A stretch of DNA of 44,555 nt from an uncultured Pseudomonadota bacterium (GCA_903844155.1 CAIMSU010000293.1:1-44555), one strand, 5' to 3'. Shown: positions 1 to 44,555, counted from the stretch's first letter. The notes: a model not told the origin generated them from the letters alone. Made by a program: numbers and translations.

Positions 1-108
1 CTTAGCGCGGGCTCGCCCGCAACCCAAAGGGTCTAAGCGGGCGGCCCGCGCTTCCCTCGTTCGCGGGGCGGGCCCCGCGCACCCCGCCGTCGCCTGCTGG
101 CGACGGCC

Positions 109-169
109 CTGATCTACTACGTCCGATTTCAGCGCGTACCGCGCCGAAAATCGGACGCAGTAGATCAGG
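109..169. repeat. 61-bp near-perfect palindromic element, copy 1
   Basis: The left arm (about 108-130) and right arm (146-169) are reverse complements apart from one A/G mismatch and one extra T. The centre (132-144) continues the symmetry as GCGCG-TAC-CGCGC, so the whole element can fold into one long hairpin with a 3-nt loop. A second copy in the same orientation lies at 3455-3515 and differs at two positions. The reading frame of the following cyclic-nucleotide-binding gene runs open through this element back to a TAA at 34-36, so the gene appears to lose its normal 5' end here. Bases 1-108 hold no recognisable gene. Confidence 0.9.
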
Positions 170-534
170 TGCGGCTGATCACGGGGACCGGCTTTGTGGT
201 CGAGGTCGCCGCCGGCGGCACGGTCACGCGCCAGGACCTGACCGAGAAGGAGCTCTTCGTCATCCTCGACGGCGAATTCGCCGTCACCCGCGGCCAGCAC
301 ACGCTCGCCGCGCTCAAGGCGGGCGACGTGATCGGGGAGGTCGGGTTCTTCATCGAGAGCGGGCGGCGGTCGGCGACGATCACCGCGCGCACGAGCGGTC
401 GGTTGCTGGTGCTGCGCAGGCACATGCTCGAGGAATTGCGCAAGAAGGACGCCGACGTGGAGCACCAGCTCCTCTACAACCTCGCCCGCATCACCGCGTC
501 ACGCCTCTCCGGCATGGTCGCGGGCAGCGGTTGA
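169..534 (+). CDS. 5'-truncated cyclic-nucleotide-binding (cNMP/CRP-like) domain protein
   Basis: The 121 residues match the beta-roll of the cyclic nucleotide-binding fold: a VAAGGTVTRQ entry strand, ELFVILDGEFAV, GDVIGEVGFF and a phosphate-binding cassette reading GEVGFFIESGRRSATI. The expected N-terminal helices (usually about 25-30 residues before the first strand) are missing, and the first possible start, GTG 169, is the last base of the upstream 61-bp palindrome. No DNA-binding or catalytic domain follows, only a C-terminal helix. The stop overlaps the TTG start of the downstream cyclase (TTGA), so the two were probably translated together, and a cyclase paired with a cNMP sensor fits a local regulatory loop. 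Family and context are clear. Whether the truncated product is made or folds is doubtful. Confidence 0.7.
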   Translation: MRLITGTGFVVEVAAGGTVTRQDLTEKELFVILDGEFAVTRGQHTLAALKAGDVIGEVGFFIESGRRSATITARTSGRLLVLRRHMLEELRKKDADVEHQLLYNLARITASRLSGMVAGSG

Positions 535-2588
535 CGTACGACCTGCCAGACGAGCCGACCGGCTCCGCGGTGGCCGGGAAGCGCGACGAGGAGCTGGTCT
601 TCAACACCCGGCTCACCGAGCCGATGTTGCGGTACTTCGAGGACCGTTTTGGCGCTCCGGCGCTCGACCTGCTCATCGCGGAGACCGACACCACGCTGGA
701 GATGCTCCGCGACCCGGACCAGTGGATGTCGACCAAGCAACTGCTGGGGTTGTCCCGGGCGATGCTGGAGTACAGCAACGACCCGTTGATCACCTGGCGG
801 GCGGGCCTCGGCCTGCTCGACCAGCGCGTCCTCGGCGCGCGCTACCACGTGCTGCGGGCGTTCGGCGAGCCGGGGCTGGTGTACTCGCAGATGACCGGCT
901 TCACGCACCTCTCGCGCATCACGCGATGGAAGCGGATCGAGGGCAGCCGTCAGCACGTCATCCTGCAATTCCAGGTCGAACGCGGCCATTCGGACGACAT
1001 CCTGTTCTGCCTGAACCGGCAGGGCGGGCTCGCGGGCGTCCCACAGGTCTTTGACCTTCCCCTCGCGCGCGTCACCCAGACACAGTGCATCCACGAGGGT
1101 GCGCCCTGCTGCGAGTACCGCGTGGAGTGGCTGCCTCCCCCGCTCGGGCAGGGCCTCGCGCCGTGGCTGGCCGGAGGCGCCATCGTCACCACCGCCGCGC
1201 TGACGGCCGGGTTCGGGCTCGCCTCGCCCGTCTCGCTGTTCTCCTCCTTCGTCGCTGTAGCCTTGCTGGCCGCAAACGTCGGGATCCTCCGCCGCCAGAT
1301 CCGGGCCGCCGCGACCGAGCAGCGCGACCAGCTCACCGCCGCCCGCGTGCTCCTCGACGAGAACCTCCAGCGCAACCGCGAGCGCCTGCTCCTCGAAAAG
1401 GTCGATCTGGCGACGAGAAAGGAGACGGACGTCGCCGGCCTCGTCCAGACCACGCTCCACGCCATCCGCAACACCCTCGGCTACGACCGCGCCATTTTCC
1501 TTCGGGTGAACGCCGAAGCCGACCGCCTCGTGTTCGCCGGCGGCGCGGGCCTGGACGACGAGACGCTCCGGCTGTTGAGCAACGTCTCCATCATGCTGAA
1601 CGCCGCAAAGGAAGACGAGTTCCTCTTCGCCAACATCCTCCGCAGCGAAGGCGGGATCCTCGTGGAGGACGTCGCCGAGTACAAGAAGCACGTGAACCCG
1701 CGGAACCAGATGCTGCTTGACCGGCTCGGCAGCACCGCGTTCGTGGCGGTGCCATTGCGAGGCCCCGACGGGCCGCTGGGCTTGCTCGTCGTCGACCAGC
1801 TTCACGCGGATGCCGCCGTGGGGCCACGCGACCTCCAGATGCTGCAGCAGGTCGGGAACCTCGTCGGGCTGGCCCTCGCAAGCGCCACGCTCGTCGACAG
1901 CTTGCGACGGGAGCGGGCCGTGCTGCAGACAGCACTCCTGCTCAACCAGAAGATCTCGCAGTACCTCCCGCGCGCTGTCGTCGACAAGATCAGCGACGAC
2001 CCGAGCGCGGCGCTGGAGCTTGGCGGCGAGCGGCGACGGGCGGCGATCCTTTTCTCGGACATCGTCGGGTTCACGCCGTGGGCGGAGCGCGTGGAGCCAG
2101 AGACGGCGGTAAACTTCCTGAATTGGTACTTCACCGCGATGGACGCGATCGTGGACGCCAGCCACGGCATTCTCGACAAGCGCATCGGCGACGGGATGAT
2201 GGTGGTATTTCTGGAGGGCGAAGGCCTGGAAGAGCCGGCGCGACGGGCGCTCAAGTGCGGGCTGGCGATGCAGGCGCAAGTGCGCGCGCTGAACGCGATG
2301 GACAGGCGGCCACGCGAGGACGCGTTTGAGATCCGGATCGGCGTCTCGCATGGCGAGCCAGTCGCCGGAAACCTTGGTTCGGCGCAGCGAATGGAGTACA
2401 CGGTCATCGGCGACACGGTCAACGTCGCGAGCCGGATCGAGGGCAAGTGCGCGCCGGGCGCTGTGCTGGCGACGGAGCAGGCGGTCTACGCCGCCGGGCC
2501 GGGCGTGCGCGCTGAGCCGCGCGGGGAGCTGATCGTCAAGGGCAGGACGCAGGCGGTGAGCGCGTGGGAGGTCATCGCGGTGGAGTGA
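531..2588 (+). CDS. membrane-associated class III adenylate/guanylate cyclase with N-terminal sensor and GAF-like domain
   Basis: 685 aa, TTG start overlapping the previous stop by 4 nt. Residues about 1-200 form a soluble sensor region ending in GAPCCEYRVEW, reminiscent of V4R-type small-molecule-binding domains (tentative). Residues about 210-250 give two hydrophobic membrane segments, followed by a coiled coil (255-300), a GAF-like domain (about 300-440) and a second helical linker. The C-terminal class III cyclase domain spans about 500-680. Metal-binding aspartates are visible in FSDIVGF (D510) and RIGDGMMVVF (D554). Lys 550 precedes the second motif and GDTVNVASR follows, so the catalytic centre looks complete. 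It should convert ATP (more likely than GTP) to a cyclic nucleotide at the inner membrane, in response to a ligand sensed by the N-terminal or GAF domain. The exact nucleotide cannot be fixed from sequence alone. Confidence 0.88.
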   Translation: MTYDLPDEPTGSAVAGKRDEELVFNTRLTEPMLRYFEDRFGAPALDLLIAETDTTLEMLRDPDQWMSTKQLLGLSRAMLEYSNDPLITWRAGLGLLDQRVLGARYHVLRAFGEPGLVYSQMTGFTHLSRITRWKRIEGSRQHVILQFQVERGHSDDILFCLNRQGGLAGVPQVFDLPLARVTQTQCIHEGAPCCEYRVEWLPPPLGQGLAPWLAGGAIVTTAALTAGFGLASPVSLFSSFVAVALLAANVGILRRQIRAAATEQRDQLTAARVLLDENLQRNRERLLLEKVDLATRKETDVAGLVQTTLHAIRNTLGYDRAIFLRVNAEADRLVFAGGAGLDDETLRLLSNVSIMLNAAKEDEFLFANILRSEGGILVEDVAEYKKHVNPRNQMLLDRLGSTAFVAVPLRGPDGPLGLLVVDQLHADAAVGPRDLQMLQQVGNLVGLALASATLVDSLRRERAVLQTALLLNQKISQYLPRAVVDKISDDPSAALELGGERRRAAILFSDIVGFTPWAERVEPETAVNFLNWYFTAMDAIVDASHGILDKRIGDGMMVVFLEGEGLEEPARRALKCGLAMQAQVRALNAMDRRPREDAFEIRIGVSHGEPVAGNLGSAQRMEYTVIGDTVNVASRIEGKCAPGAVLATEQAVYAAGPGVRAEPRGELIVKGRTQAVSAWEVIAVE

Positions 2589-2611
2589 GGGGGGCGACCG
2601 CCAGTGGACCG

Positions 2612-2773
2612 TTGATCGCAATCGTTGACGCCGGGCCCCTCTACGCGGCGGTGGACGCCGACGATCAAGACCACGAGCGCCTGGGGATGGACCTGGCAAT
2701 AAGCCTGGATCGCCGGCACATGCGCGCGGTTCGGCTGAAGGATGGGCGGAGTCTGCGGGTGATCCCGGAGTGA
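2612..2773 (+). pseudogene. VapC-family PIN toxin remnant with internal deletion
   Basis: From TTG 2612 the 53-aa product begins with IAIVDAGPLYAAVDADD, the classical start of a VapC/PIN ribonuclease with the first catalytic Asp. It then jumps to ISLDRRHMRAVR...LRVIPE, which is the extreme C-terminal strand of the same family. The 75 or so residues between them, carrying the other conserved acidic residues, are absent, with the reading frame preserved. PIN toxins of this kind are normally about 130-140 aa. No VapB antitoxin gene is next to it. The stop overlaps the next GTG (GTGA). It is best read as a dead toxin gene. A new short protein is possible but unsupported. Confidence 0.72.
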
Positions 2774-3729
2774 GACGGCTGGCGCGCGTACCTCCGGATT
2801 CGCCCACCGCGGCCGAACGGGGGGAGTGCTCTTCGGCTTCCGCACGAACCAAGGGCGGAGCTTATGGGCGATCGTCCCGGTCACTTTTCCCCCGGGCCTA
2901 TAGGTGTCCCGTTCCCGCTGCCCCTCCTCCCCCTGAAGTCCTGATCGTCGGCGCCGGCCCTGCGGGGATGATCCTCGCCTATCAGCTCGTCTCCCACGGC
3001 GTGCCTGTCCGGGTCCTCGAGCGCCACCCGGACTTTCGGCGCGAGTTCCGCGGCGAGTTGATCCACGCCTCGGTGCTCGCCCCGCTCGACCGACTGGGGA
3101 TCCTCGGGACCCTGCGGGAGCGGGGCCTGACCACCGCGGACGTCCAACGGCGCATGTTTGTCGGCGCGACGCGAGAGGTCGGCGTCCCCGGCAGCAACGT
3201 CCGCGGCACCGTCATCTCCCAGGAGGGCATGCTTGAGCTGCTTCACGAGCTTTGCTCTGCATATCCGCACTACCGGCTCGACTTCGGGACGGCCGCGTAC
3301 GATCTGGAGAAGGACGGCGGCCGCCTCAGGGGCGTGAAGGTCCGCCGCGGCAGCGTTGAGGACGTAGTCGCTGCCGAGCTTGTGGTCGTGTGTAGTGGGC
3401 GGAACAGCGTGTTGCGGAAGGCTGCCGGCCTTGAGGTGGAGCCGTTCCATGTCGCTGATCTGCTACCTCCGATTTCAGCGCGTACCGCGCCGAAAATCGG
3501 ACGCAGTAGATCAGGTTGGCAATTCCCGGTGCTCCCAGCCGCAACACGGCGGAGCGGCCTCTGGATCATCGCCTGCTCGTCCCGCCCCCCGGACCTCTGT
3601 GCGGGACCCCGGCGGCAGACATGCCCCAGATGTCGCTGCAACGATCCAGACCGGGGTCACAAGTCGCAGGCGACCGGCCGCGCGACGTGTTTGGCAGGTT
3701 GGCGACGGGTGCGGGCAACCGACCCGTGA
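2770..3729 (+). pseudogene. FAD-dependent monooxygenase, 3'-truncated at a palindromic repeat
   Basis: Residues from about 57 on show the N-terminal Rossmann fold of PheA/TfdB-type flavin hydroxylases: VLIVGAGPAGMILAYQL, then the adenine-binding acidic end VRVLERHPDF, and CSGRNSVLRKAAGL in the place of the family's GDG(R/S)xSxVR motif. Family similarity stops at about residue 228, exactly where the second 61-bp palindrome begins (3455). The frame then runs through the repeat and unrelated sequence to 3729. The C-terminal half of the enzyme (about 150-300 aa) is missing. The first 55 residues from GTG 2770 also look non-family, and no closer in-frame ATG/GTG/TTG exists, so the 5' end may be damaged too. 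A functional enzyme is very unlikely. Confidence 0.7.
3455..3515. repeat. 61-bp near-perfect palindromic element, copy 2
   Basis: Same orientation as the copy at 109-169. It differs at two positions in the left arm (G for A, C for G), which adds mismatches to the hairpin, while the loop and right arm are identical. It interrupts the FAD monooxygenase gene. The two copies thus act as direct repeats around about 3.3 kb. Confidence 0.9.
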
Positions 3730-3876
3730 CCGCGCGCTCGGGCGGAAACGGATGAACCTGCCTTTTTTCGAATCCAGCGCGGACGCTCAGCCAGCACCCC
3801 GGCGTGCGCGGCCCGGGCAGCGACTTTTGACCCCGGTCTCGGCTGCGAACCCGACTTTTGAGGCCTGTCTGCGCGC
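3516..3876. other. gene-free stretch downstream of palindrome copy 2
   Basis: About 360 bases between the second palindrome and the stop of the transglutaminase gene. I found no protein with recognisable family features in any frame and no tRNA. The only structure seen is a short direct repeat, CGACTTTTGA, at 3821-3830 and 3852-3861. It is probably decayed sequence belonging to the same rearranged block. Confidence 0.5.
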
Positions 3877-5748
3877 TCACCGGTGCGTCGGTCCGCCCCT
3901 CACCCCCCGCTCGACCGCCGCCAGCTCCGCCTCCACGTCCACGACGTCCCCCCGAAACCGCGCCCGCTGGTAGCACTCGATGAACCGCTCGGCAGCCGCC
4001 CGCGCCGCCGGCCCGCGCGCCTTCTCCAGCGCGACGAGCACGGCCTCCTCGCTGTCACCGCGCCCGACTGACACGCCCGCCCTCCGCAGCGCCCGCCGAT
4101 AGCGCAGGTAGATCGGGCCGAGCCGCGGGTCTGCGGCACGCTGATCGGGTGCGTCGCCCTGTGCGTCTCGCTGGCGCCAGCGTTGGACGACGGCGTAGGC
4201 CACTGCGAGGCCCAGCCCCGCGCCGGTCTGGCTGGAGAGCAGGACGCCCTTGAGGAATTCCACGGGCTGGGCCGCGAACCGGAACGCCTGCCACTCCAGC
4301 CACTCGGCGATCGCCCGCCGAAGCACGTCCAGATCGGAGGGCTCGGGCTCGGCCTCGCGGTCGGGCGTGGGGTCGTAGGTGATCCACGCCTTTTTCGCGG
4401 GGATCCACGCCTCGACCCACGCGTGCGCGTCACGCTCGCGCGCGAGGGCGCGGCCGGAGAGGTCGTTGGGCGGCTCGACGAGGTAGCCGGTCACCAGGCG
4501 CGACGGGATGCCCTCGACCCGCAGCATCGCGGCCATCGCGGAGGCGAAGTAGATGCAGTATGCAGGCCGATGATCGCGCAGCAGGATGACAAGCGGGGGC
4601 GCGTCGCCGGCGAGCTTCGCGGTGAGCGAGTACTTGAACTTTGTCGAGAGGTAGAGCTCAAAGGCGGAGGCGATGGCGGCAGCGTCGGCGCCGGGCGGGA
4701 CGAGGGGCGCGGTGAGCGGGAGGAGCTGGGCGCGGAGGGGCTCGGGGAGGGTGGTGGCGTCGGCGCCGGGCGGATCGTCGGGGGGGTCGTCCGTCCAGCC
4801 GATGTCCCGCTGCTCGCCCCAGGCGAGGGTCCCGGGGAGGAGTCCGGCCGGGTCGAGGGCGGCCGGTACGCCGTCGAGGGTCTGGACGCCGCGCGGCGCG
4901 GGGATGAACGGTCGCAGGGTCTGGTGGGCGCCGACGCTGATGCGGCGCTGCTGGGCGGGGTCGCCGGATTGCCCCGGAGCGGCCGGGGTTCCGGGGGTCG
5001 ATGTTGCTGGGGACCGCGTCCACGAATCGCCGTCGAACACGTCGAGGACACCGAGCCGCAGCCGATCCGGGGCGCGGCCGGTCACCTCGATGACAACGCG
5101 GTCGCTGGCGCTGACGGACGAGGTGGGCGAGAGGGAGAGGCTGCCCGAAAACCCGAAGCCGCTCGCGAAGATCTCCCCGGTGAGCCAGCCTTCGGACGCG
5201 CGTGCGACGGCTCCCTGCGCCGCTGCGACAGCGACCCCGCCGAGCAGCGTGCCAACCACGACCGACCCGAAGAAACCCACGGCCCGCGCCGATATCGCGA
5301 CACCCGATCGGTACAGGAAACAGGCCAGGGTCACCACAGCCGTGACGACCTCGACGGGGACCGTCCGCACGTCCAGCTCCCCTTGCGCCCCGAGGATGGC
5401 GACGAGAAACGCGGCGATCCAGGCGTAGATCCACGCGTGCGCGTACGTGAGGTAGACCGCCAGAACCACGCCCGCCCCGCAGACCGCCGAGTACGGCACC
5501 ACCGGAAACGCGCCCGTCGGCATCGACACGACGGTCCCGATGAGCGCGCCGACGCCCGCGCCCGCCAGCGCCGCGGCCCAGGCCCGCCCCTCCGTCAGCC
5601 GCCACGGGCCCACCCGCACGCCCGCCAGCACCGCAATTGCAGCAGGCACCGCGATCATCCACCGCTTCGCCTCCACGCCATGCAGCAGGAGCGCCGCGGC
5701 CACCGGGATCCGCGCTGTCCACGCATCCGCGGGGCTGCCTTCGGTCAT
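3877..5748 (-). CDS. TgpA-like membrane transglutaminase/protease-fold protein
   Basis: 623 aa. The ATG at 5748 overlaps the DUF58 stop (ATGA), which decides the start. Residues 1-200 contain about six hydrophobic segments, followed by an extracytoplasmic region and a transglutaminase-like core. The triad is visible as Cys398 in PAYCIYFASAMAAML, His442 in DAHAWVEAW and Asp459 in YDPTPD, in the order and spacing of the TgpA family. A further membrane-proximal helix (about 495-520) and a DUF4129-like C-terminal tail follow. It is the last gene of a moxR-DUF58-transglutaminase operon, a widely conserved arrangement whose ATPase and vWA-like partners are thought to support a cell-envelope function. 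The substrate is unknown. Confidence 0.9.
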   Translation of the reverse strand: MTEGSPADAWTARIPVAAALLLHGVEAKRWMIAVPAAIAVLAGVRVGPWRLTEGRAWAAALAGAGVGALIGTVVSMPTGAFPVVPYSAVCGAGVVLAVYLTYAHAWIYAWIAAFLVAILGAQGELDVRTVPVEVVTAVVTLACFLYRSGVAISARAVGFFGSVVVGTLLGGVAVAAAQGAVARASEGWLTGEIFASGFGFSGSLSLSPTSSVSASDRVVIEVTGRAPDRLRLGVLDVFDGDSWTRSPATSTPGTPAAPGQSGDPAQQRRISVGAHQTLRPFIPAPRGVQTLDGVPAALDPAGLLPGTLAWGEQRDIGWTDDPPDDPPGADATTLPEPLRAQLLPLTAPLVPPGADAAAIASAFELYLSTKFKYSLTAKLAGDAPPLVILLRDHRPAYCIYFASAMAAMLRVEGIPSRLVTGYLVEPPNDLSGRALARERDAHAWVEAWIPAKKAWITYDPTPDREAEPEPSDLDVLRRAIAEWLEWQAFRFAAQPVEFLKGVLLSSQTGAGLGLAVAYAVVQRWRQRDAQGDAPDQRAADPRLGPIYLRYRRALRRAGVSVGRGDSEEAVLVALEKARGPAARAAAERFIECYQRARFRGDVVDVEAELAAVERGVRGGPTHR

Positions 5749-6968
5749 GGCAGCACGAGGAGCTCGTCGCCAGCGAGCAGATCGACCTCTGCCGTAGCAG
5801 TCGCCATGGTGTTGGTGCAGATCACGCGGACGGTGACCCCAAGCTCCTTCACGGCGCGCACGAGGGCAGCACGCGGCTTGTCCCAGCCGGTGAACACGAA
5901 GTACACCCCCGACAATCGGGGCGCGTCGGGCTCGAGCGCGGCGAGGAGCGCGGCGGTGTCGAGCGTGGAGCCCGAGTCGAGCGCGGCGAGGAGCTCCAGG
6001 ACGTGATCCATCGCGTCGCCCGCGCGGCCGGCCGAGAAGCGGTGCACGGAATTCCCGGCGGCGAAGATGTCGATCAGGAAGTCCTGTCGGGCCAGGGCGT
6101 CGGTGATGGCCGCGCCGAGGGAGATGGCGCGTTCGACCTCGGGTTCGTCGCTCGCGCGGGGCGCTGCGATGTCGACGACGAGGGCGAGACGTGCGAAGTA
6201 CTCCTCCTGGAACTCGCGGACGACGAGGTGCCCGGTTCGGGCGTACGCGGCCCAATTCACGTCGCGCATCCGGTCACCGTCGCGCCAGGGTCGTAGCCCG
6301 TGCAGCTCGGTGGACTCGCTGACCTTGGAGGCCAGCGGCACGCCGCCGGGCTGGTGGGTGCGGCCGACGGGGACGTCTGCGTGCTCCAGCGGCTTGAAGC
6401 TCGGGTAGACCATCACGCGGTCGACGATGGCGAGGCGCACGCCGGACTTCAACAGCCCAGAAGGCGCTGAGGAGCTGATCTGCAACGCGCCGAGCATGTA
6501 GCCCCCCCGGCGTCGGCAGCGCAGCCGCAGGCGCACGGTCGCTTCCGCGCCGGGCTCCAGCCGGGCGATGACGGGGGGCTCGTCGACCGGGCGAAGCTCC
6601 GCTGGCAACGCCCGTTCCTCCACGAGCAGGTTCGTCAGCACGACGTCGGAGCGGTTCTCAACGGTCACGTCGTAGGCCCACACCTCGCCCGCCGAGGCCG
6701 GGGGTGGGAGACGGCGCCGGGCGACGACCTTGAGCGGGGAGCCGAGCGCCGAGCCCCACGCCCCGGCCAGCAGCGCGCCGTAGAAAGCGAAGATGTAGGC
6801 GAGGTTCGTCGAGAGGCCGCCAAGCAGCATCGTCGTCGTGCCAACGCCACCCCAGAGGACAGCGCGCCCGGCCGGCGTCAACCCGCCACGATAGCGATCG
6901 TCCAGCCGTCGCAGAAAACCGTGGTCGATCGCCTCCATCCGGAAGGACCAGCGGCGTCGCCGGCTCAC
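5745..6968 (-). CDS. DUF58 domain protein
   Basis: 407 aa, GTG start overlapping the MoxR stop by 4 nt (GTGA). Residues about 28-70 carry two hydrophobic segments. A beta-rich region with ENRSDVVLTNLLVEERALP follows, and then the DUF58 hallmark GLRPWRDGDRMRDVNWAAYARTG at about 220-245, leading into a vWA-like fold (LALVVDIAAPR...). Family members are membrane-anchored and nearly always encoded beside a MoxR ATPase, as here. The presumed role is as MoxR client or scaffold, in one complex with the transglutaminase encoded downstream. No enzymatic residues are recognised. Confidence 0.9.
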   Translation of the reverse strand: MSRRRRWSFRMEAIDHGFLRRLDDRYRGGLTPAGRAVLWGGVGTTTMLLGGLSTNLAYIFAFYGALLAGAWGSALGSPLKVVARRRLPPPASAGEVWAYDVTVENRSDVVLTNLLVEERALPAELRPVDEPPVIARLEPGAEATVRLRLRCRRRGGYMLGALQISSSAPSGLLKSGVRLAIVDRVMVYPSFKPLEHADVPVGRTHQPGGVPLASKVSESTELHGLRPWRDGDRMRDVNWAAYARTGHLVVREFQEEYFARLALVVDIAAPRASDEPEVERAISLGAAITDALARQDFLIDIFAAGNSVHRFSAGRAGDAMDHVLELLAALDSGSTLDTAALLAALEPDAPRLSGVYFVFTGWDKPRAALVRAVKELGVTVRVICTNTMATATAEVDLLAGDELLVLP

Positions 6969-7945
6969 CGGGGCAGCGCGACCGCTGCGGCGATCTCGCG
7001 GACGATGGCGACCCGGTCAGCCCCGGCGTACCGCGCCCGCGTGTCGAGCATCAGGCGGTGGGCGAGGACGGGGACGGCGAGGCCGAGGACATCGTCAGGG
7101 ACGACAAAGTCCCGCCCCCGCGCCAACGCCCGGGCGCGGGACAGCCGGGCGAGGTGCTGGGCGCCGCGGGTCGAGACGCCCGTTCGCACGCTCGGATGTT
7201 GCCGTGTGGCCCGGATCAGCCTCACGATGTAGTCGGCGACGCTCTCCCCGAGCGCGACCCGGGAAACCGCGCGTTGCAGGTCGACGATCTGCTCCGGCGT
7301 CGCCACCGCCGCCAACGCCCCGGGCGCCGACCCGCGCTGCACCAGCGCCCGCTCGTCCTCCTCCGGCGCGTACCCAAGCGAGAGCTTCACAGCGAACCGG
7401 TCCAGCGAGGCCTCGGGCAGCGGGTACGTCCCGTGCAGATCCACCGGGTTCTGCGTGGCGATGCACAGGAACGGCGCGTTCAACGCCCGCGTTCGCCCCT
7501 CGACCGACACCTGCTGCTCCGCTAGCGCCTCCAGCAGCGCCGACTGCGTGCGTGGCGAGGCCCGGTTGATCTCGTCGGCGATGAGCACGTTGGTGAAGAT
7601 CGGCCCGCGCCGGAACCGGAATCGCCCGGTCTGCTGGTGGAACACGCTGCTGCCGATGATGTCGCCGGGCAGCAGATCGGGCGTGAACTGGATGCGCTTG
7701 AAGTCGCACCCGATGGCCTGCGCGAGCGACCGCGCCAGCGTCGTCTTGCCAGTCCCGGGGATGTCCTCGAGGAGCACGTGCCCCCCGGCCGCGCAGGCGG
7801 CGAGCACCAGATCGAGCACCTCGCGCTTGCCGCGGATGACGGTCTCGAGGCTGTCACGCAGCGCTCCGAGCAGAACGCGCGCGGCAGGTGCGTCCACGCC
7901 CCCGGCGGCCGGCGTGGGAGCGGGGTCGTTCACCACGATGGACAC
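6965..7945 (-). CDS. MoxR family AAA+ ATPase
   Basis: 326 aa from a GTG at 7945. The frame stays open to 8071, but those extra 42 codons translate the hairpin repeat at 8002-8032, so the shorter start is preferred. The Walker A motif is GTGKTT (residues 64-69) and Walker B is VLIADEIN (120-127). The sensor-1 region reads CIATQNPVDLHGTYPLPEASLDRF, in the typical MoxR form with an arginine finger after the second helix. MoxR proteins act as chaperone-like ATPases on vWA-containing partners. Here it heads the operon with DUF58 and transglutaminase genes, all joined by 4-nt overlaps, which suggests fixed stoichiometry. Confidence 0.93.
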   Translation of the reverse strand: MSIVVNDPAPTPAAGGVDAPAARVLLGALRDSLETVIRGKREVLDLVLAACAAGGHVLLEDIPGTGKTTLARSLAQAIGCDFKRIQFTPDLLPGDIIGSSVFHQQTGRFRFRRGPIFTNVLIADEINRASPRTQSALLEALAEQQVSVEGRTRALNAPFLCIATQNPVDLHGTYPLPEASLDRFAVKLSLGYAPEEDERALVQRGSAPGALAAVATPEQIVDLQRAVSRVALGESVADYIVRLIRATRQHPSVRTGVSTRGAQHLARLSRARALARGRDFVVPDDVLGLAVPVLAHRLMLDTRARYAGADRVAIVREIAAAVALPR

Positions 7946-8001
7946 CCGCTGATCGTAAGGACTCCGCCCGTCGCCGTCCACGCACGCCGTCCGGGCCAGC
8001 C

Positions 8002-8032
8002 TGCGAAAACGGACGACGTCACTTTTCGTACA
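8002..8032. repeat. intergenic hairpin element (GAAAA-GAC/GTC-TTTTC family), copy A
   Basis: The symmetric core is GAAAA-CG-GAC-GAC-GTC-AC-TTTTC, a quasi-palindrome with a 3-nt loop and one mispaired dinucleotide (CG against AC). It lies between the divergent moxR operon and the DTD-repeat lipoprotein gene. Confidence 0.8.
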
Positions 8033-8177
8033 CTGGGCTCCCTTCGCGCGACCGCGCCTCGCGGATCGCACTCTCGCCCTCGCCCGGCTAAACTCTCGGC
8101 GTTGCCCCGTCCGGCACGAAAATTGCTCAACAGGCGGGCGCTTGCCCCTACACGCACCTCACACCCCGGATTCCGCC

Positions 8178-8843
8178 ATGCACATCCTCGCCCTCTACGC
8201 CCTCTCCTCCCTCACCGGCTGCCGCTCGCACCACACCTCCGACTCGGCCGACACCAGCACCGGCGACACGGACACGGACACGGACTCCGACACGGACACC
8301 GACTCCGACACCGACACCGACACCAACAGCGACTCCGGCCACGGCGACACCGGCCGCGACACGGACACCGACAGCGGGCACGGCGACACGGGCCACGGCG
8401 ACTCGGGGCACGGCGACACCGGCAGCGACTCCGGACACAGCGACTCCGGCGGCGGCGACACCAGCACCACGGGCTGCACCGACCGCGACCTGACCTGGTC
8501 CGCCGAAGTGCGGAACTCGGCCGGCACCGTCGGCACGGTCTGGGCCCGCACGGACGACCTCTCCATCTACGGCATCGTGTCCAACACCTGCGCCTCGGAC
8601 GTCACTTTTCGGACGCGCTGCAGCAACACGATGTTGAGCTCGATCACCATCACGACCTCGTCGGGCATGGGCGAGGGCGTGGCGATGTCCTGCGACGGCA
8701 CAGCCACGGTGCGTACCGTGACGGCCGGCGGGTCGCTGGAGGAGGGCGTCGACATCGGCCGACAGGGCCTCGGCGACTACAGCTACGTCGTCACGTTCGA
8801 CGACCGCGGCGCGACCGCAAGCGGGGCGTTCAGCGTGGAGTAG
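8178..8843 (+). CDS. lipoprotein with Asp/Thr/Ser/His-Gly-rich linker
   Basis: 221 aa. ATG 8178 gives a short signal peptide ending in the lipobox LTGC (Cys15), so it should be a lipoprotein of the inner or outer membrane. Residues about 20-105 are low-complexity DTDTDS and GHGDTG/GHGDSG repeats, an extended acidic stalk. The remaining 115 residues (from CTDRDLTWSAEV) look like a single compact beta-rich domain that I cannot assign. The codon pattern of the stalk is a degenerate 6-bp microsatellite. A 14-nt match to the intergenic hairpin family lies within the gene at 8598-8611 (encoding DVTFR). Secretion and surface display are clear. Function is unknown. Confidence 0.8.
   Translation: MHILALYALSSLTGCRSHHTSDSADTSTGDTDTDTDSDTDTDSDTDTDTNSDSGHGDTGRDTDTDSGHGDTGHGDSGHGDTGSDSGHSDSGGGDTSTTGCTDRDLTWSAEVRNSAGTVGTVWARTDDLSIYGIVSNTCASDVTFRTRCSNTMLSSITITTSSGMGEGVAMSCDGTATVRTVTAGGSLEEGVDIGRQGLGDYSYVVTFDDRGATASGAFSVE
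8598..8611 (+). repeat. half-copy of the intergenic hairpin element inside a coding sequence
   Basis: GACGTCACTTTTCG matches exactly the right half of the elements at 8002-8032 and 15266-15340. It lies in frame within the DTD-repeat lipoprotein gene. Confidence 0.5.
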
Positions 8844-8865
8844 GGAATCCAGATAAGCTGCGGGG

Positions 8866-11097
8866 ATGCGACACAGTCCCGCCGTCATCCTGCTCCTGAG
8901 CCTCTCCGCCTGCACTGGCCACTCCGTCTCGGGCGACTCCGCCTCGGACGACACCGGCACGCCCGCGGCCGCCGTGTGGGATGATGGCGCCGCTGCCGTG
9001 GCGTGCACGCCCGGCGGCACCGCGCCGCTGCTTGACTCCGCGATGGAGAACGCCGGCATCGCCCGGACCGATTTCGGCTTCACGGACGCCCAGTGGAGCG
9101 CGTGGGGCGACGCCGTCCTCAACAAGTACGTGTTCTCCTGGTACACCACGGTCCACCACGACATGGAGCAGGTCCCCTGCTTTGCCGGGCAGATGCAGGC
9201 GGACGTCGACACGGCGATGGCCGCGAAGCACCCCGTCTCCTCCGCCATTGTCGCCTACGGTTCGCACCTGGACGTCACCTTCAGCGGCGACCCGCCCCAG
9301 AAGGGCATCGCGCTGGCCGACGCGCTCCTCAAGCTCCCCTCACCCGTCGAGGACCCGACCTCGTCGGCCGACACCCTGACAAGCATGGACCCCGATCTGA
9401 CCAACGCGATCGCGCCAATCATCTCGGCGATCGCGGACGCCATCGCCGTGCGCGCGACCATCGACGCAGAGGTCACCGCACAGGACTCCAAGCTCCCAAA
9501 ACACCTCTACAATTACGGCTCCGGCATGGTCCTGCAGGCGCCGTCCATCTCGCCCGACTACACGAGCACCGCCGAGATGAAGTGGTTCAGCAAGTGGTTC
9601 AAGTCCGACACCGGCCCACGTCAGGCCTTCGCGATCGCCGCGCGCGCCATCGCCTTCGCGGTCGAGGACGCTGACCTGAAGCGCTTCGCAGATTCCAGGG
9701 GCGTGAGCGCGGAGTGGACCTTCCACACCGCCGCCGGCGCCGTCCGCATCTCGCCTTCTACGGACGACACCCACGATGACAGCGATGGCGACACGCTCCT
9801 GCAGATCGATCTCGGCGGCAACGACACCTGGAACAGCAGCTCCGGGGCGACGAACAGCTTCTACAACCCCGTGTCCATCGCCATCGACCTCGCGGGCAAC
9901 GATGTCTATGGCTACGACGCCGTCGGCAGCGCGCAGGACCCGGCCGGGGCGCTGCCTTCGGACGCGGACGGGCGACAAAAGGTCAGCGGGTACTACATCT
10001 CTGCCTCAGAGAATGCGCGGCAGGGATCGGGTCGACTTGGGATTGGCATGCTGTTCGACCTGGGTGGCGGCAATGACACCTACACGTCGCTGCGCATGAG
10101 TCAGGGCTACGGGTCGTTCGGGGTTGGCGTGCTCTACGACGATGCTGGCGACGACGTCTACTCGGGAGAGGCTGGCGTACAAGGCGCGTCTGTCTTTGGG
10201 ATCGGGCTCCTGTTGGACGGCGGCGGGAATGACACCTACAACGCCTGGGCGTTCTCGCAGGGGTTCGGCTACTCCACCGGCGGTGGCCTGCTCGCGGATG
10301 AGGGCGCTGGCAACGACGTCTACTGGTCGGACCCGGGCAACAACTATGGCGGTTTGACCCTGTATGCGTCGCCGCAGCTCCCCAACGGCGAGGGCAACTC
10401 CTCGTTCACGCAAGGCGCAGGGTTTGGGTTGCGCGACGACAACGACCAGGTCTACATGGCCGGCGGGCTTGGGATGCTGCGGGATGGTGGCGGGGACGAC
10501 GTGTACACCGCCGGCGTGTTCGCCGAGGGCAGCGGATACTGGGAGGGAACCGGCCTTTTGGCGGACGCCTCCGGCAACGACACCTACGACATGCTGTACT
10601 ACGGCGAGGGTGGCGCCGCACACTTTGCGCTCGGCATCCTGGTGGACGGCGCCGGGGACGACCAGCACGGCACGCTGTTCACGCCCGACTACATGATGCT
10701 CGGCGCCGGCCACGACTACTCCGTTGGCGTGATGATCGACGAGTCCGGGAACGACACCGTTGTCGTCCCAGGGCTGGCGTTGGGTGCCAGCAATTGCCAG
10801 GGCCGTGGCGTGTACGTCGACAACGGCGGGTCCGACACGTACACAGTCGTCTCAACCTACTCCACCGGCCTCGGCAACCACTCGGGCGAGTGCGAGGTGC
10901 GCGAGAACGACGCGGATTCGAACGGCATCTTCATCGACGGCGGCGGGGATGCCGACGACTATCAGTGGCCTGCGGACGACACCGTGCGCCTGCCCGTCGA
11001 CAACTCAAGCTTCGGGTATGACTGGGACCAGACGCCCGATGAGCACGGCGGGGCGGTGGACGGCGATGGGGAGACGGGGTTTCACGCGGCTTATTGA
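8866..11097 (+). CDS. lipoprotein with about eleven GND-Y (Gly/Asp-rich) repeats
   Basis: 743 aa. The signal peptide ends in lipobox LSAC (Cys16), followed by a short Ser/Asp linker. Residues about 30-300 form a helical/mixed domain without a known family. From about 310 to 690 there are about eleven repeats of 26-40 residues of the form G-x-G-x-L-x-D-x-x-G-N-D-x-Y followed by a QG-x-G turn, with variants NDTW, NDVY, DDVY and SDTY. The pattern resembles Ca2+-binding beta-solenoid repeats such as RTX (GGxGxDxLx) but is not identical, because Tyr replaces the usual aliphatic residue. It is likely a surface-anchored, calcium-stabilised solenoid. The gene is 22 bp downstream of the previous lipoprotein gene and probably co-transcribed. 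Confidence 0.78.
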   Translation: MRHSPAVILLLSLSACTGHSVSGDSASDDTGTPAAAVWDDGAAAVACTPGGTAPLLDSAMENAGIARTDFGFTDAQWSAWGDAVLNKYVFSWYTTVHHDMEQVPCFAGQMQADVDTAMAAKHPVSSAIVAYGSHLDVTFSGDPPQKGIALADALLKLPSPVEDPTSSADTLTSMDPDLTNAIAPIISAIADAIAVRATIDAEVTAQDSKLPKHLYNYGSGMVLQAPSISPDYTSTAEMKWFSKWFKSDTGPRQAFAIAARAIAFAVEDADLKRFADSRGVSAEWTFHTAAGAVRISPSTDDTHDDSDGDTLLQIDLGGNDTWNSSSGATNSFYNPVSIAIDLAGNDVYGYDAVGSAQDPAGALPSDADGRQKVSGYYISASENARQGSGRLGIGMLFDLGGGNDTYTSLRMSQGYGSFGVGVLYDDAGDDVYSGEAGVQGASVFGIGLLLDGGGNDTYNAWAFSQGFGYSTGGGLLADEGAGNDVYWSDPGNNYGGLTLYASPQLPNGEGNSSFTQGAGFGLRDDNDQVYMAGGLGMLRDGGGDDVYTAGVFAEGSGYWEGTGLLADASGNDTYDMLYYGEGGAAHFALGILVDGAGDDQHGTLFTPDYMMLGAGHDYSVGVMIDESGNDTVVVPGLALGASNCQGRGVYVDNGGSDTYTVVSTYSTGLGNHSGECEVRENDADSNGIFIDGGGDADDYQWPADDTVRLPVDNSSFGYDWDQTPDEHGGAVDGDGETGFHAAY

Positions 11098-11103
11098 CGG
11101 GGC

Positions 11104-12519
11104 CTACGGCTCCCCCGTGTACAAGTTGCTCGTCCACATGAATTGACCCGGGAACGACGTGACCCCGCCGAAAACCGGCGTTGCCGCCCAAACGACGTCG
11201 CCCGCGGGCGTGACCTCCTCAAGCTTGAGCAGGGCGCCGTAGTTGATGTAGGTGTCGCCGTTTGGGAGCCGGTCGGCCTGGCCAAGCGCGACGGCCTTCT
11301 CGGCAAAGCCGTGGCGCCAGATCTCGCGCGGGGTGCCGTCCGCCAGCGAATATTCGATCGCGCCGGAGCCCGTGGTGTCCGTCATGAACATGAGCAGGTT
11401 GCCGTTGTCGAGGCGGTTCGCGCCGTGCTGGTAGTCGAACACGGGGTCCGCGACGATGCCGTCCAGGCCGTAGACGTCGATGACGGACATGTCGCCGCGG
11501 TCGATGTCGATCAAGTCTGCGGCGTTGGCGAGGGAGAGCAGGTAGTGGCCGTAGGTCTGGTCCTCGCGGTCGTCGTAGCGGACGAGGTTTCCCTGCGTCC
11601 AGTCGTAGCCCGGGTAGGGGTCGGTCGGGCTCATGTGGGCGTTGAAGGTCGGGGTGATCCAGTCCCAGACAGAGAAGACCGTGTTGTTCGTGCCGTCTGC
11701 CGTCACTTCGGCCAGATCGTCGCCGGTCCACAGGTCGGTGGAGCCGGTGCTGGGGTCGGTGTACGAGCGGGTGTCGACAAGCTGGTAGGTGATCGTGCGG
11801 TCCGGCAGCTCGGTGAACATGTGGTGCGCGCCGGGCGTGGCCCAGGTCTGGAGCGTGTCGCCCGCGAGCGAGATCTCCTCGACCTTGGCGTCCGGGCCGC
11901 CAAACCCGCCGGGCCCGAAGTTGTTGTAGACGATCCCGCGCCCGTCGCGCGCGTAGTGAAGGTCCAGCGACGTGCCCGGACTGTCGCCCTTGGCGTACCA
12001 CACGATCGTGCCGTCCCGGCGCATCGCGATGAGCTGCGGCGTGCTGCCCCCGAACTGGTAGAACCCGCCGATGATGTAGGGCTGGCCGTTGCCCGGATCC
12101 GCCGCCTCCCCCGGAGCCTGCGTGGCGAGGGTGTTCGTGGTGACGTCAAAGGTGGTCAGGTCGCCGGGCAGCGGGCCGGTCTTCGTGCTGCCGGTGCACT
12201 CGAGCGTGCCGTCGGCGGTCTCGGTGACGGCGTGCCAGTAGATCTCGGTGGAAGGCGCATTTCCGACGAGGTCCATGTGAACAGGGTCGCCGTCGGCGCC
12301 CGCTTGGAGCGTGGGGGTGGTCTGCCCATAGGCGGTCGACTCGCCGAACTCGGCCCACGACGTTCCGGGCGCGTTCGGGGTCCAGTCGAGGCCGATGACG
12401 AGGGAGATGTTGGTGTTCAAGGCCGCGGTGCACTGCAGGGCGTTCGGGTCGGGCAGGCGCTGGCAGGCGCTGAGACAAACCGGGAGAGCAAGGCCGAGGA
12501 TGAGGGCAACGCGGGGCAT
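11104..12519 (-). CDS. arylsulfotransferase (ASST)-like lipoprotein
   Basis: 471 aa, signal peptide with lipobox LSAC (Cys19). Residues about 30-130 form a fibronectin-like beta domain (TSWAEFGESTAYGQTTPT). The rest is a beta-propeller with the hallmarks of the ASST family: HHMFTELPDRTITY, then DYQHGANRLDNGNLLMFMTD, where family members have the QH...LpNGN...LFDN motif. Classical AssT transfers sulfate between phenols through a histidine intermediate in the periplasm. This lipoprotein form may instead bind a ligand or modify an envelope compound. The start is 2 nt downstream of the stop of a paralogous gene (12522-13841), so the pair is an operon and probably an old tandem duplication. Confidence 0.82.
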   Translation of the reverse strand: MPRVALILGLALPVCLSACQRLPDPNALQCTAALNTNISLVIGLDWTPNAPGTSWAEFGESTAYGQTTPTLQAGADGDPVHMDLVGNAPSTEIYWHAVTETADGTLECTGSTKTGPLPGDLTTFDVTTNTLATQAPGEAADPGNGQPYIIGGFYQFGGSTPQLIAMRRDGTIVWYAKGDSPGTSLDLHYARDGRGIVYNNFGPGGFGGPDAKVEEISLAGDTLQTWATPGAHHMFTELPDRTITYQLVDTRSYTDPSTGSTDLWTGDDLAEVTADGTNNTVFSVWDWITPTFNAHMSPTDPYPGYDWTQGNLVRYDDREDQTYGHYLLSLANAADLIDIDRGDMSVIDVYGLDGIVADPVFDYQHGANRLDNGNLLMFMTDTTGSGAIEYSLADGTPREIWRHGFAEKAVALGQADRLPNGDTYINYGALLKLEEVTPAGDVVWAATPVFGGVTSFPGQFMWTSNLYTGEP

Positions 12520-12521
12520 GG

Positions 12522-13841
12522 TCAGCCGCCTGGGTAGAAGGTGGGGACCATCGACACCTGACCGACGGTGAGGGAGTCGCCGACGACCAGCTCGCCGTCG
12601 ATCGTGTCGTCGGGCCCCAGGGCGACGATGCGACCGGCGAGGCCCCAGGCGCCGAGCGCGCTGCCATCGGGAAAGCGGTGCACGTCACCGAGGACCGGGG
12701 TCCAGGCGTTGTCCGGGAATTGCCAGGACCACGTGAGGGACGCCGTCCCTGCGGTCTGGTCCAGCGCGTACTCGGTCATCCGCGAGCCGTAGGTGAAGGA
12801 GCGGTTGTCGAACAGCCGGATGCCGTCGGGCGTGAGCTCCGGAGCGTGCTGCGGGCCGAATTCCTCGCCGGTCGCGAACGTGAAATTGCTGTCGGTCCCG
12901 CCGAGGATCCAGTCCATGGCCCCGGTGGCGCGGTCGATCTTGATCACCTGCTCGGTGAAGTAGAGCGAGATCACGTAGCTGTCATCGGACGGATCATAGA
13001 CGAGCCCGTTCGCGTGCGTCCAGTCCGCTGCGCCCGCGATCTGGCTCTCGTTCCAGCCGGCGTTCTCGACGACGTCGAGGTTCTGAAACGCGTCCCAGAC
13101 GACGCGCGTCGTGCCATCCGCCGCCACCTCCACCAGATCGTCGCCGGCCACGTTCACACCGTTGATGACCTGGTAGACGGTCTGGAAGGTGACCCAGCCG
13201 CCGTCCGGGCCCTCGATCACGTCGTGGTGGGCCTCCGGGACGGAGACCGAGGTGGTCGTCCCGTCGAAGTCCATGCTCACGATCGCGTTGGCCCCGCGAT
13301 CGTCGATGGAGTTGGTGACGAAGTAGACGCCGCCGCCGTCGGAGCGCAACCGCACGCTGGTCACGCCGGCGCCGGCCTGCCCGTACCACACGGGGGCGCC
13401 AGTGAGGTCCAGGATGACCACCGTGCTCTTGTCCGCCGGCAGGTTCACGGTGCTGGTGAGCAGGAACGGGCCGACGTTCGGATCGGTGACGGGTGTATCG
13501 GTGACAAAGCTCGGGACGCCGTTTGGGAGCCTGCCGGTGGTGATCGTCTGGTCGGCCGAGGTGGTCGCGCCGGACTGGACCGCGAAGTGGCAGACCGTCT
13601 CGGGCGGGATGCCGTAGAGCGTCGCCGAGTGGGTCGTGGTTGGGGTCGCCTCCAACGGCGTGACCGTGCCGTAGGTTGGGTCGACGCCGAACTGCACCTG
13701 GTCCGTGGTCGGATCCGCGGTGGTCCACGTCACGTGGATGACCGTGGTGATGGTCGGGTCGAGGGTGGCCACCACGCCCGGGTCGGCGCGGCAGGCGAGG
13801 AGCGCGACGATGGGGGTGAGGCGGAGGGCGAGGCGGGACAC
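12522..13841 (-). CDS. arylsulfotransferase (ASST)-like lipoprotein, paralogue
   Basis: 439 aa from GTG 13841, giving the signal peptide MSRLALRLTPIVALLAC with lipobox Cys17. An ATG at 13886 is an alternative, and longer readings run into the hairpin repeat at 13904-13948. It has an N-terminal fibronectin-like domain (VTWTTADPTTDQVQFG), then an ASST-type beta-propeller: EAHHDVIEGPDGGWVTF, WTHANGLVYDPSDDSYVIS and FGPQHAPELTPDGIRLFDN. Histidines equivalent to those of the ASST active-site region are present. It is the first gene of a two-gene operon with the paralogue at 11104-12519. Confidence 0.82.
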   Translation of the reverse strand: MSRLALRLTPIVALLACRADPGVVATLDPTITTVIHVTWTTADPTTDQVQFGVDPTYGTVTPLEATPTTTHSATLYGIPPETVCHFAVQSGATTSADQTITTGRLPNGVPSFVTDTPVTDPNVGPFLLTSTVNLPADKSTVVILDLTGAPVWYGQAGAGVTSVRLRSDGGGVYFVTNSIDDRGANAIVSMDFDGTTTSVSVPEAHHDVIEGPDGGWVTFQTVYQVINGVNVAGDDLVEVAADGTTRVVWDAFQNLDVVENAGWNESQIAGAADWTHANGLVYDPSDDSYVISLYFTEQVIKIDRATGAMDWILGGTDSNFTFATGEEFGPQHAPELTPDGIRLFDNRSFTYGSRMTEYALDQTAGTASLTWSWQFPDNAWTPVLGDVHRFPDGSALGAWGLAGRIVALGPDDTIDGELVVGDSLTVGQVSMVPTFYPGG

Positions 13842-13903
13842 GAGGGCGTTTATCAAGCGGCGGCGGGCTTGAGCGGCGTCCCACATGCAATCTGGATCGG
13901 CGA

Positions 13904-13948
13904 GGACGGCGTATGAAAACGGACGTCGTCCGTTTTCGTATGCCGTCC
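13904..13948. repeat. intergenic hairpin element, copy B (near-perfect)
   Basis: The arms 13904-13924 and 13928-13948 pair with two mismatches around the 3-nt loop GTC. The core is GAAAA-CG-GAC-GTC-GTC-CG-TTTTC, with the inner dinucleotides fully paired. It lies between the divergent ASST-like operon and the GH18 gene. Confidence 0.85.
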
Positions 13949-14041
13949 GGTGGGAGCGAGCCGCCCAGAGGATCCCGAAGGACCCGCGCCCAGCCTGGGC
14001 CTGCCACTTGCCCCGCCGACAGTCTCGGGTCACACTCGCAG

Positions 14042-15256
14042 ATGCTCACCTCACTCGCGCTCCTCGCCTGCACCTCGTTCCCCTGTGCCCCCGACGAATT
14101 GCTTGATAGCAAGGGGGTTTGTCACGCTTCGTCCACCACCGGCGGAGACACGGCCGTGGACACGGACCACAACGGCCTCGACAGCGGGACCGGCGACAGC
14201 GCCACGGACAGCGCCACGGACAGCGCCACTCACGACACCGGAACGCCCGACAGCGGCGGCGACACCGGCACCGCGACGACCGCAGACGACGGCTGGCCAG
14301 GCGTGTTCGCCGCGCCCTACGTGGACGCGACCGGCTACCCGACCGTGAAAGTCGGCGAGATCCCGGATGAAAACGGCGTGGACCACTACACGCTCGCGTT
14401 CATCGTGGCGACCTCTGCGACTGCCTGCGATGCCTCGTGGGGGAGCTACTACACCATCGAGGAGGGGCCGAGCGCCTGGGACTCCAGCGGCGAGTACACC
14501 CTCTACGATCAGGTCGCCGCGTTGCGCGCGCGAGGGGGCGACGTGATGGTCTCGTTCGGGGGTGCGGCCGGGACGCCGATCGAGGCGGCGTGCGGGTCGG
14601 TCGACGAGGTCGTCGCGCAATACCAGCGGGTCATCACTCAGCTTGACCTCACCCGGATCGATTTTGACATCGAGGGGTCGTGGGAGAGCGACTCGGCCTC
14701 GGTCGAGCGGCGCGGCCAGGCGATCGCGGCGTTGCAGGCCTGGGCTATGAGTGAGGGGCGACCACTGCACGTCTGGTACACGCTGCCGGTCCTCCCAAGC
14801 GGGTTGACGGCCGACTGCGTGGCCGTGGTGCAGAGCGCGGTCGACAACGGCGTGGAGCTGGACGGCGTGAACGTGATGACGATGGACTACGGCGACGGGA
14901 CCGCGCCGAGCCCCGACGGTCAGATGGGCACCTACGGCATCGACGCCATCGAGGCGCTGCATGGCCAGCTGGCGGCGATCTGGCCGACGCTCTCGGAGAG
15001 CGAGCTGTGGGCGCGTATCGGCACGACGCCGATGATCGGCCAGAACGACACGAGCAGCGAGGTTTTCGCCGTTTCGGACGCCGAGCAGACCCGAACCTTC
15101 GCCGATGACCACGGCGTTGGGATGATCGGCTACTGGTCAATCAACCGCGACCACCCGTGCGCCACGGACACCACCTGGGCGTCGAGCACCTGCAACGGGT
15201 CGACGAGCGTTGGAGACTGGGCGTATGCGGCGGTTTTCGCGGGGTATGGCGAGTAG
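14042..15256 (+). CDS. GH18 chitinase-like lipoprotein
   Basis: 404 aa from ATG 14042. The frame is open upstream to 13913 only because it reads through the hairpin repeat. A very short signal peptide, MLTSLALLAC, gives a lipobox at Cys10. Residues about 35-85 are a Ser/Ala/Thr/Asp-rich stalk with a 12-bp tandem repeat at DNA level (about 14198-14228). The catalytic domain shows the GH18 SxGG motif as MVSFGGAAGTP and the active-site motif as RIDFDIEGSW, with D207, D209 and catalytic E211. VNVMTMDYGDG supplies the conserved Met-Asp-Tyr strand, and GMIGYWSINRD the last strand with its Trp. It should cleave chitin or related beta-1,4-GlcNAc polymers outside the inner membrane. Length and fold are complete. 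Confidence 0.9.
   Translation: MLTSLALLACTSFPCAPDELLDSKGVCHASSTTGGDTAVDTDHNGLDSGTGDSATDSATDSATHDTGTPDSGGDTGTATTADDGWPGVFAAPYVDATGYPTVKVGEIPDENGVDHYTLAFIVATSATACDASWGSYYTIEEGPSAWDSSGEYTLYDQVAALRARGGDVMVSFGGAAGTPIEAACGSVDEVVAQYQRVITQLDLTRIDFDIEGSWESDSASVERRGQAIAALQAWAMSEGRPLHVWYTLPVLPSGLTADCVAVVQSAVDNGVELDGVNVMTMDYGDGTAPSPDGQMGTYGIDAIEALHGQLAAIWPTLSESELWARIGTTPMIGQNDTSSEVFAVSDAEQTRTFADDHGVGMIGYWSINRDHPCATDTTWASSTCNGSTSVGDWAYAAVFAGYGE
14198..14228 (+). repeat. 12-bp tandem repeat in the GH18 linker
   Basis: GACAGCGCCACG is repeated in tandem about 2.5 to 3 times and encodes the (ATDS)n part of the linker. Slippage here would lengthen or shorten the stalk in 4-residue steps. Confidence 0.6.
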
Positions 15257-15265
15257 CCCCCCAAA

Positions 15266-15340
15266 ATCCATCAAAACCGACGACGTCACTTTTCGTACAT
15301 CGTGGATGTGCGAAAAGTGACGTCGTCGGTTTTCATACAT
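15266..15340. repeat. 75-bp inverted pair of hairpin elements, copy C
   Basis: Two units of the element (15266-15301 and 15305-15340) face each other across a 3-nt GTG loop. The 36-nt arms are identical at 32 positions, with a 23-nt uninterrupted match. Each arm contains GACGACGTCACTTTTC. The paired, head-to-head arrangement is like the BIME arrangement of REP sequences. It lies between the GH18 stop and the PilT-fusion start, ending 34 bp before the latter. Confidence 0.88.
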
Positions 15341-15374
15341 GGGCGTGGCTACCGGAAGTTTGATAGCCGTGCCC

Positions 15375-17318
15375 ATGAAAACCGTACCGTTGGAAGGCGA
15401 AACCCTTCGTCGCACCCTCGCCAGCCTCGCGACCGCGCCTATGTTCCGCGGCCTCACCCCGGACCAGCTCTCGCAGGTCGCGTCGCACGCGACTTATTGC
15501 CTGTTCGAGGACGGTGAAACGCTGATGGAGCAGGGCGCGCCGAGCGATTCGTTCTTCGTCCTGCTGACCGGCGCCGTGTCGGTGCGCGTAGCCACCGGGG
15601 ACGGGGAGCCGCAGGAGGTCGCCGCGCTCCCGCCGGTCACCACGATCGGCGAGATCGGCCTGCTCCTGGAGCACCCACGCGGGGCCTCCGCGGTCGCCAC
15701 CCGACCCAGCGACGCCGTCCGGTTCGACGCGAAGATCTTCTCAGCGATGATCCAGCGGATCCCCGCGTTCGGGCTTGGACTGTGCCGCGTGCTCGCCGAG
15801 CGGGTGGGTTCGAGCAACCTCCCCGCGCGCCTGCCGCTCACCGACGACCAGGAGCCGGACGAGATCGCGATGGAGATGCTGCCCGTCGAGATCCTCCAGC
15901 GCTTCCAGATGCTGCCGATGGAGGTCACCGGAAATGTACTGACGATGGGCTTTGTCGACGATCCGAGCCCGACCGCGCTGGCGGCGATCCGTCTGAACGC
16001 GCCTGGGATGGAGCTGCAGACCGTCCGGATCCAGCGCTCCTTGCTCGAGCGCGTGCTCGGTGTGCACGCGAGCGTGGAGGGCTGGTCTGGGGCCGCCGGG
16101 GCGAGGGCGTCGATGGTGCCGGGGGTGACGCCAGCGCCGGCGACAGCGCCAGGCGCGACCACGCTGGGCCGGATCGGGACGACCAAAATGCTGGTCGAAG
16201 CCGCAGCGCGCACGTCGATGGTCCCCGCTTCCGCGGCGGCGCCTGTGGAGTCCCGGTCCCCTCGCCTCGACGCGCTCCTCAAGCGCATGGTCGCTGAAGG
16301 CGCCTCCGACCTCCATCTTTCGGGCGGCCAACGCCCCCGCTGGCGCATCGACGGCGAGATCCACGAGCTCTCGGACACCATGCCGCTCAGCGCCGAGGAG
16401 GTTCGGGAGCTGCTCGAACCGCTCATGCTCGACCGCAACCGGGAGGAGTACGCCCGCGACAACGACACCGATTTTGCCTACGCCCTGCCCGGCACCGCGC
16501 GCTTCCGCACCAACGTGTTCCGGGACCACCACGGCGCCGGCGCCGTCCTCCGCCAGATCCCGGACAAGATCCTCTCTTTTGAGCAGCTCGGCCTCCCGCC
16601 GGCGGCCAAGGCCATGTGCGAGCACCCGAAGGGCCTCGTGCTCGTGACGGGGCCGACGGGCAGCGGCAAATCGACCACGCTCGCGGCGATGATCGACTTC
16701 ATCAACAAGAACAAGAAGGCGCACATCATCACGCTCGAGGACCCCATCGAGTTCGTGCACGAGAGCCGCATGTCGCTGGTGAACCAGCGCGAGGTCGGCG
16801 CGCACACGACCAGCTTCGCTCGCGCGCTCAAGGCGGCGTTGCGCGAGGACCCGGACATCGTGCTCGTCGGCGAGATGCGCGATCTGGAGACCGTGAACCT
16901 GGCGTTGGAGACCGCGAATACGGGCCACCTCGTGTTCGGCACGCTGCACACATCCACGGCGATGAGCACGGTGGATCGCATCGTGAACCTGTTCCGCGCC
17001 GAACAGCAGACGCAGGTGCGGGCAACGCTCGCAGACGTCCTGCGCGGGGTCATCGCCCAGACGCTCTGCCGGAAGATCGGCGGCGGCCGAATCGCGGCGT
17101 TGGAGGTGCTGGTCTCAAGCCTCGCCATCGCCAACCTGATCCGGGAAGGAAAGACCAACCAGATCCCGACGTCGATGTCGACAGCGCGGGCGGCCGGCAA
17201 CCAGGTCCTGAACGAGGAGCTGGCGAGGCTGGTGCTGACGAAGAAGGTCGAGGCGAACGAGGCGCTGTTGAAGGCGGTGGACAAGCCGGATTTGTACCGG
17301 CGGATCGGGGGGGCGTGA
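15375..17318 (+). CDS. PilT-type retraction ATPase fused to N-terminal cNMP-binding and MshEN-like domains
   Basis: 647 aa from ATG 15375 (an upstream in-frame GTG at 15339 lies within the hairpin repeat). Residues about 15-140 are a cyclic-nucleotide-binding domain (GETLMEQGAPSDSFFVLLTG, then TIGEIGLLLEHPRGASAVAT). Residues about 165-230 resemble the MshEN/GspE N-terminal domain that binds c-di-GMP in some type IV pilus ATPases. From about 295 there is a complete PilT/VirB11-class ATPase: Walker A GPTGSGKST (426-434), Asp box TLEDPIEF, Walker B DIVLVGEMRDLET and His box GTLHTSTAMSTVD. LCRKIGGGRIAALEVL and NLIREGKTNQIPT are PilT rather than PilB features. The usual PilT is about 350 aa, so this one carries an extra regulatory half. 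It probably powers pilus retraction under cyclic nucleotide control. Confidence 0.9.
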   Translation: MKTVPLEGETLRRTLASLATAPMFRGLTPDQLSQVASHATYCLFEDGETLMEQGAPSDSFFVLLTGAVSVRVATGDGEPQEVAALPPVTTIGEIGLLLEHPRGASAVATRPSDAVRFDAKIFSAMIQRIPAFGLGLCRVLAERVGSSNLPARLPLTDDQEPDEIAMEMLPVEILQRFQMLPMEVTGNVLTMGFVDDPSPTALAAIRLNAPGMELQTVRIQRSLLERVLGVHASVEGWSGAAGARASMVPGVTPAPATAPGATTLGRIGTTKMLVEAAARTSMVPASAAAPVESRSPRLDALLKRMVAEGASDLHLSGGQRPRWRIDGEIHELSDTMPLSAEEVRELLEPLMLDRNREEYARDNDTDFAYALPGTARFRTNVFRDHHGAGAVLRQIPDKILSFEQLGLPPAAKAMCEHPKGLVLVTGPTGSGKSTTLAAMIDFINKNKKAHIITLEDPIEFVHESRMSLVNQREVGAHTTSFARALKAALREDPDIVLVGEMRDLETVNLALETANTGHLVFGTLHTSTAMSTVDRIVNLFRAEQQTQVRATLADVLRGVIAQTLCRKIGGGRIAALEVLVSSLAIANLIREGKTNQIPTSMSTARAAGNQVLNEELARLVLTKKVEANEALLKAVDKPDLYRRIGGA

Positions 17319-17404
17319 GTTTGGGTCTTTCGGGACGTTGCGCGACCGATCCCGTTCAGCTCTGCTTGCTTGCTTGGCGGCGCGGGGCGCCGCCCGCCGG
17401 CCTA

Positions 17405-17432
17405 ACTTTATTCGGGAGTACCCGAATAAAGT
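17405..17432. terminator. perfect 12-bp stem hairpin between convergent genes
   Basis: ACTTTATTCGGG and CCCGAATAAAGT (arms 17405-17416 and 17421-17432) pair perfectly across the loop AGTA. It lies between the PilT-fusion stop and the convergent DUF350 gene. The arm is AT-rich at the ends and reads as A/T-flanked from both strands, so it may serve as a bidirectional terminator or 3' end protector. Confidence 0.5.
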
Positions 17433-17445
17433 GGGTTGTCTTCGT

Positions 17446-17471
17446 CGGCACCACGGAGTACCGCGGTGCCG
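17446..17471. repeat. second AGTA-loop hairpin, GTACCGCGGTGCCG family
   Basis: The arms CGGCACCACGG and CCGCGGTGCCG pair with one mismatch across the same AGTA loop as the hairpin just upstream. The 14-nt string GTACCGCGGTGCCG recurs at 34246-34259 in another intergenic hairpin. Confidence 0.55.
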
Positions 17472-17530
17472 CCTCGAAAACCCCGGCCGGGTGCGCTCTT
17501 CCGGGCCATCGGGACGTTTCGCCGGTCAGG

Positions 17531-18070
17531 CTACTCCATCACCTGCACCTCCCCGAGCGACGGCTGCGGGATGAGCGACTTCGTGAGGTGCGAGACGCCC
17601 TCGGCCATGAAGTTGGAGAAGACCAGCACCACGCCCGCAAGCACGATTCCGACCGCCACGTTGCCCCGCTTGAGCTCCTCGCCCCACACGAACGCCCCAC
17701 GTGCCAATCGCCCCCAGAACCGCAGGCCCAGCGAGAGGGTGAACACAGCCACGAGGAACACCAGCAGGACGTGCCCGGCCGCGATCGCCGCGATCTCCGG
17801 CGCGTCGATCGCGAGCGCGGGCGACGTGAGCTTGAGCCGGACCAGGTTCACCACCGGGTAGATCCCCTCCTTTACGATCAAGCCGCCGCCGACCAGCATC
17901 GCGCCGAGCAACACCGCCACAGCGACGTTGCCCTTCTTGAGCTCCTCAACGGCGTCGTAGTCGGAGTTGGTGATGATGTACATCCGGTAGTGGACGTAGA
18001 TCACCAGCAGGGACATTGTTGCCGTGAGGACGAACTCGAACAGGGAGAGGGCGACGTAGACGGGGCTCAT
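17531..18070 (-). CDS. DUF350 membrane protein
   Basis: 179 aa, almost entirely hydrophobic with about five to six membrane segments. It consists of two DUF350-type halves, marked by VEELKKGNVAVAVLLGAML (about 42-60) and GEELKRGNVAVGIVLAGVVL (about 130-150), so it is an internal duplication as is usual for the family. It lies 28 bp downstream of a transglutaminase-like gene on the same strand, and the pair is probably one operon. DUF350 proteins occur in envelope-stress and polyamine-linked operons. No biochemical activity is known to me. Confidence 0.85.
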   Translation of the reverse strand: MSPVYVALSLFEFVLTATMSLLVIYVHYRMYIITNSDYDAVEELKKGNVAVAVLLGAMLVGGGLIVKEGIYPVVNLVRLKLTSPALAIDAPEIAAIAAGHVLLVFLVAVFTLSLGLRFWGRLARGAFVWGEELKRGNVAVGIVLAGVVLVFSNFMAEGVSHLTKSLIPQPSLGEVQVME

Positions 18071-18098
18071 TGGCGGGTCCTGGACGGTGGGAGGCGGC

Positions 18099-18971
18099 TC
18101 AAAACAGCGGATCGATGCGTACGCCCGCCATGCTGTCGAGCGCGGCCTGGGTGTTCGGGGCGATGGTGCCGGGCGGAAGCAGCGCTGGGCCCGCCGCCTC
18201 GATGAGCACGTAGGGCTCGCCCCGGTACTGGATGAAGGCCTGACCGGGCTGGGGGATGCGGTCGATGCCGACGAGGTAGTGCCCCGGCACGTGGACGCCG
18301 ACCATGTGGGAGGCCGAGAAGTTGCTCATCACGGCGGCGATGAGCGCGGACTTGGTGTCGCAGTCGCCGCTCCCGACCTCCAGCGCGCGGGGTGCTGGGT
18401 AGAAGCCGAGGATCTGACGTCCTCCGTCCTCGGCGGGTGGGCGCTTGTAGGGGATGGCGGTCTGGGTGAGCGCGATCATCGCGCCGAGCTGCTGATCGGC
18501 GCCCCAGCCGTTCGCCTTCGTCAGCCGGCTCAGCTCGATGGCGAGCGGGCGGACGCGGGCGGCGTTGCGATGGACCTCGGCGGGGATGTCGACCGCGAGC
18601 GTCACGCTGTTGCCCGCGCGGGTGGGAACGAGGCCGTGGTCTCGGTAGTACGCGTCCTCGCGGGCGTTGAGGTCGGCCTGGGCGCACCGTTCAAAGGAGC
18701 AGGCGTTCGTGAGGGATTGAAGGTCCGCCGTGGAGTACCCGAACTCGGCGATGGCGTCGGCGCTGGCGCTGGGATCCAGGCTGAAGGCGAAGGACTCCGG
18801 CGCCCGGTCAAAATCTGTCCAGGCTACCGCGATCGTATGCCCGAACTCGACGGTGTACCGGGTCGAGGCGTCCGAGGCCGCGGCATCCGTGCCAACAAGC
18901 GCGACCAGCGCGAGCCCGGGGCCTCCCCATCGCCGCGACGTCGTCGGCCCGTTGTGACGATCAGGGGACAC
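18099..18971 (-). CDS. secreted transglutaminase-like cysteine peptidase-fold protein
   Basis: 290 aa from GTG 18971, which gives an n-region (RR), a hydrophobic stretch and an AAAS-like cleavage site at about residue 33. A longer start at 19046 is possible. The catalytic Cys is in SGDCDTKSAL (Cys204), His in VPGHYLVGI (His231), and the third position is Glu258 in PYVLIEAAGP where papain-like transglutaminases have an acid. Two extra cysteines (91, 96) may form a disulfide. Gene order with DUF350 suggests a periplasmic enzyme acting with a membrane partner. Substrate unknown. Confidence 0.72.
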   Translation of the reverse strand: MSPDRHNGPTTSRRWGGPGLALVALVGTDAAASDASTRYTVEFGHTIAVAWTDFDRAPESFAFSLDPSASADAIAEFGYSTADLQSLTNACSFERCAQADLNAREDAYYRDHGLVPTRAGNSVTLAVDIPAEVHRNAARVRPLAIELSRLTKANGWGADQQLGAMIALTQTAIPYKRPPAEDGGRQILGFYPAPRALEVGSGDCDTKSALIAAVMSNFSASHMVGVHVPGHYLVGIDRIPQPGQAFIQYRGEPYVLIEAAGPALLPPGTIAPNTQAALDSMAGVRIDPLF

Positions 18972-19051
18972 GCGGGCGAGTATCAAGAAACGGCGCTGCC
19001 GGCCCAGGGCCTGCCGACGCCTCCCGCGCGAAACCCGGCTATGCAACCCAC

Positions 19052-19816
19052 GTGATCCGCCTCCTTCCGGCTCTGTCGCTCGCCCTCCTCGGGGGATGCA
19101 ACAGCTTCGGCCTCCTGCGCTACACCCCGGCCGGCGACACCGCCGTCGCAGGCATCACGGCGGACACGGCGGCCGATACCGACACCGACACCGATTCGGA
19201 CACGGATACCGACACCGACACCGACACCGATACCGATACCGACACCGATTCGGACACCGACACCGACACGAACACCGACACCGACACCAACTCCCGCGGC
19301 CCTCGCGCCGTCTCCAGCCTCCTCCCCGGCGATCTCGTCATCACCGAGGTGATGCAGAACCCCAACGCCGTCGGCGACACCTACGGCGAGTGGTTCGAGA
19401 TCTACAACGCGACCAGCGACTCACTCGACCTCGACGGCCTCGTCGTGACCGACCACGACAGCGACAGCTTCACCGTCAGCAGCACGCTCCCCGTCGACGC
19501 CGGCAGCTACCTCGTCTTCGCCCGCAACGGGGACCCGTCGACCAATGGCGGCGTCATCGCCAACTACGACTACACCGGCATGGACCTCGCCAACTCGGCC
19601 GACGAGCTGCAGCTCTGGAACGGCGCCACGATCATCGACGAGGTCGACTGGGACGGCGGGCCGAACTTCCCAAGCACCGCTGGCGCCGCGATGGATCTTG
19701 ACCCGCGCCGCCTGGACGCGACCGCCAACGACAGCGGCGCGAACTGGTGCGCCGCCCACTCCCACTACGGCAGCGGCGATCTCGGCACGCCCGGGCTCGC
19801 CAACGACGGGTGCTGA
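19052..19816 (+). CDS. lipoprotein with DT-repeat stalk and lamin tail domain
   Basis: 254 aa, GTG start. The signal peptide ends in lipobox LGGC (Cys16). Residues about 40-85 are almost pure Asp-Thr/Asp-Ser dipeptides encoded by GACACC-type 6-bp units (19177-19290). From about 95 a lamin tail domain (LTD) is clear: [21 protein letters not shown], then [20 protein letters not shown] and [15 protein letters not shown]. Bacterial LTDs are Ig-like beta domains of secreted proteins, often near nucleases or in surface proteins. This one has no attached enzyme, so it is likely an adhesin- or scaffold-type surface protein. Confidence 0.85.
19177..19290 (+). repeat. GACACC/GATACC 6-bp microsatellite
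   Basis: Coding repeat of the LTD lipoprotein stalk. Units alternate GACACC, GATACC and GATTCG. Slippage in multiples of 6 bp would change stalk length while keeping the frame. Confidence 0.7.
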
Positions 19817-19832
19817 GAGGACCGCAGGTCGG

Positions 19833-20024
19833 TCAGACGAACCCCTTCGGCCGCAGCTCGAACATCGCGCCCATCAGCGCGTTGAACGCCTCCTGGTCGT
19901 CCTCGATGTCGTCGATGTTGTCGATGCACGCGAGCACATCCGCGATCGGGTGATCGCCAAGGGTGTGCAGGGCGTCCTCGCGCGCGATGATCGCGGCGGC
20001 GAGCGTGGCATCGAGCTTGTACAT
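19833..20024 (-). CDS. small acidic hypothetical protein (63 aa)
   Basis: Begins with ATG 20024. Third codon positions are nearly all G or C and the composition is regular (DNIDDIEDDQEAFNALMG in the middle), both arguing for a real gene. It has no signal peptide or membrane segment and is predicted helical. It sits between two plus-strand genes and 102 bp from the divergent cNMP-EAL start. No family recognised. Confidence 0.6.
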   Translation of the reverse strand: MYKLDATLAAAIIAREDALHTLGDHPIADVLACIDNIDDIEDDQEAFNALMGAMFELRPKGFV

Positions 20025-20125
20025 GGGAGTCCGGGGTGCGAGGGTCGGCGCGTGCTGATGCCACGGGGCGTATGCCGTCCGTCATCCGCTGGCGTGGCTG
20101 GACGCTGCGACATACTCTGCAGCAC

Positions 20126-21328
20126 ATGGCGAATCGTGTCATCCTCGCAGCGGGCGAATGCCTTTTCCGGCAGGGAGAAGACGGCAAGGACGGGTTCATC
20201 ATCGTCCACGGCAAGGTCCGGATCACCGCCGTTCGGCACGGCGAGGAGAAGGAGATCGGCGTGCTCGGCCCCGGCGAGATGGTGGGCGAGCTCGCGATCA
20301 TCGACGGTGGGCCGCGAACCGCCACCGCCACGGCCATCGAGCTGACGGAGCTCTCGCAAGTCACGGACGGCCAGCTCGCCGAGCGCATCGCCAAGGCAGA
20401 CCCGGTCGTCTCGCTGCTGATCCGCCAGGTCATCCGGCACCTGCGCCGGGAGATCCATGATTTTGCGCTGCCGCTGGAGCAGCAGCCCAACCCGACGATG
20501 GAGCGCATGCGGCTGGAGGGTGAGCTCGCGTGGGCCGTGGATCGGCAGGAGCTGGAGTTGTGGTACCAGCCGATCGTGGATCTGGAGTCGCACACGGTCG
20601 CCGGGTTCGAGGGGCTGGTTCGCTGGCGGCACCCCACGCGTGGGCTGGTCTCGCCCGCGGAATTCATCCCGTTGGCCGAGGAGAGCGGGCTCATCGTGCC
20701 CATCGGCACCTGGGTCATGCAGGAAGGCGCGCGCGCGCTCAAGCACATCGACGACACGCTGGCGGACGGCCAATCGCGCTTCATGAGCGTGAACGTGTCG
20801 GGCCTGCAGCTCGACGCAACGGGCTTTCTCGAAGAGGCGCAGCAGGCGGTCCACAGCGCCAACATCGCGCCCGAGCGCTTCCACTTGGAGATGACCGAGG
20901 GCATCCTGATCCAGAGCCTCCGCGCCCGCGAGACCGTGATCGCTTGTGAGAACTACGGCTTTGGCCTCTTCCTCGACGACTTCGGCACCGGCTACTCGTC
21001 CCTCGCCTACCTGAACGAGCTCCCGTTCGACGCCCTGAAGATCGACCACTCCTTCGCCCGAAAGCTCGACGACGACGGTCACGGCCTCAAGCTCATCCGC
21101 GCCATCGTCGGCCTGGCCACGACGCTTGGCCACGGCGTCGTGATGGAGGGGGTGGAGAGCGCCCGCCAGCGCGACGTCTTCCGGGCCATGGGCGGTCGCC
21201 TCGCGCAGGGCTACCTGTTCTCCAAGCCCCGCCCGATGCCCGACCTGCTGCAGCTCATGCGGTCCACGCACACGCTTCCCTGGGGTGCGCCGATTGAACG
21301 CCGAATGCCGTCGATGTTTCCGGTCTGA
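20126..21328 (+). CDS. cNMP-binding domain - EAL domain protein (putative cyclic-nucleotide-regulated c-di-GMP phosphodiesterase)
   Basis: 400 aa from ATG 20126; the upstream 30 in-frame codons lack family similarity. Residues about 1-115 are a CRP-type beta roll (AAGECLFRQGEDGKDGFIIVHG, with cassette GELAIIDGGPRTATA). Residues about 130-390 are an EAL domain: FEGLVRW (Glu162, EGL instead of EAL), FHLEMTEG, LDDFGTGYSSL, ALKIDHSFA, VVMEGVES and QGYLFSKP. The metal- and base-contacting residues are present, so it should hydrolyse c-di-GMP. The N-terminal domain would make that dependent on cAMP or a similar ligand. It lacks a membrane anchor. Confidence 0.88.
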   Translation: MANRVILAAGECLFRQGEDGKDGFIIVHGKVRITAVRHGEEKEIGVLGPGEMVGELAIIDGGPRTATATAIELTELSQVTDGQLAERIAKADPVVSLLIRQVIRHLRREIHDFALPLEQQPNPTMERMRLEGELAWAVDRQELELWYQPIVDLESHTVAGFEGLVRWRHPTRGLVSPAEFIPLAEESGLIVPIGTWVMQEGARALKHIDDTLADGQSRFMSVNVSGLQLDATGFLEEAQQAVHSANIAPERFHLEMTEGILIQSLRARETVIACENYGFGLFLDDFGTGYSSLAYLNELPFDALKIDHSFARKLDDDGHGLKLIRAIVGLATTLGHGVVMEGVESARQRDVFRAMGGRLAQGYLFSKPRPMPDLLQLMRSTHTLPWGAPIERRMPSMFPV

Positions 21329-21446
21329 GGGCCGCAAGGGGCGGATCGGCGCGGGTCTTCCGGCATCCTTTGGGCGGCTCGCTCGGCCCCTCACAGTTCC
21401 AAAGCGCATGCGGAACGCCGCGTAGGCCCGGCGCGCGATCGGCGGC

Positions 21447-24400
21447 TCACACCCCCGCCCCAATCGCACCCCTCGCCGCCTCCTGGAGCCGCGCGATCCC
21501 CGCCTCCCCCGCGGGCATTCTCAGCGCCACCTCGCACAGCGCGACGTCCCACGGCAACCCCAGCTCCCGGGCGCGGCCGAGTGCCCGCTCCCGTCGACGC
21601 CGCGCGGCCCCCTCGCGCATCCCCGCGGCTTCGGCAAGGTCTGCGCGTGGCCCCGCGAGCGCGCACATCCCCGCGAACGTCCGCAGCGCCTTCGTCGCCG
21701 CGCGCACCTCCGCGGCCGTCGCCGTGCCGGCCTGCCCCGCGAGCCGGATCGTCTCCACGGCCTCCGCGAGCGGCCAGAGGGCGAACCAATTGGTCGGCGG
21801 GGAGACTGACGCCAGCCGCACCACGTCCCGCGCGGGAGCCAGCGCGCCGGCCGCGTCGCCAAGCGCGCGTCGCCCCCCCGCGAGCGCGCCGAGCGCGAGG
21901 ATCCGCTCGGCGTGATGCGGATCCTGCGCGAGTCGCGCCTCCACGTCGGCCACGGCCCGCGCCACGCCTTCTCCCGCCAGCAACGCCAGCAACACGTCCA
22001 CGACCGCGCACCACACCATGACCTGCAGCGCCCCCTCGCGCGGCGCGAGCACCCGCGCTCGGCCCACAAAGCGCCTCGCGGCCAGGACATCCCCGGCCGC
22101 GATCGCCCCGAACGCCTCCCCGCACAGGCTGCTCGACGCACGAAACGCATCGCCAAGCTGCAAAAAGAGCGCTGTCGCCTCCGCGTTCGTGCCGGCTGCC
22201 ACGGTGCACGCCCCGACCGTGTTCGTGAACACCGAGCTGAGCAGGTTCACGTAGGCGATGGTGGGGAGATGGCCGGTCTCACGCGCGGCTGCGAGGGCCT
22301 GCGCGTTCCACCGCCAGCCGAGCCGGTAGAGCCCGCCGATCCCCGCGCCGATCGCCCCGCTCGCGCATGCAATGGCGATCTCGCGCGGCTCCCCTGCACG
22401 TTCCGCCGCGTTGATCGCGTGCACGTCCGCGTGGAGGAGCCCCGGTAGATCCAGCGAGAAGTAGGCAACCTCCGCGAGTCCCTGATGCGCTTCGGCTGCC
22501 GCACGCAGGCGCGAACGCTGGTCCGAGTCCTCTGGGCGACGCACCCCAAAGATGAGGCGGCGCGTCAACTGCAGGCAGCCGACCAGGAGATCCAGGCCGA
22601 CGCCGAGCGTGGTGGCGGGGACGGGCGTGCCGAGCCGATCGAGCGCCCGTCGAAAGTGATCGCGGGCCTGGGGGTACGCGGCCAGCTTGAGCCGCGCCGT
22701 GCCCGAGAGCGTCTCCCAGAGCGCCAGGCGGTCCATGCTCACGCCCGCGAGCGCCGGGAGCCACCGCGCACGCTGCGCCCGGAGCAGGAACGGCTTCTTG
22801 CGGGCAGTGGTGCCGCCCGCCCCCCCGTCACCGCCGCCCATCGGCCCGTCCGGAGCCGTCTCGACGCCATCCGGGTTCGCCACCAGCGCCCGCGCGCGGT
22901 CGAGGAACGCGATGCCTTCGGTGTTGGCGTGCTCGCGGAACGCGTCGACGGCCGCGTGCTCCAGCGCGTCCAGCGCCTCGGCGGAGGCCCCAGCGTGCTC
23001 CCAGTGCCAGGCCAGCGTCGGCCATTGGCCGTCCGGCGTTGTGCCATAGTATTCGGCGGCGCGCCGGTGCAGCTCCCGCCGCTGGGCGAACAACAGCAGG
23101 TTGTAGGCCACCTCCTGCGTGATGGCGTGTTTGAATCCCCAGAGCGTGCCAGCCTCCGGCAGGATCAATTCCTGCGCGGCAAGCTGGCCGAGCCACTGGG
23201 GCAGCTCCGCCGCCTCGCCCTGCACCGGGTAGATCGCCTGGACGGAGCCTTCGGGGAACACGCGCCCGATCACGCTCGCGACCTTGGCCGTGAGCTGCGC
23301 GCCAGGCGCGAGCGCGTCGATGCGGGCCGTCACCACGCCCTCGACCGTCGCCGGGAGCGTGCTGACAGCCCCTGCGCCGTCAAACTCGCACACCGCGCCG
23401 GTGCCGTGGTCCTCGACCGTCACCACGCCAGCGTCGCGCAGCGCCAGCGCGAGCTGCTCACTGTAGAACGGGTGCCCGCCGGACCGGTTGTAGATGAAAG
23501 CGCCGAGCCCCGAAGGCACCAGCGCCACACCCAACGTCCGGCCGACGAGCTCCACGACCTCGGGCTCGCTCATGGCGCCAAGGGCAACGCGGTCGAGGCC
23601 CTCGCCGTCCACGAGCCGTGTCAGCTCGGGCGGGGCGCCGGCGCCGAGCGGGCGGGTGCCGAGCAGGACGTTCAGGCCAGGCACCCGGGCAAGCACCTCA
23701 CGTGCGACCGAGACCGAGGCCGTGTCGAGCCAATGGACATCGTCGAGGACGAGCAGGACGCGGGCGCGACCACCTCCGTGCAAGGGCGCGAGCGATGCGC
23801 GAACCGGGGCGGCGAGCGCGCTGACCAGGAGCTGGACGACGATGGCCCGGATCGCTGCTGCTCGTGCCGCCGACTCCATCTGCTCGACCACCGCGTTCGT
23901 CGGCACGGTCAGGGGCCACAGGCCATCCAGCAGCGAGGCGCGAGCCGCAAGATCCGGATCGCCGAGGCTGGAGAGCACCGCCTCCGCCGACCTCCCCGCC
24001 ACCAACGCCGAAAGTATGGCCTTCCAGGCATGCCACGGCGTGAACCGCTCGATGGCGCCACCCTCGCCGTAGAGGACCCGGACCCCGCGCGCCCGTGCCT
24101 CGGTCATGACGCTCGTCAACAGCGAGGATTTTCCGATCCCCGGCTCGCCGATGACGACGGAGCGCAGCGTTCCACGCTCCATGCGCGCGAGCAGGTCGCC
24201 CCGCTCTGCCGCCCGTCCAAGCATCGGCGCCGCCGCGATGACCGGCCCACGGACCGCCTCGGCGCACGGCGCGTACACCGCGATCGGCTCCGGCACCCCC
24301 TTCACCCGCACCGTCCCCAGCGCCTCAAACGCGACGCGCGGCTCCGCGGCCCGTCGCGTGATCTCGTCCACGAGCACGCCGTCGTCGGCCTTTCCCATCA

Positions 24401-25562
24401 ACCGGGCGGCCAGGTTCATCGTCGGCCCCAGCCCACCATAGTCCCGTCGCTGGGGCGCCCCGAGCAGCCCCACGAACAACCGCCCCGTCGCCACGCCCGT
24501 CGACGATGGGCACTCCGCCTGCATCGTCGCCACCGCTCGCACTGCACGCGCTGCGTCGTCGCCGTGCGCCCGCCCCGGGAGGCCGAACGCGCCGATCAGC
24601 GTCGCCCCCTTCTCGTCCATCACCACGCCGAGGCAGTCGCCCTCAAAGTGCGCGAGGATGTCCACGCGACGGCTCACCTCCGCCTGCAGGACGGAGGGGT
24701 CGATGGCGCCGCCCGAGCCGACGGGGAGCGTGACGAAGCAGATGGTCGCGGTGCGGAACTCGTCCACCCAGGCGGCCTGACCGGCGTTGCCACGCTCGAC
24801 GATCACGCGCGGCAACCAGGCGCGCAGCGTGAGGGCGTCGAGGGTCGCCGGCGTCGGGACGCGAAGGCCGGGGCGGGGACGAGGCAGCTCGTCCATCAGC
24901 GCGAAGGTGCCGCCGGCCCGCTTCGCGCCAAGCAGGGTGACGAGCCCGCTTGCAGCCGCAGAAAGCACGATCTCGCCTGGCTGCGCCGCGCTGTGGGGAA
25001 GCTGCAATTGGGCGACGGCTGCGCCTCCGAGCACGTGGATCCCGCGCTCCCCCTCGCCGGCCAGCGCCCACATCGTCAGCTCGCCGGCGCCGATGGACAT
25101 GCGCTGCTTCAGGCCGGTCGGCGGGCGGGCCTGAACCGCTCGGGCGCACGCGATCGCGGCCTCCAACGCCCCGGTCCGCCCGAGATAGTCGCTGTCGAAG
25201 AACGCGACCAGGACGGCGTCGCCCGCGAACGCTGCGGCGTCACCGCCCCAGGCGTCGACCTCCTCGAGGATGCCCCCGAAGTGCGCGTCGAGCACGGAGC
25301 GGAGCTGCTCCGCACCTTCGGGACCGGCGCTCGCGTACTGGTCCGTGAGCGCCGTGAATCCAACGAGATCGATGAACAGCGTGGCGCCGCTGGCCGTCCA
25401 GGCGCGTGGCAGGTCGACCACCTCGCCAGCCGCCAGCCGTCGAGCGAGCCAGCGCGGGACGAACGTGATCGCCGCCTCCACGCCTGCCTCCGAGGGGAAC
25501 GGGAAGCCGAGGGTTCGTCGTGGGGACGACGGAGCGGTCAGCGAAGGGTGAACAGGGGGCAC
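21447..25562 (-). CDS. tandem class III cyclase - AAA/NACHT-like ATPase - TPR protein (soluble adenylyl cyclase type)
   Basis: 1371 aa from GTG 25562. A start at 25622 would overlap the divergent gene. The first cyclase domain (about 45-230) has metal ligands D65 in LFIDLVGF and D115 in FAGDAVLVAFF. The second (about 255-415) lacks an aspartate at the first position (TICFVTLPVG) but keeps YGGLGPTMNLAARLM. This pairing of one complete and one degenerate domain is like mammalian sAC (ADCY10) and related bacterial proteins. An ATPase module follows with Walker A GEPGIGKSS (about 471-480) and Walker B LLVLDDVHWLD. After that come about 600 residues of alpha-helical TPR-like repeats. The Ala-rich C-terminus matches the gene's very high GC. 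It probably makes cAMP under control of protein partners sensed by the TPR part. Confidence 0.88.
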   Translation of the reverse strand: MPPVHPSLTAPSSPRRTLGFPFPSEAGVEAAITFVPRWLARRLAAGEVVDLPRAWTASGATLFIDLVGFTALTDQYASAGPEGAEQLRSVLDAHFGGILEEVDAWGGDAAAFAGDAVLVAFFDSDYLGRTGALEAAIACARAVQARPPTGLKQRMSIGAGELTMWALAGEGERGIHVLGGAAVAQLQLPHSAAQPGEIVLSAAASGLVTLLGAKRAGGTFALMDELPRPRPGLRVPTPATLDALTLRAWLPRVIVERGNAGQAAWVDEFRTATICFVTLPVGSGGAIDPSVLQAEVSRRVDILAHFEGDCLGVVMDEKGATLIGAFGLPGRAHGDDAARAVRAVATMQAECPSSTGVATGRLFVGLLGAPQRRDYGGLGPTMNLAARLMGKADDGVLVDEITRRAAEPRVAFEALGTVRVKGVPEPIAVYAPCAEAVRGPVIAAAPMLGRAAERGDLLARMERGTLRSVVIGEPGIGKSSLLTSVMTEARARGVRVLYGEGGAIERFTPWHAWKAILSALVAGRSAEAVLSSLGDPDLAARASLLDGLWPLTVPTNAVVEQMESAARAAAIRAIVVQLLVSALAAPVRASLAPLHGGGRARVLLVLDDVHWLDTASVSVAREVLARVPGLNVLLGTRPLGAGAPPELTRLVDGEGLDRVALGAMSEPEVVELVGRTLGVALVPSGLGAFIYNRSGGHPFYSEQLALALRDAGVVTVEDHGTGAVCEFDGAGAVSTLPATVEGVVTARIDALAPGAQLTAKVASVIGRVFPEGSVQAIYPVQGEAAELPQWLGQLAAQELILPEAGTLWGFKHAITQEVAYNLLLFAQRRELHRRAAEYYGTTPDGQWPTLAWHWEHAGASAEALDALEHAAVDAFREHANTEGIAFLDRARALVANPDGVETAPDGPMGGGDGGAGGTTARKKPFLLRAQRARWLPALAGVSMDRLALWETLSGTARLKLAAYPQARDHFRRALDRLGTPVPATTLGVGLDLLVGCLQLTRRLIFGVRRPEDSDQRSRLRAAAEAHQGLAEVAYFSLDLPGLLHADVHAINAAERAGEPREIAIACASGAIGAGIGGLYRLGWRWNAQALAAARETGHLPTIAYVNLLSSVFTNTVGACTVAAGTNAEATALFLQLGDAFRASSSLCGEAFGAIAAGDVLAARRFVGRARVLAPREGALQVMVWCAVVDVLLALLAGEGVARAVADVEARLAQDPHHAERILALGALAGGRRALGDAAGALAPARDVVRLASVSPPTNWFALWPLAEAVETIRLAGQAGTATAAEVRAATKALRTFAGMCALAGPRADLAEAAGMREGAARRRRERALGRARELGLPWDVALCEVALRMPAGEAGIARLQEAARGAIGAGV

Positions 25563-25615
25563 GGGCGGCCATCCTACCAGACCGGGCGTGCTACCTTCCG
25601 GACCCGGAGGCCTGC

Positions 25616-28579
25616 ATGGCACTGAAAGTGGCGATCCTCGGTGGTGGGCCGGGCGGCCTTGCGACGGCGTTGGAGCTCACGGACCCGGCGCGGGCCGGCC
25701 AGTTTGACGTGACGGTCTACGTTCAGGGCGGGCGCCTTGGCGGAAAATGCGCGTCGAGCCGCAACCCGGCCGTCGGCAACCGCAACGAGGAGCACGGGCT
25801 CCACGTCTGGTTCGGCTGCTACGAGAACGCCTTTGGCGTGATGGACCGGGTCTACAAGGCGCACCCCTCCCCGCCCTACCCGAGCATCCACGACGCCTTT
25901 TTCGCCCGACCCTACACGGTGCTCGGCAAGGGCACCTCCGCGGACCCCGACCGCTGGGACGTGGTCTTCCCGCCGCTCCCCGGCGTCCCCGGCGACGGCA
26001 CGCCCATCCGCACCCCGCACGACGTCGTCGGCTTTGTGCTACAAACCCTCCACGACATGCTCCGGGAGCTGATCCGCACCGCCCGCGCCTCGCACCCGGA
26101 CCCTCTCACGGCAACGCTGCTCTTTGACGCAGAGATGTACCTGCGCGCCGAAGCAGCCGTCCTCCACACGCTCCCCGTCGCGAAGATCGCCGACTTCCTG
26201 CTCGATCAGGCCGCGCGAGGCCCGCTCACGCTCGTCGACACGCTCGCCAACCGCTTCGCCCACGTGCTGACCCTGCTCGTAGGCGGGATCCCGGGGGTCG
26301 CCAAGGCCGTCGCAGCCCTGGACATCGGCTTTGCCGTGCTCCAGGGACTGCTCGACCCGCGCGACAAGGCGCTCGCAACGCAGGACCTCGATGTGCTCGA
26401 CCAGTACGAGTTCACCGACTGGCTGCGCGCGCATGGCTGTCGGCAGTCCAGCCTGGACTCCGCCTTCGTGCGGGCGGTGTACGAGTGCATGTTCGAATAC
26501 ACGGATGGAGACCGTAAAAAGCCGAGCTACGCGGCTGGTGTTGCCCTGCGCGCCATGCTCCGCATCGGCATCACCTACAAGGGTGAGGTGCTCTACCTGC
26601 CCGTCGCCGGGTTCGGCGAGCTGATCATTGCGCCCATCTACGAGGTCCTCAAGGCCCGCGGCGTACACTTCGAGTTCTTCCATCGCGTCACCCGGATCGA
26701 TCCGGACCCCGCCGGCCGCAACGTCGCGCGCGTGACGATGTCGCGGCAGGTCGACCTGGTCAGCGCCGAGTACCTGCCCCTCCACCCGATCCCGGGAACG
26801 ACGATGAAGGGGTGGCACGCCGAGCCCGACTGGGCGCAGATCGTCGGCGGAAAACCGGGGACGGTGCCTGATTTTGAGTCCTGGTGGGAGCCCGCCTCGG
26901 TCGGAACCGAGACATTGAACGCCGGCGCGGACTTTGACCGGATCGTCCTCGCGATCCCGGTGACTGCGCTGCGGGATCTCGCGGCACCGCTGGTCGCCGT
27001 CCAGCCAGCATGGGGCGAGATGATCGCGGCGATGCCCGGAGTGCCGAACGTGGCGATGCAGCTCTGGATGGACGAGACCATCCTCGACCTTGGGTGGAGC
27101 CGAGCGCCGGCGTTGGACGCGGGACCTGTGCCCTTCGACGTCTGGACGGACATGTCCGACTCCCTGCATTGTGAGGGATGGTCAGCCGCTGACGCCCCGA
27201 AGTCCGTGCACTACCTGTGTGGCGTCATCGAGACCGACCTGCACTTGCGTCCGCAAACGGCGGTCACGACGCCTGCCGAGGCCCACGCGCTCGGGCGCAA
27301 CGCGGCGATCGCCTTCCTGGAGACCGATGCCTACGGACTCTGGCCGAAAACCTACGCGCCCGGCAAGGTTTTTCGCTGGGACACCCTGCACGCACCCGCC
27401 GGCGTGGTCGCGCAGCGGCGCATCGACCACCAGTACGTGCGCGTGAACGTGGACCCAAGCGAGGTCACCCACGCTTCCCCGGCGAATTCGACGGTGCGGC
27501 GCTTCTACGCTGGTAATTGCGGGTTCGACAACATGGTGTGCGCGGGGGATTGGGTACGGAACGGGCTGAACTCGGCGGCGGTCGAGGCAGCGTTCATGGG
27601 TGGGCGCCAGGCGGCACGGGCGCTGTACGGCGGAACCGAGGAGATCCCTGGGGAGTTCTGGATGTCCAGGCCTCCCGCACACCTCGCGGGCATCGGCGCG
27701 GCGGCGGTTGGGCTGGAGTACCGGTCGCGGATCGGGCGCGGGGAGCAGGCGATGCCGGCGCCGGGGGTGATGAAGGCCGCGGAGATGGCTGTGTTCGTCG
27801 TGAAGGGTGACGAGGCGGAGGCGCAAAAGCTCGTCGACACCTACCTGAACGGGCCAGCGGGCCGAGGGACAAGTGACCCGAACCGGTATGTCGTCTTGAG
27901 CGGGGACGTGATGGTCTCGTTCATGGACGCGAAGATGACCAGTGGCGGGGCGGAGGTCGGCTGGCTGCCGGACCGGGAGTGCGCGGTGTGGATTGCGCTG
28001 AAGTCGGCGGGGAAAGTGTTGTTCTGGATGCCGTACATCGTGGTCGATACGTCGATCGCGATGGTGACGGGGCGCGAGGTGTGGGGGTTTGCGAAGGAGG
28101 TTGGCCGGGTGGCCATTGCGCCGACCGCCTGGACGGCGTTCGCGACCACCTTCAATCCGCTGTCGAGCGCAACGCAGGGTAGCGAGGGGGCGATCGTGAG
28201 CGCCACCCAGGTGACGGCGCCGGGGTTGCTTGGGACCCTGCTCGCCGACGCGAGCGCGATCCTCGGGGCGACCGGCCACGTCATCGACGAGCTGTTCGGT
28301 GTCCCCGAGCCATTGGTCGTCAACCTCAAGCAATTCCGCGACGCTGCCCAGCCTGGGAAGGCGTGCTACCAATCGCTGGTCGAGAGCCGGTTCCACATCG
28401 AGAACCTCGCCAACGCGAAGCTGATGGCGGGGGGGTATGAGATCGCGTTTCCGTCGCACGCCAGCCACACGATCGCGCGGGATCTTGGGTTGCCAACGGT
28501 CGCGCCTGTGATCGCGGCGTTTCGGCTGAACATGGACTTTTCGGCTTTGCTCGGTGTTGAAGTCTGGCGGGGGATGTGA
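25616..28579 (+). CDS. FAD-dependent amine oxidase/phytoene-desaturase-like protein fused to acetoacetate-decarboxylase-like domain
   Basis: 987 aa. Residues 1-40 hold the dinucleotide-binding motif VAILGGGPGGLATALEL, followed by YVQGGRLGGKCASSRN and EEHGLHVWFGCYENAF, the pattern of the carotenoid desaturase/HpnE-like amine oxidase family. The matching C-terminal FAD motif is NCGFDNMVCAGDWVRNGLNSAAVEAAF, ending at about residue 690. Residues about 715-985 are a second module with TGREVWGFAKEVGRV, the core motif of acetoacetate-decarboxylase-like proteins. The order oxidoreductase-then-ADC-like suggests sequential steps on one small lipid or polyketide-like substrate. The substrate cannot be named. 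The gene is divergent from the sAC-like gene with a 53-bp spacer. Confidence 0.82.
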   Translation: MALKVAILGGGPGGLATALELTDPARAGQFDVTVYVQGGRLGGKCASSRNPAVGNRNEEHGLHVWFGCYENAFGVMDRVYKAHPSPPYPSIHDAFFARPYTVLGKGTSADPDRWDVVFPPLPGVPGDGTPIRTPHDVVGFVLQTLHDMLRELIRTARASHPDPLTATLLFDAEMYLRAEAAVLHTLPVAKIADFLLDQAARGPLTLVDTLANRFAHVLTLLVGGIPGVAKAVAALDIGFAVLQGLLDPRDKALATQDLDVLDQYEFTDWLRAHGCRQSSLDSAFVRAVYECMFEYTDGDRKKPSYAAGVALRAMLRIGITYKGEVLYLPVAGFGELIIAPIYEVLKARGVHFEFFHRVTRIDPDPAGRNVARVTMSRQVDLVSAEYLPLHPIPGTTMKGWHAEPDWAQIVGGKPGTVPDFESWWEPASVGTETLNAGADFDRIVLAIPVTALRDLAAPLVAVQPAWGEMIAAMPGVPNVAMQLWMDETILDLGWSRAPALDAGPVPFDVWTDMSDSLHCEGWSAADAPKSVHYLCGVIETDLHLRPQTAVTTPAEAHALGRNAAIAFLETDAYGLWPKTYAPGKVFRWDTLHAPAGVVAQRRIDHQYVRVNVDPSEVTHASPANSTVRRFYAGNCGFDNMVCAGDWVRNGLNSAAVEAAFMGGRQAARALYGGTEEIPGEFWMSRPPAHLAGIGAAAVGLEYRSRIGRGEQAMPAPGVMKAAEMAVFVVKGDEAEAQKLVDTYLNGPAGRGTSDPNRYVVLSGDVMVSFMDAKMTSGGAEVGWLPDRECAVWIALKSAGKVLFWMPYIVVDTSIAMVTGREVWGFAKEVGRVAIAPTAWTAFATTFNPLSSATQGSEGAIVSATQVTAPGLLGTLLADASAILGATGHVIDELFGVPEPLVVNLKQFRDAAQPGKACYQSLVESRFHIENLANAKLMAGGYEIAFPSHASHTIARDLGLPTVAPVIAAFRLNMDFSALLGVEVWRGM

Positions 28580-28583
28580 GCGC

Positions 28584-29903
28584 CTAGCCGAGCATTCCCG
28601 AAAATCGCATGTCCGCCGCCGTTGGCCCAAACCCTCGCACCGCGACCTCCAGGCCCGTGCGTCGGGCGACCAGGTCGAGAAACGCGTCGCTGTCTACATT
28701 CTCGTAGATGGGTTGCACCGCGGCAAGCGCCTGCGTCCGGCGCGACTGCCGGTCGAGGTCGGGCGAATCGATGACGTGTGAGAGTGCCAACGCGTTGTCG
28801 TAGGCGACGCAAACTCTCCACGGGTCACGGATGGCGTCGAGGTGCGTAAGCGCGAGGACGTCGATGGCGCCGGCGGGATCGAGGCGACAGACGTCGAGGG
28901 CGTAGCGGAGCAGGGGAAGGTCGAACCAGCCGTGACGGACGCGACCTTGCCAGGGGTCGGTGGTGTTGTGGGGCTCGGGGAGCGTGAGCGCCGCATCTTC
29001 GGTTGGGAGAGGGCCGGCACCGTGGCGGACGGCGTAGCTCCGGAGGACACCGACGCCGAGCGACGGGCCGGAAAAGCCCGCTTTCGTCAGCATGCTCACC
29101 GCGTGTCTGCTGGTGCACGTGCTCCAGGTCGTGTGGGGATGGAAGCCGTGCCACTCGTCCAGCAGCACACCCTGGGCGCCCTCGAAAACTGTCGTCCCAG
29201 GCTGGTTCAGCACGGCAGCGACCTCGTCGTCGCCCACAACCTCGACCTGCTCGATCACCGCCCTCGCCGCCTGCAGCCAGCGGTCCGCGAGGCCCGGATC
29301 CCCAAACACGTCGCCCTCCGGCCCCCGCACCCCCTCGCCCAGTCGCTCGCGAAGATCCCCCAGCCGTCGCCGCGTCTTTCCATCCCCTCCGGCTCGCAGA
29401 TCCCGCACCCTCAGCGCTCCCTCCGGATGCTCGAGCGCGTCCCTCGCCGTCTCCCCCACACCCACCCCACAGCTCCCGTGCCGCCCCGACCCCCTCGCCC
29501 GCTCCCGCGCACGATTGGCCGCCTGGTGAAACGGCGTGATGACCAGCGCATCCTCGTGAACCTGCATCCGGTCGAGCGCGTCCGGCACGCCCACGTCCGC
29601 GAGGTGTCGCGCCTCCACCCCGAGCGCTGTCGGATGCACGATGACCGCCGGGCCAAGCAACGTCCGCACGCCGTCAACAAACGCACCCGCTCCAACCTGC
29701 GAAAAGCAGTGGTGTCGCCCGTCCCCGGTCACGACGTTGTGCCCCGCTTGCGCGCCGCCGTTGTAGCGGACGATGGTACGGGCCCGATACCGTCGCACCA
29801 GCGCGTCTGTCAGCGCACCCTTGCCAGCGTCGCCAAACGCAAGATCAACGACGATGATCGCTCGCGGGCCTGGGTCCGTCAGGTCCCAAGCAACCGCTTC
29901 CAC
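28584..29903 (-). CDS. divergent adenylosuccinate synthetase (PurA)-like protein
   Basis: 439 aa from GTG 29903, overlapping the vWA gene by 25 nt. PurA landmarks are altered but present: FGDAGKG (24-29, for WGDEGKG), VRYNGGAQAGHNVV with His55 (for NAGHT), TVFEGAQGVLLDEWHG, RHGAGPLPTE, GWFDLPLLRYA and LTHLD (for TKLD). The stretch corresponding to the TGRGIGPAY loop reads HGSCGVGVGET. The usual GTP/IMP ligase reaction of PurA may therefore be changed. Being third in an operon with a pseudokinase and a vWA protein, and not near purine genes, it is unlikely to be the housekeeping enzyme. The PurZ type (2-aminoadenine phages) is not supported because the catalytic Asp (D25) is kept. Confidence 0.8.
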   Translation of the reverse strand: MEAVAWDLTDPGPRAIIVVDLAFGDAGKGALTDALVRRYRARTIVRYNGGAQAGHNVVTGDGRHHCFSQVGAGAFVDGVRTLLGPAVIVHPTALGVEARHLADVGVPDALDRMQVHEDALVITPFHQAANRARERARGSGRHGSCGVGVGETARDALEHPEGALRVRDLRAGGDGKTRRRLGDLRERLGEGVRGPEGDVFGDPGLADRWLQAARAVIEQVEVVGDDEVAAVLNQPGTTVFEGAQGVLLDEWHGFHPHTTWSTCTSRHAVSMLTKAGFSGPSLGVGVLRSYAVRHGAGPLPTEDAALTLPEPHNTTDPWQGRVRHGWFDLPLLRYALDVCRLDPAGAIDVLALTHLDAIRDPWRVCVAYDNALALSHVIDSPDLDRQSRRTQALAAVQPIYENVDSDAFLDLVARRTGLEVAVRGFGPTAADMRFSGMLG

Positions 29904-30871
29904 CAGCTCCCCCCGCCATCCCCAGGGTTCGGCCCCGGATGCGCCTTCGGCGGCTTCGGATCGGGCGCCCCGTCGCGCCGCAACGACGCCGCATAGGGCG
30001 TCAACGCGCGCATCACCGCAGGCAGCCGCTCGGGCGACGCACCAGCGCTCAAGAGGACGGGACCGAGCGCGGCGATGTCCTTCACCAGACCCTCTCCCAG
30101 CGCCACCGCCCCGGCCGCAACGATACATGTATCGCTTGCATCTTCCATCACGATCACGTGGTCACCGAGCAGATCGCGCCAGTGCCGCTCGCAGCGCTGC
30201 GCCCGAGCGAGGTCCGGGATCAAAAAGAACGGCTCGAACGACACCTGCACCGCTGCGACGACAGCGTCGGTCGGGATGTCCTCGTCCGCCCGGTCGCCAA
30301 AGATCCGTTCGAGGTGTCCGCGGGCGACGGAGTTGTAGGAGAGCTCATCGCCCGTCAGGAACGCGTAGCCGCGCTTGTGCCGCTTCTCCCAGCAATCCAT
30401 GGCGGTGTGCTCGGCCAGGAAGTACAGGGCCAGCTCATATGACTCCTCGCCGCTGCCACCGCCGCCGCGCTCGATGAAGCTCGACGTCAACCACTTGTCC
30501 ATCAGCTCGGCGGTGCTCTCGAACTGCCCGACTTGCAACGGCGCATTGTCGCTGTTCGCGTCCCCCACCGCGACGAACATCACCTGCGGGTCGACCACGC
30601 CGCACTGCGTGAGCGCCTTCATGAACTTTGGGAGCTCCTGGCGCGCAAGCTGCTCGGGGATGTCGCCCATCGAACCAGTCACATCCAGCGCGAAGGCGAT
30701 GCCCAGGGAATTGGGGTGGTCGACGGAGTCCCGGCACTCACGGAGGCGGACCCCGTGCGGATTCATCAGGGGGTGACACGAGGATTGCCGGAACACCTCC
30801 TCGCGCGGCGCTCGGGCGCGGGCGTTGGTGAGCGCAGCGTGCGCCTCGTGGCTGTACATGCCATTACCCAT
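29879..30871 (-). CDS. vWA (MIDAS) domain protein in kinase/PurA-like operon
   Basis: 330 aa from ATG 30871. The start lies 8 nt inside the upstream kinase gene, with GGAG upstream. After a 55-residue N-terminal extension (Cys-rich: SSCHP, RECRD), a von Willebrand A domain begins with FALDVTGSMGDI, carrying the metal-dependent adhesion site D63-x-T65-x-S67. A Gly-rich GGGGSGEESYE loop and FLTGDEL supply the later MIDAS positions. The C-terminus is Pro/Gly-rich with a WWKRLLGT end. There is no signal peptide, so it is cytoplasmic. It likely forms a complex with the neighbouring gene products. No family name is claimed beyond vWA. Confidence 0.82.
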   Translation of the reverse strand: MGNGMYSHEAHAALTNARARAPREEVFRQSSCHPLMNPHGVRLRECRDSVDHPNSLGIAFALDVTGSMGDIPEQLARQELPKFMKALTQCGVVDPQVMFVAVGDANSDNAPLQVGQFESTAELMDKWLTSSFIERGGGGSGEESYELALYFLAEHTAMDCWEKRHKRGYAFLTGDELSYNSVARGHLERIFGDRADEDIPTDAVVAAVQVSFEPFFLIPDLARAQRCERHWRDLLGDHVIVMEDASDTCIVAAGAVALGEGLVKDIAALGPVLLSAGASPERLPAVMRALTPYAASLRRDGAPDPKPPKAHPGPNPGDGGGSWWKRLLGT

Positions 30872-31796
30872 AGGACGACTCCGGAGAAAGTGCCGGCCAA
30901 CCCGGCATGTGGAACGGGACGAAGGAAGGGGGACCATACAGATCGCGGGCGGCTGCGGACACGCGACGGGAGAGGACGAAGGGGTCGACGGTGCCGGGAT
31001 CGTCGAGGAGCGCCTGAAGCGGAGCGGGCGCTGCGCTGACAAGCACGTGGCGGACGGCGTCCGCGGTGCGGGCGAGGTCGTCTGCGGCGCCGCGCGGGGT
31101 CAGCGCGGCGGCCCGGGTCCACCCAACCACGCGCACGCCATGGTCCGGCGCGTGGACGAGCAGGTGCCCCGGCTCGATGTTTCCATGCGTCCAACCGGCG
31201 GCGTGGACCCAACCGAGCGACTCCAGGATTCGACGCCACAGCCAGACCGCGTGTCGCGGCCCGACGCCCAGTGGATACGCAGCTTTGACGTCGTCGAACG
31301 TGTGGACGAACCCGCTGGGGTACCGGTACATGGTCACCCAGCGGCCGTCGCCCGGCGCCAGCCTCCCTCGCAGCACCGGCTGGGGCAAGCGTCGAAAAAA
31401 CTCCGGTGCGCCCTGTGCATCGCTCCGCGAGAGCGCCGTCAGCGCCTGCCACTCCGTCACCTGCCGGGCAATGTCGCCACCGTCGCGCAGCACCTTGACC
31501 ACCACCGTCTCCGTCAGCCTTCGCGCCCGCTGGGCCTGCACAACATCGTGATCCTCGCCGGTCCCCAGCGGGCCGATGACCCGGAACGCCGCGTCGCCCA
31601 CGGTCAGCGGACCCACGGCGCCGGAGAGCCCCTCGGCCTCGTACGCTGCCTTCGTCGACCGGTAGTCCGCCGCCCGCACCAGTCGCTGCTCGTTGGTGAC
31701 CGTCGACCCGCAGAACGGGCATACAACCGTGATCCATCGCGCGTGGCGTGGGAGCGTCCCCGCGCAGGATGGGCAGTTCACGGCGACGAGCGACAT
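30864..31796 (-). CDS. zinc-ribbon pseudokinase (Ser/Thr kinase-like)
   Basis: 310 aa from ATG 31796; a longer reading would cross the divergent lipoprotein gene. Residues 8-29 form a zinc ribbon (Cys8-x2-Cys11, Cys26-x2-Cys29). A protein-kinase fold follows: GPLGTGEDHDVV as a glycine loop, Lys101 in VVVKVL and Glu115 in the alphaC position. The catalytic loop, however, reads HGNIEPGHLLV (His204-Gly-Asn206) instead of HRDxxxxN, and the DFG position reads VGW (224-226). Phosphotransfer is therefore doubtful, and a scaffolding or nucleotide-sensing role is more likely. It heads the operon and overlaps the vWA gene by 8 nt. Confidence 0.8.
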   Translation of the reverse strand: MSLVAVNCPSCAGTLPRHARWITVVCPFCGSTVTNEQRLVRAADYRSTKAAYEAEGLSGAVGPLTVGDAAFRVIGPLGTGEDHDVVQAQRARRLTETVVVKVLRDGGDIARQVTEWQALTALSRSDAQGAPEFFRRLPQPVLRGRLAPGDGRWVTMYRYPSGFVHTFDDVKAAYPLGVGPRHAVWLWRRILESLGWVHAAGWTHGNIEPGHLLVHAPDHGVRVVGWTRAAALTPRGAADDLARTADAVRHVLVSAAPAPLQALLDDPGTVDPFVLSRRVSAAARDLYGPPSFVPFHMPGWPALSPESSYG

Positions 31797-31878
31797 CGTC
31801 CGGAAGGTAGCACGGATTGGCCCCTCGACCGCGTCCCCGCTCCGCCCCGCGGTTACGCTCGTCCGCCCCGGAGCGCCC

Positions 31879-33504
31879 GTGTCCCCCGCGCCACCTGCAC
31901 TCGCGCTGCTGCTCGTGCTCGCAGCCTGCGCCGGCCACGACTCGCCCGCCCCGACGACCGTGGACTCCGCCGACCCCACCCGCGACTCCCCGGCCGACTC
32001 CGCCTCGGACTCATCCCGTGACACGGCGACCGACTCTGGGACCGACAGCGCCGCGGACTCGTCCGTCGACACCGCCTCCGCCTCCTCCGAAGGCCTCGCC
32101 GGCGGCTGGTCGATCGAGCACTCGGCCACCCTCGACGGCGCCCTGTTCATCCACCCCGTCACGACGGACAAGGACGGCGGCATCGTCGCCGCGCGCGTCG
32201 CCTCGGCCCTCGGTGGCCTCGGCATCGCCGCGACCAGCGACTCCCGCGGCGCCCTCATCACGCCCACCCGCATGTCCGACGGCACCTACGTCGACGAGGT
32301 CGCTGATTTTGTCGTCGACGACCTGTACGGCGCCCTCGCGCAGGCCGGCGCCCCCGATCAAGGCCTCCTCGGCACGAACACGCTCGTCCTCACCAGCGTC
32401 CACCGCTTTGGTCTCTATGTCGCCGAGGCCCTCCACGCGCGCCTGCTGCCGCTCCAATTCATGACGTTCGCGGCCGACTGGTCGCAGGTCCAGAGCGCCG
32501 CGACCCGGTCCACGCTCATCGTCGGCCAGGACAGCGACTACGACGGCCTGTGGCTCTGGAACAAGCTCGCAGCCGGCACCCCGGGCACCCCCCAAGCCAC
32601 GCTCCCCCCGGCCTACCTGCGCGCCCTCGCCCAGGCCGACCACGTCGTCATCGTGCAGCCCGACGACAACTGGGCGTACTGCACCGACAGTTACTGCTCG
32701 GACGTCGTGAACGAGGTCTACACCGGCGCCGGGCCACCGGTCTACCTGCACACGTCACTCACCCGGAGCCACGCCAATAATCCGGGCACCGCGCTGTACG
32801 CCGAGGCGGTCGGCGCTGGCCTCGTGGTGAAAGCCATGGACGCAGACGTCGCCAACCTGAAACAGTGGGAGTGGGGCGTGCCCGACACCACTGTCGCCAA
32901 CGTCCGGCAGGCCTGGGTGGACCTCGGAAAACCCCCGGAGAACCTGGTGGTGATCGCCGGTGGTGTCGTCGACATGTACGGCTGGACGCCCTGGGTATGG
33001 AAGGCGTACCTGGACCACAACGGCGTCGCGCCACGGGGCATCGACGTCCTCTCCTACTGGGCGGCAGAACCCCAGCTTGAACGTGCGGGAGCCGTCCTCC
33101 CCATCCCGTCCTACTCGTACTACCAGGCCGCCTGGCACCCCCTCGACGACGACACCCGCGCGCTCCTCGACGACGTCTGCGGGGGCGCCCCCTGCAACCC
33201 CAGCTTTGCAGCCAACAGTCGCGCCTTCGTCAACGGCATCGGGTCCTCCCAGGACGTCGGTGGCGTGCAGGCCATGATGACCGACTATGGCCTCGATCAG
33301 GCCAACGGCGCCTGGTACGGCTACGGCATCAACGCAGAGGGCACCTCGCCCTGGACCGGCTGGACCGGCGAGACTGTCCCCTACGCCTGGGAAGAGACCG
33401 CCTTGTCCCTGCAGGATCCCGCGCAAGTGCCCTATCTCGGCATGGCCTGGTCCCCGCTCACGGTCGACGACGTGTGTGGCCTGGGGCGGTTTGTGTGTGA
33501 GTGA
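31879..33504 (+). CDS. large lipoprotein of unknown function
   Basis: 541 aa from GTG 31879, preceded by GGAG at 5-6 nt. The signal peptide ends in lipobox LAAC (Cys16), followed by a Ser/Asp/Ala/Thr-rich linker to about residue 75. The body (80-540) is a mixed alpha/beta domain rich in Trp and Tyr (QPDDNWAYC, DMYGWTPWVWKAYL, GAWYGYGINAEGTSPW). It has paired cysteines (CTDSYC, CGGAPC) that suggest disulfides outside the cytoplasm. No catalytic family recognised. It is divergent from the pseudokinase operon with an 82-bp spacer. Confidence 0.78.
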   Translation: MSPAPPALALLLVLAACAGHDSPAPTTVDSADPTRDSPADSASDSSRDTATDSGTDSAADSSVDTASASSEGLAGGWSIEHSATLDGALFIHPVTTDKDGGIVAARVASALGGLGIAATSDSRGALITPTRMSDGTYVDEVADFVVDDLYGALAQAGAPDQGLLGTNTLVLTSVHRFGLYVAEALHARLLPLQFMTFAADWSQVQSAATRSTLIVGQDSDYDGLWLWNKLAAGTPGTPQATLPPAYLRALAQADHVVIVQPDDNWAYCTDSYCSDVVNEVYTGAGPPVYLHTSLTRSHANNPGTALYAEAVGAGLVVKAMDADVANLKQWEWGVPDTTVANVRQAWVDLGKPPENLVVIAGGVVDMYGWTPWVWKAYLDHNGVAPRGIDVLSYWAAEPQLERAGAVLPIPSYSYYQAAWHPLDDDTRALLDDVCGGAPCNPSFAANSRAFVNGIGSSQDVGGVQAMMTDYGLDQANGAWYGYGINAEGTSPWTGWTGETVPYAWEETALSLQDPAQVPYLGMAWSPLTVDDVCGLGRFVCE

Positions 33505-33539
33505 TTCGTCGCGGGTTTTGTCGCGTCATTTGGGCAGGC

Positions 33540-34190
33540 CTACCGCGCAGACCTGACAATCCGCAAGTGGCTGACCGCTTTGGAAGGCGTGAACTCCACA
33601 CATTCGTACCGCTCCTCAACACCGCCGAGGTCCTCGAAGATGCGCTCGCCCTGGCCCATCAGGAGGGGCACCTGTACGAGGTGCAGCTCGTCGATGAGGC
33701 CCGCCTTGAGGTACTGACGGACCGTCGCCGCTCCGCCCGCGATTCGGACGTCCTTGCCGTTCGCCGCCGCAAAGGCCTGTTCCAGGGCGGATTCGATCCC
33801 GTCGTTCACGAAGGTGAAGCTGGTGCCGCCTTCCATCTCCAAAGCTGACTTGTGCTCATGCGTCAGCACGAACACCGGGTGGTGGTACGGGGGGTTGTCG
33901 CCCCACCACCCGCGCCAGGCCGGTTTGTCGGCGACGTCCGGCGGCGGACCAAACATGTGCCGGCCCATGATGCTGGCGCCGATATTCTCGTCCGCCTTCG
34001 CCATGAAGTCATTGTCGAGGCCCTCGTCGCCACCGGGCCGGCCAAACTTGCTGTTGACCACCCGAGTCGCGAACACCCAGTTCATCAGCCGTAGACCGTT
34101 CTTGCCGAACGGCGCCTGCTGGCGTTGCCCCGGAGCGGCGCTGAAACCGTCGAGGGAGATGGCGAAGCTGCGGACGACGAGTCTGGGCAT
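33540..34190 (-). CDS. dihydrofolate reductase / RibD C-terminal family reductase
   Basis: 216 aa from ATG 34190, preceded by AGGA. It begins RLVVRSFAISLDGFSA, the first strand of the RibD_C/DHFR-like fold. SIMGRHMFGP, then PVFVLTHEHK and VRIAGGAATVRQYLKAGLIDELHLVQVP follow, which are the NADPH-binding strands of the group. PLLMGQGERIFED is the typical end. Such stand-alone proteins are NADPH-dependent reductases of pterin- or pyrimidine-like substrates. The substrate here is unknown. The gene converges with the upstream lipoprotein and is not in an obvious operon. Confidence 0.88.
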   Translation of the reverse strand: MPRLVVRSFAISLDGFSAAPGQRQQAPFGKNGLRLMNWVFATRVVNSKFGRPGGDEGLDNDFMAKADENIGASIMGRHMFGPPPDVADKPAWRGWWGDNPPYHHPVFVLTHEHKSALEMEGGTSFTFVNDGIESALEQAFAAANGKDVRIAGGAATVRQYLKAGLIDELHLVQVPLLMGQGERIFEDLGGVEERYECVEFTPSKAVSHLRIVRSAR

Positions 34191-34418
34191 GAGGTCCTGA
34201 GCGGGAGGAACGCGAGCGGGCCGACGTGGAGCGCACCCCGGCAACGTACCGCGGTGCCGGGCGCGGCCGCAAGCCGGGTCGGGACCCTGGGGGAAGGTGG
34301 TCCGCGTGAGTACCGGGACAGGGCTTGATCCGGCTCGCCAGGAACAGCCACAACCTGGTCGTACGTCATATCGAACCGCACCGGCCCTGCGCCGTGGTGC
34401 GGGCGGATCTCCCACGCC
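34191..34418. other. intergenic region with a short hairpin
   Basis: 228 bases between two minus-strand genes. It holds a hairpin at 34237-34261 (CCCGGCA / TGCCGGG stem) whose 14-nt string GTACCGCGGTGCCG is shared with the intergenic hairpin at 17446-17471. No gene seen. Confidence 0.45.
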
Positions 34419-35117
34419 TCACCCACCCAACCCATCCCCCAACCGGTACCCGATCCCCGCCTCAGTGAGCAACCAGCACGGCCGCGCGGGATCCAGCTCG
34501 ATCTTCTTGCGGAGTTCGGCAAGGTAGACCCGCACGTAGTGGGCGTGCTCGACGGCGTTTGGGCCCCAGACCTCGCGAAGGATCTGGCGATGTGTGAGAA
34601 CGCGCCCGGGGTGGCGGGCGAGCAGGGCCAGCAGTCGGAATTCCGTTGGCGTGAGGCGGATCTCCACCTCTGAGCGCGTGACCCTTCGGCGCTCCAGATC
34701 GATGGTCAGGGCGCCGAGGACGACGACGGGCGCGCTCTCCGCGGGTGTGGCGGCGTGGCGCAGGGCGACGCGCAACCGGGCGAGCAGCTCACCCGTGGAG
34801 AACGGCTTGGTGACGTAGTCGTCGGCACCGGCGTCCAACGCCGTGATCTTGTCGTCGTCGCGGCCGCGGGCGGAGACGACCACGATGGGCACACGCGTCC
34901 ACGTGCGGAGGGAGCGAACCAACGCGAGGCCGTCGCCATCGGGCAGGCCGAGGTCGAGGACGACGATCTCGGGGTTGTGCGTGGTGGCGGCGACGTGGCC
35001 CTCGGCGAGCGTGCCGGCTTCGACAACGCGGTAGCCGTGCGCGTCGAGCGTGGCGCGGAGGAGGCGGCGCATGGGGACTTCGTCTTCGACGATGAGGACG
35101 AGGGGGGCGGGGTTCAC
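34419..35117 (-). CDS. kdpE: KdpE-like OmpR-family response regulator
   Basis: 232 aa from GTG 35117, overlapping the kdpD stop by 4 nt (GTGA). The receiver domain has the acidic pair in VEDEVPMRR (11-13), phospho-acceptor Asp55 in VVLDLGLPDGD and Lys104 in YVTKPF. The winged-helix DNA-binding domain spans about 130-230 (RLTPTEFRLLALLARHPGRVLTH, LREVWG, HYVRVYLAELRKKIE). Strand order and VWGPN-type helix match KdpE. Kdp-type systems respond to potassium limitation and osmotic stress. The likely target is the divergent KimA-like gene, through the CTTGA repeats at 36247-36300. Confidence 0.9.
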   Translation of the reverse strand: MNPAPLVLIVEDEVPMRRLLRATLDAHGYRVVEAGTLAEGHVAATTHNPEIVVLDLGLPDGDGLALVRSLRTWTRVPIVVVSARGRDDDKITALDAGADDYVTKPFSTGELLARLRVALRHAATPAESAPVVVLGALTIDLERRRVTRSEVEIRLTPTEFRLLALLARHPGRVLTHRQILREVWGPNAVEHAHYVRVYLAELRKKIELDPARPCWLLTEAGIGYRLGDGLGG

Positions 35118-36175
35118 GCGTGATCCTCCGGAAAGGTAGGAGGAACGCCGCAAGGCAGGACGAGCGAGAAGGCTGCGCCACCCGTCGCGAGGGTCTCCGC
35201 ATGCATGTCGCCGCCGTGCGCGCGCGCGATGCCCCGGCAGATCGCGAGGCCCAGACCGGTGCCCGGGCCCCTGGGGTCAGCGCCCCGCTCGAACGGCTCG
35301 AACAAGGTCGCGGGATCGTTGGGCGGGAGACCGGGGCCCGCGTCGATGACAGAGATCCGCACCCCCTCCGCCGATTTTCCGGCCTCGATGCGCACCGCCG
35401 TCCCTGCCGGCGTGTGTCGGGCGACGTTCTCCAGCAGGTTCACCAGCACCTGCCCGAGCAACACCGGGTCGCCCTCGACGAGCAGCAACGTCGCCGGCAA
35501 CGCCGTCGTCACCGGGCGCCCGTTGAGCGCCCCATCCATCCGTCGCAGCGCCGTCCCGACCAGCTCCTCGACCGGCACCCACTCCTTCTTCAGCGCCACC
35601 GGACCCGCCGCCAACCTCGACATCTCCAGCAGGTTCGACACGAGCCCTTCCAGCCGCTGCGCCTCCTCCCGAATGAAGCCGAGCAGCTCGGCCCGCGCCT
35701 CCGGCCCCAGCAGCACGAGCGGGTCCAGCAACGTGCTCGCGGCGCCCGTGATCGTCGCCAGTGGCGTGCGCAGATCGTGCGAGACGCTCGACAGCAGCGC
35801 GCTCCGAAGCTCGTCCGTGCGACGAGACAGCGCCGCAGCCTCCTCCCGTCGCAGCCGCTCGGCCAACGCACTCACCGTCCAGCCAACGACGAACAGCATC
35901 GCGAAGGTGAACAGGTTGCGCGGGTCAGCGACGGCGAACGTGTACAGCGGCGCGACAAAGAAGAAGTTGTACGCCGCAACCCCGAGCGCAGCGCTGAGCA
36001 GCCCCGGCGCCCGTCCGAGCGCGTACGCAGCGAACACGACCGCGAGGAGCAACAGCATCACCACGTCGGCGTCGGACGTCATGCCCCGGGCCGCGCCGGC
36101 AATTCCGGTTGCTGCGCCGGTCAGCACCGCCGCGAGCGCGAGGCGGGTGCCGAGGGCGTAGCGACGGGGATCCAC
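35114..36175 (-). CDS. kdpD: KdpD-like sensor histidine kinase lacking the N-terminal KdpD/Usp domains
   Basis: 353 aa against about 890 in E. coli KdpD. Residues 1-105 carry four membrane segments of the DUF4118 type (GAARGMTSDADVVMLLLLAV, YNFFFVAPLYTFAVAD). The histidine kinase core follows with His133 in SSVSHDLRTPLATI. It has an N box in LVNLLENVARHTP, a G1 box in DAGPGLPPND and a G2 box in GTGLGLAIC. The ATP-binding and Usp-like N-terminal domains that sense K+ and bind c-di-AMP in full-length KdpD are absent, so the stimulus may differ. Shares an operon with kdpE by a 4-nt overlap. Confidence 0.9.
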   Translation of the reverse strand: MDPRRYALGTRLALAAVLTGAATGIAGAARGMTSDADVVMLLLLAVVFAAYALGRAPGLLSAALGVAAYNFFFVAPLYTFAVADPRNLFTFAMLFVVGWTVSALAERLRREEAAALSRRTDELRSALLSSVSHDLRTPLATITGAASTLLDPLVLLGPEARAELLGFIREEAQRLEGLVSNLLEMSRLAAGPVALKKEWVPVEELVGTALRRMDGALNGRPVTTALPATLLLVEGDPVLLGQVLVNLLENVARHTPAGTAVRIEAGKSAEGVRISVIDAGPGLPPNDPATLFEPFERGADPRGPGTGLGLAICRGIARAHGGDMHAETLATGGAAFSLVLPCGVPPTFPEDHA

Positions 36176-36246
36176 GCGTTCTTGTAGTCAGCCGCGGCAC
36201 GATCCGCGCGCTCACCTCACCAGCGCGCACCATCCACGCGCCAAAT

Positions 36247-36300
36247 CTTGATGCGTCCTTGATCCCCACCCCCTCGACCTTGAGACCGCCTTGAGACCCC
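36247..36300 (+). promoter_or_regulatory. four phased CTTGA direct repeats, putative KdpE operator
   Basis: Units start at 36247, 36258, 36279 and 36290: two pairs with 11-bp spacing, separated by 21 bp. All face the KimA-like gene. OmpR/PhoB-family regulators bind direct repeats at 11-bp spacing, one dimer per pair. The array lies in the divergent spacer between kdpD and the transporter start at 36320. Confidence 0.65.
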
Positions 36301-36319
36301 CGGCCATACCCGCGGGGCC

Positions 36320-38413
36320 ATGTCCATCTACGCCTCCGCCCGTCGTTTCGTTCTCGGCCCGCCCAAGGACGTGCGCGATCCCGACGCCTTCCACCACCTC
36401 TCCCTCGTCGCCCTGCTCGCCTGGGTTGGCCTCGGCGCAGACGGGCTCTCGTCCAGCGCCTACGGGCCTGAGGAGGCGTTCCGGCAGCTTGGCGACCACC
36501 GCGGTCTGGCGGTGTTCCTCGCGCTGGCGATGGTCACTACCGTGCTCGTCATCAGTGCGAGCTACAGCCGGATCATCGAGGCTTTTCCTACGGGTGGCGG
36601 CGGCTACGTCGTTGCCAGCAAGCTCCTCGGGCCCCGCGCGGGCGTGGTGAGCGGGGCGGCGCTGCTCGTCGACTATGTGCTCACCATCACGATCTCCGTG
36701 GCCGCGGGCATCGACGCGCTCTACTCGTTCCTGCCGACGGAGTGGGCCGGCACGAAGCTCGTCGTGGGCGCCGTGGGCCTCGGCCTGCTCGCGGTGATGA
36801 ACCTGCGCGGCGTGAAGGAGTCGGTAACGGCGATCGACCCGGTGTTCGTGCTTTTTCTCGTCACCCACGCGATCCTGCTCGCGGTCGCGCTCGGCGGGCA
36901 CGTGACCGAGGCCGGCGCGGTCGCGCACGACGTGAAGCAGAGCATCGACGGGTCCGTCGCGACACTTGGTGTGGTCGGAACCGTGCAATTGCTGCTTCGG
37001 GCCTACGCGCTTGGTGGCGGGACGTACACGGGCATCGAGGCGGTCAGCAACGGCGTGGCGACGATGCGCGAGCCGCGCGTGGAGACGGCAAAACGCACGA
37101 TGACGCTGATGGGATCGAGCCTGGCGCTCACGGCCTCGGGGTTGATGGTCGCGTACCTGCTGATGCACGTCGAACCCGAGGACGGCAAGACGATGAACGC
37201 GGTGCTGCTGGACCGGGTCGCGGGAAGCTGGACGATCGCGGGGTTTGCCGTCGGCAAGGGCTTTGTGGTCGTGTCGATGGCGAGCGAGGCGGCGCTGCTG
37301 TTCATCGCCGCGCAGGCTGGCTTCATCGACGGACCGCGCGTCATGGCGAACCTTGCCGTGGACTCGTGGCTGCCGCACCGCTTCGCCGCGCTCTCCGACC
37401 GGCTCACGATGCGAAACGGTGTCATCCTCATGGCGCTCGCCGGCCTCGGCGCGCTCGTCTACACCGAGGGCAGCGTCGCAAAACTGGTCGTCATGTACGC
37501 GATCAACGTGTTCCTCACGTTCCTGCTGTCGACGACGGCGATGGCGCTGAGGTCGTACAAAGGGCGTAACTCCACGGGCTGGGTCAACGAGTTCATCCCC
37601 CACGCCGCCGCTTCGGCGATGTGCGCGGTGATCCTGGTCATCACCGTGATCCAGAAGTTCACGGAGGGCGGCTGGCTGACCGTCGTGGCGACCGCCCTCG
37701 TCGTCGCCCTGTGCTTCCGCATCCACGCCCATTACGGCCGGGTGAACGCCGCCTTGCGCGAACTCGACGACAAGGTGCCGATGCCACGCGGGATCGCCGC
37801 CCTTCGCGAGGCCGAAGTTGCGATGGTCGAAGGCGATCAGTTCCTCGACGGACAGGTCCCCGGCGTCGTCGAGCACCACGGCGGCCGCGACCCCGACCCC
37901 GCTCGTCCCGTCGCTGTCATGTTCGTCGGGGGGTACTCCGGCCTCGGCCGCCTCGCGCTCCTCACGTTGACGCGCATGTTCCCCGGTCACTTCGATGGCA
38001 TCGTGTTCGTGAGCGTGGCCGTCATTGATGCAGAGGCGTTCAAGGGTGCCGACCAGATCGCCGCGATGACCGCGCGAGGCCGCGAAAGCCTGCTTCGCTA
38101 CGAGCGTTTCGCCCGTGCCCGCGGCTTCGCGGCCACCAGCGCGCTGGCGATCGGCACAGAGGTCGCCGCAGAGGCCGAGACCCTCGCCGTCGACCTCGCG
38201 CGCCGCTACCCGAACGCCCTGTTCGTCGGCGGAAAACTCATGTTCGAAACCGACGATCTCTGGACCCGCTTCCTCCACAACGAGACCGCCTTTCTCGTCC
38301 AGACCCGCCTCCAACGCCGCGGCCTGCCGATGATCGTCCTGCCCGTCCGCGTCGATCTTGGCGCAGGGCGCGTGCATCCGCTCCCCGGCACCCTCCCCAC
38401 GTATCAAAAGTGA
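36320..38413 (+). CDS. KimA-like APC superfamily potassium importer
   Basis: 697 aa with about 12 hydrophobic segments in the first 470 residues. The family signature GLGADGLSSSAYGPEEAF (about 37-54) matches KimA (YdaO), a K+/H+ symporter. FPTGGGGYVVASKLLGP and AYALGGGTYTGIEAVSNG are the other conserved transporter helices. The C-terminal cytoplasmic part (about 500-690) is longer than in B. subtilis KimA (607 aa) and carries an alpha/beta Usp-like fold (PVAVMFVGGYSGLGRLALL). The last four codons, including the stop, lie inside the hairpin repeat at 38402-38430. Divergence from kdpDE suggests that the two-component system controls its expression. Substrate assignment to K+ rests on family and context. 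Confidence 0.85.
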   Translation: MSIYASARRFVLGPPKDVRDPDAFHHLSLVALLAWVGLGADGLSSSAYGPEEAFRQLGDHRGLAVFLALAMVTTVLVISASYSRIIEAFPTGGGGYVVASKLLGPRAGVVSGAALLVDYVLTITISVAAGIDALYSFLPTEWAGTKLVVGAVGLGLLAVMNLRGVKESVTAIDPVFVLFLVTHAILLAVALGGHVTEAGAVAHDVKQSIDGSVATLGVVGTVQLLLRAYALGGGTYTGIEAVSNGVATMREPRVETAKRTMTLMGSSLALTASGLMVAYLLMHVEPEDGKTMNAVLLDRVAGSWTIAGFAVGKGFVVVSMASEAALLFIAAQAGFIDGPRVMANLAVDSWLPHRFAALSDRLTMRNGVILMALAGLGALVYTEGSVAKLVVMYAINVFLTFLLSTTAMALRSYKGRNSTGWVNEFIPHAAASAMCAVILVITVIQKFTEGGWLTVVATALVVALCFRIHAHYGRVNAALRELDDKVPMPRGIAALREAEVAMVEGDQFLDGQVPGVVEHHGGRDPDPARPVAVMFVGGYSGLGRLALLTLTRMFPGHFDGIVFVSVAVIDAEAFKGADQIAAMTARGRESLLRYERFARARGFAATSALAIGTEVAAEAETLAVDLARRYPNALFVGGKLMFETDDLWTRFLHNETAFLVQTRLQRRGLPMIVLPVRVDLGAGRVHPLPGTLPTYQK

Positions 38414-38430
38414 CGACGTCACTTTTGATA
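38402..38430. repeat. intergenic hairpin element, copy D (perfect stem)
   Basis: Arms 38402-38414 and 38418-38430 pair perfectly (13 bp) across GAC, with core CAAAA-GT-GAC-GAC-GTC-AC-TTTTG. The transporter stop codon (38411-38413) is within the left arm. It ends 63 bp before the MopE/LRR lipoprotein start. Confidence 0.88.
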
Positions 38431-38493
38431 TGCCGATCCGCCGTCCCCCCCGCCGGATGACCGCGCTAAACTTACGGGGATCCCCGGCCCGCC

Positions 38494-40839
38494 TTGCTCC
38501 TCCTCCTCCTCGCCTGCAACCCCGCGCCGGCCCCGGACTCCGACGGCGACGGCACGCCCGACGCCCGCGACTGCGCGCCCACCGACGCCGCCGTCCACCC
38601 CGGCGCGCGCGAGACCTGCAACGGCGTAGACGACGATTGCAACGGCGTCGTCGACGATGGGCTGCCCAGCAGCGTTTTCTACACGGACGCGGACGGCGAC
38701 GGGTTTGGCGAGGATGGAACGGGCGTCTCCGACTGCGCGGTCCCGACCGGACGCGTGCTCTCGGCCGGGGACTGCGATGACACCGACCCCGCGATCCACC
38801 CCGGCGTCACCGAGGTGTGCAACGGCATGGATGACGACTGCGACGGCGTCATCGACGATGGCCTGCCGACCGCGACCTACTACACGGACGCGGATGGTGA
38901 CGGGTACGGCGTGGACGGGACCGCCGTCGAGGACTGCACGGCGCGGGCCGGGACGGCCACGGTGGGCAGGGATTGCGACGACGGCGATGCGAGCGTGCAT
39001 CCAGGCGCGGCCGAGCAGTGCGACGGTGTGGACGAGAACTGCGATGGCCTGCTCGACGAGACGGTCTGGGACGGCGACGTCGTCGACGCGGACGTCCCGA
39101 ACTTCTGCGCAGGCAGGTGTGCGACGACCGTGACCGGGAGCCTGTCATTGTCGGCGGGCGCGCTCACCAGCCTCACAGACCTCTCCTGCGTCACCGCGGT
39201 CACCGGCGATGTGCTCATCCACGAACCGGTGCTGACGTCCCTCACCGGGTTGGAGGGGCTCACGACCGTCGGCGGGGCGTTCACCGTGGAACAGACGGGC
39301 GTATCGTCATTTTCGGGGCTGGATGGGCTGAGGACGGTCGGCGGCGACCTCCTCGTGACCGCCAACCCTGGCCTCACCACGCTCGCCGGGCTCGGCGCCC
39401 TCGGCACGGTCGCCGGTGGCGTCACGATCGAGCGGAACCCCGGCCTGTCGTCGCCCACCGGCCTCGACTCGCTCAGTTCGGTCGGCGGGGCTCTCGACAT
39501 CGAGGACAACGTCGGCTTGACGTCGCTCGCGGGGCTCGACCACCTCGCTACCGTCGGCGGGGCGTTGGAGATCGAGAACAACGGCAGTTTGGCAGCGCTC
39601 ACCGGCCTCGACGCCCTCACCGCCGTCCAGGCTCTCGTGGTGTACGACGACCCCGCGCTGACCTCGATGTCGGCGCTCGCGGGCATCACCTCGATCCCGG
39701 GGAACCTGTATCTTGAAGACGACGACGCCCTGCAGTCCCTCGCCGGGCTCGACAACGTCGGGTCGATCGGGGGGGACTTGTGGATCGATGACGTTGGCGC
39801 GACCTCGCTCGTCGGGCTCGACGGCCTGCACACGGTCGATGGGAACGCCTACCTCGAGGCGAACGACGCGCTCACCTCCCTGGACGGGCTCGATGGCCTC
39901 ACCACGGTGGGGGGTGACTTCGGGACCGGGGAGGCGGACTACACGGGCTACGGCGACCACGCGCTCACGTCCATCGCCGCGCTGCACAACCTCACCACGG
40001 TCGGCGGGAGCCTGATCATCACCGAGGCGAGCGCGCTGAATTCCTTGTCTGGGTTGGAGAATCTGACCTCGGTTGCCTCGATCTACCTGACCTACGACGA
40101 CGCGCTGACGTCGCTGGACGGCTTCCCCCCGATGACCGCCATCGAGGGCTCGCTGTGGGTGGAGCACGATCCCAGCCTGACCTCGATCGCGGCGTTGCAA
40201 GGCCTCTCCACAGTCACTGGCACGCTCGCGCTCTACAACGATCAGCAGCTCGCCTCCCTGGACGGCCTGGACGCGCTCACGACATCAGGCACAATCTTCC
40301 TCGACGACGACCCTGTCTCGTCGCTCGCCGGCCTCGGGTCCCTCACCTACGCTGGCGAGCTCGTCCTCTACGACGATCCCGACCTGACCTCGCTGTCCGG
40401 GCTCGACAGCCTGACCTCCCTCGGCACCGCCTACATCCAGGCCGACGCGGCGCTCGTCTCGCTCGCCGGCCTGGAAAACCTGACCGAGGTGACCGGCACC
40501 CTGACCATCGGCGGCGGATACAGCGAGACCCAGAACGCCTCCCTCACCTCCCTCGCCGCGCTCAGCGCCCTCACGACCGTGGACGGAGCGCTGTTCGTCG
40601 ACCACAACGACGCTCTCACGACCCTCGACGGCCTCGACGGCCTGCGCGAGATCGGCGGCTCTCTCGGGATCGAGTACAACGCCACGCTGACGAGCGTCAC
40701 TTCCCTCGACACCCTCACGACCGTCACCGGCAACGTCGAGATCGCGAACAACCCCCTCCTCACCGACGCCGCCGCAAACGCGCTCGTGGACGCGATCGGC
40801 AGCATCGACGGCACCGTCACGGTGAGCGGGAACAACTGA
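38494..40839 (+). CDS. lipoprotein with three MopE-type repeats and LRR-like (receptor L) repeats
   Basis: 781 aa. TTG 38494 is the only start (an in-frame TAA lies at 38467-38469). The signal peptide is extremely short, MLLLLLAC, with lipobox at Cys8. Residues about 10-200 contain MopE/Ca2+-type repeats (DSDGDGTPDARDC, CNGVDDDCNGVVDDG, TDADGDGFGEDG, CDDTDPAIHPG). From about 215 to 775 come about 20 repeats of about 23 residues of the form LTSLxGLxxLxTVGGxLxIxxN, a leucine-rich/receptor-L-like solenoid. It should be an outer-membrane or surface protein with a rigid ligand-binding rod. TAAACT at 38467 may be a -10 element (weak). Confidence 0.85.
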   Translation: MLLLLLACNPAPAPDSDGDGTPDARDCAPTDAAVHPGARETCNGVDDDCNGVVDDGLPSSVFYTDADGDGFGEDGTGVSDCAVPTGRVLSAGDCDDTDPAIHPGVTEVCNGMDDDCDGVIDDGLPTATYYTDADGDGYGVDGTAVEDCTARAGTATVGRDCDDGDASVHPGAAEQCDGVDENCDGLLDETVWDGDVVDADVPNFCAGRCATTVTGSLSLSAGALTSLTDLSCVTAVTGDVLIHEPVLTSLTGLEGLTTVGGAFTVEQTGVSSFSGLDGLRTVGGDLLVTANPGLTTLAGLGALGTVAGGVTIERNPGLSSPTGLDSLSSVGGALDIEDNVGLTSLAGLDHLATVGGALEIENNGSLAALTGLDALTAVQALVVYDDPALTSMSALAGITSIPGNLYLEDDDALQSLAGLDNVGSIGGDLWIDDVGATSLVGLDGLHTVDGNAYLEANDALTSLDGLDGLTTVGGDFGTGEADYTGYGDHALTSIAALHNLTTVGGSLIITEASALNSLSGLENLTSVASIYLTYDDALTSLDGFPPMTAIEGSLWVEHDPSLTSIAALQGLSTVTGTLALYNDQQLASLDGLDALTTSGTIFLDDDPVSSLAGLGSLTYAGELVLYDDPDLTSLSGLDSLTSLGTAYIQADAALVSLAGLENLTEVTGTLTIGGGYSETQNASLTSLAALSALTTVDGALFVDHNDALTTLDGLDGLREIGGSLGIEYNATLTSVTSLDTLTTVTGNVEIANNPLLTDAAANALVDAIGSIDGTVTVSGNN

Positions 40840-40862
40840 CGGGGGCGGCGGACGCGCCGGCG

Positions 40863-42956
40863 CTACCCGAACAGCGAATGCACAGCGACAAGCTGCGCAA
40901 TGAGCAGCGAGACGACGCTCATCACCTTGATGAGGATCGCGACGCCCGGGCCGGACGTGTCCTTGAAGGGGTCGCCGACCGTGTCACCCACGACGGCGGA
41001 CTTGTGCGTGTCGGAGCGCTTGCGATGCCCGTCGCCGAGGCCGCCCTTCTCGATGTACTTCTTGGCGTTGTCCCAGGCTCCGCCGGCGTTCGCCATGAAG
41101 AGCGACATCGAGGCGCCAACCGCGAGCGCGCCCGCGAGCGTGCCTGCGAGAGCCGCGGGCCCGAGCACGAACCCGACGACGACAGGCCCGACGACCGCGA
41201 CGCAGCCGGGCAGGATCATCTGCGAGAGGGCTGCGGTGGTGGCGATGTCGACGATGGCCTTGGGGTTGGGCTCGGCGGTGCCTTCGCGCAGGCCCGGGAT
41301 GGTGTCGAACTGGCGCTTGATCTCCATCACGATGGATCCAGCGGCCTTTCCGACGGCGAGCATCGTGCTGGCGCCGACGATGAACGGCATGACCGCGCCA
41401 ATCAGCAGGCCGATGAGGATCTGCGGGTTGGTGAGGGTGAGGTCCATGGCGGTCTTGTGCGCGAGCTCCCGCGCGGCGCTGACCTCCAGGCTGTACGCCG
41501 AGAAGAGCGCGATGACCGTCAGCGTGGCCGAGCCGATGGCAAAGCCCTTGCCGATCGCCGCGGTGGTGTTGCCGACGGCGTCGAGCTCGTCCGTGATCTC
41601 GCGGACGGCGGGGTCAAGCCCGGCCATCTCGGCGATGCCACCGGCGTTGTCGCTGATGGGGCCGTAGGCGTCCACCGTCATGACGATCGCGGTGCCGCCG
41701 AGCATGCCGACCGCTGCGAGCGCGATGCCGTACAGCCCGAGGGCGCCCATCTGCGCGTTGGCGATGAACGCGACCAGCGCGACGAGCAAAAGGCACGTCG
41801 CGACCGACTCCATGCCGACGGCCATGCCGCGGATGACGTTGGTGCCCGCGCCCGTCTTGGCCGCCTCGGCGACCGCCTTCACGGGGTTGAAGCTACCCGT
41901 GTAGTACTCGGTGATGAGCCCGATCGCTGCGCCGCCGAGCGCACCGGCCGCAAGCGCGACGGTGACGTTCTGGGCGACGTTGAAGAGCGGCAGGAACGCC
42001 GCCGTCACACCGACGAGGATGACGGGCGGAAGCACCATCGCGAGCCGCAGCACGACCGCGGGGGCGCTGTTTCGCATCATGCGGGCGGCGAAGATGGCGA
42101 TGATGCTGACGACAAGGCCGATGCCGGAGAGGATGAGCGGGAGGGCGACCGCCATGGTGCGGGCGTCCGCCACCGAGCCATCGGTGGTGAGGAGGGACTT
42201 GATCGCGTCTGGGGGGGCGGTGAGCCCGATGGCCATCGTGGCGACGACAGCGGCCACGAGGGACTCGTAGATGTCCGCGCCCATTCCGGCGACGTCGCCG
42301 ACGTTGTCACCGACATTGTCGGCGATGACACCGGGGTTGCGCGGGTCGTCTTCGGGGATGTTCTCGATGACCTTGCCGGCGATGTCCGCGCCGACGTCCG
42401 CCGCCTTGGTGTAGATGCCGCCGCCGATGCGCGCAAAGAGCGCGATGGACGAGGCGCCGACGGCGAAGGCGTGCAGGCTGGAGCCGAGCGTCTCGGTTCC
42501 GACGTTCACGAAGTACACCGCCGAGAGGCCCAGGAGCGAGAGCCCCGCGACGCACAGGCCCATGACCGCGCCACCGTCGAGCGCGGTGAGCAGCGCGTCG
42601 GCCTTGGAGCCGCCGGAAGCCGCCTGCGCCGTGCGAACGTTGCCGTTCGTTGCGGCTTTCATGCCGATGAAGCCGGCGAGCAGGGAAAGGAACGCGCCAA
42701 GCAGGAACCAGAGCCCGGCGATCGGCGAGATGGCTGCGGACAACGCGCAGAACACGACGACCGCGTACACCGCGAGCACCTTGTACTCGCGCGCGAGGAA
42801 CGCCATCGAGCCTTCGCGGATGTAGCCGGCGATGCGCTTCATCGTGTCGTTGCCCTCCGGGAGGGCCTTCACGCGGAAGTAGAAGAACACGGCGACCAGG
42901 AGCGCGACGACGCTGGCCGCCGCGGGGAGTTTGGTCCAGAGATCCAGGTTCTGCAT
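40863..42956 (-). CDS. hppA: membrane-bound ion-translocating pyrophosphatase
   Basis: 697 aa from ATG 42956, with about 16 membrane segments. The signature DVGADIAGKVIENIPEDDPRNP, then VIADNVGDNVGDVAGMGADI, binds pyrophosphate and Mg2+. DAYGPISDNAGGIAEMAG and the C-terminal NAGGAWDNAKKYIE with DTHKSAVVGDTVGDPFKDT are also complete. GNTTAAIGKG has Ala at the position where K+-independent enzymes have Lys, so a K+-dependent type is likely. It uses the energy of PPi hydrolysis to pump H+ or Na+ out; which ion is not decided by what I can see. Convergent with the MopE/LRR gene. Confidence 0.97.
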   Translation of the reverse strand: MQNLDLWTKLPAAASVVALLVAVFFYFRVKALPEGNDTMKRIAGYIREGSMAFLAREYKVLAVYAVVVFCALSAAISPIAGLWFLLGAFLSLLAGFIGMKAATNGNVRTAQAASGGSKADALLTALDGGAVMGLCVAGLSLLGLSAVYFVNVGTETLGSSLHAFAVGASSIALFARIGGGIYTKAADVGADIAGKVIENIPEDDPRNPGVIADNVGDNVGDVAGMGADIYESLVAAVVATMAIGLTAPPDAIKSLLTTDGSVADARTMAVALPLILSGIGLVVSIIAIFAARMMRNSAPAVVLRLAMVLPPVILVGVTAAFLPLFNVAQNVTVALAAGALGGAAIGLITEYYTGSFNPVKAVAEAAKTGAGTNVIRGMAVGMESVATCLLLVALVAFIANAQMGALGLYGIALAAVGMLGGTAIVMTVDAYGPISDNAGGIAEMAGLDPAVREITDELDAVGNTTAAIGKGFAIGSATLTVIALFSAYSLEVSAARELAHKTAMDLTLTNPQILIGLLIGAVMPFIVGASTMLAVGKAAGSIVMEIKRQFDTIPGLREGTAEPNPKAIVDIATTAALSQMILPGCVAVVGPVVVGFVLGPAALAGTLAGALAVGASMSLFMANAGGAWDNAKKYIEKGGLGDGHRKRSDTHKSAVVGDTVGDPFKDTSGPGVAILIKVMSVVSLLIAQLVAVHSLFG

Positions 42957-43091
42957 CGAGCGATCCGTGACAGCGAGCTTGTAGCAACGAGCGCCGCCAT
43001 CCCGAGCGGATCCGGCGCGGCCCCCTTTGTCACGTCTCGGGCCCTTCGGCAAGTCCGGGGGCCGACAGGAGGCGGCTGGTTAGACGCTCCC

Positions 43092-44099
43092 ATGGACCCC
43101 CTCAAGCCCGTCGCCGACTCGCTCAAGGAGCCGCTCCCGGTCTACGTGCTCGTGGGCGGTGAGGGCGTCCTGCGGCGGCAGGCGCTGGCACTGGTTCGTG
43201 GCGCGGTCGTCAGCGGGGCGGTGGCCGCGTTCAACGACGCAACGTTCACGGCCGGAACGGGCGGGGACACCGATCCCATGGGCTTTGCCGACGTCGTCCG
43301 CACCGCGCCGATGATGTCGCGGCGGCGCCTCTGCGTGATCCGGCAGGTCGAGGACGCGAACGTCGCCCTGTTGGACGCGCTCCTGGAATACGTCCAGAAG
43401 CCCGTCGACAGCACCGTCCTCGTCCTCACGGGCGAGAAATTCCCCGGCGCGGTCGGCGGTACGGACCGTGGCCTTCGCATCGCCAACGCCGTCAAGAAGT
43501 GCGGCCTCGTCGTCAAGCTGGAGGTGGACGCCAACGACCGCGGCGCCCTCGCCCGCGACCGCGCCACACAGCTCGGCGTCGCCCTCGACCCCGCCGCCCT
43601 CAACGCCCTGCAGCAGCTCTCGGGCGACGACCTCTCCGCCCTCCTCGCGAACGTCGAAAAATGCGCCGGCTTCGTCGGCCCCAACGGCCGAATCACGAAC
43701 GCCGTCGTCGACGACGTCTGCGTCTCGACCGCGGACGCCGACTCCTGGGGCATCACCAACGCCATCATCGCCCGCGACCGGCCCGCCGCGCTCGAAGCCC
43801 TGCACCGGCTGCTCGAAGACGGCGAAGCCCCTCACAAGCTCCTCGGCAGCATCGCCTGGCAGCTCCGCCAGGTGCTCACGATCCAGGACGGCATGCGCCG
43901 CGGCATCCCGGAGGCGCAGATGGGCCTGCGCATGAACCCGCGGTCCGCGCAGGCCATCCGCGCGCTCGTGCAAAAGCGCCCAGTGAGCCCCTCGGCCATG
44001 CTCGATGAGATCGCCAGCGTCGCCCGCGCCATGAATTCGTCACGGGCGGGCGAGCGGCGGGTGTTCGAGGCGTGGGTCGTCCGCCTGACCGAGCTGTAG
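43092..44099 (+). CDS. holA: DNA polymerase III delta subunit
   Basis: 335 aa from ATG 43092. It has the general organisation of the clamp-loader delta subunit: an N-terminal domain starting PLPVYVLVGGEGVLRRQALAL, where the P-loop residues of active AAA ATPases are missing, as is normal for delta. SRRRLCVIRQVEDAN follows, then LEYVQKPVDSTVLVLTGE, DDLSALLANVEKCAGFVG and a C-terminal helical collar (LLGSIAWQLRQVLTIQ). It opens the beta clamp in the clamp loader. Divergent from hppA and convergent with rpsT, a core-genome setting where holA and rpsT are often neighbours. Confidence 0.92.
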   Translation: MDPLKPVADSLKEPLPVYVLVGGEGVLRRQALALVRGAVVSGAVAAFNDATFTAGTGGDTDPMGFADVVRTAPMMSRRRLCVIRQVEDANVALLDALLEYVQKPVDSTVLVLTGEKFPGAVGGTDRGLRIANAVKKCGLVVKLEVDANDRGALARDRATQLGVALDPAALNALQQLSGDDLSALLANVEKCAGFVGPNGRITNAVVDDVCVSTADADSWGITNAIIARDRPAALEALHRLLEDGEAPHKLLGSIAWQLRQVLTIQDGMRRGIPEAQMGLRMNPRSAQAIRALVQKRPVSPSAMLDEIASVARAMNSSRAGERRVFEAWVVRLTEL

Positions 44100-44118
44100 G
44101 CCCGGTCGCGATCGCCAG

Positions 44119-44391
44119 CTACTTCTTCGCTTCCATCGCCTTGATCGCCTTCGCGAGGCGGGAGATGCGGCGTGCGGCGTTCTTCTTGTGGATGATGCCC
44201 TTCTGCGCGAGCTTCTGGAGCTCGGACATCGTGGCGGGCAGGGACGCGGTGGCCGCGGCGGCGTCGTTGGACTCGATCTGCTCGCGGATGGAGCGGATCT
44301 GCGTGCGCATGCGCGAGCGACCTGCGCGGTTGCGGGTGCGCGCTTCGGCGCTGGTGCGGATGCGCTTGATCGCGTCTTTGTGATGGGCCAT
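44119..44391 (-). CDS. rpsT: 30S ribosomal protein S20
   Basis: 90 aa from ATG 44391, with GGAG about 8 nt upstream. It is strongly basic and helical, as is S20: MAHHKDAIKRIRTSAEARTR, then LQKLAQKGIIHKKNAARRIS and a Lys-rich end. It binds 16S rRNA early in small-subunit assembly. Length and sequence are typical. Confidence 0.96.
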   Translation of the reverse strand: MAHHKDAIKRIRTSAEARTRNRAGRSRMRTQIRSIREQIESNDAAAATASLPATMSELQKLAQKGIIHKKNAARRISRLAKAIKAMEAKK

Positions 44392-44447
44392 GGGAGTCTC
44401 CGATGCGGTTGACGAGGACGTCGAGGTGTGGAAGGCGGTGCGGGGCG

Positions 44448-44475
44448 CGTCTATCGTGCAGCGTCGGGGTGTCAA
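44448..44475 (-). promoter_or_regulatory. putative sigma-70 type promoter of rpsT
   Basis: On the minus strand TTGACA (44475-44470, perfect -35) is followed after 16 bp by TAGACG (44453-44448) as a weak -10. It is about 57 bp upstream of the rpsT start. Only the -35 is convincing. Confidence 0.45.
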
Positions 44476-44516
44476 TAGGGCGGCCCGGCTTCGGGGGGGA
44501 CGCTCACGCCAAACCG

Positions 44517-44552
44517 CATATGAAAACGGACGACGTCACTTCTCGCACATCG
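44517..44552. repeat. intergenic hairpin element, copy E
   Basis: Core GAAAA-CG-GAC-GAC-GTC-AC-TTCTC with a 3-nt loop, one mismatch in the TTTTC arm and CG/AC mispaired. It lies upstream of rpsT near the window end. Confidence 0.75.
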
Positions 44553-44555
44553 GAC

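Follow-up and report, generated by a model that had tools for sequence, protein, structure and literature searches.

The locus at positions 28584–31796 of the window, the whole 44,555-nucleotide stretch of DNA analysed here, raises the question of why genes for a zinc-ribbon pseudokinase, a MIDAS vWA protein and a relative of the purine enzyme PurA should overlap in one operon, and whether this combination belongs to a system that already has a name.

Operon organization

All three genes, and the features within them described below, lie on the minus strand. Gene 1 (30864..31796, ATG start) encodes the zinc-ribbon pseudokinase of 310 residues, recognized by its kinase fold, and gene 2 (29879..30871, ATG start) encodes the MIDAS vWA protein of 330 residues, assigned from its fold model and MIDAS residues. 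Gene 3 (28584..29903) encodes a PurA-like protein, a predicted GTP-dependent ligase of 439 residues assigned from PF00709; its GTG start at 29903 is the closest one on the 5′ side of the conserved core, further in-frame upstream starts being possible. With these ATG, ATG and GTG starts, the open reading frames overlap by 8 nt (kinase and vWA) and by 25 nt (vWA and PurA-like), in agreement with the original prediction of a co-translated operon.

The match of PF00709 to the PurA-like protein (193 bits) is the sole strong family match among the three proteins. Searches of Pfam, NCBIfam and PADLOC gave no match to the vWA protein, and a literature search limited to open-licence papers found no description of the trio. 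As had been supposed from the window sequence, the combination carries no name in the libraries searched.

The pseudokinase and the vWA protein

The kinase fold of the gene 1 product is indicated by a profile match to kinases and by an AlphaFold2 model (pLDDT 86) that matches PknB and other kinases. The N-terminal zinc ribbon (Cys8, Cys11, Cys26 and Cys29; 31710..31775) has each cysteine in 77 of 80 homologues, and of the ATP-site residues, Lys101 is retained in 76 and Glu115 in 77 of the 80. The catalytic loop is degenerate (HGNIEPGH, residues 204–211; 31164..31187), with the Asn of HRDxxxxN replaced by His in 77/80, and at the DFG position the Asp is replaced by Gly225 (31122..31124), a substitution found in 76/80. 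The HRD Asp is variable in the family, several Variovorax members retaining HRD. Judged from these sequences, the gene 1 family is a pseudokinase family in which both metal-binding residues are replaced, as originally proposed; phage and more distant kinase members retain one or both of them. A J-like domain (weak Pfam matches, with an HPD motif in the sequences) takes the place of the zinc ribbon in phage, Agrobacterium and some Myxococcota relatives.

The model of the vWA protein (pLDDT 85) matches integrin beta and vWA domains. The MIDAS recognized in the initial reading of the locus is essentially invariant: in the DVTGS motif (residues 63–67; 30671..30685) Asp63 and Ser67 are found in 32/32 sequences and Thr65 in 29/32, being otherwise Ser, and Glu143 (30443..30445) and Asp175 of a GDE motif (30347..30349), to which MIDAS roles are putatively assigned, are both present in 32/32. 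Glu143 occupies what we take to be the position of the MIDAS Glu of integrin beta. A second vWA clade carries an inserted beta-rich segment (L045, 8290–9747; L046, 7294–8757; L047, 3095–4498); two of these cases adjoin a kinase with an extra N-terminal domain, and a PurA-like gene is not always adjacent.

Conservation in bacteria, plasmids and phages

Of 187 related genomes, just 21 contain relatives of the vWA protein, which marks the gene as accessory; around these relatives the trio is found repeatedly with its gene order unchanged, and the rest of the flanks is little conserved. A scan of genome contigs with the single protein gave no relatives, and a family alignment was required. A wider scan with the vWA family alignment yielded 489 relatives among the candidates, the best 79 loci of which were examined. 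At 74 of these 79 the genes lie on one strand in the order kinase, vWA, PurA-like, and because the loci were picked by the vWA gene alone, the recovery of both partners in the same order indicates more than a chance association. Three of the five exceptional loci are truncated at contig ends, and the PurA-like gene is absent nearby at L059 and L071. Spacing is tight: the PurA-like gene in most cases overlaps the vWA gene or lies less than 20 nt from it. The hosts of the 79 loci include Myxococcota, Betaproteobacteria (among them Variovorax, Massilia, Duganella and Accumulibacter), Verrucomicrobia, Chloroflexi, Planctomycetes, Acidobacteria and Fibrobacteres. At seven loci (L035, L039, L059, L066, L067, L123 and L125) the vWA gene is duplicated inside the operon or directly after it.

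The trio is also present on plasmids of Rhodococcus, Tsukamurella, Agrobacterium, Acetobacter and Variovorax. Cluster C mycobacteriophages carry the module, phage Tonenili in the order kinase, vWA, PurA-like, and the PurA-like protein matches 189 Mycobacterium phage records; in Vibrio and Rhizobium phages the vWA and PurA-like genes are adjacent. Uncultured contigs with viral status as assigned by IMG/VR hold 460 vWA relatives, and among the best 80 of these a PurA-like gene is close by in 78 and a detectable kinase in 57. Gene order and strand are conserved among the phage loci as well. The few loci without a PurA-like gene nearby, together with the phages without a detectable kinase, suggest that parts of the module are separable.

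Recurrence of the trio in other genomes, on which the original prediction hinged, is thus very wide, and the three genes constitute one functional module, as yet unnamed. A gene order fixed over many phyla, plasmids and large phages leads one to expect a useful function for a module whose name is absent from the libraries searched.

Comparison with vWA-centred systems

The TerY-P triad consists of a vWA protein, a PP2C phosphatase and a kinase with a C-terminal zinc ribbon or OB fold (PMC11090510), and resembles the present locus in that a mobile operon pairs a stand-alone vWA protein with a kinase-fold protein bearing a zinc ribbon. In the trio, however, the ribbon is N-terminal, the metal-binding residues of the kinase are replaced (77/80 and 76/80) and the third gene is PurA-like at 74 of 79 loci, whereas that of TerY-P encodes PP2C; no PP2C was seen among the annotated neighbours of the trio. 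The VMAP and iSTAND vWA–MoxR ternary conflict systems are likewise vWA-centred three-gene operons in which inactive kinase domains occur (PMC7159879), but the trio has no conserved MoxR AAA+ ATPase, VMAP, iSTAND or variable effector. An AAA gene lies downstream of the Agrobacterium locus and is not general among the loci. Membership of a TerY-P or VMAP family, the alternative recognized at the outset, was rejected: the libraries gave no such match, neither PP2C nor MoxR was seen as a conserved partner, the ribbon is N-terminal and catalytic kinase residues are replaced. ADP-ribosylglycohydrolase systems combine NrtR-type regulators with vWA proteins (PMC9503650) and are similar in their NrtR-like Nudix regulator and vWA protein; the trio differs in its PurA-like protein and pseudokinase, and no ADP-ribosylglycohydrolase or phosphatase was found as a conserved neighbour.

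Family position and active site of the PurA-like protein

The gene 3 product had been described as a divergent PurA paralogue, with profile comparison against PurA and PurZ proposed as the check. Despite its match to PF00709, it falls far below both NCBIfam PurA cut-offs (159 versus 402 bits and 134 versus 396 bits) and below the curated PurZ cut-off (61 versus 300 bits), and the description is upheld. A canonical PurA elsewhere in the same myxobacterial genome scores 593 bits and is 31% identical to it. In a quick tree with one support measure, 46 operon-linked PurA-like sequences of bacterial, plasmid and phage origin are split from 12 canonical PurA sequences by a branch with 100% support, and phage and bacterial PurA-like members are interleaved.

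Positions follow E. coli PurA numbering, with roles taken from published PurA and PurZ structures (PMC8342488) and, in part, from background on the E. coli enzyme. The protein shares with PurA the fold family, the P-loop, the catalytic Asp, His, Lys and Gln and the guanine-recognizing Asp. The phosphate loop FGDAGKG (29817..29837), with catalytic D13 and K16, is invariant in bacterial, plasmid and phage members, as are H41 (the catalytic His55 of this protein; 29739..29741) and Q224; D333, involved in GTP base recognition (Asp356; 28836..28838), is nearly so and is present in 80/80 sequences of one set. In contrast, the IMP/aspartate pocket is replaced or lost at N38, T129, R143, T300, T301 and R303. 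The changes N38 to Gln, T129 to Cys, V273 to His and T301 to Gln occur in nearly every member, bacterial and phage alike, T300 is replaced by Trp (Trp or Phe in phages), and R143 and R303 are not kept across the clade. In the window, Cys145 stands in place of T129 in the IMP phosphate loop (29469..29471; Cys in 80/80 and, in a separate set, in 21/21 bacterial or plasmid and 22/25 phage sequences), His294 in place of V273 (29022..29024; invariant in the clade), and PWQG in place of the aspartate-binding loop ATTG (28944..28955; Gln invariant, Trp in 78/80, with Trp or Phe in phages).

The retained residues are those with which PurA activates the 6-oxygen of purines by means of GTP, and the set that has taken the place of the IMP-phosphate and aspartate residues is just as conserved. 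Because the phosphotransfer residues are kept and the pocket residues are swapped alike in bacteria and phages, we predict the protein to be an active ligase that uses GTP and acts on other substrates. The pattern can be read as an intact GTP-driven activation step combined with acceptor and nucleophile sites that would be re-specified, identically in phage and host. The residue mapping thus predicts a substrate choice different from that of PurA and PurZ, and these residue predictions make the substrates directly testable by assay.

PurZ and PurZ0 (phage 2-aminoadenylosuccinate synthetase) are likewise phage-borne PurA paralogues with altered substrate choice. The catalytic Asp is Ser in all phage PurZ members (PMC12884076) and the tip of the aspartate loop is conserved and Thr-containing (PMC8342488), whereas the PurA-like clade has Asp in 46/46 members and a WQ or FQ tip; it is also tied to the kinase and vWA genes, not to the Z-DNA gene set of PurZ, and is common on bacterial chromosomes. 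Identity with PurZ was rejected on the retained Asp, the loop tip and the profile score. The clade suggests that a core purine enzyme has been re-specified another time besides PurZ, here coupled to signalling-type proteins. At L135 (5857–7185) and in about 190 Mycobacterium phage records the PurA-like protein is labelled '2-aminooxy adenylosuccinate synthetase', the PurZ activity; since the catalytic Asp is kept and PurZ features are absent, this label is probably wrong.

Neighbouring genes

An NrtR-type regulator (Nudix-like domain and NrtR winged helix), assigned in some cases by sequence similarity only, lies next to the trio in Massilia, Janthinobacterium, Rhodococcus, Tsukamurella, Agrobacterium and Acetobacter, as well as on phage contigs L176 and L188. 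On L176, a 416-kb phage, genes for the regulator, the vWA protein, a NadM-like protein (its Nudix part confirmed by Pfam), NAMPT, the PurA-like protein and the kinase form one run (4228–10599); on L188, NAMPT lies between the regulator and the vWA gene. NrtR proteins sense ADP-ribose (PMC9503650). The NrtR and NAD-salvage neighbours are suggestive of NAD/nucleotide metabolism and, with the retained phosphotransfer residues, lend indirect support to the nucleotide link originally proposed. Linkage to NrtR or an NAD gene is seen at about one-tenth of the loci, most having neither nearby, so the NAD link may apply to just part of the family. In a Rhizobium phage the annotated NAD salvage genes upstream of the module were rejected as such, Pfam identifying them as PRTase_3, HAD-like (a weak match) and Nudix genes. 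At a Massilia locus (L082, 4282–6022) an NrtR-type regulator and a presumably SPFH-like gene precede the trio, the latter being confined to Massilia within the locus set.

Functional implications

The reading that we tentatively prefer, while placing it somewhat short of an even chance, is that the module contains a purine-nucleotide ligase that depends on GTP, takes substrates different from those of PurA, is gated by a pseudokinase–vWA scaffold and is tied to NAD/nucleotide status. In joining its two substrates, of which the nucleophile would not be free aspartate and the purine nucleotide not plain IMP, the ligase would make or repair a purine-nucleotide metabolite, possibly of NAD type. 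The pseudokinase and MIDAS vWA protein would together act as a regulatory scaffold of chaperone-like character, holding a protein partner and gating the ligase, the zinc ribbon or J-like domain of the pseudokinase acting as sensor or recruiter. Nucleotide status might act as the switch of the module, given that several lineages have regulators of the ADP-ribose-sensing NrtR family next to it, and both bacteria and phages may use the module in stress or phage–host conflict. This preferred reading would also give a function to a gene of about 190 sequenced mycobacteriophages that is now probably misnamed PurZ. A bolder form of it, possible yet rather doubtful, makes the PurA-like clade a third branch of the PurA enzymes, distinct from PurA and PurZ, which would have as its substrate an NAD-type or otherwise extended purine nucleotide, or else a protein held by the vWA domain, would be gated by the pseudokinase and would serve bacteria and large phages in NAD/nucleotide-centred stress or conflict.

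The protein could instead be an auxiliary adenylosuccinate synthetase that boosts AMP supply under regulation by the kinase and vWA pair. The common fold family and intact phosphotransfer residues are consistent with this, phages often carry purine genes, and in three metagenome-assembled genomes the PurA-like protein is present and canonical PurA was not seen, which may reflect incompleteness or replacement of PurA by the PurA-like protein. However, most trio genomes also hold a canonical PurA, Thr300/301, Arg303, Thr129 and Arg143 are lost, several with conserved replacements, and no PurB-like gene was found near the trio with E. coli PurB as the sole query, which other PurB types may escape; an auxiliary PurA is therefore considered unlikely.

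No greater likelihood is given to an anti-phage or phage anti-defence module that alters or restores nucleotide or NAD pools. Its occurrence in phages and on plasmids, its sparse distribution (21/187 related genomes) and the NAMPT, NadM-like and NrtR neighbours would fit such a role. Against it, the PADLOC 2023 defence profiles matched neither the vWA nor the PurA-like protein and gave just weak generic kinase matches to the pseudokinase, the flanks checked yielded no defence genes, and the effector is conserved, not variable; a role confined strictly to one side is made less likely by an active site that is the same in phages and hosts. In the window the flanks look housekeeping-type, with PADLOC matches mainly to common cyclic-nucleotide-binding domains. 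The stress or phage-defence role floated in the original prediction thus gains no support as regards defence, and since phages as well as bacteria carry the module it may serve either side.

Modification of a protein, in which the vWA domain holds a peptide whose amine takes the place of aspartate and becomes linked to the 6-position of a purine nucleotide, is improbable: the rebuilt aspartate pocket would be explained and peptide handling would be in keeping with vWA and pseudokinase/J-domain partners, but the altered phosphate pocket would not be accounted for, and we know of no such modification. Supply of a DNA base modification, as PurZ provides for 2-aminoadenine, would agree with the annotation of the phage copies but is very improbable and was rejected, mainly on the catalytic Asp retained in all PurA-like members where all phage PurZ have Ser (PMC12884076), and also on the WQ or FQ loop tip in place of the Thr-containing one (PMC8342488), the low PurZ profile score and the many copies on bacterial chromosomes.

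Convergent with the trio, the window encodes a fusion of flavin amine oxidase-like and acetoacetate decarboxylase-like domains (25520–28579). Further away, cyclic-nucleotide-binding domains are fused to an EAL domain (19991–21325) and to a type II/IV secretion ATPase (15321–17315).
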